Shown: positions 1 to 64,000 of the stretch, piece by piece | Position numbering within the stretch: the stretch's first letter is position 1 | Layout of the letters: each line of letters starts with the position of its first letter | Notes under the pieces: generated by a model | Seen by the model: the letters and a program-made list of their open reading frames with translations, nothing else | What the model was told of the DNA's origin: nothing | The model's database searches: none | Translations under genes and position numbers: made by a program | NCBI GenBank assembly: GCA_951799445.1 | Contig: OX637289.1 | Span: forward strand, 22,692,245 to 22,756,244 | Reading direction: 5' to 3' | DNA from: Pseudisothecium myosuroides | Taxonomy: Eukaryota > Streptophyta > Bryopsida > Hypnales > Lembophyllaceae | DNA: 64,000 bases

Positions 1-70
1 GTATTGATTTCTGTATTATTGTAGAATTACCTCGCTTTGAAATGGAATCCATTTATGCATTGTGCTTTCC

Positions 71-693
71 AAGTGAGAAGACAACTCTTTATATGCACAT
101 GGAGTGGTAGGAGGTAGAGCAATCCATGTGGGATAAATAAATTAGAATTTGTAGGTTCTCATGCACTCATAGTTAAGTCAAAAACAAAGAATTGTGTTAA
201 AAGTAGAATTTCAGACCTCGTTTAGGCATAGTAAAATAACTTTTTTCAAAAAACTTTGAACTAAGAAAAGTTGGTAAATGAAGATAAGTTTCACCTCCAA
301 AAATCATTTTGGAATTTTGAATCTCCAATCAAAAGTTATGAATAAATTTTGGAGAGGATTTTTAATGGACATTTTCTACAAAGTCATTTTAAAATCCATT
401 CCAACCCCTCTCCGAATTTTATTCATAACTTTTGATTGGAGATTCAAAATCCCAAACTGATTTTTGGAGGTGAAACTTATCTTCATTTACCAACTTTTCT
501 TAGTTCAAAGTTTTTTGAAAAAAATTATTTTACTATGCCTAAACGAGGTCTGAAATTCTACTTTTAACACAATTCTTTGTTTTTGACTTAACTATGAGTG
601 CATGAGAACCTACAAATTCTAATTTATTTATCCCACATGGATTGCTCTACCTCCTACCACCCCATGTGTATATATAGAGTTATCTTTCACTTC
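71..693. repeat. Long near-perfect inverted repeat (foldback element)
   Basis: Two arms of roughly 280-300 bp face each other around a centre near position 380. The outer arms match almost base for base: AGTGGTAGGAGGTAGAGC on the left is answered by GCTCTACCTCCTACCACC on the right. The inner arms (around 268-365 and 388-490) carry only scattered mismatches. A transcript would fold into one long hairpin, a typical source of small interfering RNA in plants. I cannot define a target-site duplication. A fragment related to one arm recurs near 9190-9250 inside the CACTA element. The short open frames here are arms of the palindrome, not genes. Confidence 0.9.
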
Positions 694-2327
694 GAAACCC
701 AAAATAAGTTAATGATTGCAAATATTAACAAGGCATTAGTGTATTACTCATTGGATTCTTTGCTAACATCTTTCACTACAATATTTGATGATTTGTATGT
801 CTAGTCCTAAAATTAAGAAAATAAAATGGAACATATCATAATGTACTGTCACTATCCCGGTACCTAAACTTACATAAATTAAGTGGGGATGAAAGTCGTG
901 GATGAGGACTTCGGAGAGGAAAAGGCAGCCTCTCTGAAGGCTACTGAATGTTATGGGTAAGGCACCTTCTCAAGGGCCTTTTAGAAAATAAGGTGCCCTG
1001 AGCTTGAGGGCAGAGCTTGAAGGCCGGAGTGCACCTTATTTTTCAAAAAGGCCAAAGAGCAGGGTGCCTTTGTTCAGCGTAAGGTCCATGGTTGAGGGCA
1101 AGTTTTGTAAGGGACAATTATGATTATTAGGTGCCCTCATTTTGAAGCAGGACACTAAATCCTCCATTTGAAATGGGACCAGCAAGATGAATTTTGTGAT
1201 TTTCGGGGGTAAAAGTAAAAAAAGCCCCCTATTTTGAGCCGTGTCTAGGGTATGTTGTAGACCTCTCTCCTAGCTAATTTGGAGCCTCTAATTGGAAATT
1301 TTTTCATATGTGTAAAATAAAAAGTTCTTGCGTTTTTCCCAGGGATAAATTTGGCCCACAGGGCCCACTTTGAATGGAAGATTTAGCGTCCTCCCATTTT
1401 GAATGGGAAACTTCATGCCAAGTCCCTATGTTTGGTTCAAAAGCCAAAATATTCTTGTTTGTGAGAATGAACCCTTAGCGTTGAATCTTTTTTGTTTTCT
1501 TGATGGAAGCACAATACGCACCAGGAGTGCAAACTGGTCAAACAAATTGTCCAATTTTGATTCACTCATTTTCTATATTATCTAATAATAGTAAATATTG
1601 GCAAATCTCATGTTTCTCAAAGGTGATTTTGGTGATGTCATCTACTTGTTTTCTCTTTTTCTTCAATGTAAAGGGAGTTTGCTTGAAAATCACGTAAGAT
1701 TTTGGCAGTAATTCACCAAAAATTTCATTGATCCTTAGTATGTGAAATAAATAAATAGAATAGAATCCTTGGTATGTGATATAATAAAATAATGTCACAT
1801 CAAATATTGTACACATCAAATATTATTCACAAACTTTTTTCTTCCTAGAAAGAGAGATTGAGATTGAGTCATCACCTTGTCAAGGCATGCATTTTCTAAG
1901 AAATTTAGGATAAGTCTAGCATGACAAAGTTCTACGGTTGCAACCTCTTTTTATGTAAAAAAAGCTCAAAATTTCTTGGCAACAAATTTCATCACATTCG
2001 CCATTTATCACAAGCTCTATCATTTAGCACATGTCATTGCAAAGGTGGGAATGTGAGATGAATGTGCATTGTTTTCTTGATAATAAGCAAGGTTCACTAC
2101 CTCTATGTGGATAAAAAGTAAGCATAATAAGTGTTTGCCATATTCCTTACAACTAATGTAGAAATGAAAATTGCAAGTTTTGAACAAAATTCAAAAGCAA
2201 AATTCAAAAATCTCTCTAAAATGCTTAGAGCTTGAGGGTCTTGGCTGCACCTATGCCAATACATCCAAAACAAACAAGTAGTTAGTTTAGATGTGCCCAA
2301 CTAGAATCTACAACCAAGGACCTAAAC
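694..2327. other. AT-rich intergenic DNA, no gene seen
   Basis: No open frame here has recognisable protein features or plausible coding composition. The only structure I see is the imperfect hairpin at 959-1070. Confidence 0.6.
959..1070. repeat. Short imperfect inverted repeat (hairpin)
   Basis: The left arm (959-998, AAGGCACC...ATAAGGTGC) pairs with the right arm (1029-1070, GCACCTTAT...GGTGCCTT) around a loop of about 30 bases. The stem is about 40 bp with a few bulges. The size would suit a small RNA precursor or a short foldback element. Nothing shows transcription, and I recognise no known microRNA in it. Confidence 0.55.
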
Positions 2328-2594
2328 CGAAGCATATTCAAAATAGCATCATCTCCCATGATGTCAATCCTTATCAAGCATTGGCCATAGAGTATCTCAT
2401 TGAGGTAGTACAAATAGTGCTTGAATGCCACTAGAATGTGCAAAAAGGCCTTGGAATTCTATCACAAATTATTCACCATTGTTTTTTGAGCTCTCAATAC
2501 AGTCAATTTATGTTTAGCTAGCAAGTAAGTGATATGTACATGAATTCTTTAATTTGAAGAATCATCACAAGTGGTAATTGTTCCTTCTTAACTA

Positions 2595-2831
2595 CTCCCT
2601 CAATCCCACTAAAATGCTCCAAATCGGTTTAGGGTTTGTTTCACTAAAAGGGTTCCATTTATTGATTTTGATTGTTGATTGTTGAGCAAGTGATGTGGAA
2701 CAGAGGGCGGAGTGGATACACACATGATTTGAATTCTAGATTGCTTGCTCAATGATCAAAATCAATAAATGAAGCAGTTTAGTGATACAAACCCTAAACC
2801 GATTTGGAGCTCTTTGGTGGGATTGAGGGAG
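2595..2831. mobile_element. Stowaway-like MITE, TA target site
   Basis: The 237-bp element begins CTCCCTCAATCCCACTAAA and ends with the imperfect inverse, TTTGGTGGGATTGAGGGAG. TA lies directly on both sides. CTCCCT ends with a TA duplication are the hallmark of Stowaway elements (Tc1/mariner superfamily). The inverted ends extend inward through a telomere-like AAACCCTAAACC motif. Segment B has the unoccupied site, TTCAACTATCAAGTAAG, with a single TA (near 15480-15495), which supports the boundaries. Confidence 0.88.
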
Positions 2832-2844
2832 TATCAAGTAAGTA

Positions 2845-5437
2845 CAATAGAACCTCTCTTTCTGCATGGGAACGGTGGAAAATAGTTTTGAGCATTATGC
2901 ACACTTAGAAGTTAAAGTGTCAAAGGTCATTTATTTCAATATGCTTTGGTTGTACAATAATTACATTTGGTTGGTGGTTCATCTAAAAAAATCTGTAATG
3001 GCTGATTGCCTTCTATTTCGAACCAAGTGATCTCTGACATGTACAGCGGCATCTGCAATGGCATCCCTCTCTGTGTCTACATTAAAATATTCCCTCAATA
3101 TCTCATCAAGTTCGACGTGTGCAAGGTGAAGATCAATCGTTGTGTCCTCTTGAGCAATGAACTCATGAGCTGGAAGAAAGGTGCAAGTTGGAAGTTGCCG
3201 TTGTAAAACATCAAGAGCGTCTTGAAGAGTCACAGTTTCATCTTCTTCACTGGACACTTCTTGTAATATGGAATCGTTTGCATGCGGAAGAATTTTAGTG
3301 TACTTCCAAAAATTTATGATTGTCAATTCCTTGATGCTAATCCACGCCTGTTTTGCAAGACGCATCGCTGATAATTGATCAATCTCAAAAATGGTCGAGA
3401 TATCAACATCGGTGACAAGTGTGTCAATCACACGTAACACAAACAGTCGCCGATAAATCGCCTTGAAAGTTCGGATGATACCCGCATCACATGGTTGAAC
3501 ATGCGCAGTAAGATTTGGACCAAAATATTCAAGTCGGATGTGTGTCAATTGCACCCCATCAAGCTTGTGGCCCTTGAAATTATCAACGAAAAGAATAATT
3601 TTACAACCTTGACATCGAAGACTAGCATCCCACTCACCCACCCAATGTTGAAAAATAGCACCAATCATCCATGCCTTCTGGTTGTTGAAATATTTTAAAT
3701 CCAATTGAGTAGGAGTCTTCTTTTGAAAACAACGAGGTGCCTTGGATTTTCCAATGAATAACGGTTCACATCAATCACTTCCAGATGCGTTAACAGTGAG
3801 TGCAAGAGTCATTCGTACCTTGAGTTTCCTTTTGCCAGGGCGTACATGTCGAGCAATACCTGATTCAGGTGTGGTAGCGTAGAAAAATGAGGTCTCGTCC
3901 ATATTGTAAATGTCGTCCAAAGAATAATTGTCCTGAAAGGCAGGACTGAGCAATGTAGAAATTCTCACACGATCATTTTGAACTTCTAAGCTTGATGCAG
4001 AGGCTGCTTCTCCGTGAAAATGAATGGACTTCAAATTGTGGCGCCACTTAAACTTGTCAAGCCATCCATTTGAGAGTTTGAGACGGTCGTTGACAGGAGT
4101 TCCAAGTGCATCATAGACTTTGCTTGCCATTAATTTAATGGCATCTCCGGTGAGACCATTGAAGAGTTGCTCCTCAATTTGATTGATCCATGCACATAGC
4201 ATCTCTTCAAATGCAGCATTGTGTGCAGGCCTGCATTTTTTCTTGGACGGAGGATCACCATTAGCTAGACAATCGTAATACCATTGTTCTACCTTCAACC
4301 AACGAGAGAGACTTGATTGAGATAGTTTAGGAAAACCATGAGTATGAAAGTGTGCAACGGTCTTGCTTTGAATCTTGCCGTTGGCATTGTGCCAATTCAT
4401 GATATGAACCTTATCTTGCAATGTAGGTTGGGTCTGTTTTGCGGCATCTCCATATGGCAAAGCAGATGATGCTTCACGTGATCGACGTCTTGGTGGTGAC
4501 ATTATCTTGAATGACAAAGAGAAAACATACCTTTAGAGATCTGTAAGTTACCATGAAAAGTCAAATACATGCTAAATATGTTGTTCACAATTGCCAAATG
4601 GAAATAGTGAATCAAAAGCACACTAGTGAATATGGTTCAAGTTGAATCATGAATCTCATTGAGAATTAAAACATGAAAAGTCAAATTCAAACAATACAAG
4701 TTAAAGAAACAATGAATAAATTGTAACTGGGAATTCACTAGTGACTACAATAAGTTGAATTGGAAGTTGATGAGTCAATCAGAGCCTCACTAGTGAGTAT
4801 AATTTATGTTGAATTATGACTCTCATTAAGAATAAAAATATGAAAAGCCAAATTCAAGTTCAAAGTGTCATTGATAAACTCAAACAATACAAAAGAACAA
4901 TAACTGACTAGAAACTCACTACTAATTCAATTGAATCGGAAGTTGATGAATCAATTAGAAGTCCTAGATATGAATCAAATGCTCCGTTGCGCTCTGATGA
5001 GCTCCGTAGTGCAGTGTGCTATAATATTGTACAGTGTTTCACAGAAGATTCAAACAAAAGGAGTGACTATGAAATGTATCGCAAAACTAAAACAAAAAGA
5101 ATTATGTGTCACTATGAATTGTATCACAAAAGCTTAAAGCCGAAGGAGTGGCATTGTGAATTGTATCAAGAGTCATCGAGTATTATAGTACATGAGTTTA
5201 TTCCAATTTAAACCAAAATTGTTGCAACAGTAATTGACAAAAAGAGACACCAACGGGACTGTAGACGTTGCACTAATGGATGCAAGTGGTCTAAATCTGA
5301 CATAAATAACTCCAAGTCTGACACAATAATTCCATCGGTGGTTATTGCAGCACACTTTATGCACACAAGGAGTATGTAGATAAAGAACTCCAAATATTTA
5401 TGCAAGTAGGGAATTTGCAGAAAGGGAGGTTCGACTG
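2845..5437 (-). mobile_element. pogo/Tigger-type DNA transposon, full length, decayed
   Basis: The left end reads CAATAGAACCTCTCTTTCTGC. The right end, read inverted, is CAGTCGAACCTCCCTTTCTGC. TA flanks both ends (2843-2844 and 5438-5439). The TIR resembles the CAGTARAACCTCT ends of plant pogo elements such as Emigrant/Lemi. The element is 2593 bp and encodes one transposase on the minus strand, which has an internal stop. The A/B comparison shows the flanks belong to the older repeat, although segment B keeps about 280 bp that A lacks, so this is not an exact empty site. Confidence 0.88.
2979..4502 (-). pseudogene. pogo/Tigger transposase (CENP-B-type HTH, DDE), one in-frame stop
   Basis: Reading leftward from ATG at 4502, the frame gives a basic N-terminus (MSPPRRRSREAS), a psq/CENP-B-like helix-turn-helix region (LSRWLKVEQWY), and then the DDE domain. 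The first Asp sits in DDIYNMDETSFFY, the second in ILFVDNFKGHK, and the third acidic position in VQPCDAGIIRTFKAIYRR. The order and spacing fit the pogo branch of Tc1/mariner. A TGA at 3771-3773 interrupts one otherwise continuous frame, just before EPLFIGKSKAPRCF, a motif usually contiguous in this family. The stop could derive from CGA by one C-to-T change. Apart from the stop, the catalytic motifs look intact. The gene lies between the pogo TIRs, which supports the assignment. Confidence 0.88.
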
Positions 5438-6374
5438 TAGTATGATCAGTAACTTGCTTATGTACCACTTGTGCTTGTAGCTTAGTAGGCTGAAAAGTTA
5501 GCATGAGCGATTCAGTTGGTAATATGATATGTACCACTGATCAATGGTTTGACTAGTGTTTAATATAAGGTAACTACACCTAAAATTGCACAAATAAGCA
5601 ATTAAGCATGGTTCCTATCATTATATTGAAAAAAAAATTGTAAGCATTATTGGTAGTCAAAAGGAGATTCTAGATTCTCTTAGAATGCATTTTTTGAACA
5701 CCACATGAATAAACTACAAATTTTTAAAGTGCTGAAAATAGCCCGGAAAATAGGTGTTTCTACAACCGAACATAGACTCTCATGATTAGTGGGAGTACAT
5801 TTTAGGCAAGAATTTCAACGAATCAATTTTAGAAAGGGGTCAAAATTAGGTGTAGTTACCTTATACCTAGCTTGAAGTCAATGTATTGTATTGTACATGA
5901 GACTTCATGTGTCTCAATATGTAGAACATTCTAAAGTGGAATTGCTTATTAAGCATTTTCTTCTAGAAGTACATCTGCCATTCTATCAATGCCTTCAAGG
6001 TTTATAAATCTTCTTTTTGAAGATAATGTACATACACTAGAAGAAACCCATGTTTTTTTTGATGTCGGAGCAAAAATATGTGCTGTCCAAGGCCGAACAT
6101 ACTATGTCCGCAAAGACATCAAAATGTTTGAGATGCAGGACACGATTTCGGGGAGATTTCTGTAGATGTTTTAGATGATGCCGACAAATTACATTGAAAA
6201 CAAGTGGGTGTTACCAAAGATGCCAAGATTTTTGATGACATGGCTGAGAACACGATGATGTCCTTGGGGGCGTCCGCAAAAACATTAATTGCCACGTCAA
6301 CTTCGTTGACCAATTTTCATGTTGGGTAAGTTTAGAAAAATTATTTTGGTCTTGGATAAAAAGACTGACCAAGG

Positions 6375-7305
6375 TTAACCCCTAAAGTTCCATGACTATG
6401 TTTTCACCAAAAACACTCAAAAACTGCCATTTTTAGTACAAGTACCAAATTTTTGAAAAAAAATCTTTTTTGACACATGTAACCATAGGATCTTATAGTA
6501 AACTAGTATTAGAAGATGTGGAAAAAATTTCAGAATTTTCCACCATGCGAATTGGAAGATATTAGCATTTGAATTTGCAAAAAAAAAATTTTGTCCCTGC
6601 GAAAAACAGGGCAGCTGCATTTCACAAGGTCACATTTTTATGAAAAAATGTCCAAAATGGTGGTTCTTCTTTGAATTCTTTTTTCTAAACAAGTTAGCTA
6701 CATGTTGAAAAAATTTCAAATCATTTTGAATTGTACAACATATACAAAAAAAATAGTAAGTAGAAAGAAGTAGAGAATGATCCAAAATACTAAATTGTTA
6801 AGAATTTAATTATGGAATTGAAAAATGTCAATCCCAATGGTTGTAATGTTGTAATAAACAACCTACATCCTTTGATTTTTTTTTTCCAAAAAACATTAAA
6901 AATTGAGTTGAATAAACAACTTCAAAGTTTATTTCAGAGTAGAAAATTCATAACTGCTCTTAAACTAAAAAACCTCATAACTTTTGACTCATTGTTCGAA
7001 ATGGAATGATTCAAACCTTTCCACGTATACATAACTCTAGGAAACCAATTTCAAATTTCCATTTTTGAAAAAAGTGATTTTTTCAAATCTGCCCGGACTG
7101 CCCACTAGGTGAAAAAAGTAACATATTAGGCCAGAACTTTTGACTCCTATTTCGAAATGTCATGAAATTTAGTGCACACGAAAGATATTCCTCGTCCCCA
7201 CCTTCTATTAAAATTTCAGCTTAAAATATGAAAATCTCTAGTCACACGTACCTGCCCAAAATCGCTATGTTGCTAAAAATAACAGGCTGGTCCTTTAGGG
7301 GTTAA
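6375..7305. mobile_element. piggyBac-like TTAA element, copy 1
   Basis: TTAA-CCCCTAAAG opens the element and CTTTAGGGG-TTAA closes it, 931 bp including both TTAA. C-rich inverted ends flanked by TTAA are the signature of piggyBac elements. No transposase is present, so the copy is non-autonomous. It lies inside the CACTA element and is therefore younger. Confidence 0.82.
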
Positions 7306-7461
7306 AAAAAGGGATACGGGCAGCCACCGGGCAAACTTCAAAAAGAAAAAGATGATGCAGCTGATGACGTGGCATGCCACGTAGAAATTGATTGACGTGG
7401 CATCAAATATTGCTGACATGGCATTCCAGGTCAACAGAGAGGGCCTGTTTCTAATCCATTA

Positions 7462-7818
7462 GAAAAAATGTCAGCCCACGGGAGGGCTGCTCCAAGTTGA
7501 CATGCCATGCTATTTCATCCATGGCCTGTCAACTTAAAAAGTGCCCTTGGTGAGCAGTCAGATTTCGCAGATTTTTTTTATTTTTTATTTTAAATTTTTT
7601 TAAATTTTTTAAAGATTTTTTAAGATTAAAAACAATAAAAATAAAAATAAATTAATAAATTAATTTTTTACTCGCAAATTTCGGTTCCTGCACCATTGTT
7701 ACAGCAGAAACTGCTGCGCAGAAATAGGACAAAAAACATTTTTTCAGCCCCGAAAAACACTATTTCAGGGTCCTTCAGAGGGCTATGGAGCAGCCCTCCA
7801 GAGGCCTGAAAATTTCTC
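7462..7818. mobile_element. TA-flanked MITE with GAGGGCTGCTCC inverted ends, copy 1
   Basis: The 357-bp element has TA on both sides. Its ends are imperfect inverted repeats: GAAAAAATGTCAGCC..GGGAGGGCTGCTCC at the left, GGAGCAGCCCTCCAGAGGCC..TTTCTC at the right. The middle is a long A/T-only tract. A related copy lies at 27782-28102. Both sit inside larger transposons. Confidence 0.72.
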
Positions 7819-10720
7819 TAATGCATTTTCTACACTTATTTTGGAGATGTCTACGTAGACATAAAGACGTTGTCACAAACATTGTATAAGACAGGAAAAT
7901 GTCTTCTATAACGTCACTATAGACGTCACCATGTGAAATGAGACGTAATCACAGGATTCTCAATGTCTAAGGAGACGTCAATGGAGACGTTTGGACGTTT
8001 TGGAAGACGCAATTTCAATGAAGATCTCACATTGTTGCATTCCATTATGAATGATGTGGTACCTTTTGCGTTCTATTTAATTCTGTGGGAGTTTTGGTAT
8101 TTGGAACCAGCAAATGACGGTGTCTTTTTCCATGTCCCGTTGCTTATGACATGACCAAGAGCCATTCTTTCGACAACATCAATGTCCACTACTTCCTGAT
8201 TCAGTGTATTCCATACACGGCGACGAATAGTACAAACATACATAGTCGGTACTCCTCTCTTCTAGTTTCTTAGCACAAGACATCATCTCGGCTGATTTTG
8301 GACAACAAATATGAATGTGGAATGGCACATACATATGGCAAAGGACAAAAGGTTTGAACAAAGTAGACAGACCACTCTCCTTGGATAAGGAATGCGATAA
8401 ACGTACGGATTTTTGAATACTACTATTCACATACAAGACAAGGCAATCTGTTTGTCTATTCAAAAATCATGCCTGCATTTTGTATAAGTGATCTTCAGCA
8501 CGGCATCAACGTGCCAAACACGTCTTAGGTGACAGTGGTGAGCACAATTGCCTTCATGATACCCTCCCCCTTTGATGACTGTTGAAAGTACATTGGTATG
8601 TCTTGGTAGACATAAATGTAGACCACACATTCTATCTTATTGACATCCGTCCAGACGTCTACATGTAGCCTCACTGAAACTTATAGGACTAGCAGATACT
8701 AATTTTTGTCCTTCGACACAACATTGTTGTCTAGTATGTCTCTGAAGTCGTCAACATTACCCCGGGGACGTCGAAGAGGGTTTGTCTCTTGCACTAGTGG
8801 TTGCAAGCCAGCAAATTCTTTGTCGTTTACTTGTTCCGCAGCTGAACCACATTTGGCATGACTTCAATTTCTCTGCGGGGAAATAGTGCAATGAACTGTA
8901 TTTGCATTGCTAGTGAGAAAATTTTGGATACGGCAATATCTTAGGCAATTGAAAAAATGATGTATACATTGAATGACATAAGCAACTCTACACATAGCAA
9001 TGATGTCAAACGCATGTCACACTCACCATTAGGCACCACTACCTTTGTCCCTCAATGAATGTCTAGAAGACACTAGTATTCTTCCGGAAGACATGGAAGT
9101 GGACAACCCACTCTGTCCTCATGATGTCCCGCTTGACGTCCTGGTGGACGTCTACATGCTCCCCCATAGTAATGTAATTCTTGCGTTTTATATATCCCAT
9201 ATGGTTTGTCTTCCCTCCTACCACCCCACTTGTATAAAGAGCCCGTCTTCTCCCCTCTATATACTCACATCAAGTGGCTTTTAAAGCCATGTGATATAAT
9301 TGCCAAGTGTGGTGTATTTTGTACGACGTATTTTGTATTATGTATGGTATATAGTGTATTATATATGGTGTACTGTGTATGACATGTTGTATTGGACATT
9401 ATGAAATGCATGTGAATGTCATGTAAGAGATATGAGATTGTCCATATTAACATCATGCCGAATAGTGCATTTAGTCACATGAATGTCTAACGTGACATCA
9501 TTTTATTCTCCTAAATCACACTAAACATTGCCAAGGGTATTATGATAAAAAAATAGACGTCTACGTTGATGTCACAAGATATCTGGACGTCTAAGGTAAT
9601 GTCCCAAAATACATCTATAAAAACGTCTAGACATCTAAGTTGACGTCTCAAAAAACATGTAGATGTCTAACTTGATGTCTTCAAAGACAATATGAAAATT
9701 CTTAAACAACAAAAAACTATGCTGACGTGGCATGCCACATCATCCTTGCTGATGCCACATCACTTTTCCCGCCGCCATGTCACATGCCACTTCAGATGCC
9801 ACATCATGGACGGGAATGGATGAAAAAAATTCCTACGTGGCTGTCCATGGCCGCGTGGCGCTTAGGTGGTAGCCACATGGCAAACTTTGAGGACCCTGTT
9901 GACCAATGTTTTTTTGGATGTCTAGTCGAAAACACTTGGATGTTAGGCAAGATTTTCGATGTTTTTGGCACGTCTCAAGCAAAGCAAAATTTTGGACGTA
10001 CACGCTGATGTTTCTTGACATCACACAAGACATCAACAAGCAGAATCCAGGGATAAAAAAAAACGGGTTTCTTCTAGTGATATAGTCACATAAATTTGGA
10101 AGGATGAGGCCGGCCTATTATCAAAGTAGTCAACCCCCAAATGATTAATTTTTTAGGTGAATAGATAGATGTAGTTTTATCATTAGGAAAAATTTCAAGA
10201 CTGCAGAGGCCTACGAGATTGTATGGCAATAGTGCAATTACAATGGAAAAAAATAAAAATAAATAAATTTAGGAATCTCATGGGGTATTACTAGTGCCCT
10301 ATCAGATTGGCAATTTCAAATTTTCTTTTCTTTTCAAAAAAAGTTTTTTTTTTTTTTAAATTTATTTCCCTTGTATTTGCACCCATGGCTAAAGTCAAAC
10401 GACCCTTTGTTGTGTTTAGGTTTTTTCTAATGTTCTAGTTTCTAAAGTAACCCTAAGAGTCATTCATTGGAACTTTACTGTTCACAACAACCTAAAACAC
10501 GAATAATCTATGTTGGTATATCTTTTAGCCAAAAAATTGTTTTTCCATTCAATTATGTGGAGTTTATAAAACCATGCCATTTATAGATATGTGAGTCCAA
10601 ATACATGTCTAAAATAGTGAAATTTTTCCAATCTTGTTGTTTTTCTAGCAAATTTGAAGTTTTTGAGGGAGAAAGATTGAAAATAGGAATATCCTTATGA
10701 TTTCATCTGTCATAGCTTCA

Positions 10721-11413
10721 AAGGAGTTTACTCAAACATCAATCAAACATGTAATCAAAGCAACGCATCAACAAACTTAAGTACTAACAAGACACAAATA
10801 CTCTACCTCATGAATGAGGTAGAGGCCACTTGCACTTGGCAACAACAAAGTCGAAAACCCAAAATGTCAAAGTCTGAGTCTATCCATGATGGCTAGAACT
10901 TGCAAGGAGGAAAATCTAGAACATCAAAATTCTAGTCGGTGCATTATGGCGCAGACCAAATTGGAAGGTAATTAAACAAACTTGTTTTGTCCACCTTACA
11001 AAATTTGGGATCACCTCCCAAAGTCATCTCAAACTTGTCTTCTACAATTATACCTTTATCTTGAATTTTGACGGAAGGGCTTGATGACATGGACTTTTTG
11101 CAAAGCGAATGTCCATCAAGTGTGAAATCTCAAGCAGACAAAACTTGATCATCGACCAATGAAATTGCAAAGAAATTTGTCCACCACTTCTAGATGTCCA
11201 TGTATGAAACGGACATGACCTCCCAACGTGAAGGCACAATAATTAGGCTTGTGTGCAACAAAGGCTCATGTGCAAACGCATGGTCAATTTTACTTTGTCT
11301 TTTACTTTTTCTTTCTTGCGCATATAAGTAGGGGTCGTTTTGATTGTTTTTTAATGTTTTGATTTTGAGAGATGGATTGCAAGCTTGTCAATTTGAAAAT
11401 GAAATTGTGAGGT
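10721..11413. other. Unique-looking intergenic DNA, no gene seen
   Basis: This 0.7-kb stretch beyond segment A has no convincing open frame, repeat or transposon end. Base composition is less AT-biased than the flanks near 10850-11300. It may belong to the degraded coding region that follows. Confidence 0.4.
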
Positions 11414-12217
11414 GTGAAGAGGCCCTTAGCTCCTCAAGAAAACTTGCCACCAGTCGAGCACCCTAGTAAGAGACACTTGGTTGCCAGATTCGTGAACATC
11501 AGGAAGTTAGGGACCATCCAGTTGGCAATAATTGGAGAAGTCAAGGATCTCATTGGGATGGGTGTAGTGAGGAAGTTGTTGATGGTTGAGATAAATGCTT
11601 CTCAAAATAATATTAGCGAGCTTGGGCAAATGATGGCCTCACTTCAAAGGTAGATGGAGAGCATGCAAGCGGAGAGGCGTAAAGACAAAGAAGCAATTCA
11701 AGCATTACAACACCACATTTACATGCAAAGCTCTTTGAATTTGATGCTTTTGAAATTCTCTGAGAGCCTTTCCTGACAAACTATTCAAAGCATTCTAGGT
11801 TGTTGGTGGAAAAGGTAGTGCTGCTTTCTAAGGGCAAGCTGGGTGAGTAAAATCAAGAGATGCTATGATTGTGTCAAGAGCTAGGGAGGGAGAAACATGG
11901 AGATTTTTTGTATGAAACTCAAGTTGAATCCTAATATGTTGAAGATGATGAAGAAGCTATGGGATATTTTTTCAAACATCAACAAGGAATATACACATGC
12001 GACAACTCTCATTATTGTCGCATATGCCTTGGAGGGTTTGAGTGATTTGAAAGATGGTGGTGTGGTTTGTAAATTTATTCAAAATGTGTTCCAAGATGGA
12101 TACAAAAGAAAGGACCAAGGTTATCACACTAGGCAGATTGTCCGCCTATTTGTCCGTCTGATAGGGGTGCCACCTATCCGATGTAGTCAACATGTAGTTG
12201 ACTTTCTAAGAAAGTAA
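11414..12217 (+). pseudogene. Degenerate coding remnant, function unknown
   Basis: Several open stretches look protein-like but are cut by stops. The first (11414-11653) is charged and ends NNISELGQMMASLQR. After a stop the same frame continues with a coiled-coil-like stretch (MESMQAERRKDKEAIQALQ). The second (11897-12217) reads KLWDIFSNINKEYTHATTLI and ends VPPIRCSQHVVDFLRK. I do not recognise the family. Gag-like or other transposon protein remnants and a decayed host gene are equally possible. Confidence 0.4.
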
Positions 12218-12369
12218 AAGAAGGTCAACATGGATTTACCTTGTCCACGGTGCTTGACACATGGTGGCCCCGTTTAGGCATAGAATCAAGTCGGGCAGGG
12301 TGTCGATGTAAGTCAAGGAAGGCTTGGATACAAGTGAAGGTGGGGCACGGATGCAGGTTCAGGGATGTA

Positions 12370-13840
12370 GGAGTGGGTGCAAATGCAAATTTCTTTATTA
12401 TTTTATGATTATAATTTTGAGAATTTGGGGGTGTAATATATCACTAGAAATGTCTTCAAAATACCTTTCTAATGGTATATTGCACGTCAATGAACTCTCA
12501 AAATTACAGTCGCAAATTGAAAAATAAATTTGCTGCCAGAATGGAACACACAGGGACATGTGATAACGCAAGGGTCAGGACACTGGAATAGGCACAGATG
12601 CAAATTTCTTTCTCCCTTTGCGATTGCAATCTTAATAAATATAAAAGACAACATTTGTTAGAATGGTCTTGCAAATACCTTTCCAAATTTTAATGGCATA
12701 TTTAATGCCCTTAAATTCTCAAAAGTGCAATCGCAAATTGAAAAACAAATCTTCAACAAGGATGGATTACACAAGGATAGGTAAGGACACATGGGCGCAG
12801 ATGCAAGGGTTCCAGTTTTCTTTTGAAACTATTAGATATCAAGACGTTGGAACGCGGATGCAAGGACTCTAAGTTCACTTTTGAAACCATTGGCGGGGAC
12901 TTTGTTGGATTGTGGGAGGATGCATTGGCGGAGCAGAGACTTAGTCGTGTTTGGGCAAGGACTTAATCCCTAAATGCCCGAGGCACCAAATTATAGTGTC
13001 AACAATACTTTGAAGTTAAATGAAACCTAATCAAGTTGCTATTTTTAATAGTTTATATTTTAAAAAAAATTCTTTTTGAAGTCTAGTTTTAGCATCCAAG
13101 ATCCAATTTTGAAAATGATTGATTATGATTTTTCTATTCAAAATTTTGTGCAAGGGTGTCCATTGCAATCTTGACTTTCCATAGTGTTGAGGGCTCTTGG
13201 AAATGAGTCTCAAATACACTAGAATTTGGAAAAAAAATCACATTAGAAATTCATTTAAAAAAATTATTGAGTAGATTTTGAAAAGCCATAATTGATTAGT
13301 ATTATGCATGTTAGGCCCTTTAACCTCATATTTTTTTGGTGACCAAATTTTTAGATTTCACTTGTGAAAAGAGGATTAAAAGACTACAAATTATTTTTGT
13401 AGTTTTAACACCTTGATGATCAAACATTATAATCTTTCAATCCATAAATGATAGTGTTGTATTAATTTTTATTTTTCTAAGTGATTTCTAACATGTCTAG
13501 TTTGAATTTGTACGGTTACAATTCATAAAAAATGGATACAACTTATCAAAATGTTTTTTTTTGTTTAAAATCCTAGAAGCTCAAAAAAGGCCTTAAGCAT
13601 TCAGGGGTTAATCAAGTCCAAGCGGGGACTACCGGGACAATGGTATAGGCGCAAAATGCAAATTTCTTTCTTGTTTTAAGACTGCAATTTTGGATATTAT
13701 TGATCATGTAATATATCATTAAAAAAGTCTTCAAAATACCTTTTCAATTGTATATTACACGGAAATTGCAGTCGCAAATCAAAAATCAAATTTGTTGCCT
13801 AGATGGAACACGTAAAGATAGGTGGGGATATAGGGATGCT
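12370..13840. repeat. Three spaced direct repeats of about 200 bp
   Basis: The units at about 12370-12580, 12595-12800 and 13640-13840 share GCAAATTTCTTT near the start, GTCTTCAAAATACCTTT or a close variant in the middle, and CAGTCGCAAATTGAAAA near the end. The first two are nearly tandem. The third lies about 840 bp further on. I see no terminal inverted repeats or target duplications. Confidence 0.65.
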
Positions 13841-13922
13841 ACAAGACCAGTCTATACCATGGGAGCACTTGGTTTTATTTATCTCCACTCATTCAATGTG
13901 CCAAAGGATTCTTCTCCTAGAG

Positions 13923-14843
13923 TTAACCCTTAAAGGATCAGCTTGCTATTTTTAGCAACATAGCAATTTTGGGCAAGTTCTTGTGACTAAAAATTTGCAT
14001 ATTTTAGGCTGAAATTTTAATAGAAGGTTGGAACAAAGAATATCTTTCATATATACTAAATTTCATGACATTTGGAAATATGAGTCAAAAGTTATGGCCT
14101 AAATTGTTGTTTGTTTCTCAACTCAGGCAATCTAGGCAAATAAAAAAAAAAAACTTTTTTCAAAAACAAAAATTTGAAATTGGTTTTCTAGATTTATATA
14201 TATGTGGAAAGCTTTAAATCATTCCATTCCAATCAATGAGTCAAAAGTTATGAGGAGTTTTAGTTTGCGGGCAATTACGGATTCTCTACTCTAAAATAAA
14301 CTTTGAAGTTGTTTATTTCAATCAATTTTCTATATTTTTTGAAAAAAATAAATTTGTAGAATGTAGATTGTGTATAACAACATTTCAAGCATTGGGATTG
14401 GCATTTTTTAATTCCATAGTTAAGTTTTGAACAATTTTATAATTTTCTACTTCTTTCTATTTACTATTTTTGTCCTATATGTTGTACAATTCCAAATGAT
14501 TTGAATTTTTTTAACCATGTAACCAACTTGTTTAGAAAAAAGAATTCAAAGAAGCACCACCATTTTGGCCATTTTTTCATACAAAAGTGAGCTTGTGAAG
14601 TGCAACTACCTTATTTTTTGCAGGGGAAAAAAAAGGATTTATGCCAATTCAAATGCTAATATTGTCCAATTCGCATTGTGGAAAACTCTGAAAAATTTCC
14701 ACATCTTCTAAAACTAGCATACTATAGGATCCTACACTTACATGTGTCCAAAAATGTTTTTTTCCAAATTTGATACTTGTACTTGAAATGGTAGTTTTGG
14801 AGCGTTTCTGGTGAAAACATAGTCAAAGAACTTTAGGGATTAA
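13923..14843. mobile_element. piggyBac-like TTAA element, copy 2
   Basis: The element is bounded by TTAA-CCCTTAAAGGATC and CTTTAGGG-ATTAA (TTAA at 13923-13926 and 14840-14843), about 921 bp. Its interior matches copy 1 read in the opposite direction. No coding capacity is visible. Confidence 0.78.
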
Positions 14844-15189
14844 AGTGATAAATTCTATTGCTGGCAACTAAAATTAGCACATTTTTTTAGATATTCATTT
14901 AGAACAATACCTATCTTTAAAGTGTGATGTAGTATAGATTGTAAAACAGTTTGGTAAGAATTTTCCATTGTCATAATTCATAATACAATATGATAAAGAT
15001 TTCTGTTAGAAAATGAGTTTGTGTATTAGATTTGAATGTTGTGAATTCAACATTATTTAAAAATTTAAATTTAGATCATTTTGGTAGATAGATACAAAGA
15101 CTTGCCATTTCAATTGTTGAATTCAATATTGGAATTTTAAAATTAATTTGGATTATTTCAATGGCTATGTAAAAGAGTTCTTTTTATTG

Positions 15190-17225
15190 AATTTAAGCGG
15201 AACAAGTTATTCAAAATAGTATCATCTCTCATGTCAAACCTTATTGGCTATGGTGTATCTCACTAAAGTAGTACTTGAATGCCACTAGAGAGTACAAAAA
15301 GGCCTTGGAACTCTATCACAATTATTTACCACTGTTTCTTGAGCTTTCAATACAATCAATTTGTTCAGCAAACGTTCACTATGGATTCACATGTGCATGC
15401 TTGTATGTATTTGGCTCAAGAAAATAGATGTACAAAATTTCCTTTTAAAGAAACTGTTAAAGGTGTCAATTGTCTCCTTTTCAACTATCAAGTAAGTGGT
15501 AACGTAGGAGGTTCTAAAAGCACACAGGCTTTAAAAGTTGTCGACCTCCTCAAATGTACACTACTTGTACATTTTTTTTTTTGAAGCCTTCAGCAACATC
15601 TTGAAATAGTTTTCAGTAAATTATTTTTTGAAAGACAAGTGGAATTGGCATCTAATTCAAGTTGTTTCATATTTGTTGGAACTTTGTGGAATTAGTTATG
15701 AACTTTTGAAGTTGAAATGGCATGGGGCTCTATAATTGCCCACCTCCCCAACACTCAGTTTCAGCTCTTAAATGAGTGATTTATGGACCACCTACCTTAT
15801 GATTAGTACTTTGCTTATGTACCACTTGTGCTTGTAGCTTAGTGGGCTGAAAAGTGCATAAGCTATTCAATTGTTAATACAATGTATGCAAATCAATAAT
15901 CTAGTGTTTAATGCTAACTTCCTTTATTCCAAAATGATCTTCCTGTTGGCATGTATTTCTTGTCCCCCAAAGAGCTTTTTGTTGTGACAAGGGAAAAACA
16001 TGGGAGGAAGACCTACAAAATGTGAAGAAAATAGTGACTAAGATGTAAGAGTAATTACACCTTAGATTGCACAAATAAGCAATTAACCCCTAAAGGCCCA
16101 AGGTCTTTTTCTGCCAAAAAACATTGAAAACTGCCATTTCTATAGCAAAAAGTAAAAAAAAATTAAAATTGTTTTCTTTTCACATCTAACCGTAGGATCT
16201 TACACCTAATTGGTATGAGAATGTGTGGAAAAAATTTCAAAATTTTTGACCGCACAGATTGCAAGATATCTGCGTTTAAAGTGGAAAAAACAAGTTTTTC
16301 AGCACATTGCAGGACCAGATTTTTTGACTTTAAACTTTTTTAACTTAAATTTTTTGCACTACAGCGTTTTGAGCTTTAAATTTTTATAGTGGAGAATTGA
16401 GTTGAGAGTCTAGGGGAAAAAAAAATTCAAAAAAACTTAATTATCATTCTTAAAAAAATTGTTAAGTAGAAGTAAGTACAAGATAGAAGGAAAATCTAAA
16501 ATATCCTCCTAAATTTTTAGATGGAATTAAAATGCACTAATCCCAATGGTGAGATTGTTCTAGCAAGTAAACTAAACCATTCAAAAAAAAAAAATTAAAA
16601 AATTTGAAAAATTGCATTTAGAAATGAATCCTACAAGTTATTTTTTTCAAGAAGATGCTCTAACTGCCCGAAAAACAAGAATGTCCATTACTTCCTCATA
16701 ACAAATCCAAATGAAATGAATCAAAGCTTTCCAGAAAGACAAAAATATAATCTATGAGAAAAAAAATATTTAAAAAAAAAATTCAAAATTTTGCAAATTT
16801 GTTTTGCTGCCCCCCGTCCCCACGCATTCCATGTACATTTACTTCAAAATTATTTAAAACCTTGGAAGGACGTACGAGGCCTGTTTTCATAGTAGTTGAC
16901 CCAAAATGATCATATTTTTAGATGAGTAAGTGCATTTTAACCTTTTTTTTGTTTCTAAAGTAATTTTAAAAGCCATTCACTCAACATTTACTTTCCACAA
17001 CAATCTAAAACATGAATAATCTATATTGATGTATCTTCTGGTAAAAAATTCTTTTATCATTCAATTTTGTAGAGTTCATAGGAACCATGTTGTATTTACG
17101 GACATGAAATTCTAAATACATATATGGAGGAGTGCAAATTTTTCTAATTTTGCCATTTTTCTAGCAAACTTGACGTTTGAGAAAGAAAGAGAATGAAAAT
17201 ACGGATCACCTAATGATTTCATCTA
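15190..17225. repeat. Segment B: second copy of the old repeat, nearly uninterrupted
   Basis: This is collinear with segment A but lacks its pogo and CACTA insertions and its MITE, so it serves as a near-empty-site reference. It has its own TTAA-element insertion at 16083. Near 15620-15780 it also holds a repeat related to 18540-18890 and 59740-59990. Confidence 0.72.
16083..16855. mobile_element. piggyBac-like TTAA element, copy 3, right end lost
   Basis: The left end is TTAA-CCCCTAAAGGCCCAAGG, and the interior matches the 52393 and 54281 copies. No right CCTTTAGGGG-TTAA end is visible before segment B sequence resumes near 16860. Segment A holds the unoccupied target: AATAAGCAATTAAGCATGG (near 5595) against AATAAGCAATTAACCCC here. 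This directly supports TTAA as the insertion site. Confidence 0.75.
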
Positions 17226-18500
17226 CTTTTCCTACTTCTACATTATAGAAGTGAGTGTAATTAAAAAATTAATGGTAGGTATAATTAATACCTTCTTAAA
17301 CTAATTGAACCTATATAAATTCAAATCTTCCATCAAATTAACAAACATTATAGGTTTACCAAAAGAAATATGAAATTTGGAAGATGAATAGAAGGATGAA
17401 AGATTTATTTTCCTCTTGAATGAACCAAAGATGTTTAAATTGGTTTAAATTGCTTCAAAAATAAGAAGAAATGTAGGAGATTTTATAAGATAAAAAAGAG
17501 ATTGTTTATATTTTTTCAAAGTTCTTCATGCCTAAATAAAAAAGTTTGTATTATAGAATTTTCAATACAATTAGATTAGATATTATAACAAAACCAATGT
17601 AATTAAATTAATTCTCAAGGTATAAATAACAATGAAGGATAGTGAGAAAATCTCTTAAATAAGGTAGGAACACCTAAATGCATCAGGTGCCTAATTAAAT
17701 GCATCACATTCAGAGATTCTCACATAGTGTACGTATCCTAAATCAATATGTACTTGTTCATGAAGAAATGATTTTAGAGCATCTAGTACAAAAAAAAATT
17801 AGACTCTTCATAACTTTTGCATATAGTATCCAAATGATGCGTTGTTTGTTGCATTGAAATCTCCTATCACTTGCCAATGAGAAAAAATAAAAAAATTCTC
17901 AAGTCTACTAATACAAATAGTTCACAATAAAAAAAGGTGGCAATTTTAGATGTTTCTACTTTAGATATTTTAGTTTTTTACACCCTAAATCACACTCAAC
18001 TAGGACCTGCAAATCACTGAATCCCTATTAAACAAAATTTTGCCTTTATATAATAGAGAGTGATAAATTTTGATGTCTTCTATGTACAAAAAAATTTATA
18101 CTTTCAAAATTTATATTTACACTTCTCCCAAGTCCTAGCTTTATTTCCAACATGTCTCTTTGTCATTAAAAGATGAGACCTCCCTACTCCCCAACACAGA
18201 ATACATAAGAATTAGTTTTGGCATGGAAGGGCCAAAATTGAATTTCCCGACTTCCAATTGTGTAGGCTTGTGTCATCCAAAACCAATTATAATATGACAT
18301 GTGGCACATTTTGACAAAATTATTTAATTTTATACCAAATCTAATTTGCACGTAGGATAATGATCGTCAAACAAATTCGCTTTGTTTGAGGTAGTACGTA
18401 CACTCAAACTTCTTCATTATGACCCTCTCAACAATGCCATTCTAAAATATGTTGACAATCAAAGTATGGAATAGTGAAAAAGTTAGGATCCCAATTGGTC
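17226..18500. other. AT-rich intergenic DNA, no gene seen
   Basis: The stretch is very AT-rich, with no open frame that looks coding and no transposon end I can define. Confidence 0.5.
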
Positions 18501-18890
18501 CAACAAATTAAAAAGGTTTGAATGTATTACCTTTTCATCTAGTTGTACAAAAACTAAGGTAGGAGGTCCATAAAGTGCTTTGGCTCTAAATGCATTCACC
18601 TCATGAAATTTACAATACCTATACATTTATTTTTTTCATTGCACCAACAATGTACAGCTAGTGTACATTTCAAGAGGTGAACGTTTTTAGTGACCACTGT
18701 ATTTCAACTTCAAAAATTCATAACTAATTCCATGAAGCTCTAAAGTATATGAAACGACTTGAGTTAGATGCTAACTCCATTTGCCTTTCAAGAAAAATTT
18801 ATTGAAAAATAAATTCAAGAAGTTTAACCCCCAATTAATTAATTTGCAGCTCTTAATGGGCGCTTTATTGACCGCCTACCTTGAGTTACC
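18500..18890. repeat. Dispersed repeat upstream of the Rieske oxygenase gene
   Basis: Blocks here recur in segment B (15480-15780) and in the fourth intron of the kinase-WD40 gene (59740-59990). They share CTAGTGTACATTTCAAGAGG and a stretch about a leaf-like GAAACGACTTGAGTTAGATG or its inverse. The repeat ends about 320 bp before the predicted start codon of the next gene, so it may lie in that gene's promoter or 5' leader. Confidence 0.5.
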
Positions 18891-19212
18891 GCATGCAATT
18901 TGCCTGAACTCCCGTGATGGAACTCAACTGACAGTTATCATTCATCTACGATATCCACAAACCTCAAATAGATTCCCAAGATCTACGAAATCCAGCGGAT
19001 GCGTCTACTCCACACTCTCCCCAGCCGCGCCATCCTCTCGTCCGCGCGAATTCACCGTTTCAATTGCCACAGAAAGCAATCAATGGCGTCCCCAAATCCC
19101 GTCTCGTAAATCCCAACCAGACACAATCTTCAATAGGCACAATTCTGCACAAAATTTCGCAAAATTTCGCAAAGTTTCGAGTGAGCTAGATTGCGCATGT
19201 GAGCTTGCAGCT

Positions 19213-22200
19213 ATGGCGTGCACCACCTCCGGCATCCTCGAGGTGAACGTCTCCCTTCTGGATCTCGGATTCTCGCGTAATTTCACGAAGGGCGCCAATC
19301 TGGGACTCCGAAATCGGTCGATTATTGGAGCGGAGGTTTCTAGACGGAGTCCGCAAGTTCTGAGAGCATCGCAAGTTCTGAGAGCATCCCAAGTTCGCAA
19401 TGTTCTTGCGGATCGACAGAATTTGGGTGATTTGAATTTGTTCGTGGATTCCGAGCCGAGGGAGCAAGATGTCGAGGAGTACGATTGGGAGCAGGAGTGG
19501 TACCCCATGTACTTGGCGAAGGAGATGCCGAAATCGGCGCCTCTGGGATTGACTGTTTTTGACAAGTCCTTGGTGTTGTTCTACGATGAGAAAGGCGAGA
19601 TCAATTGCTTTGAAGATCGGTGTCCGCATAGGTAGGTGGCCTCTGACATTTCTTGTTTTATGAATATTTTTTCAAAATGGTTCAAAAATTTTCAAATGTT
19701 TGATTCATGAGCGCTCAGTTTTGGTTTGAATTGGAATTAGCATCAGACAGTAAGACGATGAATTGCGCTTTCTGTACTTGAATTTGATTAAGCGTTCTTT
19801 CATTCCCATGGAGCTTCTACTGGCTCGTGGTTTAGTATTGAAAAGTTAATTTAGAGTTGTTTGGGAGACTGCTTTGTGTGCTTTGGACTTCGGAATAGAG
19901 AAGACAGAGGAGCTCTAAGGATGGGAAACACATAACATTGTTGAATGGGAAGGCAAAGATCCTTCTACAGTATCACGGTTACAGTGTCCCAGAATGCATT
20001 GGCCAGCTTGCATTCAAGTTGTTTTAGAAAGATATTCTGTACTGAAAGGAGCCTTGATTCATGGAAAGCAAAGGGTGAAGATCACGAATGTTATGCAATA
20101 GTGGGATAGTTCGAATCCCACCTTCTAATCTTCTAATTGGAAGCATGAGGATGCGGCTCCAACTACACGAACATGAAGATGATGTTTCGATGTTTCGATG
20201 TTTCGAATTGCTACCCCCTTCCTTGAGAACCTCCACCGCTGGAAGACTGCAAGTGCGACACAATTTAAATTCAATTCTATCCAACGCTCTTGGTGACGAC
20301 CTCCACTGCTGGAAGAGTGCAAGTGCGCCACATGACAATTGTATCTGACGATAAGAACCTGCAAGGATGGGAGTGGTTTCTCTAAAACGTATGGATGGCA
20401 AGCTAGCAAGCTAGCATGTAAACTTTTGTATAAGTATTTTATAAAATCCGAATGATAGATTTGGAGATTCGTGAGTGCAGGAGTGGGCCTTCAATGAACG
20501 CTCTGGGATTCTAGCTAATCAAAGGAATTTGATCTGTGAATGGATTGTAGGTTGGCCAAGTTGTCAGAAGGGCAGGTGACGGATGGGAAGCTTGAGTGTC
20601 TTTACCATGGATGGCAGTTCGACGGAACAGGCCAATGTACAAAAATTCCGCAGGTAACGATATGATTTCTCTCTTCACGATAGCTGCAGTAAGTGACTGC
20701 TCAGTCTGTGATGTTGCATAGAGGATTCAGGTTTCTATGTTTTATCAGTTACTTAGGGAAGCTCTGTAATGGAGATTGTTCAATGGACAGAGTGCAGTAA
20801 AGTATACACTATCATAGTCTGTTGTTCCGTGTCCATAAGAGATTGAGTTTTATATGTTAAACAGTTTTACAAGGGTAAAGTCATGTTTTGGACTTCCAAT
20901 GCAGAGATTGCTTCCACTATCATAGTCTGTTGTGTGAGGGCTGGAGTTGTATTAAATGTTCGGCAGAGTTCGTTTTAGGGTTCAGTCCTCATGCAATTGC
21001 GATTGTTCGTTTTTACTCATTCTTTTAGGGTGGCAGTTGGTGCCTGGAGCCAAGATCCCCAAGCAATCTTGTGCCAAGCCGTATGCCGTGAAAATCTCCC
21101 AAGAAGTCATTTGGGTGTGGCTGGGAGACAAAGCCAGCGCAGACCCCCAGAAGCTGCCTTGGTTCGAGCACTACGCAAGGGAGGGCTTCTTCCACATCTC
21201 CACCATCCATGAGCTTCCATATGACTACTCTATTCTGCTGGAAAATCTCATGGACCCAGCTCACATCCCCATCTCCCACGACCGAACAGATCCCACCGCT
21301 CTCCGTGAGAATGCTCAAGCTCTGGTGAGTACGCAAACCCTAAACCCTAAACCCTGACGGTCTAGAGGTTTTTGCACCAGGGATTTTGGGTGAACAGCTG
21401 ACCAGCTAAACCCTATTCTCGATGGGGAAGGGACCCTGATAGAATTTTTTTGATCCCCGAGGAATTCATTGCTCTCATCCTGTTATTTGAAAGCCTCACT
21501 CAGAACTTGGTTTCTGTTTTTAGACATAGAAAACTGGTTCGTTGTTCTTGTTTTTTTAGCTTGTTTTTTTGTTCTCCTCGTACATGGCTTCAAGTTTTGT
21601 GAAGGCTCTGAGATAGGCAGTATTGTTGGCAGTAGGACCGGTGAAGTTGATGTCGAAGTTGCAATGATCATACAAGGTCAGTGTGTCTTCCTGTATGTAA
21701 CATTAGATGCTCTCTCTAATATTGTTATTTGACCCCGCTTGCACTAACCTGTATGTAGCACTTTGTTAGCAAACTGAGGTGGGACATTCACATCGAGTGC
21801 TAGCTGAATATGTAAATGAGTTTAAGGTCTCCAAATGAATGGAAACTCATTACAATAGCGGGCGTTTGCACCAATATGTTGACACAACTTTGGGAGATTT
21901 TGGGATTTTGTAACTAATTCTAGTGAGCTAATTGGTGTTAATTGCTTGATGCGGGCGGAGTCTTAGATAATCTTGCTCCACTTGCAGTTCTCGGAGTCCA
22001 GCAGTTGATCTCTTGACTTGTCAGTTTCACCATCCTATTATTTTCTTCTGAATTTCTGCATCATTCTTCTATCCACAGGTTTTTGAATTGACGGAGCGGA
22101 CATCCCGAGGGTTTGCAGGGAAATGGAGGGAGTTCAGCAGCCCTGAATTCAAGAACACAATACGTTTCGAAGCACCGTGCACCTTACGAAACGACATGCA

Positions 22201-24711
22201 GAGGACCAAGCCTGATGGCACGGAGTCTGTCGTGAGCGCTGTCTTTGCTTGCAGGCCAACAGGTCAGCATCCTTCAGCAAAATCCTAAAATCGTTATTAT
22301 TAGTTCGTTTTTCATTTGCTATGCATTTGGTTATTCTGTGTACTTCTTTGACTTGAAATAGAGAATCTCATGAAATGTAATCTACTTAGTAATTTGCCTA
22401 AAGTTTTGATTTCAAAGAATATAGGTCGTATAGGACTCTTTTTGGTCCATTTTTTTCTTTCTTTCTTGACAACCAAGTGCAAGATTCTTCACTGATTCTA
22501 GTGATGTAAAATTGAATTTTGTCCCCATTGAATTATATTGTTCACAACTTGATCAATCAAATATTGGGATTCTGGGAAAACGTTATGGCTCGTCTGTGAC
22601 TAGCTGATTCTCCTCAGGTCAAGGCAAGTCCATGTTGATTGCACGGTTTGGCAGCAGCAATTTCCCAAGGAGATTCAAGCTCATCCCTTCCTGGTTCATT
22701 CACAACACTAGCAACACCATATTTGAACAGGACATGGGGTTTTTGGCGTCGCAGAATGAGTTTCTGGTGAAGGAGAATCGGCCCGTGAAGGAGCTCTACT
22801 TGAACCTCAAATCATCAGATACCTGGGTTACCGAGTTCCGAAAATGGAACGACCGCGTAGGTTAGTGTTCGAGCCAAACCTTCAGGATTCTTAGAAATTC
22901 TCTATTGTGAAGTGATTTTCATTGATATGTTTTGTGTCTTCTTTCTACTTTTACTTGAAATAGAAAATTCAATGATCTACGGTATGCGCACCTCTAATGG
23001 TCACTGATTACAACTGAGCATAGTTACTGTTATTAACCTCTAAAGGAACAAGGAACAAGGGTGTTTTTTAAGAGAAATTGTCTAAAACTGCCATTTTTTA
23101 GTGCATTGTCCAAAATGGAAAAAAACACTTTTTTTTTTAACTTTGATTGTACTGTACAAAAGTGTAGTAGACTACTATGAGAACGTGTTGCCCATTTGAG
23201 AGCATGGATTGAAAGAGTATAACGTTTGAAGTGAGACGAAAAAACTCTTTTTTATTCTTGCAAAACGGAATAAATAGACTTTGAACCCTCTTGGAGTAAA
23301 ATTTTTGCTCTTGATGAATTTGTGTCTCTCCACTATTGAGTTCTAAATCTTGTTAGGTACACTCTTGCAAAAGTTCGAAGGCAAATATGGAATCTAGCTT
23401 ACTCTAAATCACCCTACAATGCAAGGAGGTTAAGTGAATTGGCAATACACTAGTCATTTTTGGATGGTGTCTTGTGCAATGAGGAAATTTTTTCATTTGA
23501 AATCCAAATGGTGAAAGTTTTGGCGTAAACATTTGGAATATGCTGGAAAAATTTCAATAACTTTGACTTCATACATTGCAAGACAATAGTGCTCAAAGTT
23601 AGAAGAAAATGTTGTTCATCAAGACTACCCTGATATAGCTAACAAAGTTTGACTCCTCTTAGAATGTGATTTGTGAACTAAAATTAGTTTTTTTTTGACA
23701 ATTTTATGCCATATTTTATTAGTGAAATACATGCCAAAATTCAAAATTCAATGTGGGGTTTAGCAAAAGATGCTCAAATTGCTTGAACTACCTGAATTTT
23801 GTCATGGAGCATAACTTTTGATCCGTACATCTGATCAAAAAATTTTAATTCCCATGAAGGGGTTGAATGTTCCTGTATTGTAATCAATATCTAGGTTTTT
23901 GTGTTCCTTTTTGGTCCACTGTGTCGCTGTTGATTATGGGTGTACATACCTTATAGTTTGGCAGTTTCCTGAAGTTTTGATTTTGAATTGGTGATTTGGA
24001 GAAAAACTGGCTCACATTGTAACTAGCTGCCGAAATCTTTCATTGGTTGGTGCAGGTCATGGTATGCCACACTATTTCGGACACCACACTGTTTCAAAAC
24101 CCAAGAAACCAGCTGTTACGGAGGCTGCACCGGCTGGAGCTTCGGCGGCTGCAGCGTCATCTTACCCTGCTCAGGGTTCCTTTGGAGCCATGTTTTCCAG
24201 GGATCCAACTAATCGCTACTTCCGTCATGTTGTGCATTGCAAGTCCTGCCTCTCCGCTCTCCATGCTTTTCAAAGATACCAAAAGGTAAACTCATGAATG
24301 ATTCCCGTGTTAATACTACATTTATTCTGACCAAATTATAGTCTTCTTTATCCTTACTAGGCAGTAGTAGCCTTTGGATGTTCAATCACAATTTCAAACT
24401 ATTCTGCTCTTCACTTCAGTGTTCTCGGTTACAAGCAAATTCTGAGTGTGAAAAGCTTGCCTCTACTATATGTAAAGAATGTTACGATCATGAACACTGT
24501 TTTCTGAGTTATTAACATAACTAGAACTTGGCATGAACAGATTGCAGTGGCGTTGGGCCTCGTAGCCACTGGAGTTGCCATAACTCTGTCTTCTGTGATC
24601 TGGAGAGCATCTTTGGTTGCCATAGCCCTCCTGGCTCTTGCAGCTGCGAATGCCTGCTCCAAAGGCATTGCCATGTTGACTCAGAACTATGTGCGACCAC
24701 ATCGCAAGTGA
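19213..24711 (+). CDS. PTC52: Chloroplast Rieske-type oxygenase, PTC52/ACD1-like (PAO/TIC55 family)
   Basis: The exons are 19213-19631, 20551-20653, 21037-21324, 22079-22262, 22618-22860, 24056-24285 and 24541-24711. All junctions are GT-AG and phases agree, giving 545 aa. Residues 1 to about 75 look like a plastid transit peptide (Ser/Arg-rich, few acids). The Rieske [2Fe-2S] ligands are C137-P-H139 and C156-L-Y-H159. The mononuclear iron site is N244..D247..H250..H255 ([13 protein letters not shown]). A CKSC motif (474-477) precedes two C-terminal membrane helices (about 490-510 and 513-531). This layout is shared by PAO, TIC55 and PTC52. The stretch [14 protein letters not shown] is closest to what I remember of PTC52. 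Family members act as membrane-bound oxygenases in chlorophyll metabolism or at the plastid envelope; PTC52 has been linked to protochlorophyllide. The substrate here is inferred. Residues near 52-64 contain a tandem QVLRAS duplication. An ATG further upstream is open, but the one at 19213 begins a more typical transit peptide. Confidence 0.9.
20216..20340. repeat. Small spaced duplication in intron 1 of the Rieske gene
   Basis: Two copies of an ACCTCCACYGCTGGAAGA/GTGCAAGTGCG block lie about 70 bp apart (near 20230 and 20300) inside the 0.9-kb first intron. The duplicate makes overlapping open frames in both strands that are not genes. Confidence 0.5.
23033..23900. mobile_element. Old piggyBac-like TTAA element in intron 5 of the Rieske gene
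   Basis: It starts TTAA-CCTCTAAAGGAACAAGG and is collinear for about 850 bp with the element that surrounds the giant hAT (27297 onward and 46331-46877). The right end is eroded near 23890-23920. The base run at 23468-23475 occupies the position where the other copy received the hAT, which makes this the uninterrupted reference. Confidence 0.7.
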
Positions 24712-27296
24712 GGATTGAACCTCGAATTGCTTAGCTGTTGCTGAGACGTATCTGGAGTGGTTGGAAGGTTAGAGGTATGTAAAACAAACATCGAAAATAG
24801 TTTATAGTATTGAGTTGCTTCCTGCAAAGTACAGAAACCAACGCTCGTGGGAGTTTTTCATGCTTGGATGTGAGCGTCCTGGTTTGTGAGCTCAGTCTGA
24901 CGTGCCTTGCGAAAGAGTAGGACCTCTAGCCCACTCTTCGATGATTTTTGTGGAAGGACATTGATCTTTCCATTCAGAAAGCTTGGTATCACCGTAGGTT
25001 GTGATTGTGTTCTTGGGACTCCTGTTGTATCTTAATTATTTGCAGTACTTCAAAGTTTACTGTACTGTGATATTGAAACTGAAATTGAAACTTCTTTAAT
25101 AATGTACTCAGTGCAGAACACAAGGGAACTATTTTGAAAGACTGAGCATGTTGTGAAGTATCTCAAGCTTCTGATTCCTCAAAAGCATGTCTTCACAGAA
25201 CCTCTATGCTGTCAAGAACTCATTTCACTTTGTATACGATCTTTTAAGGCTCTTGTTTTCTATGTTGTTCATGACGTGGTCATGAACAGACTCTTGATTT
25301 TCGCACAAAAGGAACTTGAGGTCTTCCATATGGGACTGTGAACGACCAGACTTTTAATGTATGGTGGCCTTAGGAAAGAGGTCAAATTTTCTTCTTTGTC
25401 TAGACTATTTATCCACATTTCTTCTCTTTGAGATGGTGTAGCTGACTCAAAACTCTTTTTTGAAGCCGTTTGAAGTTTTGCTCACTTAGGCAATCGACTT
25501 TTGGGTGAGTTGTCCATCTTGAGTTGTTTTATGCAATTGATGTTCTCAGTGTAAGTATTTTGTTTGTAGATTGATGATACGAATCTTGATGTCAAAGACA
25601 ATCATCGTATTCTGTATAGACATTTGATTTTTACTTTGACCCGAAAAAAGAAGAAGAAATTGAATGTGCAGGTGCGTAGGGAATTCAGAAACAAACGTAC
25701 AAGCTGTCATTTGAGCAGCATTATTTAGCTCTGTGCATTGATTGTTGTATTTGTTGCATTAGCATTTGTACTTTTGGATACGTTTGGGGAGAATCATGCC
25801 TCCCAAGTATACCTTTCAATTTTTGAGCTTGACACCTTTCTAATTGTATACCTGTCACCATTTAGGAATCTCTATCTTATGTGATGCTAATGTATCCCTG
25901 TTCAACCCCCTGTAAGGACGGGCCCATGACCACTGATTTCAAGCCTCAACTCTCATCACTCTGTTTTCTGCCATTTTTCAACTAGATATGAATGAAAAAA
26001 TTTAAAATAATTTTTTAGAGATGAATCCATATGTCTACTACAAGTTATAAAATTTTCAAATTTTTGGAGGAAAATTTGAAATTACCATGAATTTTTTAAG
26101 AAAAAAATTAAGAAAATTCATATCAAATACAAAAGCTACTCAAAAAATATGAAATTTTCATCATAGATGTATATTATAGTGTAGAACATCATGGTATGAA
26201 CCAAAGTTACCGTGTCACTCTATAATTAAAAAATAAAAATCCATGATTATAGGTCCAAAGTTAATATTGCTATTAAATATTGAATTTTATGAATTTTTCA
26301 AAATTTGCAATTGGAGTGGAAATTGCACTTGGCAAGCTTCATTTCATTAGATGTAATCAAATTCAAATAACATCATTTTTATGGCTAAAATTGACATCAA
26401 GAAAAAATAAGAAGGAATGGCCAAAATACACTACAAGGGTGATCCATGGATTGAGCATCATCTTCTTTAGAAAAGTCAATAAGACCATAACAAGGGACTT
26501 TGCAATACTATTCATTGAAAATGTACTCAAGTACCCTCCAAATAAATAAATTGGATGAAAAAACATTTTTTTCCATCCTACAATGCCAAATGACGTCATC
26601 CATCGGACACTTAGTGTTCGTAGCAACACTATAGGGCTACCATACGTGAAGGTCTATTTTGGCACCTGAGTGCCAAAATTGAGTTTCCACGTCAGATTTT
26701 CAAGGGTCCATATCACCTCAAACCATTCACAAGATGACGCGTGTCACTTTTTTTACAAAAACGACTTAATTTCTACCGAATCTGACCTTTGCATAGGGTA
26801 ATAGTGATATGACTATATATAAGCCTTGAAGGTGGAAATTAACACCTTAAACCATCCATGTACCCATTCCTAACAAGTAGATTTTTATGGAGGGTGAAGT
26901 GTTAATTAATGTGGCTAAAAATGGCAATTTTTACAAAATAATTATCCTTGCTATTTATACATTATGAAATAAATCTTATTTGTTACCAAAGATTTGAAAT
27001 GATGGATGAAATATCTCATCATGAATTCAAGTACTTTCAATTGGCTTAAATTTTCATCAATAGAGAAAATTTGATGTTGGTTGTTAGATGAGAGCCATGT
27101 GAAGTGATAGTATTTGTTGAAGGAGCCAACATTAATACCATCTGGGTGGATAGATAACCTCAGGATTTCTCTAAGGAATTCACTTTTACAACATTGCACA
27201 CAAGTAAGAGGTTGTATATCAAATTTTATAATTAGATTTTGTTAAATTATCTTTGCAATCATGCTCACATGCACAAAATTAGTTGTAGTGTGATGT
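24712..27296. other. 3' flank of the Rieske gene, then AT-rich repeat DNA
   Basis: About 24712-25150 probably includes the 3' untranslated region, since composition stays gene-like and no competing open frame is seen. From 25902 to about 26420 a diverged dispersed repeat appears (CAACCCCCTGTAAGGACGG at its start), related to copies at 39430-40075, 45231-45930 and 61300-61610. The remainder to 27296 shows no gene. Confidence 0.5.
25902..26420. repeat. Dispersed repeat, family 2, plus orientation
   Basis: The start (CCCATGACCACTGATTTCAAGC, near 25920) matches the 45231 copy (CCCATTACCACTGACTTCAAGC). Shared blocks continue through the ATGT-TCTACTACA and CGTGTCACTCTATAATTAA sections. The TTAA at the left end has become TCAA. 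The right boundary is uncertain. Confidence 0.6.
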
Positions 27297-27781
27297 TTAA
27301 CCCCAAAAGGATTGAGGGAGTTTTTCAAGAGAAATTGTCAAAAAAATTCCATTTTTTTAGTACACTAGCTAAAACTGAAAGTAAATACTTTTTTTTTAAC
27401 TTCAAGTGAACCATCCAAAAGTATACACTAAATAGTGAAATTAGATTGCCTTAATAATTATATTGCCTTACTTCAAGAACATTACTTTACAAGCCATCAA
27501 AGTCTACAAATACTTCTACAAATATTTCCCTTTGTACACATGGAGGTTTATGAGTCTCAATTACAACTTTCCTTAATTCAAAAGTACTAAATTCTTGTAA
27601 AAAAGCAGTAAATATTTATATAGTGTAGAATGTCGAGAAATTAGTGTGGGGCAACCTAATGTCACTATTTAGTGTACTAGTATCTCTAGAGACTATTATG
27701 GCAATGTGTGGAAAATTTTTAAGACCATTTGACATATTGGATTGAAAGATTATAATGTTCCAAGAAGTGAAAAAAGCATTA

Positions 27782-28102
27782 GAGAAAATTTCAGGCCTCC
27801 AGAGGGCTACTCCACAGTCCTCCAGGGTACCCTGAAATTTGTTTTTCTTTGTTGAAAAATTCATTTTTTTCCTATTCCCACCCAACTGAAACTGCAGTGG
27901 CAATGGCGCAGAACCGAGTTTTATGAGTAAAAAAAAGATTTTTTTTTTTTTTAATCTTAAAAAAATTATTTAAAAAAATTAAAAATTAAAAATCGCAAAA
28001 ACTGACTATTCATTGCGGCAATTAGTTGGAGTGACAGACCAAGCTTTTTAATAGCTTGGTTTGTCACTTCGGAGCAGCCCTCTGGAGGGTCAAAAATTCT
28101 TC
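27782..28102. mobile_element. TA-flanked MITE with GAGGGCTACTCC inverted ends, copy 2
   Basis: This 321-bp element is flanked by TA (27780-27781 and 28103-28104). The ends pair as GAGAAAATTTCAGGCCTCC and the inverse of GGAGGGTCAAAAATTCTTC. It shares ends and an A/T-only core with copy 1 (7462-7818). The intronic reference copy at 23033-23900 lacks it. Confidence 0.72.
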
Positions 28103-28329
28103 TAATGACTTCTTTTCATTCCTGTAAGACGGGGTCAGTAGACTTCAATCTCTCTTGGAATAAAATGTTTGCTCCATTCAAAATTGAGCCTCTACACCAT
28201 CAACTACTACATTTCGTTAGGTATACATATACAAAATTTCAAAAGCATAAGGTATTTAACTTACACTAAATCACCCTGCAATGTGAGGAGTTCATGTAAA
28301 CCAACAACGGACTAGCCATTTTTTGATGA

Positions 28330-28337
28330 TTTTTTAT
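28330..28337. repeat. Left 8-bp target-site duplication of the giant hAT
   Basis: TTTTTTAT abuts the CAGGG end and is repeated exactly at 46323-46330. An 8-bp duplication is diagnostic of hAT insertion. The T-rich sequence alone would be weak evidence, but the collinear flanks remove most of the doubt. Confidence 0.88.
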
Positions 28338-28390
28338 CAGGGTTGTCTATCCGGACGTGACGTGGGCTTTTCACGTCCGGATGTCATGAC
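28338..28390 (+). repeat. Left terminal inverted repeat region of the giant hAT
   Basis: CAGGGTTGTC is followed by CCGGACGTGACGTGG and CACGTCCGGATGTCATG. It holds a local palindrome (CCGGACGTG/CACGTCCGG). The right end, read inverted, has the same elements in nearly the same order. Confidence 0.82.
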
Positions 28391-28483
28391 ACGTCCGTCC
28401 TGACGCGTCCTGACGCGTCAGGACCCGTCGCCAATGCTGACGGGACCGTCGGCGGCGCGGATGAAGTCTGTCCAGGCCGTTGT

Positions 28484-28725
28484 TGGACGGGCAACCGTCT
28501 CCTGGACGGACAGGCCGACGCTGGACGGGAGACCGTCTCCTGGACGGACAGGCCGATGCTGGACGGGAGACCGTCTCCTGGACGGACAGGCCGACGCTGG
28601 ACGGGAGACCGTCTCCTGGACGGACAGGCCGACGCTGGACGGGAGACCGTCGCCAGGACGGACAGGCCGACGCTGGACGGGAGACCGTCGCCAAGACGGA
28701 CAGGCCGACGCTGGACGGATGTCCG
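28484..28725 (+). repeat. 38-bp GC-rich tandem repeat, six copies plus a partial
   Basis: Six 38-bp units start TGGACGGGAGACCGTC, each with GACGG(N4)CCGTC and a following GGACGGACAGGCC. The copies differ by only a few bases (TCTCCTGG against TCGCCAGG). They lie between the left end and the transposase gene, where hAT elements carry subterminal transposase-binding repeats and the promoter. The composition contrasts sharply with the AT-rich surroundings. Long open frames here on both strands are by-products of the repeat. Confidence 0.93.
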
Positions 28726-29025
28726 TCGCGTCAGAATGTTCGTCTACCTGGGTTATTTTAGGGTTTCGGATTTAGGGTTTTAGGAGCGGCTTCATGGTGT
28801 ATATTTAGGACTTACGCCTATTCAAGATTACTTTTCCTTGCTGATTTTGCCTCTCGTGACTTGGTTGGAGTACAATCATTGCTCTAGAGCGAAGTCCAAG
28901 AAGAGTGTGATGTGGTGGCACTTGTTGTGAGAGCAACAAGTGTTGTTTCTACATCACATTTCAAACAGAATACTAATCTTATTGTTTTTTATGCAGGTGG
29001 AGGTGGAGGAGAACATATAAGAGCG

Positions 29026-32000
29026 ATGGAAGGAAGAAGGTCACATTGGGAACCTTGGTACACCCTAAGATCGGATGGAAAAGTTTCATGCAAATTTTGC
29101 CAAACTTTGTTAAGTTATCGAAAGGATCGATTGCTTTTCCATTTGGGATACAGACGAAATGACAATCTCCCTGGAGTGAGAGCGTGCAACAAAGCTAGTG
29201 CAGCTGTGAAAGTGGTGTTTTTTAATTGTGGAGGAAATATACCTGCAGTCGCTCCGGATGGAACTGTAGGCGACGTGGAAGTGACATCACCATCAACGAT
29301 ACAACCAAGTGCAGTACGTGGTGAGCAACAACGTGATGCCTCAGTTTCAGCAAATGAGGGAGGGAAAAACACTGGAGGCCAAAGCTCTCAAGTACGATCA
29401 TCGGAGGCGCCCAACCCTAGTTCGACCCACAATCGATCGATGAGACAATTGTCTGTACAAGAAGGAATGAACACATCAAACAAGCAAGTACTTGACAAGA
29501 AGTGGGCTAGATTTTTCTATGAAGCCAATATACCATTCAATGTAGCGAGGAACCCTGCTTTTTTGGATGCAGTGAAATCAACATCTGAATCGAGAGTTGC
29601 CTACAAACCTCCAGCTTACCATGCACTTCGTACAAAGCTCATGAAATCCACAAAAGACGAAGTGGCTGCAACGGTAGCAGAGAAGACAAGGGCATCAATC
29701 CACAAATACGGCGTGACAATATGCTCTAATGGATGGGACAATGTCACATATCGACCATTGATGAATGTCATGTTGGCATGTACAAGTGGAGAGGTATTTC
29801 TTGGATCAATAGACACAACAGGCGAATGCAAAGATGCTACTTACGTGGCTAATTGTGTGGGTGATTACATTGACGAGGTAGGGGCACAGAATGTGGTACA
29901 AGTTTGTACAGACAATGCAGCAAACATGTTGGCCGCTGGCACTTTGTTACTTGGTCGATTTCCACACATATATTTTCAAGGTTGTTCAGCACATGCACTT
30001 GATCTTCTACTTGAAGATTGGGGAAAGCAAGACTGGATAACAAGTATGGTCAAGAAGGCAAAGACAATTGTGAAATACATTCGCATGCATCACATGCCAC
30101 TTGCAATTTTTCGACGACATTCTCCAAATCAAATTTTGAAAAATCCCGTTGAGACACGTTTTGCGACCACATTCCTCATGATTGAGCGTTTGGTGGAGGT
30201 GAGGCAAGCGGTGGAATCGACAGTCCATGATGCGCAGTGGAATGAGTACACAAGGAAATTGACATCACGTCAAAAGCAAGAAAAGGCTAACAATGTGCGA
30301 CGATATGTGCGAACAGATGAATTTTGGAGGAAATGTTTGAACTTTGTGCACATGGTGGAGCCCGTCTTGGTTGCTTTTCGAGAGTTTGATGGCAAGCACC
30401 CGTGCATGGCCAAGGCATGGCTTGTGATGAAGAACGTGGAAAAGCATGTTTTATCTTTGAAAGATCCACCATTTTCATTGGAACCACGGTATGAAGTTCC
30501 CGCCGTCGATGCCTTCTACGATCGGTGGAACATGCTTAGGACAGATTTGCATTACGCAGGGGCTTTATTGAATCCCTTTTTACTTGATGAAGTCATGCTA
30601 ATGGATGACGATGAGGCAAGAGAAGCCATATTGAGAGTATTGCGCCAATTGACAATTGGAGATCAAGCATTTGCTTCTGCTTTGTCTGAGTACCAAGCAT
30701 TTCGAGATCGTCGAGGCATCTTTGGTGGACTTCCTGATGTACACACCTTAAATTTGGAGCCTCACGAATGGTGGGACCTTCTCGGAGCCGGTGCTCGTAT
30801 ACTTTCACCGATTGCCAAAAAGATCCTCGCACAAGTGTGTTCTGCATCGTCGTGTGAACGCAATTGGAGCATGTATTCGTTTGTGCACAACAAATCCCGC
30901 AACAGATTGACATCGAAGCGTGCTGAGGAATTGGTTTACATTTATATCAATTCCAAGACTCTTAGAGAAAGGGCTGCAGCAAATCCGACAAGGTGGTACA
31001 CCGAGAATATGATGTCAGAAGATTCCATGACAGATGAGTCTGATGGTTTAGACCATGGTTCGGTTCTCTTTGACCCCGATGATGATGATTCAAATGATGG
31101 CTCCAATAATGGCGATGACCCACCAAACGACAGATTTGGTGGGATGAGAAGAGTGGATCCTCTAATTGATGCATCCGTATTTGACTTTCAAGAAGAGGAT
31201 AATAACAACAATGACCACGAGGGACATGAAAGAAGTCCACCACAAATGCCACAAACGTGGAATGCTGGGCCAAGTGGGGGAAATACGAATGAGGACGTTG
31301 TGGCACCGAGACCACTATGTCCAAACCCTACAGATGTACAAGTTGATGCCACTACAGAAAGAGATGGTACTGACGTTGAAAGAGGACGTGAACAAGACGT
31401 AGTAGTACCACAGGCATTGCCCATGAGGAGCACCCATGGAGAAGGATCCCCTCATGGTGGAGAATCGGATATGCCCCCTCCAAATCAAGTCTCGGATGCA
31501 CTACAACGTCAAATGCCAGTACTGGATAATCCACGAACCCAAAGTGCATCAAGGCCGTCGACTTCCGAAGTTCGTCCCCGCGAACCAACTTCATCGATAG
31601 GTACACGATTGGCTAGTATTGTCCAAACTTTGAATATGTCTGAGCGGACGACTCCAAACCAGACTTCAGTGCGCCCTCCTACCTGTCCGAATACTCGATT
31701 TAAGCGTCCACGACAAGAAGGTACTACTGGTGAAAGAAGGGGTCTCAGAACTCGTAGAAGGATGAGGAGGGAAGAAGCAGCAACCCAGCCTTTTGCAAGA
31801 GAAGTTATTGTAGGAGCACCCAATACAGATGGTCTTCTAGATGCAACGGGCCAACGACCTCTTTGGACAATGTCTTCTATAGTTCGTCCACAGCGAAACC
31901 GCAATTCAAATGCGTCCAGCGAAAGTGGTAGTGCAACATCTAAGGATGATGGTGAATCCATCGGTGGTAGTATAGGTGAAGATGGTGAGATTCCAGGAGA

Positions 32001-32118
32001 TAGTGATTACAGGGCGCCTCGACAAGGTCCACTTGCAGGAGCTGGTGGTAACCAACAAAATCAAGGAGAAGCAAATGCAAACACTTTTGTGCATAATCTT
32101 AGGCATGGAAGACGTTGA
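29026..32118 (+). CDS. hAT-superfamily transposase, BED finger and long disordered tail
   Basis: The ATG at 29026 (MEGRRSHWEPWY) opens a 1030-aa frame. A likely splice acceptor (TTTTTTATGCAG, ending 28995) suggests a 5' leader intron. A BED-type zinc finger occupies residues 8 to about 56 (W8, C22, C25, H39, later C). A DUF659-like RNase H core follows: ICSNGWDN (232-239), the second Asp in VCTDNAAN (D296), then GCSAHALDLLLEDWG. The hAT C-terminal dimerisation block holds SSCERNWSMYSFVHNKSRNR with catalytic E611. Residue 235 is Asn where the first catalytic Asp normally sits (SDGW), so cutting activity is doubtful unless the nearby Asp replaces it. The tail from about 665 to 1030 is acidic, then Pro/Ser-rich with a basic patch (near 930-960, GLRTRRRMRRE), unusual for the family. 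The frame is otherwise uninterrupted. Confidence 0.9.
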   Translation: MEGRRSHWEPWYTLRSDGKVSCKFCQTLLSYRKDRLLFHLGYRRNDNLPGVRACNKASAAVKVVFFNCGGNIPAVAPDGTVGDVEVTSPSTIQPSAVRGEQQRDASVSANEGGKNTGGQSSQVRSSEAPNPSSTHNRSMRQLSVQEGMNTSNKQVLDKKWARFFYEANIPFNVARNPAFLDAVKSTSESRVAYKPPAYHALRTKLMKSTKDEVAATVAEKTRASIHKYGVTICSNGWDNVTYRPLMNVMLACTSGEVFLGSIDTTGECKDATYVANCVGDYIDEVGAQNVVQVCTDNAANMLAAGTLLLGRFPHIYFQGCSAHALDLLLEDWGKQDWITSMVKKAKTIVKYIRMHHMPLAIFRRHSPNQILKNPVETRFATTFLMIERLVEVRQAVESTVHDAQWNEYTRKLTSRQKQEKANNVRRYVRTDEFWRKCLNFVHMVEPVLVAFREFDGKHPCMAKAWLVMKNVEKHVLSLKDPPFSLEPRYEVPAVDAFYDRWNMLRTDLHYAGALLNPFLLDEVMLMDDDEAREAILRVLRQLTIGDQAFASALSEYQAFRDRRGIFGGLPDVHTLNLEPHEWWDLLGAGARILSPIAKKILAQVCSASSCERNWSMYSFVHNKSRNRLTSKRAEELVYIYINSKTLRERAAANPTRWYTENMMSEDSMTDESDGLDHGSVLFDPDDDDSNDGSNNGDDPPNDRFGGMRRVDPLIDASVFDFQEEDNNNNDHEGHERSPPQMPQTWNAGPSGGNTNEDVVAPRPLCPNPTDVQVDATTERDGTDVERGREQDVVVPQALPMRSTHGEGSPHGGESDMPPPNQVSDALQRQMPVLDNPRTQSASRPSTSEVRPREPTSSIGTRLASIVQTLNMSERTTPNQTSVRPPTCPNTRFKRPRQEGTTGERRGLRTRRRMRREEAATQPFAREVIVGAPNTDGLLDATGQRPLWTMSSIVRPQRNRNSNASSESGSATSKDDGESIGGSIGEDGEIPGDSDYRAPRQGPLAGAGGNQQNQGEANANTFVHNLRHGRR

Positions 32119-32387
32119 GTATTTTGAAAAAGACCAGAGTGTCTTCATGTTTCCAAATGGCAATTGGCAAATGCAATGGTTTTTCATTTTTTCCGATTTT
32201 GAGGCTCAATGCCTTGCATATTGTATTCGGCATTAATAAATATTACATTTCTTCCTTTCATTCTCGTGAAGGATACGATTTGGCAATTTGTATACTTCAA
32301 TGTATATATAAAACATACCTTTAGGAATGGTAATTGCCCGTCTTTCGGTCTTTGGAATTTTTGTGTTTTGATTCCATCTCGGAACTA

Positions 32388-32850
32388 TTAACCCCTAAAA
32401 TGTCAACTCCCAAGATCATTAGACTATCAAAAAAACACTCAAAATTGTCATTTCTGCTACATTTGCCTCAAATTACAAAAAAATTGTTTTTTACAAAATC
32501 TAACCGTAAGATCTCGTATTTCAATACTTCACTTGTTTTTTTACCATGTAGTAAAATTTTCATAAGGAGTTGAAAGGATGGATTGAAAGATATTAGCATT
32601 TGAAGTTGGAACAAAAGGTTTTTGGAATGCTGTCTTTGCAATTTTAGATTCATTTTGACCGCAATTTGCAAAAAAATTTGTCACTATTCAATTTGAATTT
32701 AAAATTTTTTATATTCAAGAATTGAGTTGAAAATATAGGAAAAACGTTGGGAGATAAATATACTTGATTTTCATCATTTACAAAAATTGCGCAATAGAAG
32801 TGTAACATTGTCAACTCAACTGTAGGAATAGGCATGAGATTGAATAGAGC
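32388..32850. mobile_element. piggyBac-like TTAA element, truncated
   Basis: TTAA-CCCCTAAAATGTC starts it. The interior (ACTCAAAATTGTCATTT, TAACCGTAAGATCTCGTA) matches other members, but no right end is found. It begins about 270 bp after the transposase stop codon. Confidence 0.6.
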
Positions 32851-33091
32851 CTAAGAGCCTTAAATTATTAATTATGTAGTTATAGAATAAAAATGGTCAA
32901 GCCAGGCCAAACCAACAAGTGTACTATTCTAACAAATAATCTACACCTCATGCGTCATGCCGTCATGATGTTATTTTCTTGCAAAAATAGTAGAAAGATG
33001 AATTAAAAAAAGACTTCAAAGTGTCATTGAAGTACAAATTCAATATTCCATAACTATCGTCAAACTAAAACTCCTCATTACTTTCATCTCA

Positions 33092-34025
33092 TTAATCCCT
33101 AAAGGACTAAGGCATTTCTTCCGTCAAAAGACACTCAAAACTGCCATTTCTATTGCAAAGAGAAAAAAACTTTAGAAATTGTTGTTTTTTGCATATCTAA
33201 CCATAGGATCTTCTACTAGACTAGTACAAGAATATGTGGAAGAAATTTCAGAAACTTTCACCAAGTACATTGCAAGATATTTGCATTTAAAGTGAAAAAA
33301 ACAAAAAAATTTGCACCTTGTTCAACTAGACTTTTTGGCTTTGAATCTTTCTAACTTAATATTTTTGCACTACACATGAGATTTTCATAATATTTTATGT
33401 TGAATAGTTGAGTTGAGAATCTAAGAAAAAAAAATTAGGAAAAAAACACTTAATTTTCATTCATTAAAAAATTGTTACGTAATAGTAGGTTCAAGATTGA
33501 AAGAAACACTATATTATTAATAGCTTTAAGAGGAAATTGAAACACAATAATCCCAATGGCTAGATTATTCTAATATGCAAACTAAACCCTATCTAACAAT
33601 TTTTTGGGAAAAATTGTTAAAATTGCATTCCAAAATGAGTTCTATAAGTTATTTTTTCAAGAAGATGCTTAGATTGCCCGAAAAACTATGATTGTCCATA
33701 ACTTTCTCATATTTAGTCCAATTAGAATGAATCAAAGCTTCACATGTAGGCAAAAATATAATCTCTTAGAAAAAAAATATTTTAAAAAATATTTTGAGTT
33801 TTTGTGATTTTTTTTGTGCTGCCCGCCAAAATCTAATTTTGCTTCACCTCCCTGTAACTTTTGCTTCCAGGCACCAATTGAAATAAAATTTATATGTCCA
33901 CAAAGCTCTTGCACAATTGCAGAACCTCAAAAAATCCCAAAAAATTTCTCTAAGAATTAAAGCTACAGGAACCTGCTTGGACCCAAATTGTCCCCCGTAG
34001 GGACAGACGGTCCTTTAGGGGTTAA
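33092..34025. mobile_element. piggyBac-like TTAA element, complete
   Basis: TTAA-TCCCTAAAGGAC opens and GGTCCTTTAGGGG-TTAA closes it, 934 bp. It is inserted in the giant hAT between the transposase and kinase genes. It is oriented opposite to the 43074 copy. Confidence 0.83.
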
Positions 34026-34445
34026 TCAAACATGGAGTGACTCAAAAATTTAAAGGGATTTTGGATGGAAAAAAGGTAGTAGGACTTTAGAGCTTGAAGT
34101 CTCTAATTTCAAATTATATTTGGTAGTCTACATGACCACATCAAATCATCAATTCATTCAGTACCCACTATTGTATAAATGTTTGGAATTAGGATTTGTA
34201 GACAACACAAACCAAGTAGCGCAAGACCATTCATTTACAAAAAACTTGCAAGGAACGGAACAAAGATTACACTCATTGTTTAGATAAAAGAAGTTTATAT
34301 TAAAAAGAAATTTGTACAAAATGGATTGAGGCCACAAAGTGTGCTACAATGCTACGGATGTCCTCAAGCCTACACTATAAGACCTGCTTGTGCTAAGTAA
34401 ACACTAATTTTGCAACTATAATAATATATATTAATATTGTTTTCT

Positions 34446-36110
34446 CTAATCTTCATTTCTTGCCTGTTGGTCTTCAAGTTCTTGTTCTTTGCGTGCCTCG
34501 CGGTAGCAATCCATGGGTGGTATCCAAAACGTTGGAGCACCACTTAATCGTTGCACGGCATATGTCACCGAGCGTCGTTGTAGTGGCTCCACCTTGCACA
34601 ATTCGCCTAGTGTTGCTTGAAATGTACCAAATGCCGTATGGTCCGGAATCATCTCTACATTTCCGTGATCCTTTTTCCATACCTTCATAGCCAATTTTCC
34701 TATGGAGTATCCGTCCGTGTGTATACTAACACACGGTGGCTTCACCATGCGACTTGGAGATGTTGAAGTTCCGGTCTGTCCAGTCAAGTACATCAACTCA
34801 GGAGCCACCCACCAACGTTTAGATCGAGTGGTCTGCAATGCCCGTGAACAATCAAATTGGTACAGAGAAGGTGTTTCTTCATTGATGCGGCTACCCATTC
34901 CCCAATCACATAGACCAATCCATATAGTTCTTCCATCATCATTTGGAAAGTGAAGCATAATGTTCTCGGGTGTGATGTCGTTGTGGAGTACAGAACACTG
35001 TTACACTGCATCCACAATGCAGATCAACGCCCACGCAAGTTCGGTGCGCTTGCGCCTATACGCCATGAATCGTTTGGCTTCTTGCATTGTTTGTGCAGTT
35101 GCATAGTAAGCCAGCTCCCCGATTTCATCCGGATCTCGATTCTTCTCATCAAGAGTAAACATGGCGCCGAGAGTACCTCCATTCCACCATTGAGAATAGC
35201 ATTCCATGGTCATGTCATTTATAGCAAAGAATTTAATGACCCCTGGATGATTGCATGGACAAGCCAGTGCCTCGATGGACAACTTTTCCCTTGACTTCTT
35301 CAATTGACCAACGTCCAAGGCTGACTTCCCAGCTAATACCATCTTCTCGGGAACATATTTTGAGTTTTGAAGACAAACCTTGCGCACCCTGCCGTGGCCC
35401 CCTCGTTTGCTATGGCCGGACAAAGGAACCACCACCACTCCTCTTTCCAGGAAAACCACTCCTCCCGCAGCCACTTGACCGAAGGCCAAGTTATGACTTC
35501 GTTGAAACCACGGAGCTGAACGAACGTTGTGTGAAGACAGTGGTCGCATTGCATCATGCCACCAATACACCTTCTTGTGCAACAAATTCAAAGCTTGTTG
35601 TTTGGGCGGCACAGTCCTTTGAAAGCCTTTAATGTGTTCAGCAACTTGGGCAATGTTGAAGACACACGTTGAAACTTGTGAATCCAACCAATGTTCAAAT
35701 GATTCCTTTGTGCGGTCTTCCAACCACTCATCCTTGCTCATTGCTGTCCAAAACAAGTGGCGGAACTTGTTTTTAATGGCATCCACTCCCTCGGATCCGC
35801 GTGAGACATATGTTGTGTTCAATTGCGCAATCGTATATTGATCCAAAAAATCCAATGCCACTTCATGCAATTTTCTCGTTGCTACCTTCCTTGGCCACTT
35901 TTCTGGATTTGCGGACTTGTGCTTGTTCCGTTGCTTTTTCTTTGCCTTCGAAGACTCTCCAGCAGCCACAGACTCTCCACCAACCATAGCATTGACCCCT
36001 TCTGCAACTACGGCCTCTGAAACGCAATCCGTTGATTCGAAATCATGTTCATCTCCAACGCCTGTAAACCAGGCATCAACCTTCCTCTTCGAGAAATCGC
36101 GACCAGCCAT
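34446..36110 (-). pseudogene. hAT-borne protein kinase, one in-frame stop
   Basis: The minus-strand frame runs from ATG at 36110 (MAGRDFSKRKVDAWF) to a stop at 34446, 555 codons including one TAA at 35001-35003 (codon 370). Residues 1-200 are unrecognised, with a Lys-rich stretch (55-70, possible nuclear signal). The kinase fold follows: Gly-rich loop GHSKRGGHGRV (232-241), Lys262, Glu280, catalytic loop LHNDITPEN (D378, N383), metal-binding CDWGMG (D402, DWG for DFG), and WWVAPEL as the APE motif. Sequence right after the TAA continues straight into the catalytic loop, so the stop is a lesion, not a gene end. It can come from CAA by one transition. The gene is cargo of the giant hAT. GACGG/CCGTC dyads lie 200-300 bp upstream. 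No host gene family member is obvious to me. Confidence 0.82.
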
Positions 36111-36316
36111 CGAGACAGAAACAGATTATCAAAATGAAAGGAATTAGGGTTTCGGGTTCCACAATGTGAAAAACCGCCCCCCTTATTCCTCAAACCAGCC
36201 TCAATCCAAGCGCCCGCGCTCCCAAGCAAGGACTGCAACCAATCCAAGACAAGAGAGCACCGTCAGAGCAGGAGAGACTGGTGCGGAACTTAATGAAAAG
36301 GCGGGTTATATACCCA

Positions 36317-36415
36317 TTTGCGGGGACGGACAGGCCGTCGGGGGGACGGGCAGGCCGTCGAGGGGACGGACATTCCGTCTCCAGGACGGGAAGGCCGTCG
36401 AGCGGGCCGTCCCCA
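36317..36415 (-). promoter_or_regulatory. GACGG-N5-CCGTC dyad cluster upstream of the kinase gene
   Basis: There are four dyads in 100 bp: GACGGACAGGCCGTC, GACGGGCAGGCCGTC, GACGGACATTCCGTC and GACGGGAAGGCCGTC. They are related to the 38-bp units at 28484-28725. They lie 207-305 bp before the kinase start codon. A role as promoter or transposase-binding site is inferred from position and repetition. Confidence 0.7.
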
Positions 36416-37955
36416 ACACTGCTGGAAGTTGCATGCGGGCTTAAATGCTGAATCCTTGTTCGTAGAATTATTCATTTACCTCGTTTGCCACTCTCGGACT
36501 TGTCAGGGGTTTGAATTTTGAAATACTACAGTACTCTACGGTGGCGGGAATTTCTGGAGTGCTAATTCAGTGTTCTTGTTTGTTTCAATTACAGGACAAA
36601 TAAATGCCAAACAAATTAATACTTTTATTAACAAAAAGCCACCAAATCATGCACTCTACAATTTTTTTAGTAACAACCTTAAAATATATAAAATACTTGT
36701 GGACTACATGATGCGGTAACCCTTTCATAAGATATGGAATCCCTTCTAAATTTTTTTTTTTCTCTTAACCCAATCCTCTCTTATTTGCAAAAGTTACATA
36801 CTTACATAAACTTCCCCAATATCAAATAGTGAATAGTCACAAAAAATTGCAACAAAAAGGAGGGTTTAGGGTTTAGGGCTTACTTTGAAGCATAAGTTGG
36901 AGTGGAAACTAGAGTAGATGACATCAATTTTTGAGTTGGGATCAAAAGTGCAAAATGCGGTTGAACCGTTGAAATGTAGACTTTGAATTAAAAAATTTAT
37001 AGGTTGAGGAATTAAATTTAAAGTTTCAACTTTTAAAAACCATAATGAAGACACCCTAAACTTTAGCACAATGTCTTTAGAACATTCTGAATTCTGAAAT
37101 ATAGATAGGTTGAAAATTCAACAAAACACTATATTTCAGGATGCATTTACATGAAAGGATGGAATTGAAATACAATAATCCCAAAGGTGAAATTCATCTA
37201 CGAGGAATTTGAAGATTCAGTTGCATTCAAAATTGAGCCCTACAAAGAACTTTAAGGGTTAAGAGATGCTTTGATTGCTAGAACACATGCATTGCCAACA
37301 ACTTTCTTGGCAATGGGTGCAAATAAAATGCATCAAATGTTTGGATGTACATAAAAATATAGTAGTCTAGGACCCCAATTAAGAAGTTTTGTGTTTGACC
37401 TTGGATGATTTTTTCCTATGTTTGTTCCTTTATGTACGTGCAAGTGTGCAACTGAATAGAATTCCATTCTAAATGAGAAGTAAGATTGACTTTAAGCTTC
37501 TTAATGTCATTTTATATAGGGCCCCTAAATAGTACACTCTACAAAAAAAAAATTGATTTTAAGTGTGTTAGAACAAACACCCTTAAAATCATGCATTCCG
37601 CGATGACGGCGATGTTGTATTGGATTTTAAGGGTCTTAGAACAAATTGAAATAAAATCATGCACTGCACCGATTATTTATTTGTTTTAAGGGTGCATAAA
37701 TTTAAAAAAATTGCAAAGTGCATGATTTGGGGCCCTTTGTTTTAATAGTAGTGGTTTCAAAAAAATGGATCAAGGAAATCCAAAAATTATTACGTTTCAT
37801 TTTGATGCCTAAACCCAAAATTGTGAACTGAGTATATTAACTCTACATTTTTGTGATTTATATGTTTTTCCTGATAGTTTATAAATTATAATGCAACGAT
37901 CCATTAAGTGCTATAGTTTTTTCTTATGGATTGATTATTATGTAATACCTTATGT

Positions 37956-38270
37956 TTAACCTCTAAAGTCCCATGGCCTCTTTTCCATTCTAAACCACTC
38001 AAATCCGCCATTTTTACCGCTAATATAGAAAAAAAAAATTGGAATTTCTAATAGTAGGATCTTGTACAAGAATAGTGTAGGAATGTGTTCCAGAAATTTC
38101 ACAAACTTTGACTATATAAACAACTATATACATGCGTTTAATGCCTAAAGTCACATTGTCCCTATGGGGGACAACATGGATTTTGGACAGGCTCATAAAT
38201 TTTTTGAAACTTTCTAATGAGATAGAAAAACTTACAAGCTTTCCCGGAATATATTTTTTAATTTAGTTGG
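37956..38270. mobile_element. piggyBac-like TTAA element fragment
   Basis: TTAA-CCTCTAAAGTCCCATGG starts it, followed by the family's GTAGGATCTTGTA block. It runs into a telomere-like repeat array near 38270 and has no right end. The stretch 36530-37955 before it is AT-rich with no gene seen. Confidence 0.55.
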
Positions 38271-38690
38271 GTTTAGGGTTTAGGGTTTAGGGTTTAGAGG
38301 TTAGGGTTGACATTCATTTGCAATTGTTGTTATTCTATACTTCTCATAGCAATTCATTGGATTAGGATTAGATTTCCAAGTAGGTTCGGGATTGATAATT
38401 GCATATATGGATGAAAAAATTTATATGTGTATGGATAAATCATAAATGGGCATTTCAACATATAATGGGGATGAATAATGGGGATGAATAATCGGTGTAG
38501 GATTAAATAAATATGCGGACGGATGAATAAAGGGGATAATGGGATATGGATGAACAAAGGGATGTTGGATGAATAAATGGATGAATGGATGAATATCCTA
38601 AATCCCTAAACCCCTAAATCCTTGAATCCCTAAATCCTAAATCCTAAACCCTAAACCCTAAACCCACGCCCTAAACCCTTAAATCCTTCA
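38268..38690. repeat. Interstitial telomere-like arrays in inverted orientation around a GGATGAATA microsatellite
   Basis: About four TTTAGGG units lie at 38268-38305. Degenerate CCCTAAA units on the same strand lie at about 38592-38685. Between them is a degenerate GGATGAATA/GGGATGAATAAT array (38390-38590). The arrangement is inside the giant hAT. Confidence 0.8.
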
Positions 38691-39429
38691 AGAATTTTTT
38701 TTTAATCCTAAACAAATAGAAAAAATGCATTCAATTTAGGATTTCGGATTGTGTTTGGAATCTTTTGGACCACATTTCAACTTATAAACTTAAATGAATA
38801 AATTTATTTGTAGATTGGCAAAGTCATGTTTGGATAAATAATTGTATTTATGTGTAAATTTGGATGTATGGATGAATACTGGGCTATTGGATGAATAACT
38901 AAGGTAAGCCAGCCTATGACAAGCAGAATGATTGATTTGGTCTGTTGCCATTAGCAAGAATAATCAATTTTTTTTTCATACAAAGACACATGTGAGAAAT
39001 GAAGAAAGCAACTGAAATTTTAATTTTTGGACAAAATATGTACAAAAATAGAGTTCGGAAGGTTGCCATAATTTTTCAGATTTTTATTTCTCAAAACGTA
39101 ATTACTATGAATTTTTCTGTCGAAGATTCTATTCAAACCATTCTAGTCATATAGACTTTCCTATTTCCAACCAAGGGCTGATTGCAAAATCCATTCAAGG
39201 TTGGTTGCATCATTGAGAGTACTAGAGGCAATCGTGATGTGCCCCAACTACCTTGGGAACCACACCGTAATAAATCACTGCTCATCTCCTGCTTCACAGA
39301 AACAGAACAGCCTACATAGCCACCAATCCCACCATAAGGCGTCGATCAGGAATGGGTTGTGTCCATGAAAGTTAGGGAAGTCCTGGCGGTGCATTCAATT
39401 TCTAACCCTGGAACGCCAAAGGCGCCATT
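38691..39429. other. AT-rich DNA inside the hAT, no gene seen
   Basis: No open frame looks coding. Nothing here helps to define another insertion. Confidence 0.45.
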
Positions 39430-40075
39430 TTGTGGCGCTTGGATGACTATCTAACAAGCTGGAGAGTGATTGGAAGCACTTTTTCATCCACATATTCTTT
39501 GTTGATCTTTTGTGTCGGGTTATGAAGAGTATCCAATTGAGTTTGTAGTCTTGCTAGTGATTGTCTTCACTTAAATGAGAAGTTATTAAAAAAAATGGAT
39601 CACAAAATATGCTATTTTAGTCTACTTTGGGAAGTTCTTGCTCCTTGCTCTAAATCTGAAAAATTTCTCCACAAAAATGATATCTTTTGAGTTTGAGCCC
39701 AACTAACAAAATGAAGGGCATCTACTCTAGTTTTTACTCCAATTTGAATTTTGAAAAAATTCCTAATATTGAATATTTTAGTGCAATTTGAACATTGGAT
39801 GTATTTTCAATGTCTATTATTTTCTAAATATAGAATGACACGGAAATTGAGTTTACACCATGATGTTTGTCATTGTAATATCCCCACATGGTGAAATTTT
39901 CAGATTTTTTGAAATAATTTTTTATTTGATGTAATTTTTCTTCATTTTTTCTTCAAAAATTCTCAAAAAAAACAATTTTCCACAAAAAAGTCTAAATTTT
40001 TTTATTAGAAGTGAAGAAGACATGTAATTTTGTCTCTGAAAAATAAATACAAATTTTTTTATACATATCTAGCTG
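39430..40075 (-). repeat. Dispersed repeat, family 2, inverted copy inside the hAT
   Basis: Read on the minus strand, this matches 45300-45930 over most of its length. Shared blocks include the ACTAGATATG / CATATCTAGCTG junction region, the CATCATGGTGTAAAC block, and a GATGAAAAAGTGCTTC end. It stops abruptly where the GC-rich dyad block begins at 40082. Confidence 0.7.
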
Positions 40076-40081
40076 AATGAA

Positions 40082-40285
40082 GAGGACGGATAGGCCGTCG
40101 AGCCGTAATTAATGTCCGTCGCCGCGTCCGTCCAACTCGCGGACGGCGCAATGATTTTTTTTATAAGCCGAACCTGTTGACGGCGCCCCCGAACCTCTTG
40201 ACGGCGCCCCGAACCTGTGCCGAACCTAAGTGGACGTTCAGACCGTCGATCGTCGAGCCGTCCGGCGCCCTGGACGGTCTGGATT
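40082..40285 (+). promoter_or_regulatory. GC-rich GACGG/CCGTC block upstream of the coiled-coil/RING gene
   Basis: It contains GAGGACGGATAGGCCGTCG, further CCGTC copies, three GAACCT(C/G)TTGACGGCGCC-like units near 40165-40215, and GGACGGTCTGG at the end. It lies 276-480 bp before the start codon at 40561, with a likely leader intron between (acceptor CATTGTGCAG, ending 40550). It is the third gene-proximal block of this motif type in the element. Confidence 0.65.
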
Positions 40286-40560
40286 ACAGATTAAAACGGC
40301 TGATTTGACCTTAATTACCCCCCCAACCGGCTCGGTAATTGGGGGGTATAAGTGAGATTAAGGATTCATTGTTGAGCGCTTCCTCTTTTGAGTTGCATTG
40401 TCCTTGCTTGAGAAAGCTTTGCATTGCAATTTGAGAGGAAGTGTTATACATTTGGCATTTGTTTTGCCACATTTCAGTTGCCTTCACGCAACAGAAGGCA
40501 AAACAATTTGTCAGTGTATTCGCATACAGACTTTTGTGTGTCATTGTGCAGGTATCAAGG

Positions 40561-42807
40561 ATGGACGTTGAGGGTGGAGCAGGTGGTTCAGGACATGAAG
40601 ATCAACCCCCAAATAGAAAGAAGAGGGGGAATAGGTCAACGCTGGATTGGGACACATTCAATGACCGGAATATTTTGGCAAACGAAGGGTGGATGGATGA
40701 GCGTGAGCCATGGACAAGAACGACATGTGCGAAGTATGTAGATTGGGCCCACATCAATTGTCATTGGGACCAAGATCGATATCAGGTGCACGTGAATTCA
40801 GGCGTGGTAAATTTTGACATGTGTCAACACGCGGCCCTCAAGAAGCGGCTGATTGAAGTGGCATTGTTCATTTGGGGTCGAAGAACAAAGAAAGACGGCA
40901 CACTTTTATTGACCCAAATGGCATATGCGGATGTTATTCTTGGGAAGGATGTGGATTGGAGTACCTTCCTGGCCAAAAAACAGAATAATCAATTGTCAAA
41001 CCGGGCTCGCGAAATTCCACCCAATCCTCAAGTGCCATTGGACGATTTATCGCATGTGCATGAGAACGTGGAAGAGCAAGCTGAGCAGCCAAGGATGGAC
41101 TTGATGGAAGTAGCGGTTGAGACGGGCACTGGAATAAATCTCAACCAACAGGGTCCAGTTGGTGGAGTGGAAGCTGCTGGTGAGGGAGTACAAGTTGTTG
41201 GCGAGGGAGTAGAAGTCGTTGACGAGGAAGTGGTTCGCTTGCGCCAATTAGTCCAAACACTGCAAGCGCAAAAGGAGGAAGCAGTACGACAACATGTTGC
41301 AGAGTTGGAAGCTCAAAGAGCAAGGGTTCAGGCCCTTATGGATGAAAATGCCAGACTCGTCGCGCATGAAGTTGACCTTGTAGCCCGTGAAAGGCGGTTG
41401 AGCATGGAAGGAATTCCACCACTCGATGTCGTAGTGGAACGTGCTACGTATGCTGCGGATGAAGATAGGCCAGGCCCGAGCAATACAAATGTGTTTCCGG
41501 TGCGGCCTCGGGTAAATTTTCCAGGTGTAGAGGGTGGCACATTGGATCTTATGCGTGCACGTGCCGAGCGAGCTGAAGTAGAGGTTGGAAGCACTAAAGC
41601 AAGCATTGAAGAATTAACAAACGCAATGCGCACTATGGAAATTCGCGCCAACAAAGCTGAAGAAGATGTGCGGTCTCTTACTGCAGCTCAAACAGACATG
41701 GAAAGGACCATGAGTGCTATAATTGCTCAAAATCAGCGAATGGTCCAGAATCCTCAGAAGGAGCACCTGCTGCGATTATTGTACAATATGAAGTTGGTAT
41801 GCAGCTTAATACTAAATGAGACCGAGCAAATGCAGACTGAAGTGAAGAGAGTGGCTGCGGAATTCAATGATGGAGGTCGACGTTATTTTGGCCTGACCTC
41901 GTGGCCTCGAGTGGAAGAAATGTTCTCCGATGCTTTGCCCGTAAAAGACGAAAATTCAAGCATTGATTGGAATCATGATCCAGCCTTGGAATTCCAATAT
42001 GATATCGAGCGCTATAGGTACGGGCCTATACAACGTGATGGCACTAGGCCACTAGTGTAGCCTACCGTTCCTAAGTTTGTAAAAGACGGGACGACGTATA
42101 TTATGTGCCAAGAACCATTTGGCCCCGAGGGTGGATGGAGTCTCGGTACGTGTATACATTTATACCACCCTATGTGTCTCATTCCCCACATGGTCACCAG
42201 AAAGAGATGTGCGCAATGCAAGGCTCCATTTCATCGACGACTGTACGAAATGTTTGGCCTCCAAGGCAATATGCCTGCACATTACGAGCATAACAAAGAA
42301 AATTTACCGGGCCAAGGTAATAGCGAATATTGGGGTCAAGACTTGACATGGTTTTGGAAGTGGGGAGGGGACACTCGACACCTTCCCGCACGAACGATTG
42401 CTGATGTACATTGGGAGAATGACGCCCATGTGACAGAGGTAATCAAGAGGGTGTATGGAGAAGGTGATATAGGGCGTCGAGTATACTTTGCTCAGATAGT
42501 TGGTGGACATTGGGACACAGATCACAACATTTTTGTGCGTCAACCACATCCTCACAACTTGCTATTTGACGCTCAGGGCAATCCCATCGGATATCGAGAT
42601 GATTTGACTTTTGAGCAGCAAACAAATTACGTTGAAGACAATACCTTCCATGAGCCTCAACTCTTGAATGCCATTTATTTCCACCTATACGATAGATATG
42701 ATGACATGACAGCTGAGCTTTTGAGGACTTTGCAATCAAGAGAAGAGTTGCAGAGATTTTTGAGACAGAGCGTAGCACGTGGCATTGTAATCGAAGGAGT
42801 AGAATAG
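40561..42807 (+). pseudogene. hAT-borne coiled-coil protein with C-terminal RING-like domain, one in-frame stop
   Basis: From ATG at 40561 (MDVEGGAGGSG) 499 codons lead to TAG at 42058-42060. The same frame stays open afterwards to 42807, 748 sense codons in all. Residues 40-140 are Trp-rich and unrecognised (HINCHWDQDRYQVHV). Long coiled coils occupy about 225-285 and 330-400. Right after the TAG comes a RING-like block: MCQEPF, GTCIHLYHPMCL, then KRCAQCKAPFH, with Cys/His spacing of a RING-H2-type finger. The first expected Cys is Tyr (TTYIMC), which could come from TGT by one G-to-A change. RING domains usually act as ubiquitin ligases. Because the finger begins only about 15 codons after the TAG with no earlier Met, I read the stop as a lesion in one longer gene. 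Confidence 0.72.
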
Positions 42808-43073
42808 ATAGTTTTGGGTGAGATTCAGTACAACTAAATAGATGTATAGAATTAAATACCGGAAGTTGTACAAAGTATACATATGTAAAGGGTTACTGCC
42901 CTTTATCGGATTTATAAAACATATACATTTATCAATTTTTCTCCACATCGTGTATTGTTGCTTTGCCTTTGACCTTTGTTTGTTGGATTTGTCTATTGGC
43001 CATTTTTGTAATAGCGTATAAGAAGCTTGTATGCTTAGATGGTAGGTAAAATAGTGTTCTATTTTATATTAGG

Positions 43074-44007
43074 TTAACCCCTAAAGGACCACTTGTCCCC
43101 TCAAGGGACAAAATGGGTCCGAGCAGGTTTCTATGGTCTGAATATGAAGACAAAGGTTTGGGATTTTTTGGAGGTTGTGTATTTTTGCAAGAGCTTTGTG
43201 GATATATAATTTTTATTGTATTTGATTCCCGGGTGCAAAAGTTATGGCACAATAAACGAAAGTGGAGTTCGACCCTAAAACCCAAAAAACACACAGGAAG
43301 TCAGAATAATTTATTTTCAATTTTTTTTTCTCAAAGATTATACATGTGAAGCTTTGTTTCATTCACTTTGGACTAATAATGAGAAAGTTGTGGACAATCT
43401 TAGTGTTCCGGGCAATCTAAGCATCTTCTATTCTTCTTGAAAAAATAAGTTGTAGAATTCATTTTCGAATGCAATTTTTAGCATTTTTCAAGAAAAGTTG
43501 TTAGACAAGGTTAGATTTTTTGGCTAGAACAATTTCACCATTGGAATTATTATGATTCAATTCCATCTAAAAGCTATCCACAATTTAGTTTTTTCCCCAA
43601 TCTTGGCCCTAAAACTCTCTTAACAATTTTTGAATGAGTGAAAATTAAGTGATTTTTTTCCTAATTTTTTTTGGTAGATTCTCAACTCAAGTATTTAACA
43701 TGAATAAGTAGAACATTTAAATTTTTAGTGTAAAAAATTTGAACTAAAAAGATTCAAAGCCGAAAAACCTAGTCAAGCGAGGTGCAAAAAAAATTGTTTT
43801 TTTCGCTTTACATGCATATACCTAACAATTTATATGGTCAAAATTTCTGAAATTTCTTCCATGTATTCATATACAAGTCAAGTATAAGATCTTATGGTTG
43901 GATATGCAAAAAAAAACCATTTTTAAAAGTTCTCTTCACTTTGCAATCGAAATGACAGTTTTGAATAGTTTTTGATAGGAAAATCAACTTGGTCCTTTAG
44001 GGGTTAT
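43074..44007. mobile_element. piggyBac-like TTAA element, complete
   Basis: TTAA-CCCCTAAAGGACC opens it and GGTCCTTTAGGGG-TTAT closes it, 934 bp. The right TTAA has one mismatch and directly abuts the start of another family member. It lies about 265 bp downstream of the RING gene's stop. Confidence 0.82.
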
Positions 44008-44570
44008 CTCCTGAAGTCCCAAGGCCATTTTTTTGCCAAAACCATCATAAATGACCACTTTTGCTGTGTTCACCTATCAAATAAATTTTAAAAATATCTT
44101 TGAGAATCTACCTGTAGGATCTTGTATTCTTGTTCTACACTTGTCTTAGATACCGTGATAAAAAATTTGTGATGTTTGACCATATAGATAGAAAGTTCCT
44201 AGCATTCAAAGTGAAAGAAGAAAATTTAATTCAAGAAATTGCTATAATTGCCCGCAAAACAGGAAACTCCATAATTTTCACATTACTAATCCATGTGGAA
44301 TGAATAAAAGCCTCCCACTTGGAAGAAAATACATTCTACAAGCAAAAAAAAATTAAAAATTTTATTTCAAATTGTTGTGGATTTTGTTGGCTGCCTGGAT
44401 TGCCCGGTCTCCCCAATTTTGAAGTTATTGTGGCATAACTTGTGCTCCCAGGTACCGATTGAGATAAAAAATTGTAATCCCCAAAAGCTCATAAGTTTAT
44501 CTATCTTATGAAAAAGTTTCCATTGAAATAGAGATCATAGGAGTCTATCCGATTTAAGCCTTAAGAATTT
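44004..44570. mobile_element. Second piggyBac-like copy directly abutting the previous one, truncated
   Basis: Its first bases (TTAT-CTCCTGAAGTCCCAAGG) align with family left ends, and it contains the family block GTAGGATCTTGTATTC. It shares the target tetranucleotide with the preceding copy. The right end is not found. From 44571 to 45230 the DNA is AT-rich with no gene. Confidence 0.55.
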
Positions 44571-45230
44571 TAAAAAAAGAAAAATCAAGTTCTAGTCTTT
44601 TGGTTTTTTTAGTTAGACTTTAGATTAACTACTCCCTCATATTTATTTTTAAATTCAAAGTTTATAAATGAAACATTTTCCTCAAATGGCAATCAAATTA
44701 TCAAAGTCTAATATCTTTCAATTGCTAACTCGATAAGGTCATATTATATGAATTTTTTTCCCAAATCAGTTGAAATAAGTGACGTGATGATCCTATATTA
44801 GCATGTTAAGATTCTAATTTTTTCTTTTCTTTTTATTTGTAAATGAATGCAAGCAAAAATGCAAAATGGCAACTTCAAGTGGTTTTGAGGCAATAATTAG
44901 CCTAGGGCCCTCATAGATGAATATTTTTGAATTTCTTGCCATACACTCGTACAATATAAAATCAATTTAGCAACTTCTCTAATTAGAAATTCAATAACGC
45001 CCTGTGCTCCCTAAATGCTTAAGTTTTGTTTTGAGTTTTTTGGAATTTTCTCTAAACAGACATTTGGTGACCAAAACGGAATACATTTTGATAAGAAGTA
45101 TAAACTTTTTTAGTTTTTTGGAATTATAACTGTATAAATTCAAAGTAGACACGTTAGAAATCTCATAGGAGAAGAAAGCACAACAATATCACACTAATTA
45201 ACATTGTAATGGAGTCAAAGATTATAATGT

Positions 45231-45930
45231 TTAACCCCTAAATGACGGACCCATTACCACTGACTTCAAGCCTCACTACTCAGTACTCAATTTGTTGCCA
45301 TTTTGCAACTAGATATGTAAGTAAAATTTTATATTTATTTTTCAGAGATGAAATTACATGTCTTCTTTACATTACAAAAAATTCAGATTTTTTGGTGCAA
45401 AATTGATTTTTCTAAGAATTTTTGAAGAAAAAGTGAAGAAAAATCACATCAAATTAAAAACTTGTTTCCAAAAATCTGAAAATTTCACCATGTGTGTATA
45501 TTACAATGACAAACATCACGGTGTAAATTCAATTTCCGTGTCATTCCATAATTAAACAATAATAGACATTGAAAATATACCCAAAGTTCAAATTGCCATA
45601 AAATATTCAATATTGTAAATTTTTCCAAATTTAAATTGGAGTAGAGACTAGAGTAGATGACCTTCATTTTGTTAGTTGGGTTCAAACTCAAAAAATATCA
45701 TTTTTGTGGAGAAATTTCAAACTTAGAGCAAGGAGCAACAACTTCCCAAAATACACTAAAATAACCTTTTTTTTTTTTTTTTTTTTGTGGTCCGTTTTTT
45801 TTACTAACTTCTCATTCACTTGAAGACAAACCCTGGGAAGACCCCAAACTCAATTGAAGATTCTTCATAACCCACCAATGGAAGGTCAAAGAAATGAAAG
45901 TGGATGAAAAAGTGCTTCTAATCCCTGCGT
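45231..45930 (+). repeat. Dispersed repeat, family 2, plus copy with TTAA-CCCCTAAA end
   Basis: TTAA-CCCCTAAATGACGG opens it, which ties family 2 to the same TTAA-type ends. The copy pairs in inverted orientation with 39430-40075. A run of about 27 T's lies at 45760-45786. Confidence 0.68.
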
Positions 45931-45956
45931 AGACCAGACACAATCATCCAAACGCC

Positions 45957-46260
45957 AGGGTTAACCATCCCGCCTGTCCAGATGTCCGTCCAGAGGCCCG
46001 TCGATGGCGGCCCGCTCGTCCAGCCCGCCCGTCCAGCTCGCCCGTCCAGCCACCCGTCCAGCGTAATCGCCCGTCCAGACCGCCAGGCCAGCCCGCCCGT
46101 CCAGCCTGCCCGTCCAGCCACCCGTCCAGCGTAATCGCCCGTCCAGACCGCCAAGCCAGGCCAGCCCACCCGTCGACTAATAACGTCCATCGAGTCCGTC
46201 CATCCATTTCTGCAGTTATTCATCCTCTGTCGACGGTTCTCGGTCAGATTTCATCCTGAC
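45957..46260 (-). repeat. Right subterminal GC-rich repeats of the giant hAT
   Basis: A 68-bp unit occurs twice (46021-46088 and 46089-46156), built from many CGCCCGTCCAG motifs. Read on the minus strand this is CTGGACGGGCG, matching the GCTGGACGGG core of the left 38-bp repeat. Both ends therefore carry the same core in inverted orientation, as expected for transposase-binding subterminal repeats. Confidence 0.85.
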
Positions 46261-46269
46261 GGACGCCGG

Positions 46270-46322
46270 GGATGGATCCGGACATCCGGACGTCCAGACG
46301 TGACGTGACGGGGACAATCCTG
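46270..46322 (-). repeat. Right terminal inverted repeat region of the giant hAT
   Basis: It ends GGGGACAATCCTG. Inside are GACATCCGGACGTCC and ACGTGACGTGACGG, mirror images of the left-end blocks. Confidence 0.82.
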
Positions 46323-46330
46323 TTTTTTAT
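46323..46330. repeat. Right 8-bp target-site duplication of the giant hAT
   Basis: TTTTTTAT, identical to 28330-28337. It is followed by GCAGTGAG, which corresponds to GCAATGAG at 23476-23483 in the intronic reference copy. Confidence 0.88.
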
Positions 46331-46877
46331 GCAGTGAGAAAAAATTTATTTGAAATCTAATCAGTGATAACTTGGAGACAAAGATTTGGAATGTGTGGAA
46401 AAAATTTGAAGAATTTTGAGAGTACAAATTCCAAGATAATAACGTTTATTTTTAGGTGAAAATATTCATTATCAAACTTCCTTCCAAAAAAGGTTGGTAG
46501 AGTTTTGGCTCTTCTTGGAAGTTGGAATGAAATTTTGCACTAAAAGTAGTTTTTTTTTACAATTGCATATTGTATCAATGTATCATGTTAGTTACATTAT
46601 TACATACATGCAAAATTTCAAAAAGTAGATGAAGAATTTAGCAAAAGATGCCCCAACTACCAAAAAGCCAAAAACTACCCAAATTTTTTGGGGTAGCATA
46701 ACATTTGATTAAAGAATCCGATTGGAATTTTTTTTACATTCCCACCAAGGAGGTGAATGTCTCCATCTAGTGTAAATTTTTCAGAATCATTCATTCATTT
46801 TTTACTTCATCATTAGTTCATTACCTATCCATATTCTAATTGTCCCTTGAACGGACATTTGGTCCTTTAGAAATTAA

Positions 46878-49800
46878 ACTACAAAACCTTATGGTTTGAT
46901 TCTCCGATTTCAACACCAAGGTCTAACTAACATTTGTGAGTTTGAATGAACTTAGATTTTGACAAATTATTTGTACCAATGCCATGCTCAAATGCACAAA
47001 ACCAATTTTTAGTGTAAAATTGAAATGACAAAACTATAGTTTGATTCTCAAATTTGAGCACCGAGGTCTAACCCCGGGTCTAACTAGTATTTATGAGAAT
47101 GGAGGCTCTGTGAGTCTAAGAAATTGACTTGTGTACCAGTATCACATGATTGAAGAAGATAAACAAATTTGAGTTAACCCGCCTTAAACGTTGACGCAGC
47201 CATTATATGGCCGATGGATGAGAGGAAATCAAACTGTGTAGGACATAAATGCAACTATTCATCCTCAAAATTTGTTGTGAAAAAGGAAGATCTTCTACAG
47301 TAGCTTGATTTCCAGTGAGCGCTTTTGCAATTAATTAAGCCAATGATTCACACGGTAATACAAAAGGATGATTTCCAAGGTCCCCCCTTCGTCCTTGAAC
47401 CCTTGAACGTTAACCCTTGAACGTTGCCAAGGACGTTTTGTGTCCGATGGATGACGAAAAAAACATCTGGTGAATGACAGAAAAGCCGTTTCTCATCCAT
47501 TTTATTTTTAAAAGTGACTGTGCAGTCGTTCTTCCATCACAGAAGGCAAAAAATAGCGTCCATCAATTGATTCATATTTTTGGTACCGTGTAATATGAGA
47601 AGACGGTGTTAGGCCCATGCTGCCCTCCTTTGCAAATTCCATGAGGGCAGCAAGTAATGCCGACTAATGCCGACAGAGCAAGAATGGAGTCTTTCCGGTC
47701 AGTTGCAACTTTAGCACTGTTCACAATCTGGTCAGTTTCCCACGGTTACTAGTCAGTCGTTTAAGGGTTAAGGGTTAAACATCTGACTACGCGGTATTCT
47801 CAAGAGATTCATTTATCCAACTGGTCTGCCGGCTCTGTGTTGAACCCAGTGCCGTGTGGCTGGGTCTTCAGGTCTTGAGGGACACCAGCTAGTCCGTCGG
47901 AGTGAATGACTTAGAATATATGGCGAGTTGGCGACTTACGCCAACCCATCGTGCTCCTGGAATCTGGGCCTACGAAATGGTGGACGGAATCATACTGTTT
48001 ATGTCTGTACTGTCTGCACAGTCCAGGTCTCAGTGAACAGAAACTCAGAAACTAATGCTCAGCCACACAGTTCAAGTTTCGGTGAACAGAAACTCAGAAA
48101 CTAACTAGTGCTCATCCACACCTCAGGCAGACAGACAAACCAAGTGCATGTAACTAAGATTATTGACTCTGGATCGCGCGCGCTCTGGATCTAAGTTAAG
48201 GGGAGCTCGAGGAGGGCTGTGCATCGACAAAAGCTAACCGTACTTTAATACCTTACTTTGAAAAGTATGACAACGGGATAGAGCCTCTCGTTCTAGTCCG
48301 GCGTTGTAGTGTAGCTGCTTGTTTGTTTGTAGAGCATCTGCCGATCGAAGTCCCAGTTTCTCCCACATTTTCAGTGGTTTAGGTACTGGAAGTGAGTGAG
48401 TCCCTTTCAGTTTTGTCTTCGTGTAGTATAAGAGCCTGCAAGGTTTAGATTGTCGGTTTAGACGGGTCGCTGGGATCGACGGAGGGGGCATCAGAAGTTC
48501 AGGAGCTTAGCTTATTTGCAGTCATCCTATGTTTATTATTAGCAGTTCTCTTTGATCGATCTCACAGGGCCGGGATATATTTGCAAAAGCATCCTTCACC
48601 CTCAGGCTCGAGGAACGTGGGATTAATTTGTAGGTAAGTTATTCCACTCTGAGAACTTAACAGCTCGAAGGGGTTTGAAGTATGGGTGTTCCGATCCCTA
48701 TGATGACAGTGGGGTTAGTATGTGTGTATTCCCCTGTTCTCAGACAGGAAATTTGTGTTTGTATTAATTGTATATATGTATGTATTCTCCTGTCTCACTT
48801 GCCCCTGCGCACCACTTTTTCTGTGCTATAGATCTTGCACTTTTACTTGTCCTCGTGCATTTATCGGGCTCTGGACTTGCTGTTCTAGTTCCGTCCGTAA
48901 AAGTGCCAAGTTTGTGGAATACCGCCATTTTAACGAAATTTTAGTATCCAGTACAGTACGTTGAGGGGACTAGATCTTGAATTTCGTTACACTGGCGCCG
49001 GTATCCCACTACTTTGGCACTTTCAGAGAGCGTACGTGGTAACTCTAAACATAGCTTTGTGTAGAGGTTTCTCACAACTTTTGGTGCCCGAATGATGCCA
49101 ATCTAACGAAACTGATCAGATCTCGGGGTCATGCGCGCAACTTCTTGTTGATGACCCTTATTGCATGCATGACTGTATGTGTACAGTATGTGACTATGTG
49201 AGAGATTGAATTGGGGTGGGTCCGTGAGTTTCTCCTTGTGATGTTTATTTCTAGAAGTTCGCGATGCACAGGTTTGAATTAATTGTCGGCAGCAAGGATA
49301 TATCCCTAAGTCCATACATAAGAAGCACGTGCAACTATCGGTAGTACTAGCTAGTACACTTTGCATGCATGTGATCTATTGGAGGAAGGCACTTAATTAA
49401 TTAAGTACAAGGAACGAGTCGATCGGCAAGATTCGACAAGTGGTGAAGCATGTTTGTATACCGATCGCACTTGGTTTCATACTCACTCATGATCAGATCT
49501 CGATATCATCTGTACGTGTAGTTAGATATTCTATCACAGAACCCAACCTCGAATTGAAATGCATGGGGGCGTTCCGGCGTTGAGGGTGATCTCGGGGGTG
49601 ATCTTAGCAATAGTTGCATAATTACTCTGCGCAGCCAAGTAATTAGTAATTAGTACCCGTGTAGACAGTGCAACCATTGTAACATTTGCTACAACAGCAA
49701 CCCTTCAGAAGAACATTCTAGTTTCTTTAGATTGCCAGACCTGGATCTTAAACGGAACAAATTCTCGATGATAACGTGAACAGATGAAACACAAGGACAT

Positions 49801-52392
49801 CCAAAATGGATGAAATTGTGGCACCAGGTCGTGACACTGCGCTTAATATAATAGATACAGTAAATTACACAAGTTTAATCCAATTATCGGTACAGTAGTG
49901 TGAAAGTTTGACAAATCTTGGACCCCAGCAAGCTAATTTAGATAGTTTTGGATGAATGTGAATATGTGATCTAATTACTGTGTTTCTTTGGATGAAATTT
50001 ACGTGAAATTTGAATGAAAGTAGAATGAAATGGATCACATGAAAGTTGGATGAAAATCATACTATTTGATTTATAGGGTTTAGGGTTTAGAATTTAGGGT
50101 TCTTGACCCACACTCTATTGATTTAATCTCAAATATTGTGAACTATCATATAAATGCGCCTCGCACATTTGCATAATTCTGATATTAATGTGAGTTGGCG
50201 TTAGTAGTGCGGGGTGCTGAACTTGAATTATCTTGTGTTGCAACTTTGCCTCTCTGACTAGAATTGCAAGCCTTCAGACTGAACTTTGGCTGGAACTTTA
50301 ATTTTGCAAGGTGATCGCATCGCTCTATCTTCAGGAGAAACTGGCTGAGGAACGGAATTCAATTCGCTTTAAATTCGCTTTAGAGTTTGGGCTGCAGCGA
50401 GGTTTTCTTTCCAGCCATCAACATATAAAGGTGCCAAACGAAACGAGGTAGTCTAAGTTCAGAATACTGTTGCTGCCCGGGCCCAGAATTTGATCGAGAT
50501 GTGAGTGACAAGGTTAGTTTCTTGGAATTTTGCACGTTTTTGCTTAAAACTTTGTACCATTCTGTTATTTTTCTTAATTTCAGCAAATTGGTAGAAGAAG
50601 AAGATTGTTTTCCAAGAATCAAGCATTGCTTTGGATGAATGAGAAATTATTTGAACAAAACATTCAAGTTGCCCTCAAACACTTTGTGTCATCATCCAGA
50701 ATATGGAGTTTTGGACATCTGAGTGCTTAGGGTTTTGTTCTTTTCCCCACAAATCTCAAGAAAGAATATTTCACCTTCTAGCAGGGAATTGAAATCTCAA
50801 TGTTCTAACTTGACTGTGAAGACGACTAATGTTGCTGCTCAATTGCAGACATTGTATTTGTTAATGCACCCTTCATCAATAATAGTGGGTGTCAAGACAA
50901 GAAGATGGCCTGGTGAATGGAATCACGTCGAACGATTCAACGGTGAAAAAAGAACCCTACAAAGATGGAGATGAAACCACATCCTCACAATCACGATCCA
51001 TCTTCCAACTAAACACCTTGGGTGATGGAATTCTGAGATTGTTAAGTGGATATATCTAGCAAGCTATTGGTAGTTTTCTCTGCATCAGTTGGTGATTCAT
51101 TCGCTAACTTTGACACGCACTGATGATGGCAAATTCACTGGATGTGAGGTTCGTCGACCAAGTATAAGAAACAAGACGCAGGGATCAAAAGATTCAAAAC
51201 ATCTCGAGCAGGTAGGCACAAATTTTCATGCTTGTAGCAAGACGCTATATGTCTCTAATTCTCTATTCATCTCTCAAATTTGATGTTGTGTGACACTGTT
51301 AGGGTGATAGTAAGCTCGGCTGTTGTGTTTGTCTCTTGACAGTGATAGAATGTTACCCACTCTCACTTAATGAGTGAATTTTCATTACCCCTATCTAGGG
51401 TAATGAAATTTCTTTTCAGGGGATAAGTTAGCAACACCGATAACCTTCCTTGTACCCATAACCGTCACTTCTAAAATCTTGAAAAAACTTTGGAAGTGAA
51501 TAGATGTGATTACAAGGATGTACTAAATCTGAATACCAGACTCTAGTGCAGGTATTAGGTGCATTTGTAGTCAGCTCTTTAAAAATTCACAACTTATTCT
51601 CACAATGTTCAAATAATACATTTGAAAGTGCATGTGATTTGTTTTTCTCTTGCTAATAGGATCCTATAATTTGTTGGATGTCTATTAATAATAATCATGT
51701 TCAAAATCCTTAAATTCACAGTTATGGGTGCTTCTACCTTAGTATGAAACACAAGCTCACTGATTTTGTTCCATATTGGGATAGCATTGCTAAATTTTTA
51801 AAAATTGGAATTTAAAAAAATTAAATTAAATATATATGAAACTATTAGAACACTAGAAATAATAAATTGCAAAAAATTTAGTTCTCTACAAAAAAAAATT
51901 GCAAAAGTTATGCAAAAAATAGGTCAATGAAAACTTTTCTTAGGAAAGGATAAAAAACAGTTCTAAAAATAAATGCCAATTTTTTTGAAAAAATTACTTT
52001 TTTAAATCAAAATTTTATAGAAAATTGAATCTTTTTATTTTTAGGCATCTACTAAATTACATCTACCAACTATAATTAATTATTTGGCAAGGGAATGTTG
52101 ATTGCGACCATTGCGTATAATAATGTTTGTATTTTAGAAAACAATTCAAGAATTTATTAAAACAAAACAAAAATTGGCTAATGTTTGTGACTTAAAGGGG
52201 ACTTTAGTTAACTAAGTACATGTTAAGAAAAAAAATCTTTGATCCCATCATTGCTTCAAAGAATCAAAGAAGTACACTTTAAGTACATGTGCAAGATAGA
52301 GATTATATTACTTGTAAAAATTTCTTTTTAAGTCCATGTTACTTTAGAAGATGAAATCAAATCCAAATTTGCTCTTTTGGCTAAAACTTGTT
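46878..52392. other. Intergenic DNA, partly less AT-rich, no gene supported
   Basis: A spaced duplication lies near 46885-46955 and 47030-47095 (shared GTTTGATTCTC and GGTCTAACTA). Another lies at about 48012-48125 (GTGAACAGAAACTCAGAAACTAA twice). From about 47300 to 51300 composition is more balanced and the common TTAA elements are absent, so an unrecognised gene, non-coding RNA or degraded retrotransposon could lie here. CACTGGCGCCGGTATCC at about 48990 resembles a retrotransposon primer-binding site, but I could not find paired LTRs. A short TTTAGGG run lies at about 50078-50100. The last kilobase is very AT-rich. Confidence 0.4.
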
Positions 52393-53332
52393 TTAACCCC
52401 TAAAGGACCATTGTCCCTTCGGGGGACAAATGCATTTTTGGGCAGGTACCTACAGGCTGAAATTTTTTCGTGATTTTTTGAAACTATTTTTTGGAGATAG
52501 AAAAACTGATAAGCCTTGTGGCAATATAATTTTTTTCACAATCGGTGCCTAGGAAAAAAAGTTATGACCAAATAAGCTCAAAATAGAGGATAGGGGGCAA
52601 TCTAGGTAGCAAAAAAAAAAATGGACAAAAATTTTAATTTTTTTTTAAAATATTTTTTTCCTTATAGATTATATATTTGTCTATTTGTAAAGCTTTGATT
52701 CATTTCATTTGGAATTGTTATGAGAAAGCTATGGACATTCTTGTTTTTCGGGCAGTTAGAGCATCTTCTTGAAAAAAATAACTTGTAGGATTCATTTCTG
52801 AATGAAATTTTTCAAATTTTTCACTTTTTTTTTTTTTACATGGTCTGATTTACTTGCTAGAACAATCTCACCATTGGAATTAGTGCATTTTAATTCCATC
52901 TAAAATACATTAATATTTTAGATTTTCCTTTTATCTCATACCTACTTCTATTTAACAAATTTTTTAAGAATGATAATTAAGTTTTTTTGAATTTCTTTTT
53001 TTTCCTAGATTCTCAGCTCAATTCTCCACTATAAAGATTTAGAGCTCAAAACTCTGTAGTGCAAAAAATTTAAGTTAAAAATGTTCAAAGTAAAAAAATC
53101 TAGTCCCACAATGTGCTGAAAAACTTGTTTTTTTCACTTCAAATGCAGATATCTTGCAATCTAAGCGGTCAAAAATTCTGAAATTTTTTCCACACATTCT
53201 CATACTAGTTAGGTGTAAGATCCTATGGTTAGATGTGGAAAAAAAATTCAATTTTTTTTACTCTTTGCTATAGATATGGCAGTTTTGAGTGTTTTTTGGC
53301 AAAAAAAAAGGCCTTGGTCCTTTAGGGATTAA
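52393..53332. mobile_element. piggyBac-like TTAA element, complete
   Basis: TTAA-CCCCTAAAGGACC opens it and GGTCCTTTAGGGA-TTAA closes it, 940 bp. The interior is very close to the 54281 copy through long blocks, such as GGGCAGTTAGAGCATCTTC. From 53333 to 54280 the DNA is AT-rich and I see no gene. Confidence 0.83.
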
Positions 53333-54280
53333 GAAATCTACTATGATAAAAGTAAAACCCCATGTAGGGCTTTGAGTTTTTTATTTTTTTTAGAGGTTCA
53401 AAATTGTCAGATGTATCTTGCTTATAAATTTTGAATCATTTTGGATTGAAAATAATTTCACAAATTTTGAATCATTTTGTGATTGAAAATAATATAGGTC
53501 TTTCTTGCAATCACTAGTCATTTATTTGTCTATGAGCCCTAGTTATTTAAGATTGAAGCATTGATTAATGTTGTTACATCAATAAGCATTGATTAATGTT
53601 GAGCATTGTCATGTTCTAGAGTGTTTTTCAATTTTGTGCACAAAACACTTTAAAATAGATTTTGAAGAAAGAATCTTGTTTCTCAAATAATTTAAAATTG
53701 TAAGTAGAATTTAATTTGCAATTGCAAGTGGGTGAATGCAAGAAATATGTGTACTATTTTGCATCACACATTGTGTGTTGATTTGTTTTTTGGCCATAAC
53801 TTTTGTAACATATAAAATATTATTTTGGATTTATTGGGGGTGAATGACCATCTCCATAGAGTTGTTACAAATGGCCAATTTTCATTTTATGTGTCTACTT
53901 TTGTTTCCTATTTTTAACTAATTAAAACTTTAAAGTATCCATTTTTGTGAGGTTTGGCACTTTTCTAGTTCTCCTGCTTAGAGATTTTTTTAATGAATTT
54001 CCTTTGGTGGTTACCTTCATCTTAAAGGTGTATACATTAGACATATTTTTTTTATTTAAAAAAAAATATTTTTCTAATTTTAAAGTACTTAAAAAAAATG
54101 ATGAATACTATCAAAACGCAACAAAATCGGCAGGTGTTTCTTGCATTCACCCAAGTAGATTTTATTCTTCTTGCACCAAGTATTGATTACTAGTATCACT
54201 TACTAGATGACATTCATTTGCTCATAATGATAGTATTTTAGTGCCTTTATAAATGGACTTACAAGTTCCATTGACCTTTG

Positions 54281-55223
54281 TTAACCCCTAAAGGACCGGC
54301 ATGCGTTTTTTAGCCGTATAGAAATTTTGGGCAGGTTCGTGTGACTAGAGATTTCCATATTTTAAGCTGAAATTTTAATAGAAGGTGGGCGCGAGGAATA
54401 TCTTTCATATGCACTAAATTTTAGCACATTTGGAAATAGGAGTCAAAAGTTATGGCCAAATATGTTACTTTTTTCCGTAACTGGGCAGTCTGGGCAGCAA
54501 GAAAAATTTGGCAAAAATTTGATTTTTTTTTTTTAGTATTATTTTTCTTGTAGATTATATTTTTGTCTATCTGGAAAGCTTTGATTCATTTCATTTGGAT
54601 TTGTTATGAAAAAGTTATGGACATTCTTGTTTTTCGGGCAATTAGAGCATCTTCTTGAAAAAAATAACTTGTAGGATGCATTTCTAAATGCTATTTTTTC
54701 AATTTAAATAAATAAAAAAATTCTCATGGTTTAGTTTATTTGCTAGAACAATCTCACCATTGGGATTAGTGTATTTTAATTCCATCTAAAATATATTAAT
54801 GTTTTAGATACATTTTCTATCTCGTACCTACTTCTACTTGATAAATTTTTTAGGAATGATAATTAAGTTTTTTTGAGTATTTTTTTTTTCCCTAGACTCT
54901 CAAATCAATTCTCCACTATAAAGATTTGAAGCGCAAAACTCTGTAGTGCAAAAATTTTAAGTGAAAAATGTTTAAAGTCAAAAAATCTAGTCCCGCAATG
55001 TGCTGAACTACTTGTTTTTTCCACTTTAAACGCAAATATCTTGCAATCTGAGCGGTCGAAAATTCTGAAATTTTTTCCACACATTTTCATACTAGTTAGG
55101 TGTAAGATCCTATGGTTAAATGTGGAAAAAAAACATTTTTCAAATTTTTTTACTCCTTGCTATAGAAATGGCAGTTTTGATGGTTTTTTGGCAGAAAAAA
55201 AGCCTTGGGCCTTTAGGGGTTAA
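54281..55223. mobile_element. piggyBac-like TTAA element, complete
   Basis: TTAA-CCCCTAAAGGACC opens it and GGGCCTTTAGGGG-TTAA closes it, 943 bp. It has the same orientation as the 52393 copy. From 55224 to the kinase gene the DNA is AT-rich flank, perhaps promoter. Confidence 0.84.
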
Positions 55224-55938
55224 AGTGTGCGAGTGCAATTTCAAGTGATAGAAAATTGGAAGTTGAAAAATTTAAGTCATAGAAATGATTATTTGATTTA
55301 TATTTTGATTATGAGTTTTTATATGATAGTAATTAGTCTAATGTTGAAACACTTTATGAGTGCATGTCATGGAACTACCTTGAATCAAAGCTAGCATCAA
55401 CCTTTGTACTTGTTGATGCTATTCAAATAGTAGTAGAATCAAACATTTATGGACTATCTTTCAAGTTTACATATATAAAAAGTTTGTAGAGAAGATTAGG
55501 CTTGTTCCTACGACTTTTAAAAATGTCATCAAAACAATAATCTAGATTTGAATTATGTTTGGATATATATATATGTGTTATTTGTTTTGGATCTGCATAC
55601 TACTAAATCAAATATTTTCAATCAATCCTTAAATTTTCTATAAAAGATTATAGAGATATCCATTAAGTAGTGCAAACATAGTATAAAGAGGGGTATGGGA
55701 TTCTATATGGTATCGAGTATGGTATCTACTCTAAATTCTTGATCAAATTGTTTTAGAATGTACAAGTGGTAGAAACCTCCGCATGTAACTCATTGAGTAC
55801 TTTATAGATACATCTCTAATATACAACAATACATCCTACATTTGTTCAATTTCACCTTATTTTTATTTGAAGCTACATTTAACGATTAGCTCATGCACAA
55901 TGCAATTGATTCTATGCAGAATTTGGAAAGACCGGAAA

Positions 55939-58900
55939 ATGGAAGAGCTTGAGTTATACTTAAAGCTTACAAAAGCTTGTGTGCAAGGAATGCCGAAGAC
56001 ATCTCTATGGAAATTCAACATTGAACAATGTGGATATCTAATTGACAAACTTAAAGTGGTTGTTGAAAGTGCAAGCTTGTCTTTGGAGGTATTTGGATCA
56101 GCAAATCATAAACCACATTCATCTGTAGACATTGCAAAAAAGGTTGAAATCTTCAATCTCTTACTATCTTTGGCAAGTCAAATTGAAACCTTTGTTCATG
56201 GATGCTGCAAAGAAGCATGGATTGAAGCTGCTATGACATTAACAAATGTTTCGGAGTATATTTCATCATTGGGATTCAATTTGGAGTTATGTAAAACGGA
56301 GTTTATCCAAAATCATGCACCCCTCGAATGTCTCACATACAAAGAAGTCAATGACATCTACAAAACCGAAGTGACAATTGTGGAAAAGAAAGCTTTGGTG
56401 GATGTGAACACTTTAATACAAAATGTGACATCCAAAATGAATGCTTTATATGGTGAAAATAGGGACTTGGCGAGCTATTTGCTTCAAAGACTCTTGAGGT
56501 TCGAAATCAATCCAACATCTAATGAAGAGAGTGTTTGGGAAGCGATGGTTCGGCAAATGAAAGGCTTGTTTAAGTTGGTGGTACCAACTCAACAATTAGG
56601 AAGAGGTGCTTCTGCTACTGTATACAAAGCAACATGGTTGGGGACACCAGTTGCAAAGAAGACATTTATTGGACCTGAAAATTCAGAATTTTTGAAAGAG
56701 GCTAAAACCTTGTCAAAATTGTTTCATCCCAATATCACGTCCATGTATTGTTGTACAAAGAATGAACGGAATTGTTCCATTATCATGGAGTTGATGGACG
56801 GAGATCTTCAGAGACTAGTGGAAACAAGATGGAAAGAGGGTAGTGTTTTTCAACCATTTCCTATTTTGGAAGCAGTTGATATTATGCTTCAAATAGGTGA
56901 AGGTGTAAATTACCTCCACAGCAAAAGGATTGTTCATAGGGATTTGAAGTCAATGAACATTCTTGTGAAAAGTGTCAATGCAACAGATAAATCAAAGATT
57001 GGATATATACATGCCAAAGTAGCTGACTTTGGGCTCTCAAAAACAAAAGAGCAAAGTATTACATTCTCCACTCAAACCTACAATACAGGCACCAACAGAT
57101 GGATGGCTCCTGAAATAATAAATTTCAGTGGCAGTAATCAAAGAAGTCTCCCAAGGTGTCATGAGATGCTAAAGTATCCATTCAAGCTTGATATTTATAG
57201 CTTTGGGATGGTGTGTTATGAGATTTTGACTGGATGTATACCTTTCACAACCATCTCTGATCTCAATGACATTAAGAAGAAAATAACAGAAGGTGAGCGT
57301 CCAAAGCTACCTAAGGATTGTCCTTACGAGCTACAATCTTTGATTGAAAGATGTTGGAATCAAAATCCCAAGGAACGCCCAACAGCTGCTCAAATTTGTT
57401 CAGAGTTGAAGTATTTGAAATATTTGTTGATGAAAGGTATGACTCTTCAATTATAGACTTCAAGTTATTTGTCTTTAAAGAATACATTAGTTGTTGAAGC
57501 ATTCAATAATATAATATAGTTCAAGGTATCCTTTCATTTTGCACTCTATGTAAGCACATGTATTATCAATGGCTTACCTATTAAAAATCTCACCTATTGC
57601 AATGAAATGTATGCTAGTGAAAATAATATGGTTTTGTTTATCTAAATTTTGGAATTTTTTATATTAGATTCTATTCAAAGATTCTTTCTAAATAATTTAG
57701 TAGAAAATTTGATTTTGTTTGTTCTGTTGCTATAAATGAAGCTCATTGTGGTTTAGAAGCTCATTGTGGTAGTGTTTCTATAGGATGTAACGTGGTTGAA
57801 GGAGAAGTTGAAGCAGGATGTGAAGTAGTCGAAGGAAATATTAATGAGCACCTAGGATCTCCCAATTGGGAACTTACAGACACATTCACGAGCCCTTTAA
57901 CTGCCTCATGGGGGATTGCAATTAGTCCATCAAGAAATCTTGTGGCAACTGCTTCTTCAAACAAATTATGTCATGTTTACGATGTACATTTGCACAAGGA
58001 GGTAGCCGTGCTTGCTGGCCATTTGGATAGTCTTTGGGCTGTGAAATTCTCTCCAACGAATCAAGACTTTGTAGGCACTACAAGCTCTGACTACACTTGT
58101 CGATTGTGGAATGTAAATACCCAAAAATGTCTTCATGTTCTTGAAGGCCATAAAAGAGAGGTTCGTTTTTCTCTCATGCTTTGTTTACTATGTACAATGT
58201 CAATAACATCTTTTTGCTATTCTAATTCACACAACGAATTTGTATGGCCAAATCTATATAATAAACAACCCTTAACAAACCTTGTTTTGATGAGATACTA
58301 ATGTGTAACACTTACAATTGGTAATTGAATTTCAGGTTTTTGGATTGTCATTTAAGCCAAGAACAAATTTATTAGCAACCACATCACGTGATACTACAAG
58401 TATGATTTGGGACGTTGAACACGGACATTCAACCACAACTCTCAAGGTAAGGCTTATGATAGTTTAGTGAAAATCTAAATTATAATTTGATTTCTAACTA
58501 ATTCCATTGATTAAATATTATTACATGCTACCTACATTTCTTTTCTACCTTATTACTATCCAATTGCAACAGATAGAAAGTTAGAAGAAACCTTTGAACA
58601 ACCATCACTTTAGCAACATAATTTTATGAATTTTTGATCATTTTTGTTCCTTCAAATTTGTGAGAGTCCAGTAGATGAGTGATGCACTACAAAATGAAGA
58701 AAATGAGTTCTAATTTATAGTGTTTTAAGACCTCGGCAATTACTTTAACCTCTTTCTTTTCTATAAGTTTGTTATCATTTTCCATTGCTTTGTTGTTATT
58801 GTTTGATTTAGGGTCATACATGTGGCGTGTGGAATGTTTGTTTCCAACCCAACAATGGCCACTTACTAGCCACATCATCTTACGATTGCACGGCAAAGCT

Positions 58901-60206
58901 TTGGGATCCTCGATTAGCCAAAACGGTGCACACCGTGATGGATCACTCAGATGTCATTGTTGGTCTAGACATTGACGAGTCAGGAACATACTTGGCAACC
59001 GGGAGTTGGGACAAAACTTGTCAGATTTGGGATTTGCGGTTCTTGGGCAATAGTCCACTGAGAACGTTGCGAATTATTCTGAAAGCACATGGTGATCGAG
59101 TGAACCGGGTTGCATTTTCTCCAAATGGGAAGCTTTTGGCTACCACATCAGATGATAAAGCAGTTCGACTTTTCAACACCGCAACTTGGAAATGTGATCA
59201 TATCCTCAGGTACAAATATCGTATGCCATTCAAGTTATTTTTCACGTGATGACCTTCTAATTGGTTTAAGAATAATACTCCCTATGTCCCAAAATGATCT
59301 TCCAGTTTCTCCTAATTTTTGTGTCCCAAAATGATCTTCTAGTTTCTCCTAATTTTTGTGTCCCAAAATGATCTTCCAATTGCATGTTGTAATGGGGGAG
59401 GAAGGGGACTTGCAATAATTCCAAGAGCAACTGCAATGGAAATGAATGAAGCACGTAGACATTCAAGCCTAGACAAAGATTAAAGTTCAAGAAGATCATT
59501 TTGGTACGAAGGGAGTAAGGGTTTTTATTCACAATATGGTAGTATTGACCATTGTCATATGGGACCTATGCGTATGTTCACAAAGTGACCAACCTCTGCA
59601 AATTAGAGACATAATGAGAGGTGTTGGACAATTATCAATCAAATATCTTAAATTCCCCCTAATCTAGTATGTCATTGTAGAAATACAACCTTTTAAGAGT
59701 TGATTCCATTTGGAGGGAAACTAAATTCCTTGAAACAAATTTTCACTAAATTTTTGTAAGAAGAAAAATGAAATTGGCATTTAATCCAAGTCATTTCATA
59801 TTTTTTGGACCTTCATGGACATTGGTCACTAAAAGCGACCACCTCCTGAAATGTACACTATTGGTATATTGAAGAAATCAAAATGCACCTCTATGTTTGT
59901 GGACATTTCTAGAGCAGTTTCACTTTTAGAGCACTGATGGACATTGACATTGACATTCTAACTTCAATTCAAAACAATTGAATCCCCAATATTTAATTTA
60001 TGGTTTTGGAGAGTTGTGCAATCTGATGCGTGTGTGTTCCAAATTGCAGCTCACACTTGGGAAGGGTACTCGATGTAGCTTGGTCACCAACATCAGACTA
60101 TTTTGTAAGTGCAAGCTATGACAGTATTTGGAAGCTATGGCAGCCAAAAATTCCCTCAACCAAAGACTCAGACTTAGTTATCAGCCAAGCAGCCCCCAGC
60201 TTCTAA
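55939..60206 (+). CDS. TKL-type protein kinase fused to a seven-bladed WD40 propeller
   Basis: The exons are 55939-57436, 57784-58160, 58336-58446, 58812-59209 and 60050-60206, giving 846 aa. Residues 1-200 are a helical domain (MEELELYLKLTKAC) with WKFNIEQCGYL and a later WIEAAMTL segment, possibly related to the N-terminal bundle of plant MLKL-type kinases. The kinase follows: loop LGRGASATVY (220-229), Lys240, HRD with D335, DFG with D363, APE ending at E392, so it looks active. The WD40 part (about 525-830) has seven repeats with GH and W-D/W-N endings (RLWNVN, MIWDVE, KLWDPR, QIWDLR, KLWQPK). The first intron joins them: AAAG|GTATGA in phase 1 to CTATAG|GA, reading K-G-C-N-V. If that intron were retained, the kinase would stop at 57456. 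The donor GAG|GTTCGT at 58160 is weak. Start choice: 55939 is used. The frame is open upstream, a possible acceptor (CTATGCAG, 55913-55920) allows an earlier exon, and ATG at 55900 is an alternative. Confidence 0.82.
59278..59515. mobile_element. Stowaway-like MITE in intron 4 of the kinase-WD40 gene
   Basis: The ends CTCCCTATGTCCCAAAATG and CATTTTGGTACGAAGGGAG are flanked by TA (59276-59277 and 59516-59517). The left end is expanded by tandem copies of a CCCAAAATGATCTTC unit (three in all). The element is 238 bp and intronic. Confidence 0.85.
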
Positions 60207-63200
60207 AAAGACTAATTAATGTTGTGATGAGAGCAAAATTATAGGTATTTTCTTCAAATTTTGAAATGTAGTTAAGGCAGTGATCAATGTTTATGTTCTG
60301 TACTTGAAATTAGATGAAATGGTGGTAGATGAAAGGTGGTTGTCTTCTTGATGATGCATGGGCACCAAGTTTCAAAGCACAAGATAGGTTGTAAGCTTAA
60401 ATAACCAAACCATAATGCCCAAGTCCATTTTTGAAAGCAACTATGCCATACTCTACCATTGTTTCATTTGTTACTCAAAATTGGATTATTATCCATAGTC
60501 CTTGTTCTATATAACCTTGTAGTTTTTGGTTGATCTAAAGTAAAAATACCCAAAATCGTCAAAATAAGCAATTCAACATAGTTGGAGGCACTTTTAAAAA
60601 AAACCCATACTTGTAGTATTAGCAATCAAAAATAAAAAAATTTCAAAGAAGAAACTAATTTTTTTGAAAAGACGTATTATTACTATGAATTTTCAGGGCA
60701 AAAGCTCCCTAGGTCAATAAAATTGTTACATAGCTTGGTCATAAAATTGAAATCTAGAGAATGAACAATCAATCAATCACAATAAAACATGAAGACAATA
60801 TGATTGCACATTGGGGGATGCTTTCTAATATTGAACTCTAGATTATATTGTAGGTTATAGATTATAGATTATATTATAGATTATATTATAGATTACAGAT
60901 TATATTACTTTATAATATTTTTCTAGCAAACTCATAGTGGGTTCTAATTAATTATCATGTAAAATCATGAAATTTAATGAAAAAAAATCATTCAAAATAC
61001 AGTTTTTGATTTAAGAAATTGAAATTTGATATGATGGACTGAGATTGTGTAAGAATGTAATGTTAATTGTGTATGACCAAAAATGTCGATCACTTTTTAT
61101 ATTATGCTAAAATCTTGGAGTGCAACATTATTTATTTGGGCAATATTAATACCACTCTTGTCAGACCATTTCAGTCTATGCACATCACACCCTCCAAATA
61201 TTCCCCAATGCTGACTCCACTGTTCCAAATACAAAACGTTGTTTCAGTGTTACAATAGGAAGTGTTTGTCTTATGGGACCCTACTGTACAACTTGGCTCT
61301 TGAATGGCATTTTAGAAATTGCAATTATCTTTTCCGAATATGAGCCCAACTGTGAAATGAAGCTTGCTAACTACTAAGCCTAGCTTCTACTCCAGTTTGA
61401 AATTCTTGAAAAATTACTAAAATTCAACATTTTATCTCAATTTTGAACTTCAGACCATAACCACGATCTCTTGATTTTCTAATTATAATATGACACGAAA
61501 TTATGGTTAACAATTGATATTCTACACTATAATGTTTAGAAATGGTGGAATTTTCGAAGTTTCAAGCATATTTTGTACTATGATGTGAATACAAATCCGA
61601 CTAGTATGTAAAACTGTCCTTGAGCAACAATCAGTAACCCATAGGCCTTGTCGGCCAGAAGCACTGAAACGATAGATCAAGTTTTTCTCATCTCCAACCC
61701 TACAGAGAGATGCAGAACATGCTGCATCGGATTTACCCAATGCGAGCACAACATACCTCTCACAAGCAATGAGAGTTGGAGCCTAGTATGTAACCTAAAG
61801 CAAGACACAAGCTCTAACCTAAACCCAGTGAACGCCGAAAACTTTGGTACAGGTACACATCCAGTCTCAGAATTCAAGACCGACAAGAGATGTGCAACCC
61901 GAACGAATTGCTCTAGCTTACAGAAGAAGATGATGAACACTGTCCGTGACATTTTGGTCAGTGATCGACCGTTGAAACCGTATTTGCACAGAACCGGATG
62001 ATAATCAACAATTATAAAGTCTAACATCATGACAACTATCAAGTCCTCATTAACTTTAGGAAACACATAACCTGAAGGCCCACAATACCCTTTGCCCCGA
62101 GCATTTAAGAAGAGAAAATTACCGGGGGGGGGGGCGGGGCTTCAAAAACTGCTTTAGGGTGAATCTATCAGGAGATCAGCCTATTGAATACTCAATATAT
62201 TGTGAAACTGAAAATGCACAACAGAAAATAGAACTCCGTCCTCAACTACATAGCGTACATAGAAAATGCAGATCCATGCGAAAAATTAATGTACATTTGT
62301 TTCAAGCAGCACAAAGTCTCACAACCCAAATGATTCGGAGAGAAAGTCTACTTCCAAGATTTGTAGTGAAATATTTGTAGAAGTGCCACAAGTTGTTCAC
62401 TTTTCATCATCCACTTTTTTGCTTCGCACTCTTTTGCATTGCTCGTTCAGCTTTGCCCGGCTGCCAAAACCCCACCCAGATGAACATGACTCCTCAGCAT
62501 TGGGAGACAACACACACAATGCATTCTCACTCATAATAAACGGTAAATTATTCCCCCCACGATACGGATGAGAGCAAACTCAATTCAGAAAAGTGTGTCA
62601 CAACAAGTGAACATAATTAGGTCAAATTTTACGTACTAAGCTATTAATAGATATACCTAGACAATTGTATCCTGAATGATACGCATTTAAACTGAGTGAT
62701 GTTCAAAACAACGAAGAGAGACTGAATTATTCCAAAACAGCCCTTGAATAGTTAATACCACAGACGTGACAACATTGACAGGGTCTTCCTTTTGGCTCAG
62801 GTAACCTTTGAATGATAGCTTTCATCACTATGCCACCATCTGACAGCTCAAGAGAGCCCGGGCAACAAGGCAGATCGGCCTTTGTTTTCCTCACAGCCAA
62901 GAAAAATATCTACTGGTATTACAAAAGTCGTGTCTACTTCAGCTTTGACGACACATAAACATTTGGGGTAGTGAACACATGAATTTTTGCCATGGGCAGG
63001 ACAAAACTGGACCATAAGTTACTGAGAAGTACAACGGCATGCGAGTACAAAGTCTACCACAGTTGTACGCACCCTATGAGCAAAACTTCCGAAATTCAGA
63101 GCTTAGGGATATAATATCCAAACAATTCAGAATTTAGTGAGTTGGAATCCTCTTGAAAACAGGGACAACACTAGCGTTATATTAATAAGAAAACCACTGA

Positions 63201-63250
63201 AAGGTTCGGCAATCCGTTCCCTGCCTCTCATTGGAGTCTGAGCTGCGTAC
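60207..63250. other. Downstream flank, repeats and unresolved 3' part of the zinc-finger gene
   Basis: About 60207-60600 probably includes the 3' untranslated region of the kinase-WD40 gene. An ATTATAGATTATA microsatellite lies at about 60840-60905. An inverted diverged copy of family 2 lies at 61300-61610. A G-run (GGGGGGGGGG) lies at about 62125-62134. Further 3' exons of the minus-strand zinc-finger gene should fall in 61.7-63.2 kb. One candidate, minus strand about 62740-62880, ends CQCCHVCGINYSRAVLE before a stop, but I could not fix its splice site. Confidence 0.4.
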
Positions 63251-64000
63251 CTTTTGTTTAGCTCGTTTCCTCTGCCTTTGCCGACCAGAGTTTGCCTTCC
63301 TCTTCACAGGTACAACTTTTTCCTAAGACCAGAACGAAACGAGTCAGGAATGCTTTAAAATATTCCGCATGGACGAACTTACAAAGAAGAGTTTGAAAGA
63401 ACACCAGAATGCAGAAAGAGAAACGGAAATTTCTATTAAAAAAGAGCCCCAAGAACTGCAAGAGGATAACCTCTGCGATACTTCGAATGCGTTCCAGACG
63501 CTCCGCATGAGTCTCCCCCTCCTCTTCTTCTTTTCCATCACTATCTAATTGCACTTTCAGCTTCCCACTAGCGAGCTGCTTCAAAGACCGTGCATGGCGC
63601 TGCGATACACGCAACCCGAAAAAGATTTTAGAGCACAACAACAATGAGAGACACATAAACCCTAAACCCTAAAAACCGGTTGCGAAACCTGCCCAACAAC
63701 AAAATACAAACAAAAACTCGCAACTATCAGTCGAGTAACGGCCGTCGTCCACAAACCTTTGATAACAAATGCGCCTTCATCGATTCGTCAGACAAGCAAA
63801 GAACCTTCACACAATATCGACATTTCAGAACGCCTCCAACTCGCAGCACGACGCGATCTCCACCACTTTCGGTTGTAGCCTCGTCCTCACTACCACTCTC
63901 ATCATCTGCAGCCTCCTTCGTCGGCGTCGTCGGCTTCTTCAACAAGAAATGACTGCTATCGATTGACTGCACCACTTTGACATTCCGATCTCGGAAAGTA
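63251..64000 (-). CDS. C2H2 (U1/jaz-like) zinc-finger nuclear protein, partial at the right edge
   Basis: Visible minus-strand exons are 64000-63757 (continuing beyond the window), 63599-63471 and 63322-63251, all phase 0 with GT-AG borders. The first visible residues read NVKVVQSIDSSHFLLKKP, then an acidic stretch (DDESGSEDEATTES), then one finger with C-x2-C-x13-H-x5-H spacing (KCRYC..MKAHLLSKRHARS) that spans the first intron. The second exon is acidic and Arg-rich (HAERLERIRSIAE). The third is strongly basic (RQRQRKRAKQK), a likely nuclear or nucleolar signal. The start codon lies beyond the window and the 3' end is unresolved. The finger type often binds RNA or double-stranded RNA. A nucleolar or ribosome-biogenesis role would agree with the telo-box in the first visible intron but is inference. 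Confidence 0.72.
63654..63676 (-). promoter_or_regulatory. Telo-box motif in the first visible intron of the zinc-finger gene
   Basis: AAACCCTAAACCCTAAA lies within the intron between 63757 and 63599. Plant telo-boxes (AAACCCTAA) are common near the starts of ribosomal-protein and ribosome-biogenesis genes and are bound by telomere-repeat-binding factors. Function here is inferred. Confidence 0.5.

What the first reader, a model, noticed from the sequence alone, without database searches (positions are those of the whole stretch)
28338..46322. An 18-kb hAT transposon carrying a kinase gene and a coiled-coil/RING gene
CAGGGTTGTC and its inverse bound 17,985 bp with an exact 8-bp duplication. 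The flanking halves are collinear with an uninterrupted copy of the same older element at 23033-23900. The single unit includes a hAT transposase and two genes of unrelated families. Typical plant hAT elements are a few kb with only a transposase. A signalling enzyme plus a probable ubiquitin-ligase-type protein as passengers, or as transposition/host-control factors, would be a new kind of large hAT.
Basis: partly seen in the sequence, partly recalled or inferred. Interest (0 to 1): 0.9.

Follow-up and report, generated by a model that had tools for sequence, protein, structure and literature searches.

The report
Three-gene hAT transposon with kinase
A genome that is apparently a plant's carries an 18-kb jumping gene of the hAT kind that holds, besides its own cut-and-paste enzyme, a protein-kinase gene and a gene for a probable ubiquitin ligase; signs that the extra genes belong to the element rather than being chance passengers make it an unusual member of a family usually described as carrying one gene.

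Summary
28338-46322 (17,985 bp) has CAGGGTTGTC/CAGGATTGTC inverted ends and an exact 8-bp duplication (TTTTTTAT); joined flanks align across the junction to an uninterrupted older repeat. Inside are a hAT transposase, a protein kinase (minus strand) and a coiled-coil/RING-H2 gene.

(2) In a diverged relative (L001, 6.3 kb) a 5'-truncated hAT transposase is followed by an open RING homologue. Two transposase/kinase pairs share exact contig lengths (6,480; 27,639) and so probably sit together; that DNA was not read. (3) Five kinase active-site residues are kept in 42-45 of 45 sequences; all eight RING ligands in 4 of 6.

So the kinase and RING genes look like accessory genes of a hAT lineage. 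This copy is probably dead: a stop in the kinase, a stop plus a lost zinc Cys in RING, Asn at the transposase's first catalytic position. About 3.2 kb is nested repeats. All three genes together were seen only here; the own-genome search did not complete. Accessory function is inferred.

The parts
28330..28337 (.). left copy of 8-bp target-site duplication TTTTTTAT
28338..28347 (+). left terminal inverted repeat CAGGGTTGTC
28395..28728 (.). left subterminal GACGG/GGACGG array (includes 38-bp tandem repeat 28473-28718), also upstream of the transposase ORF; 13 GGACGG in 28395-28718
29023..32118 (+). hAT transposase ORF (DUF659 + Dimer_Tnp_hAT, N-terminal CxxC..H..C finger); first catalytic Asp column is Asn in this copy
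33092..34025 (+). nested ~934-bp TTAA-bounded repeat; family also present outside the hAT element
34446..36113 (-). protein kinase gene (about 554 aa; HND and DWG catalytic motifs), one in-frame TAA at 35001-35003
36324..36412 (.). array of 5 GGACGG just upstream of the kinase TATA-like box (about 36312); one further GACGG at 36260 lies downstream of that box
39465..40077 (+). nested truncated repeat, same family as 45231-45964
40084..40278 (.). GACGG/GGACGG array (5 GGACGG) upstream of the RING-gene TATA-like box (about 40347)
40561..42807 (+). coiled-coil/RING-H2 gene, one in-frame TAG at 42058-42060; first zinc Cys is Tyr in this copy
43074..44007 (-). nested ~934-bp TTAA-type repeat (one end imperfect), same family as 33092-34025
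45231..45964 (-). nested ~734-bp TTAA-bounded repeat
45986..46312 (.). right subterminal GACGG/GGACGG array; 10 GGACGG in 45986-46201
46313..46322 (-). right terminal inverted repeat (CAGGATTGTC on the minus strand)
46323..46330 (.). right copy of target-site duplication TTTTTTAT

Best explanation
This is a single, now probably inactive, copy of a multi-gene hAT transposon lineage, most likely of land plants. It carries three genes as one unit: a hAT transposase, a protein kinase and a coiled-coil/RING-H2 (ubiquitin-ligase-type) protein. Short GGACGG-type repeats arrayed at both ends and immediately upstream of the two accessory genes' putative core promoters are taken to be binding sites for an element-encoded DNA-binding protein, most likely the N-terminal zinc finger of the transposase, which would tie end recognition and accessory-gene expression together. 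The kinase and RING protein are proposed to modify host or transposase proteins so that the element escapes silencing or controls its own transposition. Shown: one insertion, three genes, shared arrays, a diverged transposase+RING relative, conserved active-site residues. Inferred: what binds the arrays, that the TATA-like boxes are promoters, that intact relatives' accessory proteins are active enzymes, and their targets.
For: Ends, 8-bp duplication and empty site. By the threshold of 4 GGACGG per 300 bp there are exactly four clusters in 64 kb: left end, kinase promoter, RING promoter, right end; outside them no 300-bp window among 11,418 overlapping ones with GC of 0.44 or more holds more than 1. 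Arrays lie next to TATA-like boxes (by eye) of both accessory genes. L001: hAT transposase 32-2083 (5' part cut by the contig edge) followed on the same strand by an open RING/coiled-coil ORF 2768-5395 (RING_2 4e-9), then a CCGTCC-containing array at 6145-6291. Kinase P0004 and transposase P0052 share a longest contig of 6,480; P0044 and P0077 share 27,639; about 0.0125 equal lengths expected above 5 kb. Kinase Lys 45/45, Glu 44/45, catalytic Asp 42/45, its Asn 43/45, DWG Asp 43/45. Eight RING ligands complete in 4 of 6 homologues. Kinase fold; the RING profile matches E3 ligases RNF24, RNF38 and RNF8.
Against: No second locus with all three genes was read. L001 has no match to any of the 44 kinases, and is cut at both sides. 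The kinase/transposase pairs rest on equal contig lengths, not DNA; pairs 1 base apart also occurred (2588/2589, 4361/4362) and 0.22 exact matches are expected over all lengths. P0044, of the 27,639 pair, is a 362-aa piece with no PF00069 match, though it aligns with the family. The APE-motif Glu of kinases is kept in only 27 of 45. RING returned 4 proteins against 44 kinases and 51 transposases, so RING may be absent from many relatives, although that search scored only part of its candidates. The two promoter arrays are short (5 sites each; base shuffles reached 4 and 3) and motif orientation is mixed. This copy's genes are damaged. No binding, expression or activity data exist.
Confidence: 0.72

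Rival explanations
1. Passive capture: this copy (or a recent ancestor) picked up two host genes, as some plant DNA transposons do; they have no role in the element.
For: Both accessory genes carry a stop codon in this copy; the kinase has a distant homologue in a named plant genome (P0041, Ceratodon purpureus, 28% identity); L001 lacks a kinase match.
Against: Both genes have the element's motif array at their promoters. P0041's cluster has 126 member sequences, which may be repeated copies or repeated deposits.
Confidence: 0.13
2. Composite: kinase and RING genes arrived as separate related hAT elements whose remnants were fused between the outer ends; the internal arrays are relics of internal ends.
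For: The array near 36.3 kb resembles the left-end array (36324-36400 matches 28618-28690 at 78%).
Against: No internal CAGGRTTGTC-like end with 0 or 1 mismatch, and no excess of 2-mismatch sites. Each internal array lies on one side of its gene only, next to a TATA-like box, not on both sides as paired ends would.
Confidence: 0.1
3. Ordinary single-gene hAT into which unrelated DNA was inserted, the adjacency of the three genes being chance.
For: Other repeats did insert into it: 33092, 43074, 45231 and a truncated one at 39465.
Against: The nested repeats found do not include the kinase or RING genes; shared arrays and the L001 pairing are not expected.
Confidence: 0.05

Closest known systems
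hAT superfamily (Ac/Tam3/Hermes type; DUF659 transposases of plants)
   Same: 8-bp duplication, short inverted ends, hAT dimerisation domain, DDE columns in the family, subterminal repeats.
   Different: Known autonomous hATs carry a transposase only (recalled, not tested); here two further genes with element-type promoter arrays.
VANDAL elements of Arabidopsis with VANA/VANB/VANC (PMC5735166, passages seen)
   Same: Multi-gene plant DNA transposon with dense short-motif arrays in its non-coding regions, including upstream of a gene.
   Different: Different superfamily (Mutator-like, recalled); VANC is neither kinase nor RING (recalled); its motifs are arrayed in one orientation, here mixed. 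A working analogy, not membership.
ToxhAT/ToxTA of wheat-pathogen fungi (PMC12506042, abstract and passages seen)
   Same: A large (14-kb) cargo-bearing DNA transposon once classed as hAT.
   Different: The paper finds a 2-bp TA duplication and cites 74-bp ends, and proposes a likely non-autonomous Tc1/mariner element; the element here has an 8-bp duplication and its own hAT transposase.
Starships (fungal giant transposons; PMC12506042 passages, PMC12134995 search listing only)
   Same: Eukaryotic mobile element with genes beyond the mobility enzyme.
   Different: Starships use a tyrosine recombinase 'captain'; this is a hAT element.

Membership tests
hAT superfamily | 8-bp target-site duplication | tested here: met
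   TTTTTTAT on both sides; empty site
hAT superfamily | short terminal inverted repeats | tested here: met
   CAGGGTTGTC / CAGGATTGTC, 9 of 10 identical
hAT superfamily | hAT C-terminal dimerisation domain in the transposase | tested here: met
   PF05699 2.4e-9, above the curated cut-off
hAT superfamily | D-D-E catalytic residues | tested here: inconclusive
   Second D and E present; first D column is N in this copy, D in 46 of 52 aligned sequences, N in 3, gap in 3. Family met, this copy probably dead. Assignment of the columns to the triad is recalled.
Protein kinase superfamily | conserved Lys, Glu, catalytic-loop Asp/Asn, metal-binding Asp | tested here: met
   all five present in the window copy (stop read as X) and in 42-45 of 45 rows; the APE Glu in 27 of 45
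RING-H2 E3 ligases | eight zinc ligands of RING-H2 type | tested here: inconclusive
   complete in P0045, P0046, P0047 and L001; first Cys is Tyr in the window copy; P0048 has no RING
RING-H2 E3 ligases | ubiquitin-ligase activity | not testable with these tools
   no assay
VANDAL / Mutator-like | MULE transposase and 9-11-bp duplication (recalled) | tested here: not met
   hAT transposase, 8-bp duplication

The most novel reading that the evidence does not exclude
A lineage of plant hAT transposons evolved into a three-gene system with its own kinase and ubiquitin-ligase-type regulators, under a shared motif-array control that links the transposon ends to the accessory promoters: a hAT counterpart of the multi-gene VANDAL anti-silencing elements, but using phosphorylation and ubiquitination.
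Probability: 0.45. Interest if true: 0.85.

Novelty: new variant of a known kind. Interest (0 to 1): 0.72.

Why it matters
hAT elements are textbook one-gene transposons (recalled). A lineage that keeps a kinase and a ligase-type gene over long divergence would show that this superfamily, too, has acquired regulatory genes. It would offer a concrete system for asking how a plant transposon manipulates host signalling, protein turnover or silencing, and the arrays give a testable cis-code linking ends and promoters.

Tried and rejected
Scans of viral contigs with the kinase, transposase and RING alignments and of genome contigs with the kinase confirmed no relatives; genome contigs with the transposase gave 3 loci, of which only L001 bears on the question: among the 48 kinase/RING homologues, 4 RING ones matched L001 and none matched L002 or L003 at E 1e-3. 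The RING structure model was poor (mean pLDDT 40) and was not used beyond saying that it shows long helices. Foldseek with the kinase model gave generic kinases (TM normalised to target 0.43-0.60 for 49 of the 50 listed), so no closer family is claimed; by sequence profile the best PDB match was 5e-5. Base composition of the three genes looked alike (GC 0.46-0.47, CpG o/e 0.75-0.81), but other ORFs in the window range from 0.31 to 1.14, so it was dropped as evidence. Codon comparison with L001 is near saturation at silent sites, so no dN/dS is given. The bacterial promoter scan was uninformative; Rfam and tRNA scans found nothing. Paper searches listed no title or abstract start reporting a hAT with kinase or RING genes; lists were capped (20 of 286, 15 of 24), the papers listed were not opened except PMC12506042, and only open-licence PMC papers were searched, so absence from print is not claimed.
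Full report
Observation. The window segment 28338-46322 (17,985 bp) starts with CAGGGTTGTC and ends with the inverse of CAGGATTGTC, flanked on both sides by TTTTTTAT. In 28000-46400 these are the only matches to CAGGRTTGTC with 0 mismatches; none has 1, and 16 have 2, which is not more than elsewhere (51 with up to 2 in 45,590 positions). When the flanks are joined with one duplication removed, the joined sequence aligns across the junction with 23249-23883 (66.5% over 678 columns), and a further piece matches 23050-23166. The older repeat was therefore interrupted by one insertion bounded by these ends.

Gene content. The plus-strand ORF 28888-32118 (Met at 29023) matches DUF659 (7e-41) and the hAT dimerisation domain (2e-9). 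The minus-strand kinase frame 36113-34446 matches PF00069 at 2e-8 when its stop is read as Q. The plus-strand frame 40561-42807 has long helices in a low-confidence model and a RING-H2 region. RING_2 is weak in this copy (0.014) but 1e-5, 1e-4, 4e-6 and 4e-9 in P0045, P0046, P0047 and L001, the last two reaching Pfam's cut-off. The family profile finds E3 ligases RNF24 (6e-7), RNF38 (6e-6) and RNF8 (0.0015) among solved structures. The kinase model has mean pLDDT 75 and matches kinases in the PDB.

State of this copy. In one search, 53 of 53 counted transposase alignments, 3 of 3 RING and 44 of 45 kinase alignments to the window run in one frame (one of 102 in-element alignments began outside the ranges counted), so I see no sign of a frameshift. 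Each accessory frame has one in-frame stop (TAA at 35001-35003, TAG at 42058-42060). At the kinase stop the seven closest full relatives (P0001-P0007) have Gln and more distant ones mostly His; at the RING stop P0045-P0047 have Trp. The first RING Cys is Tyr. The transposase has Asn in the first catalytic column, which is Asp in 46 of 52 rows, Asn in 3 including this one, and a gap in 3. This copy is therefore probably unable to move by itself.

Length. Two ~934-bp repeats with TTAA-type ends (33092-34025, 43074-44007) belong to a family with further copies in the window at 6375, 16082, 52393 and 54281-55223. A second such family gives 45231-45964 and a truncated piece 39465-40077. Without them the element is about 14.8 kb. 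The nested repeats contain neither the kinase nor the RING gene. I did not test the remaining non-coding DNA (for example 36.4-39.4 kb) for further old insertions.

Shared arrays. Counting GGACGG on both strands, the window has 44 sites. Stretches with 4 or more in 300 bp occur four times: 28395-28718 (13), 36324-36412 (5), 40084-40277 (5) and 45986-46201 (10). Outside these, 11,418 overlapping 300-bp windows with GC of 0.44 or more hold at most 1. In 2,000 base shuffles of each of four segments around them the means were 0.2-0.55 and the maxima 4, 4, 3 and 5, so the two promoter arrays are less extreme than the end arrays. The internal arrays end about 12 bp and 70 bp before TATA-like boxes, picked by eye, of the kinase (about 36312) and RING (about 40347) genes. 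Motif orientation is mixed. I read these as binding sites for one element protein; nothing here shows which. The transposase's N-terminal CxxC..H..C finger is kept in most rows that cover it (C 35 of 37, C 36 of 37, H 40 of 41, C 41 of 42).

Relatives. Kinase: 44 proteins at E 1e-3 or better, the closest 84% identical; only one carries a species name (P0041, Ceratodon purpureus; 126 member sequences in its cluster). RING: 4, with only part of the candidates scored. Transposase: 51. Longest-contig lengths printed for kinase and transposase hits coincide exactly in two pairs: P0004/P0052 (6,480; P0004 is on 2 contigs) and P0044/P0077 (27,639). From lengths within 50 bases I expect 0.22 such matches overall, and from lengths within 200 bases 0.0125 above 5 kb; two pairs 1 base apart exist among shorter contigs. 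None of the four RING contig lengths (3,543; 5,409; 6,309; 158,283) is among them. DNA of these contigs could not be fetched.

L001. The one informative relative whose DNA was read is CADCWO010000266.1, a 6,291-bp contig filed in a cyanobacterial genome bin; I take it for eukaryotic contamination. Its transposase (32-2083; the 5' part, with DUF659, is beyond the contig edge; 42% aa identity over 457 codons) is followed on the same strand by an open 855-aa RING/coiled-coil protein (26% over 638 codons). A single GGACGG lies just before a TATA-like box upstream of that gene (2439), and a 21-bp-period array that includes CCGTCC starts at 6145 and runs to the contig end. No kinase homologue matches the contig. 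Fourfold sites at identical residues differ in 38 of 60 and 43 of 59 cases, so the protein similarity is kept well past silent-site divergence.

Conservation of accessory proteins. In 45 kinase rows (44 relatives and the window) the Lys is kept in 45, Glu in 44, catalytic Asp in 42, its Asn in 43, and DWG Asp in 43; the APE Glu in only 27. In 6 RING rows all eight ligands are kept in 4 (P0045, P0046, P0047, L001), the window lacks one, and P0048 has no RING. This fits enzymes kept by selection, in sequences mostly of unknown host.

Comparison. Passages read show that ToxhAT, a large cargo-bearing element once classed as hAT, is now proposed to be Tc1/mariner on its 2-bp TA duplication (PMC12506042), and that VANDAL21 elements carry dense motif arrays bound by their VANC protein (PMC5735166). 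The present element works most like a VANDAL-type multi-gene transposon but is a hAT by its ends, duplication and transposase. That ordinary autonomous hATs encode only a transposase is recalled, not tested.

Limits. All three genes together were seen only in the window; the same-genome survey is missing; accessory functions are inferred. The host is taken to be a land plant, perhaps a bryophyte, from the named kinase hit, plant-type telomere repeats and a Rieske-domain gene, but this was not established.

Noticed in passing
window 2979-4532 (-): Tc5/pogo-type transposase (HTH_Tnp_Tc5 2e-11, DDE_1 4e-25) split by an in-frame stop at 3771.
   Followed up: partly
window 6375, 16082-16815, 33092-34025, 43074-44007, 52393-53332, 54281-55223: Family of repeats of up to ~0.94 kb with TTAACCCCTAAAGGACC-type ends and TTAA at the ends, piggyBac-like by that feature (label recalled); two copies lie 3' of the kinase and RING genes.
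   Followed up: partly
window 38268-38308 and 38597-38686: Plant-telomere-type repeats (GGGTTTA, then CCCTAAA about 320 bp on) facing each other inside the hAT element.
   Followed up: no
L001, L002, L003: hAT transposase sequences inside genome bins of a cyanobacterium, a Lachnospiraceae and a Halorubrum: probably eukaryotic contamination of these metagenome bins.
   Followed up: no
P0041: Kinase homologue on a 110.5-Mb record of Ceratodon purpureus (KC19_VG055000), 126 member sequences in its cluster; its surroundings could not be read.
   Followed up: no
window 18775-19635, 55789-57456, 57696-58301: Likely host genes: Rieske-domain, protein-kinase and WD40 fragments.
   Followed up: partly
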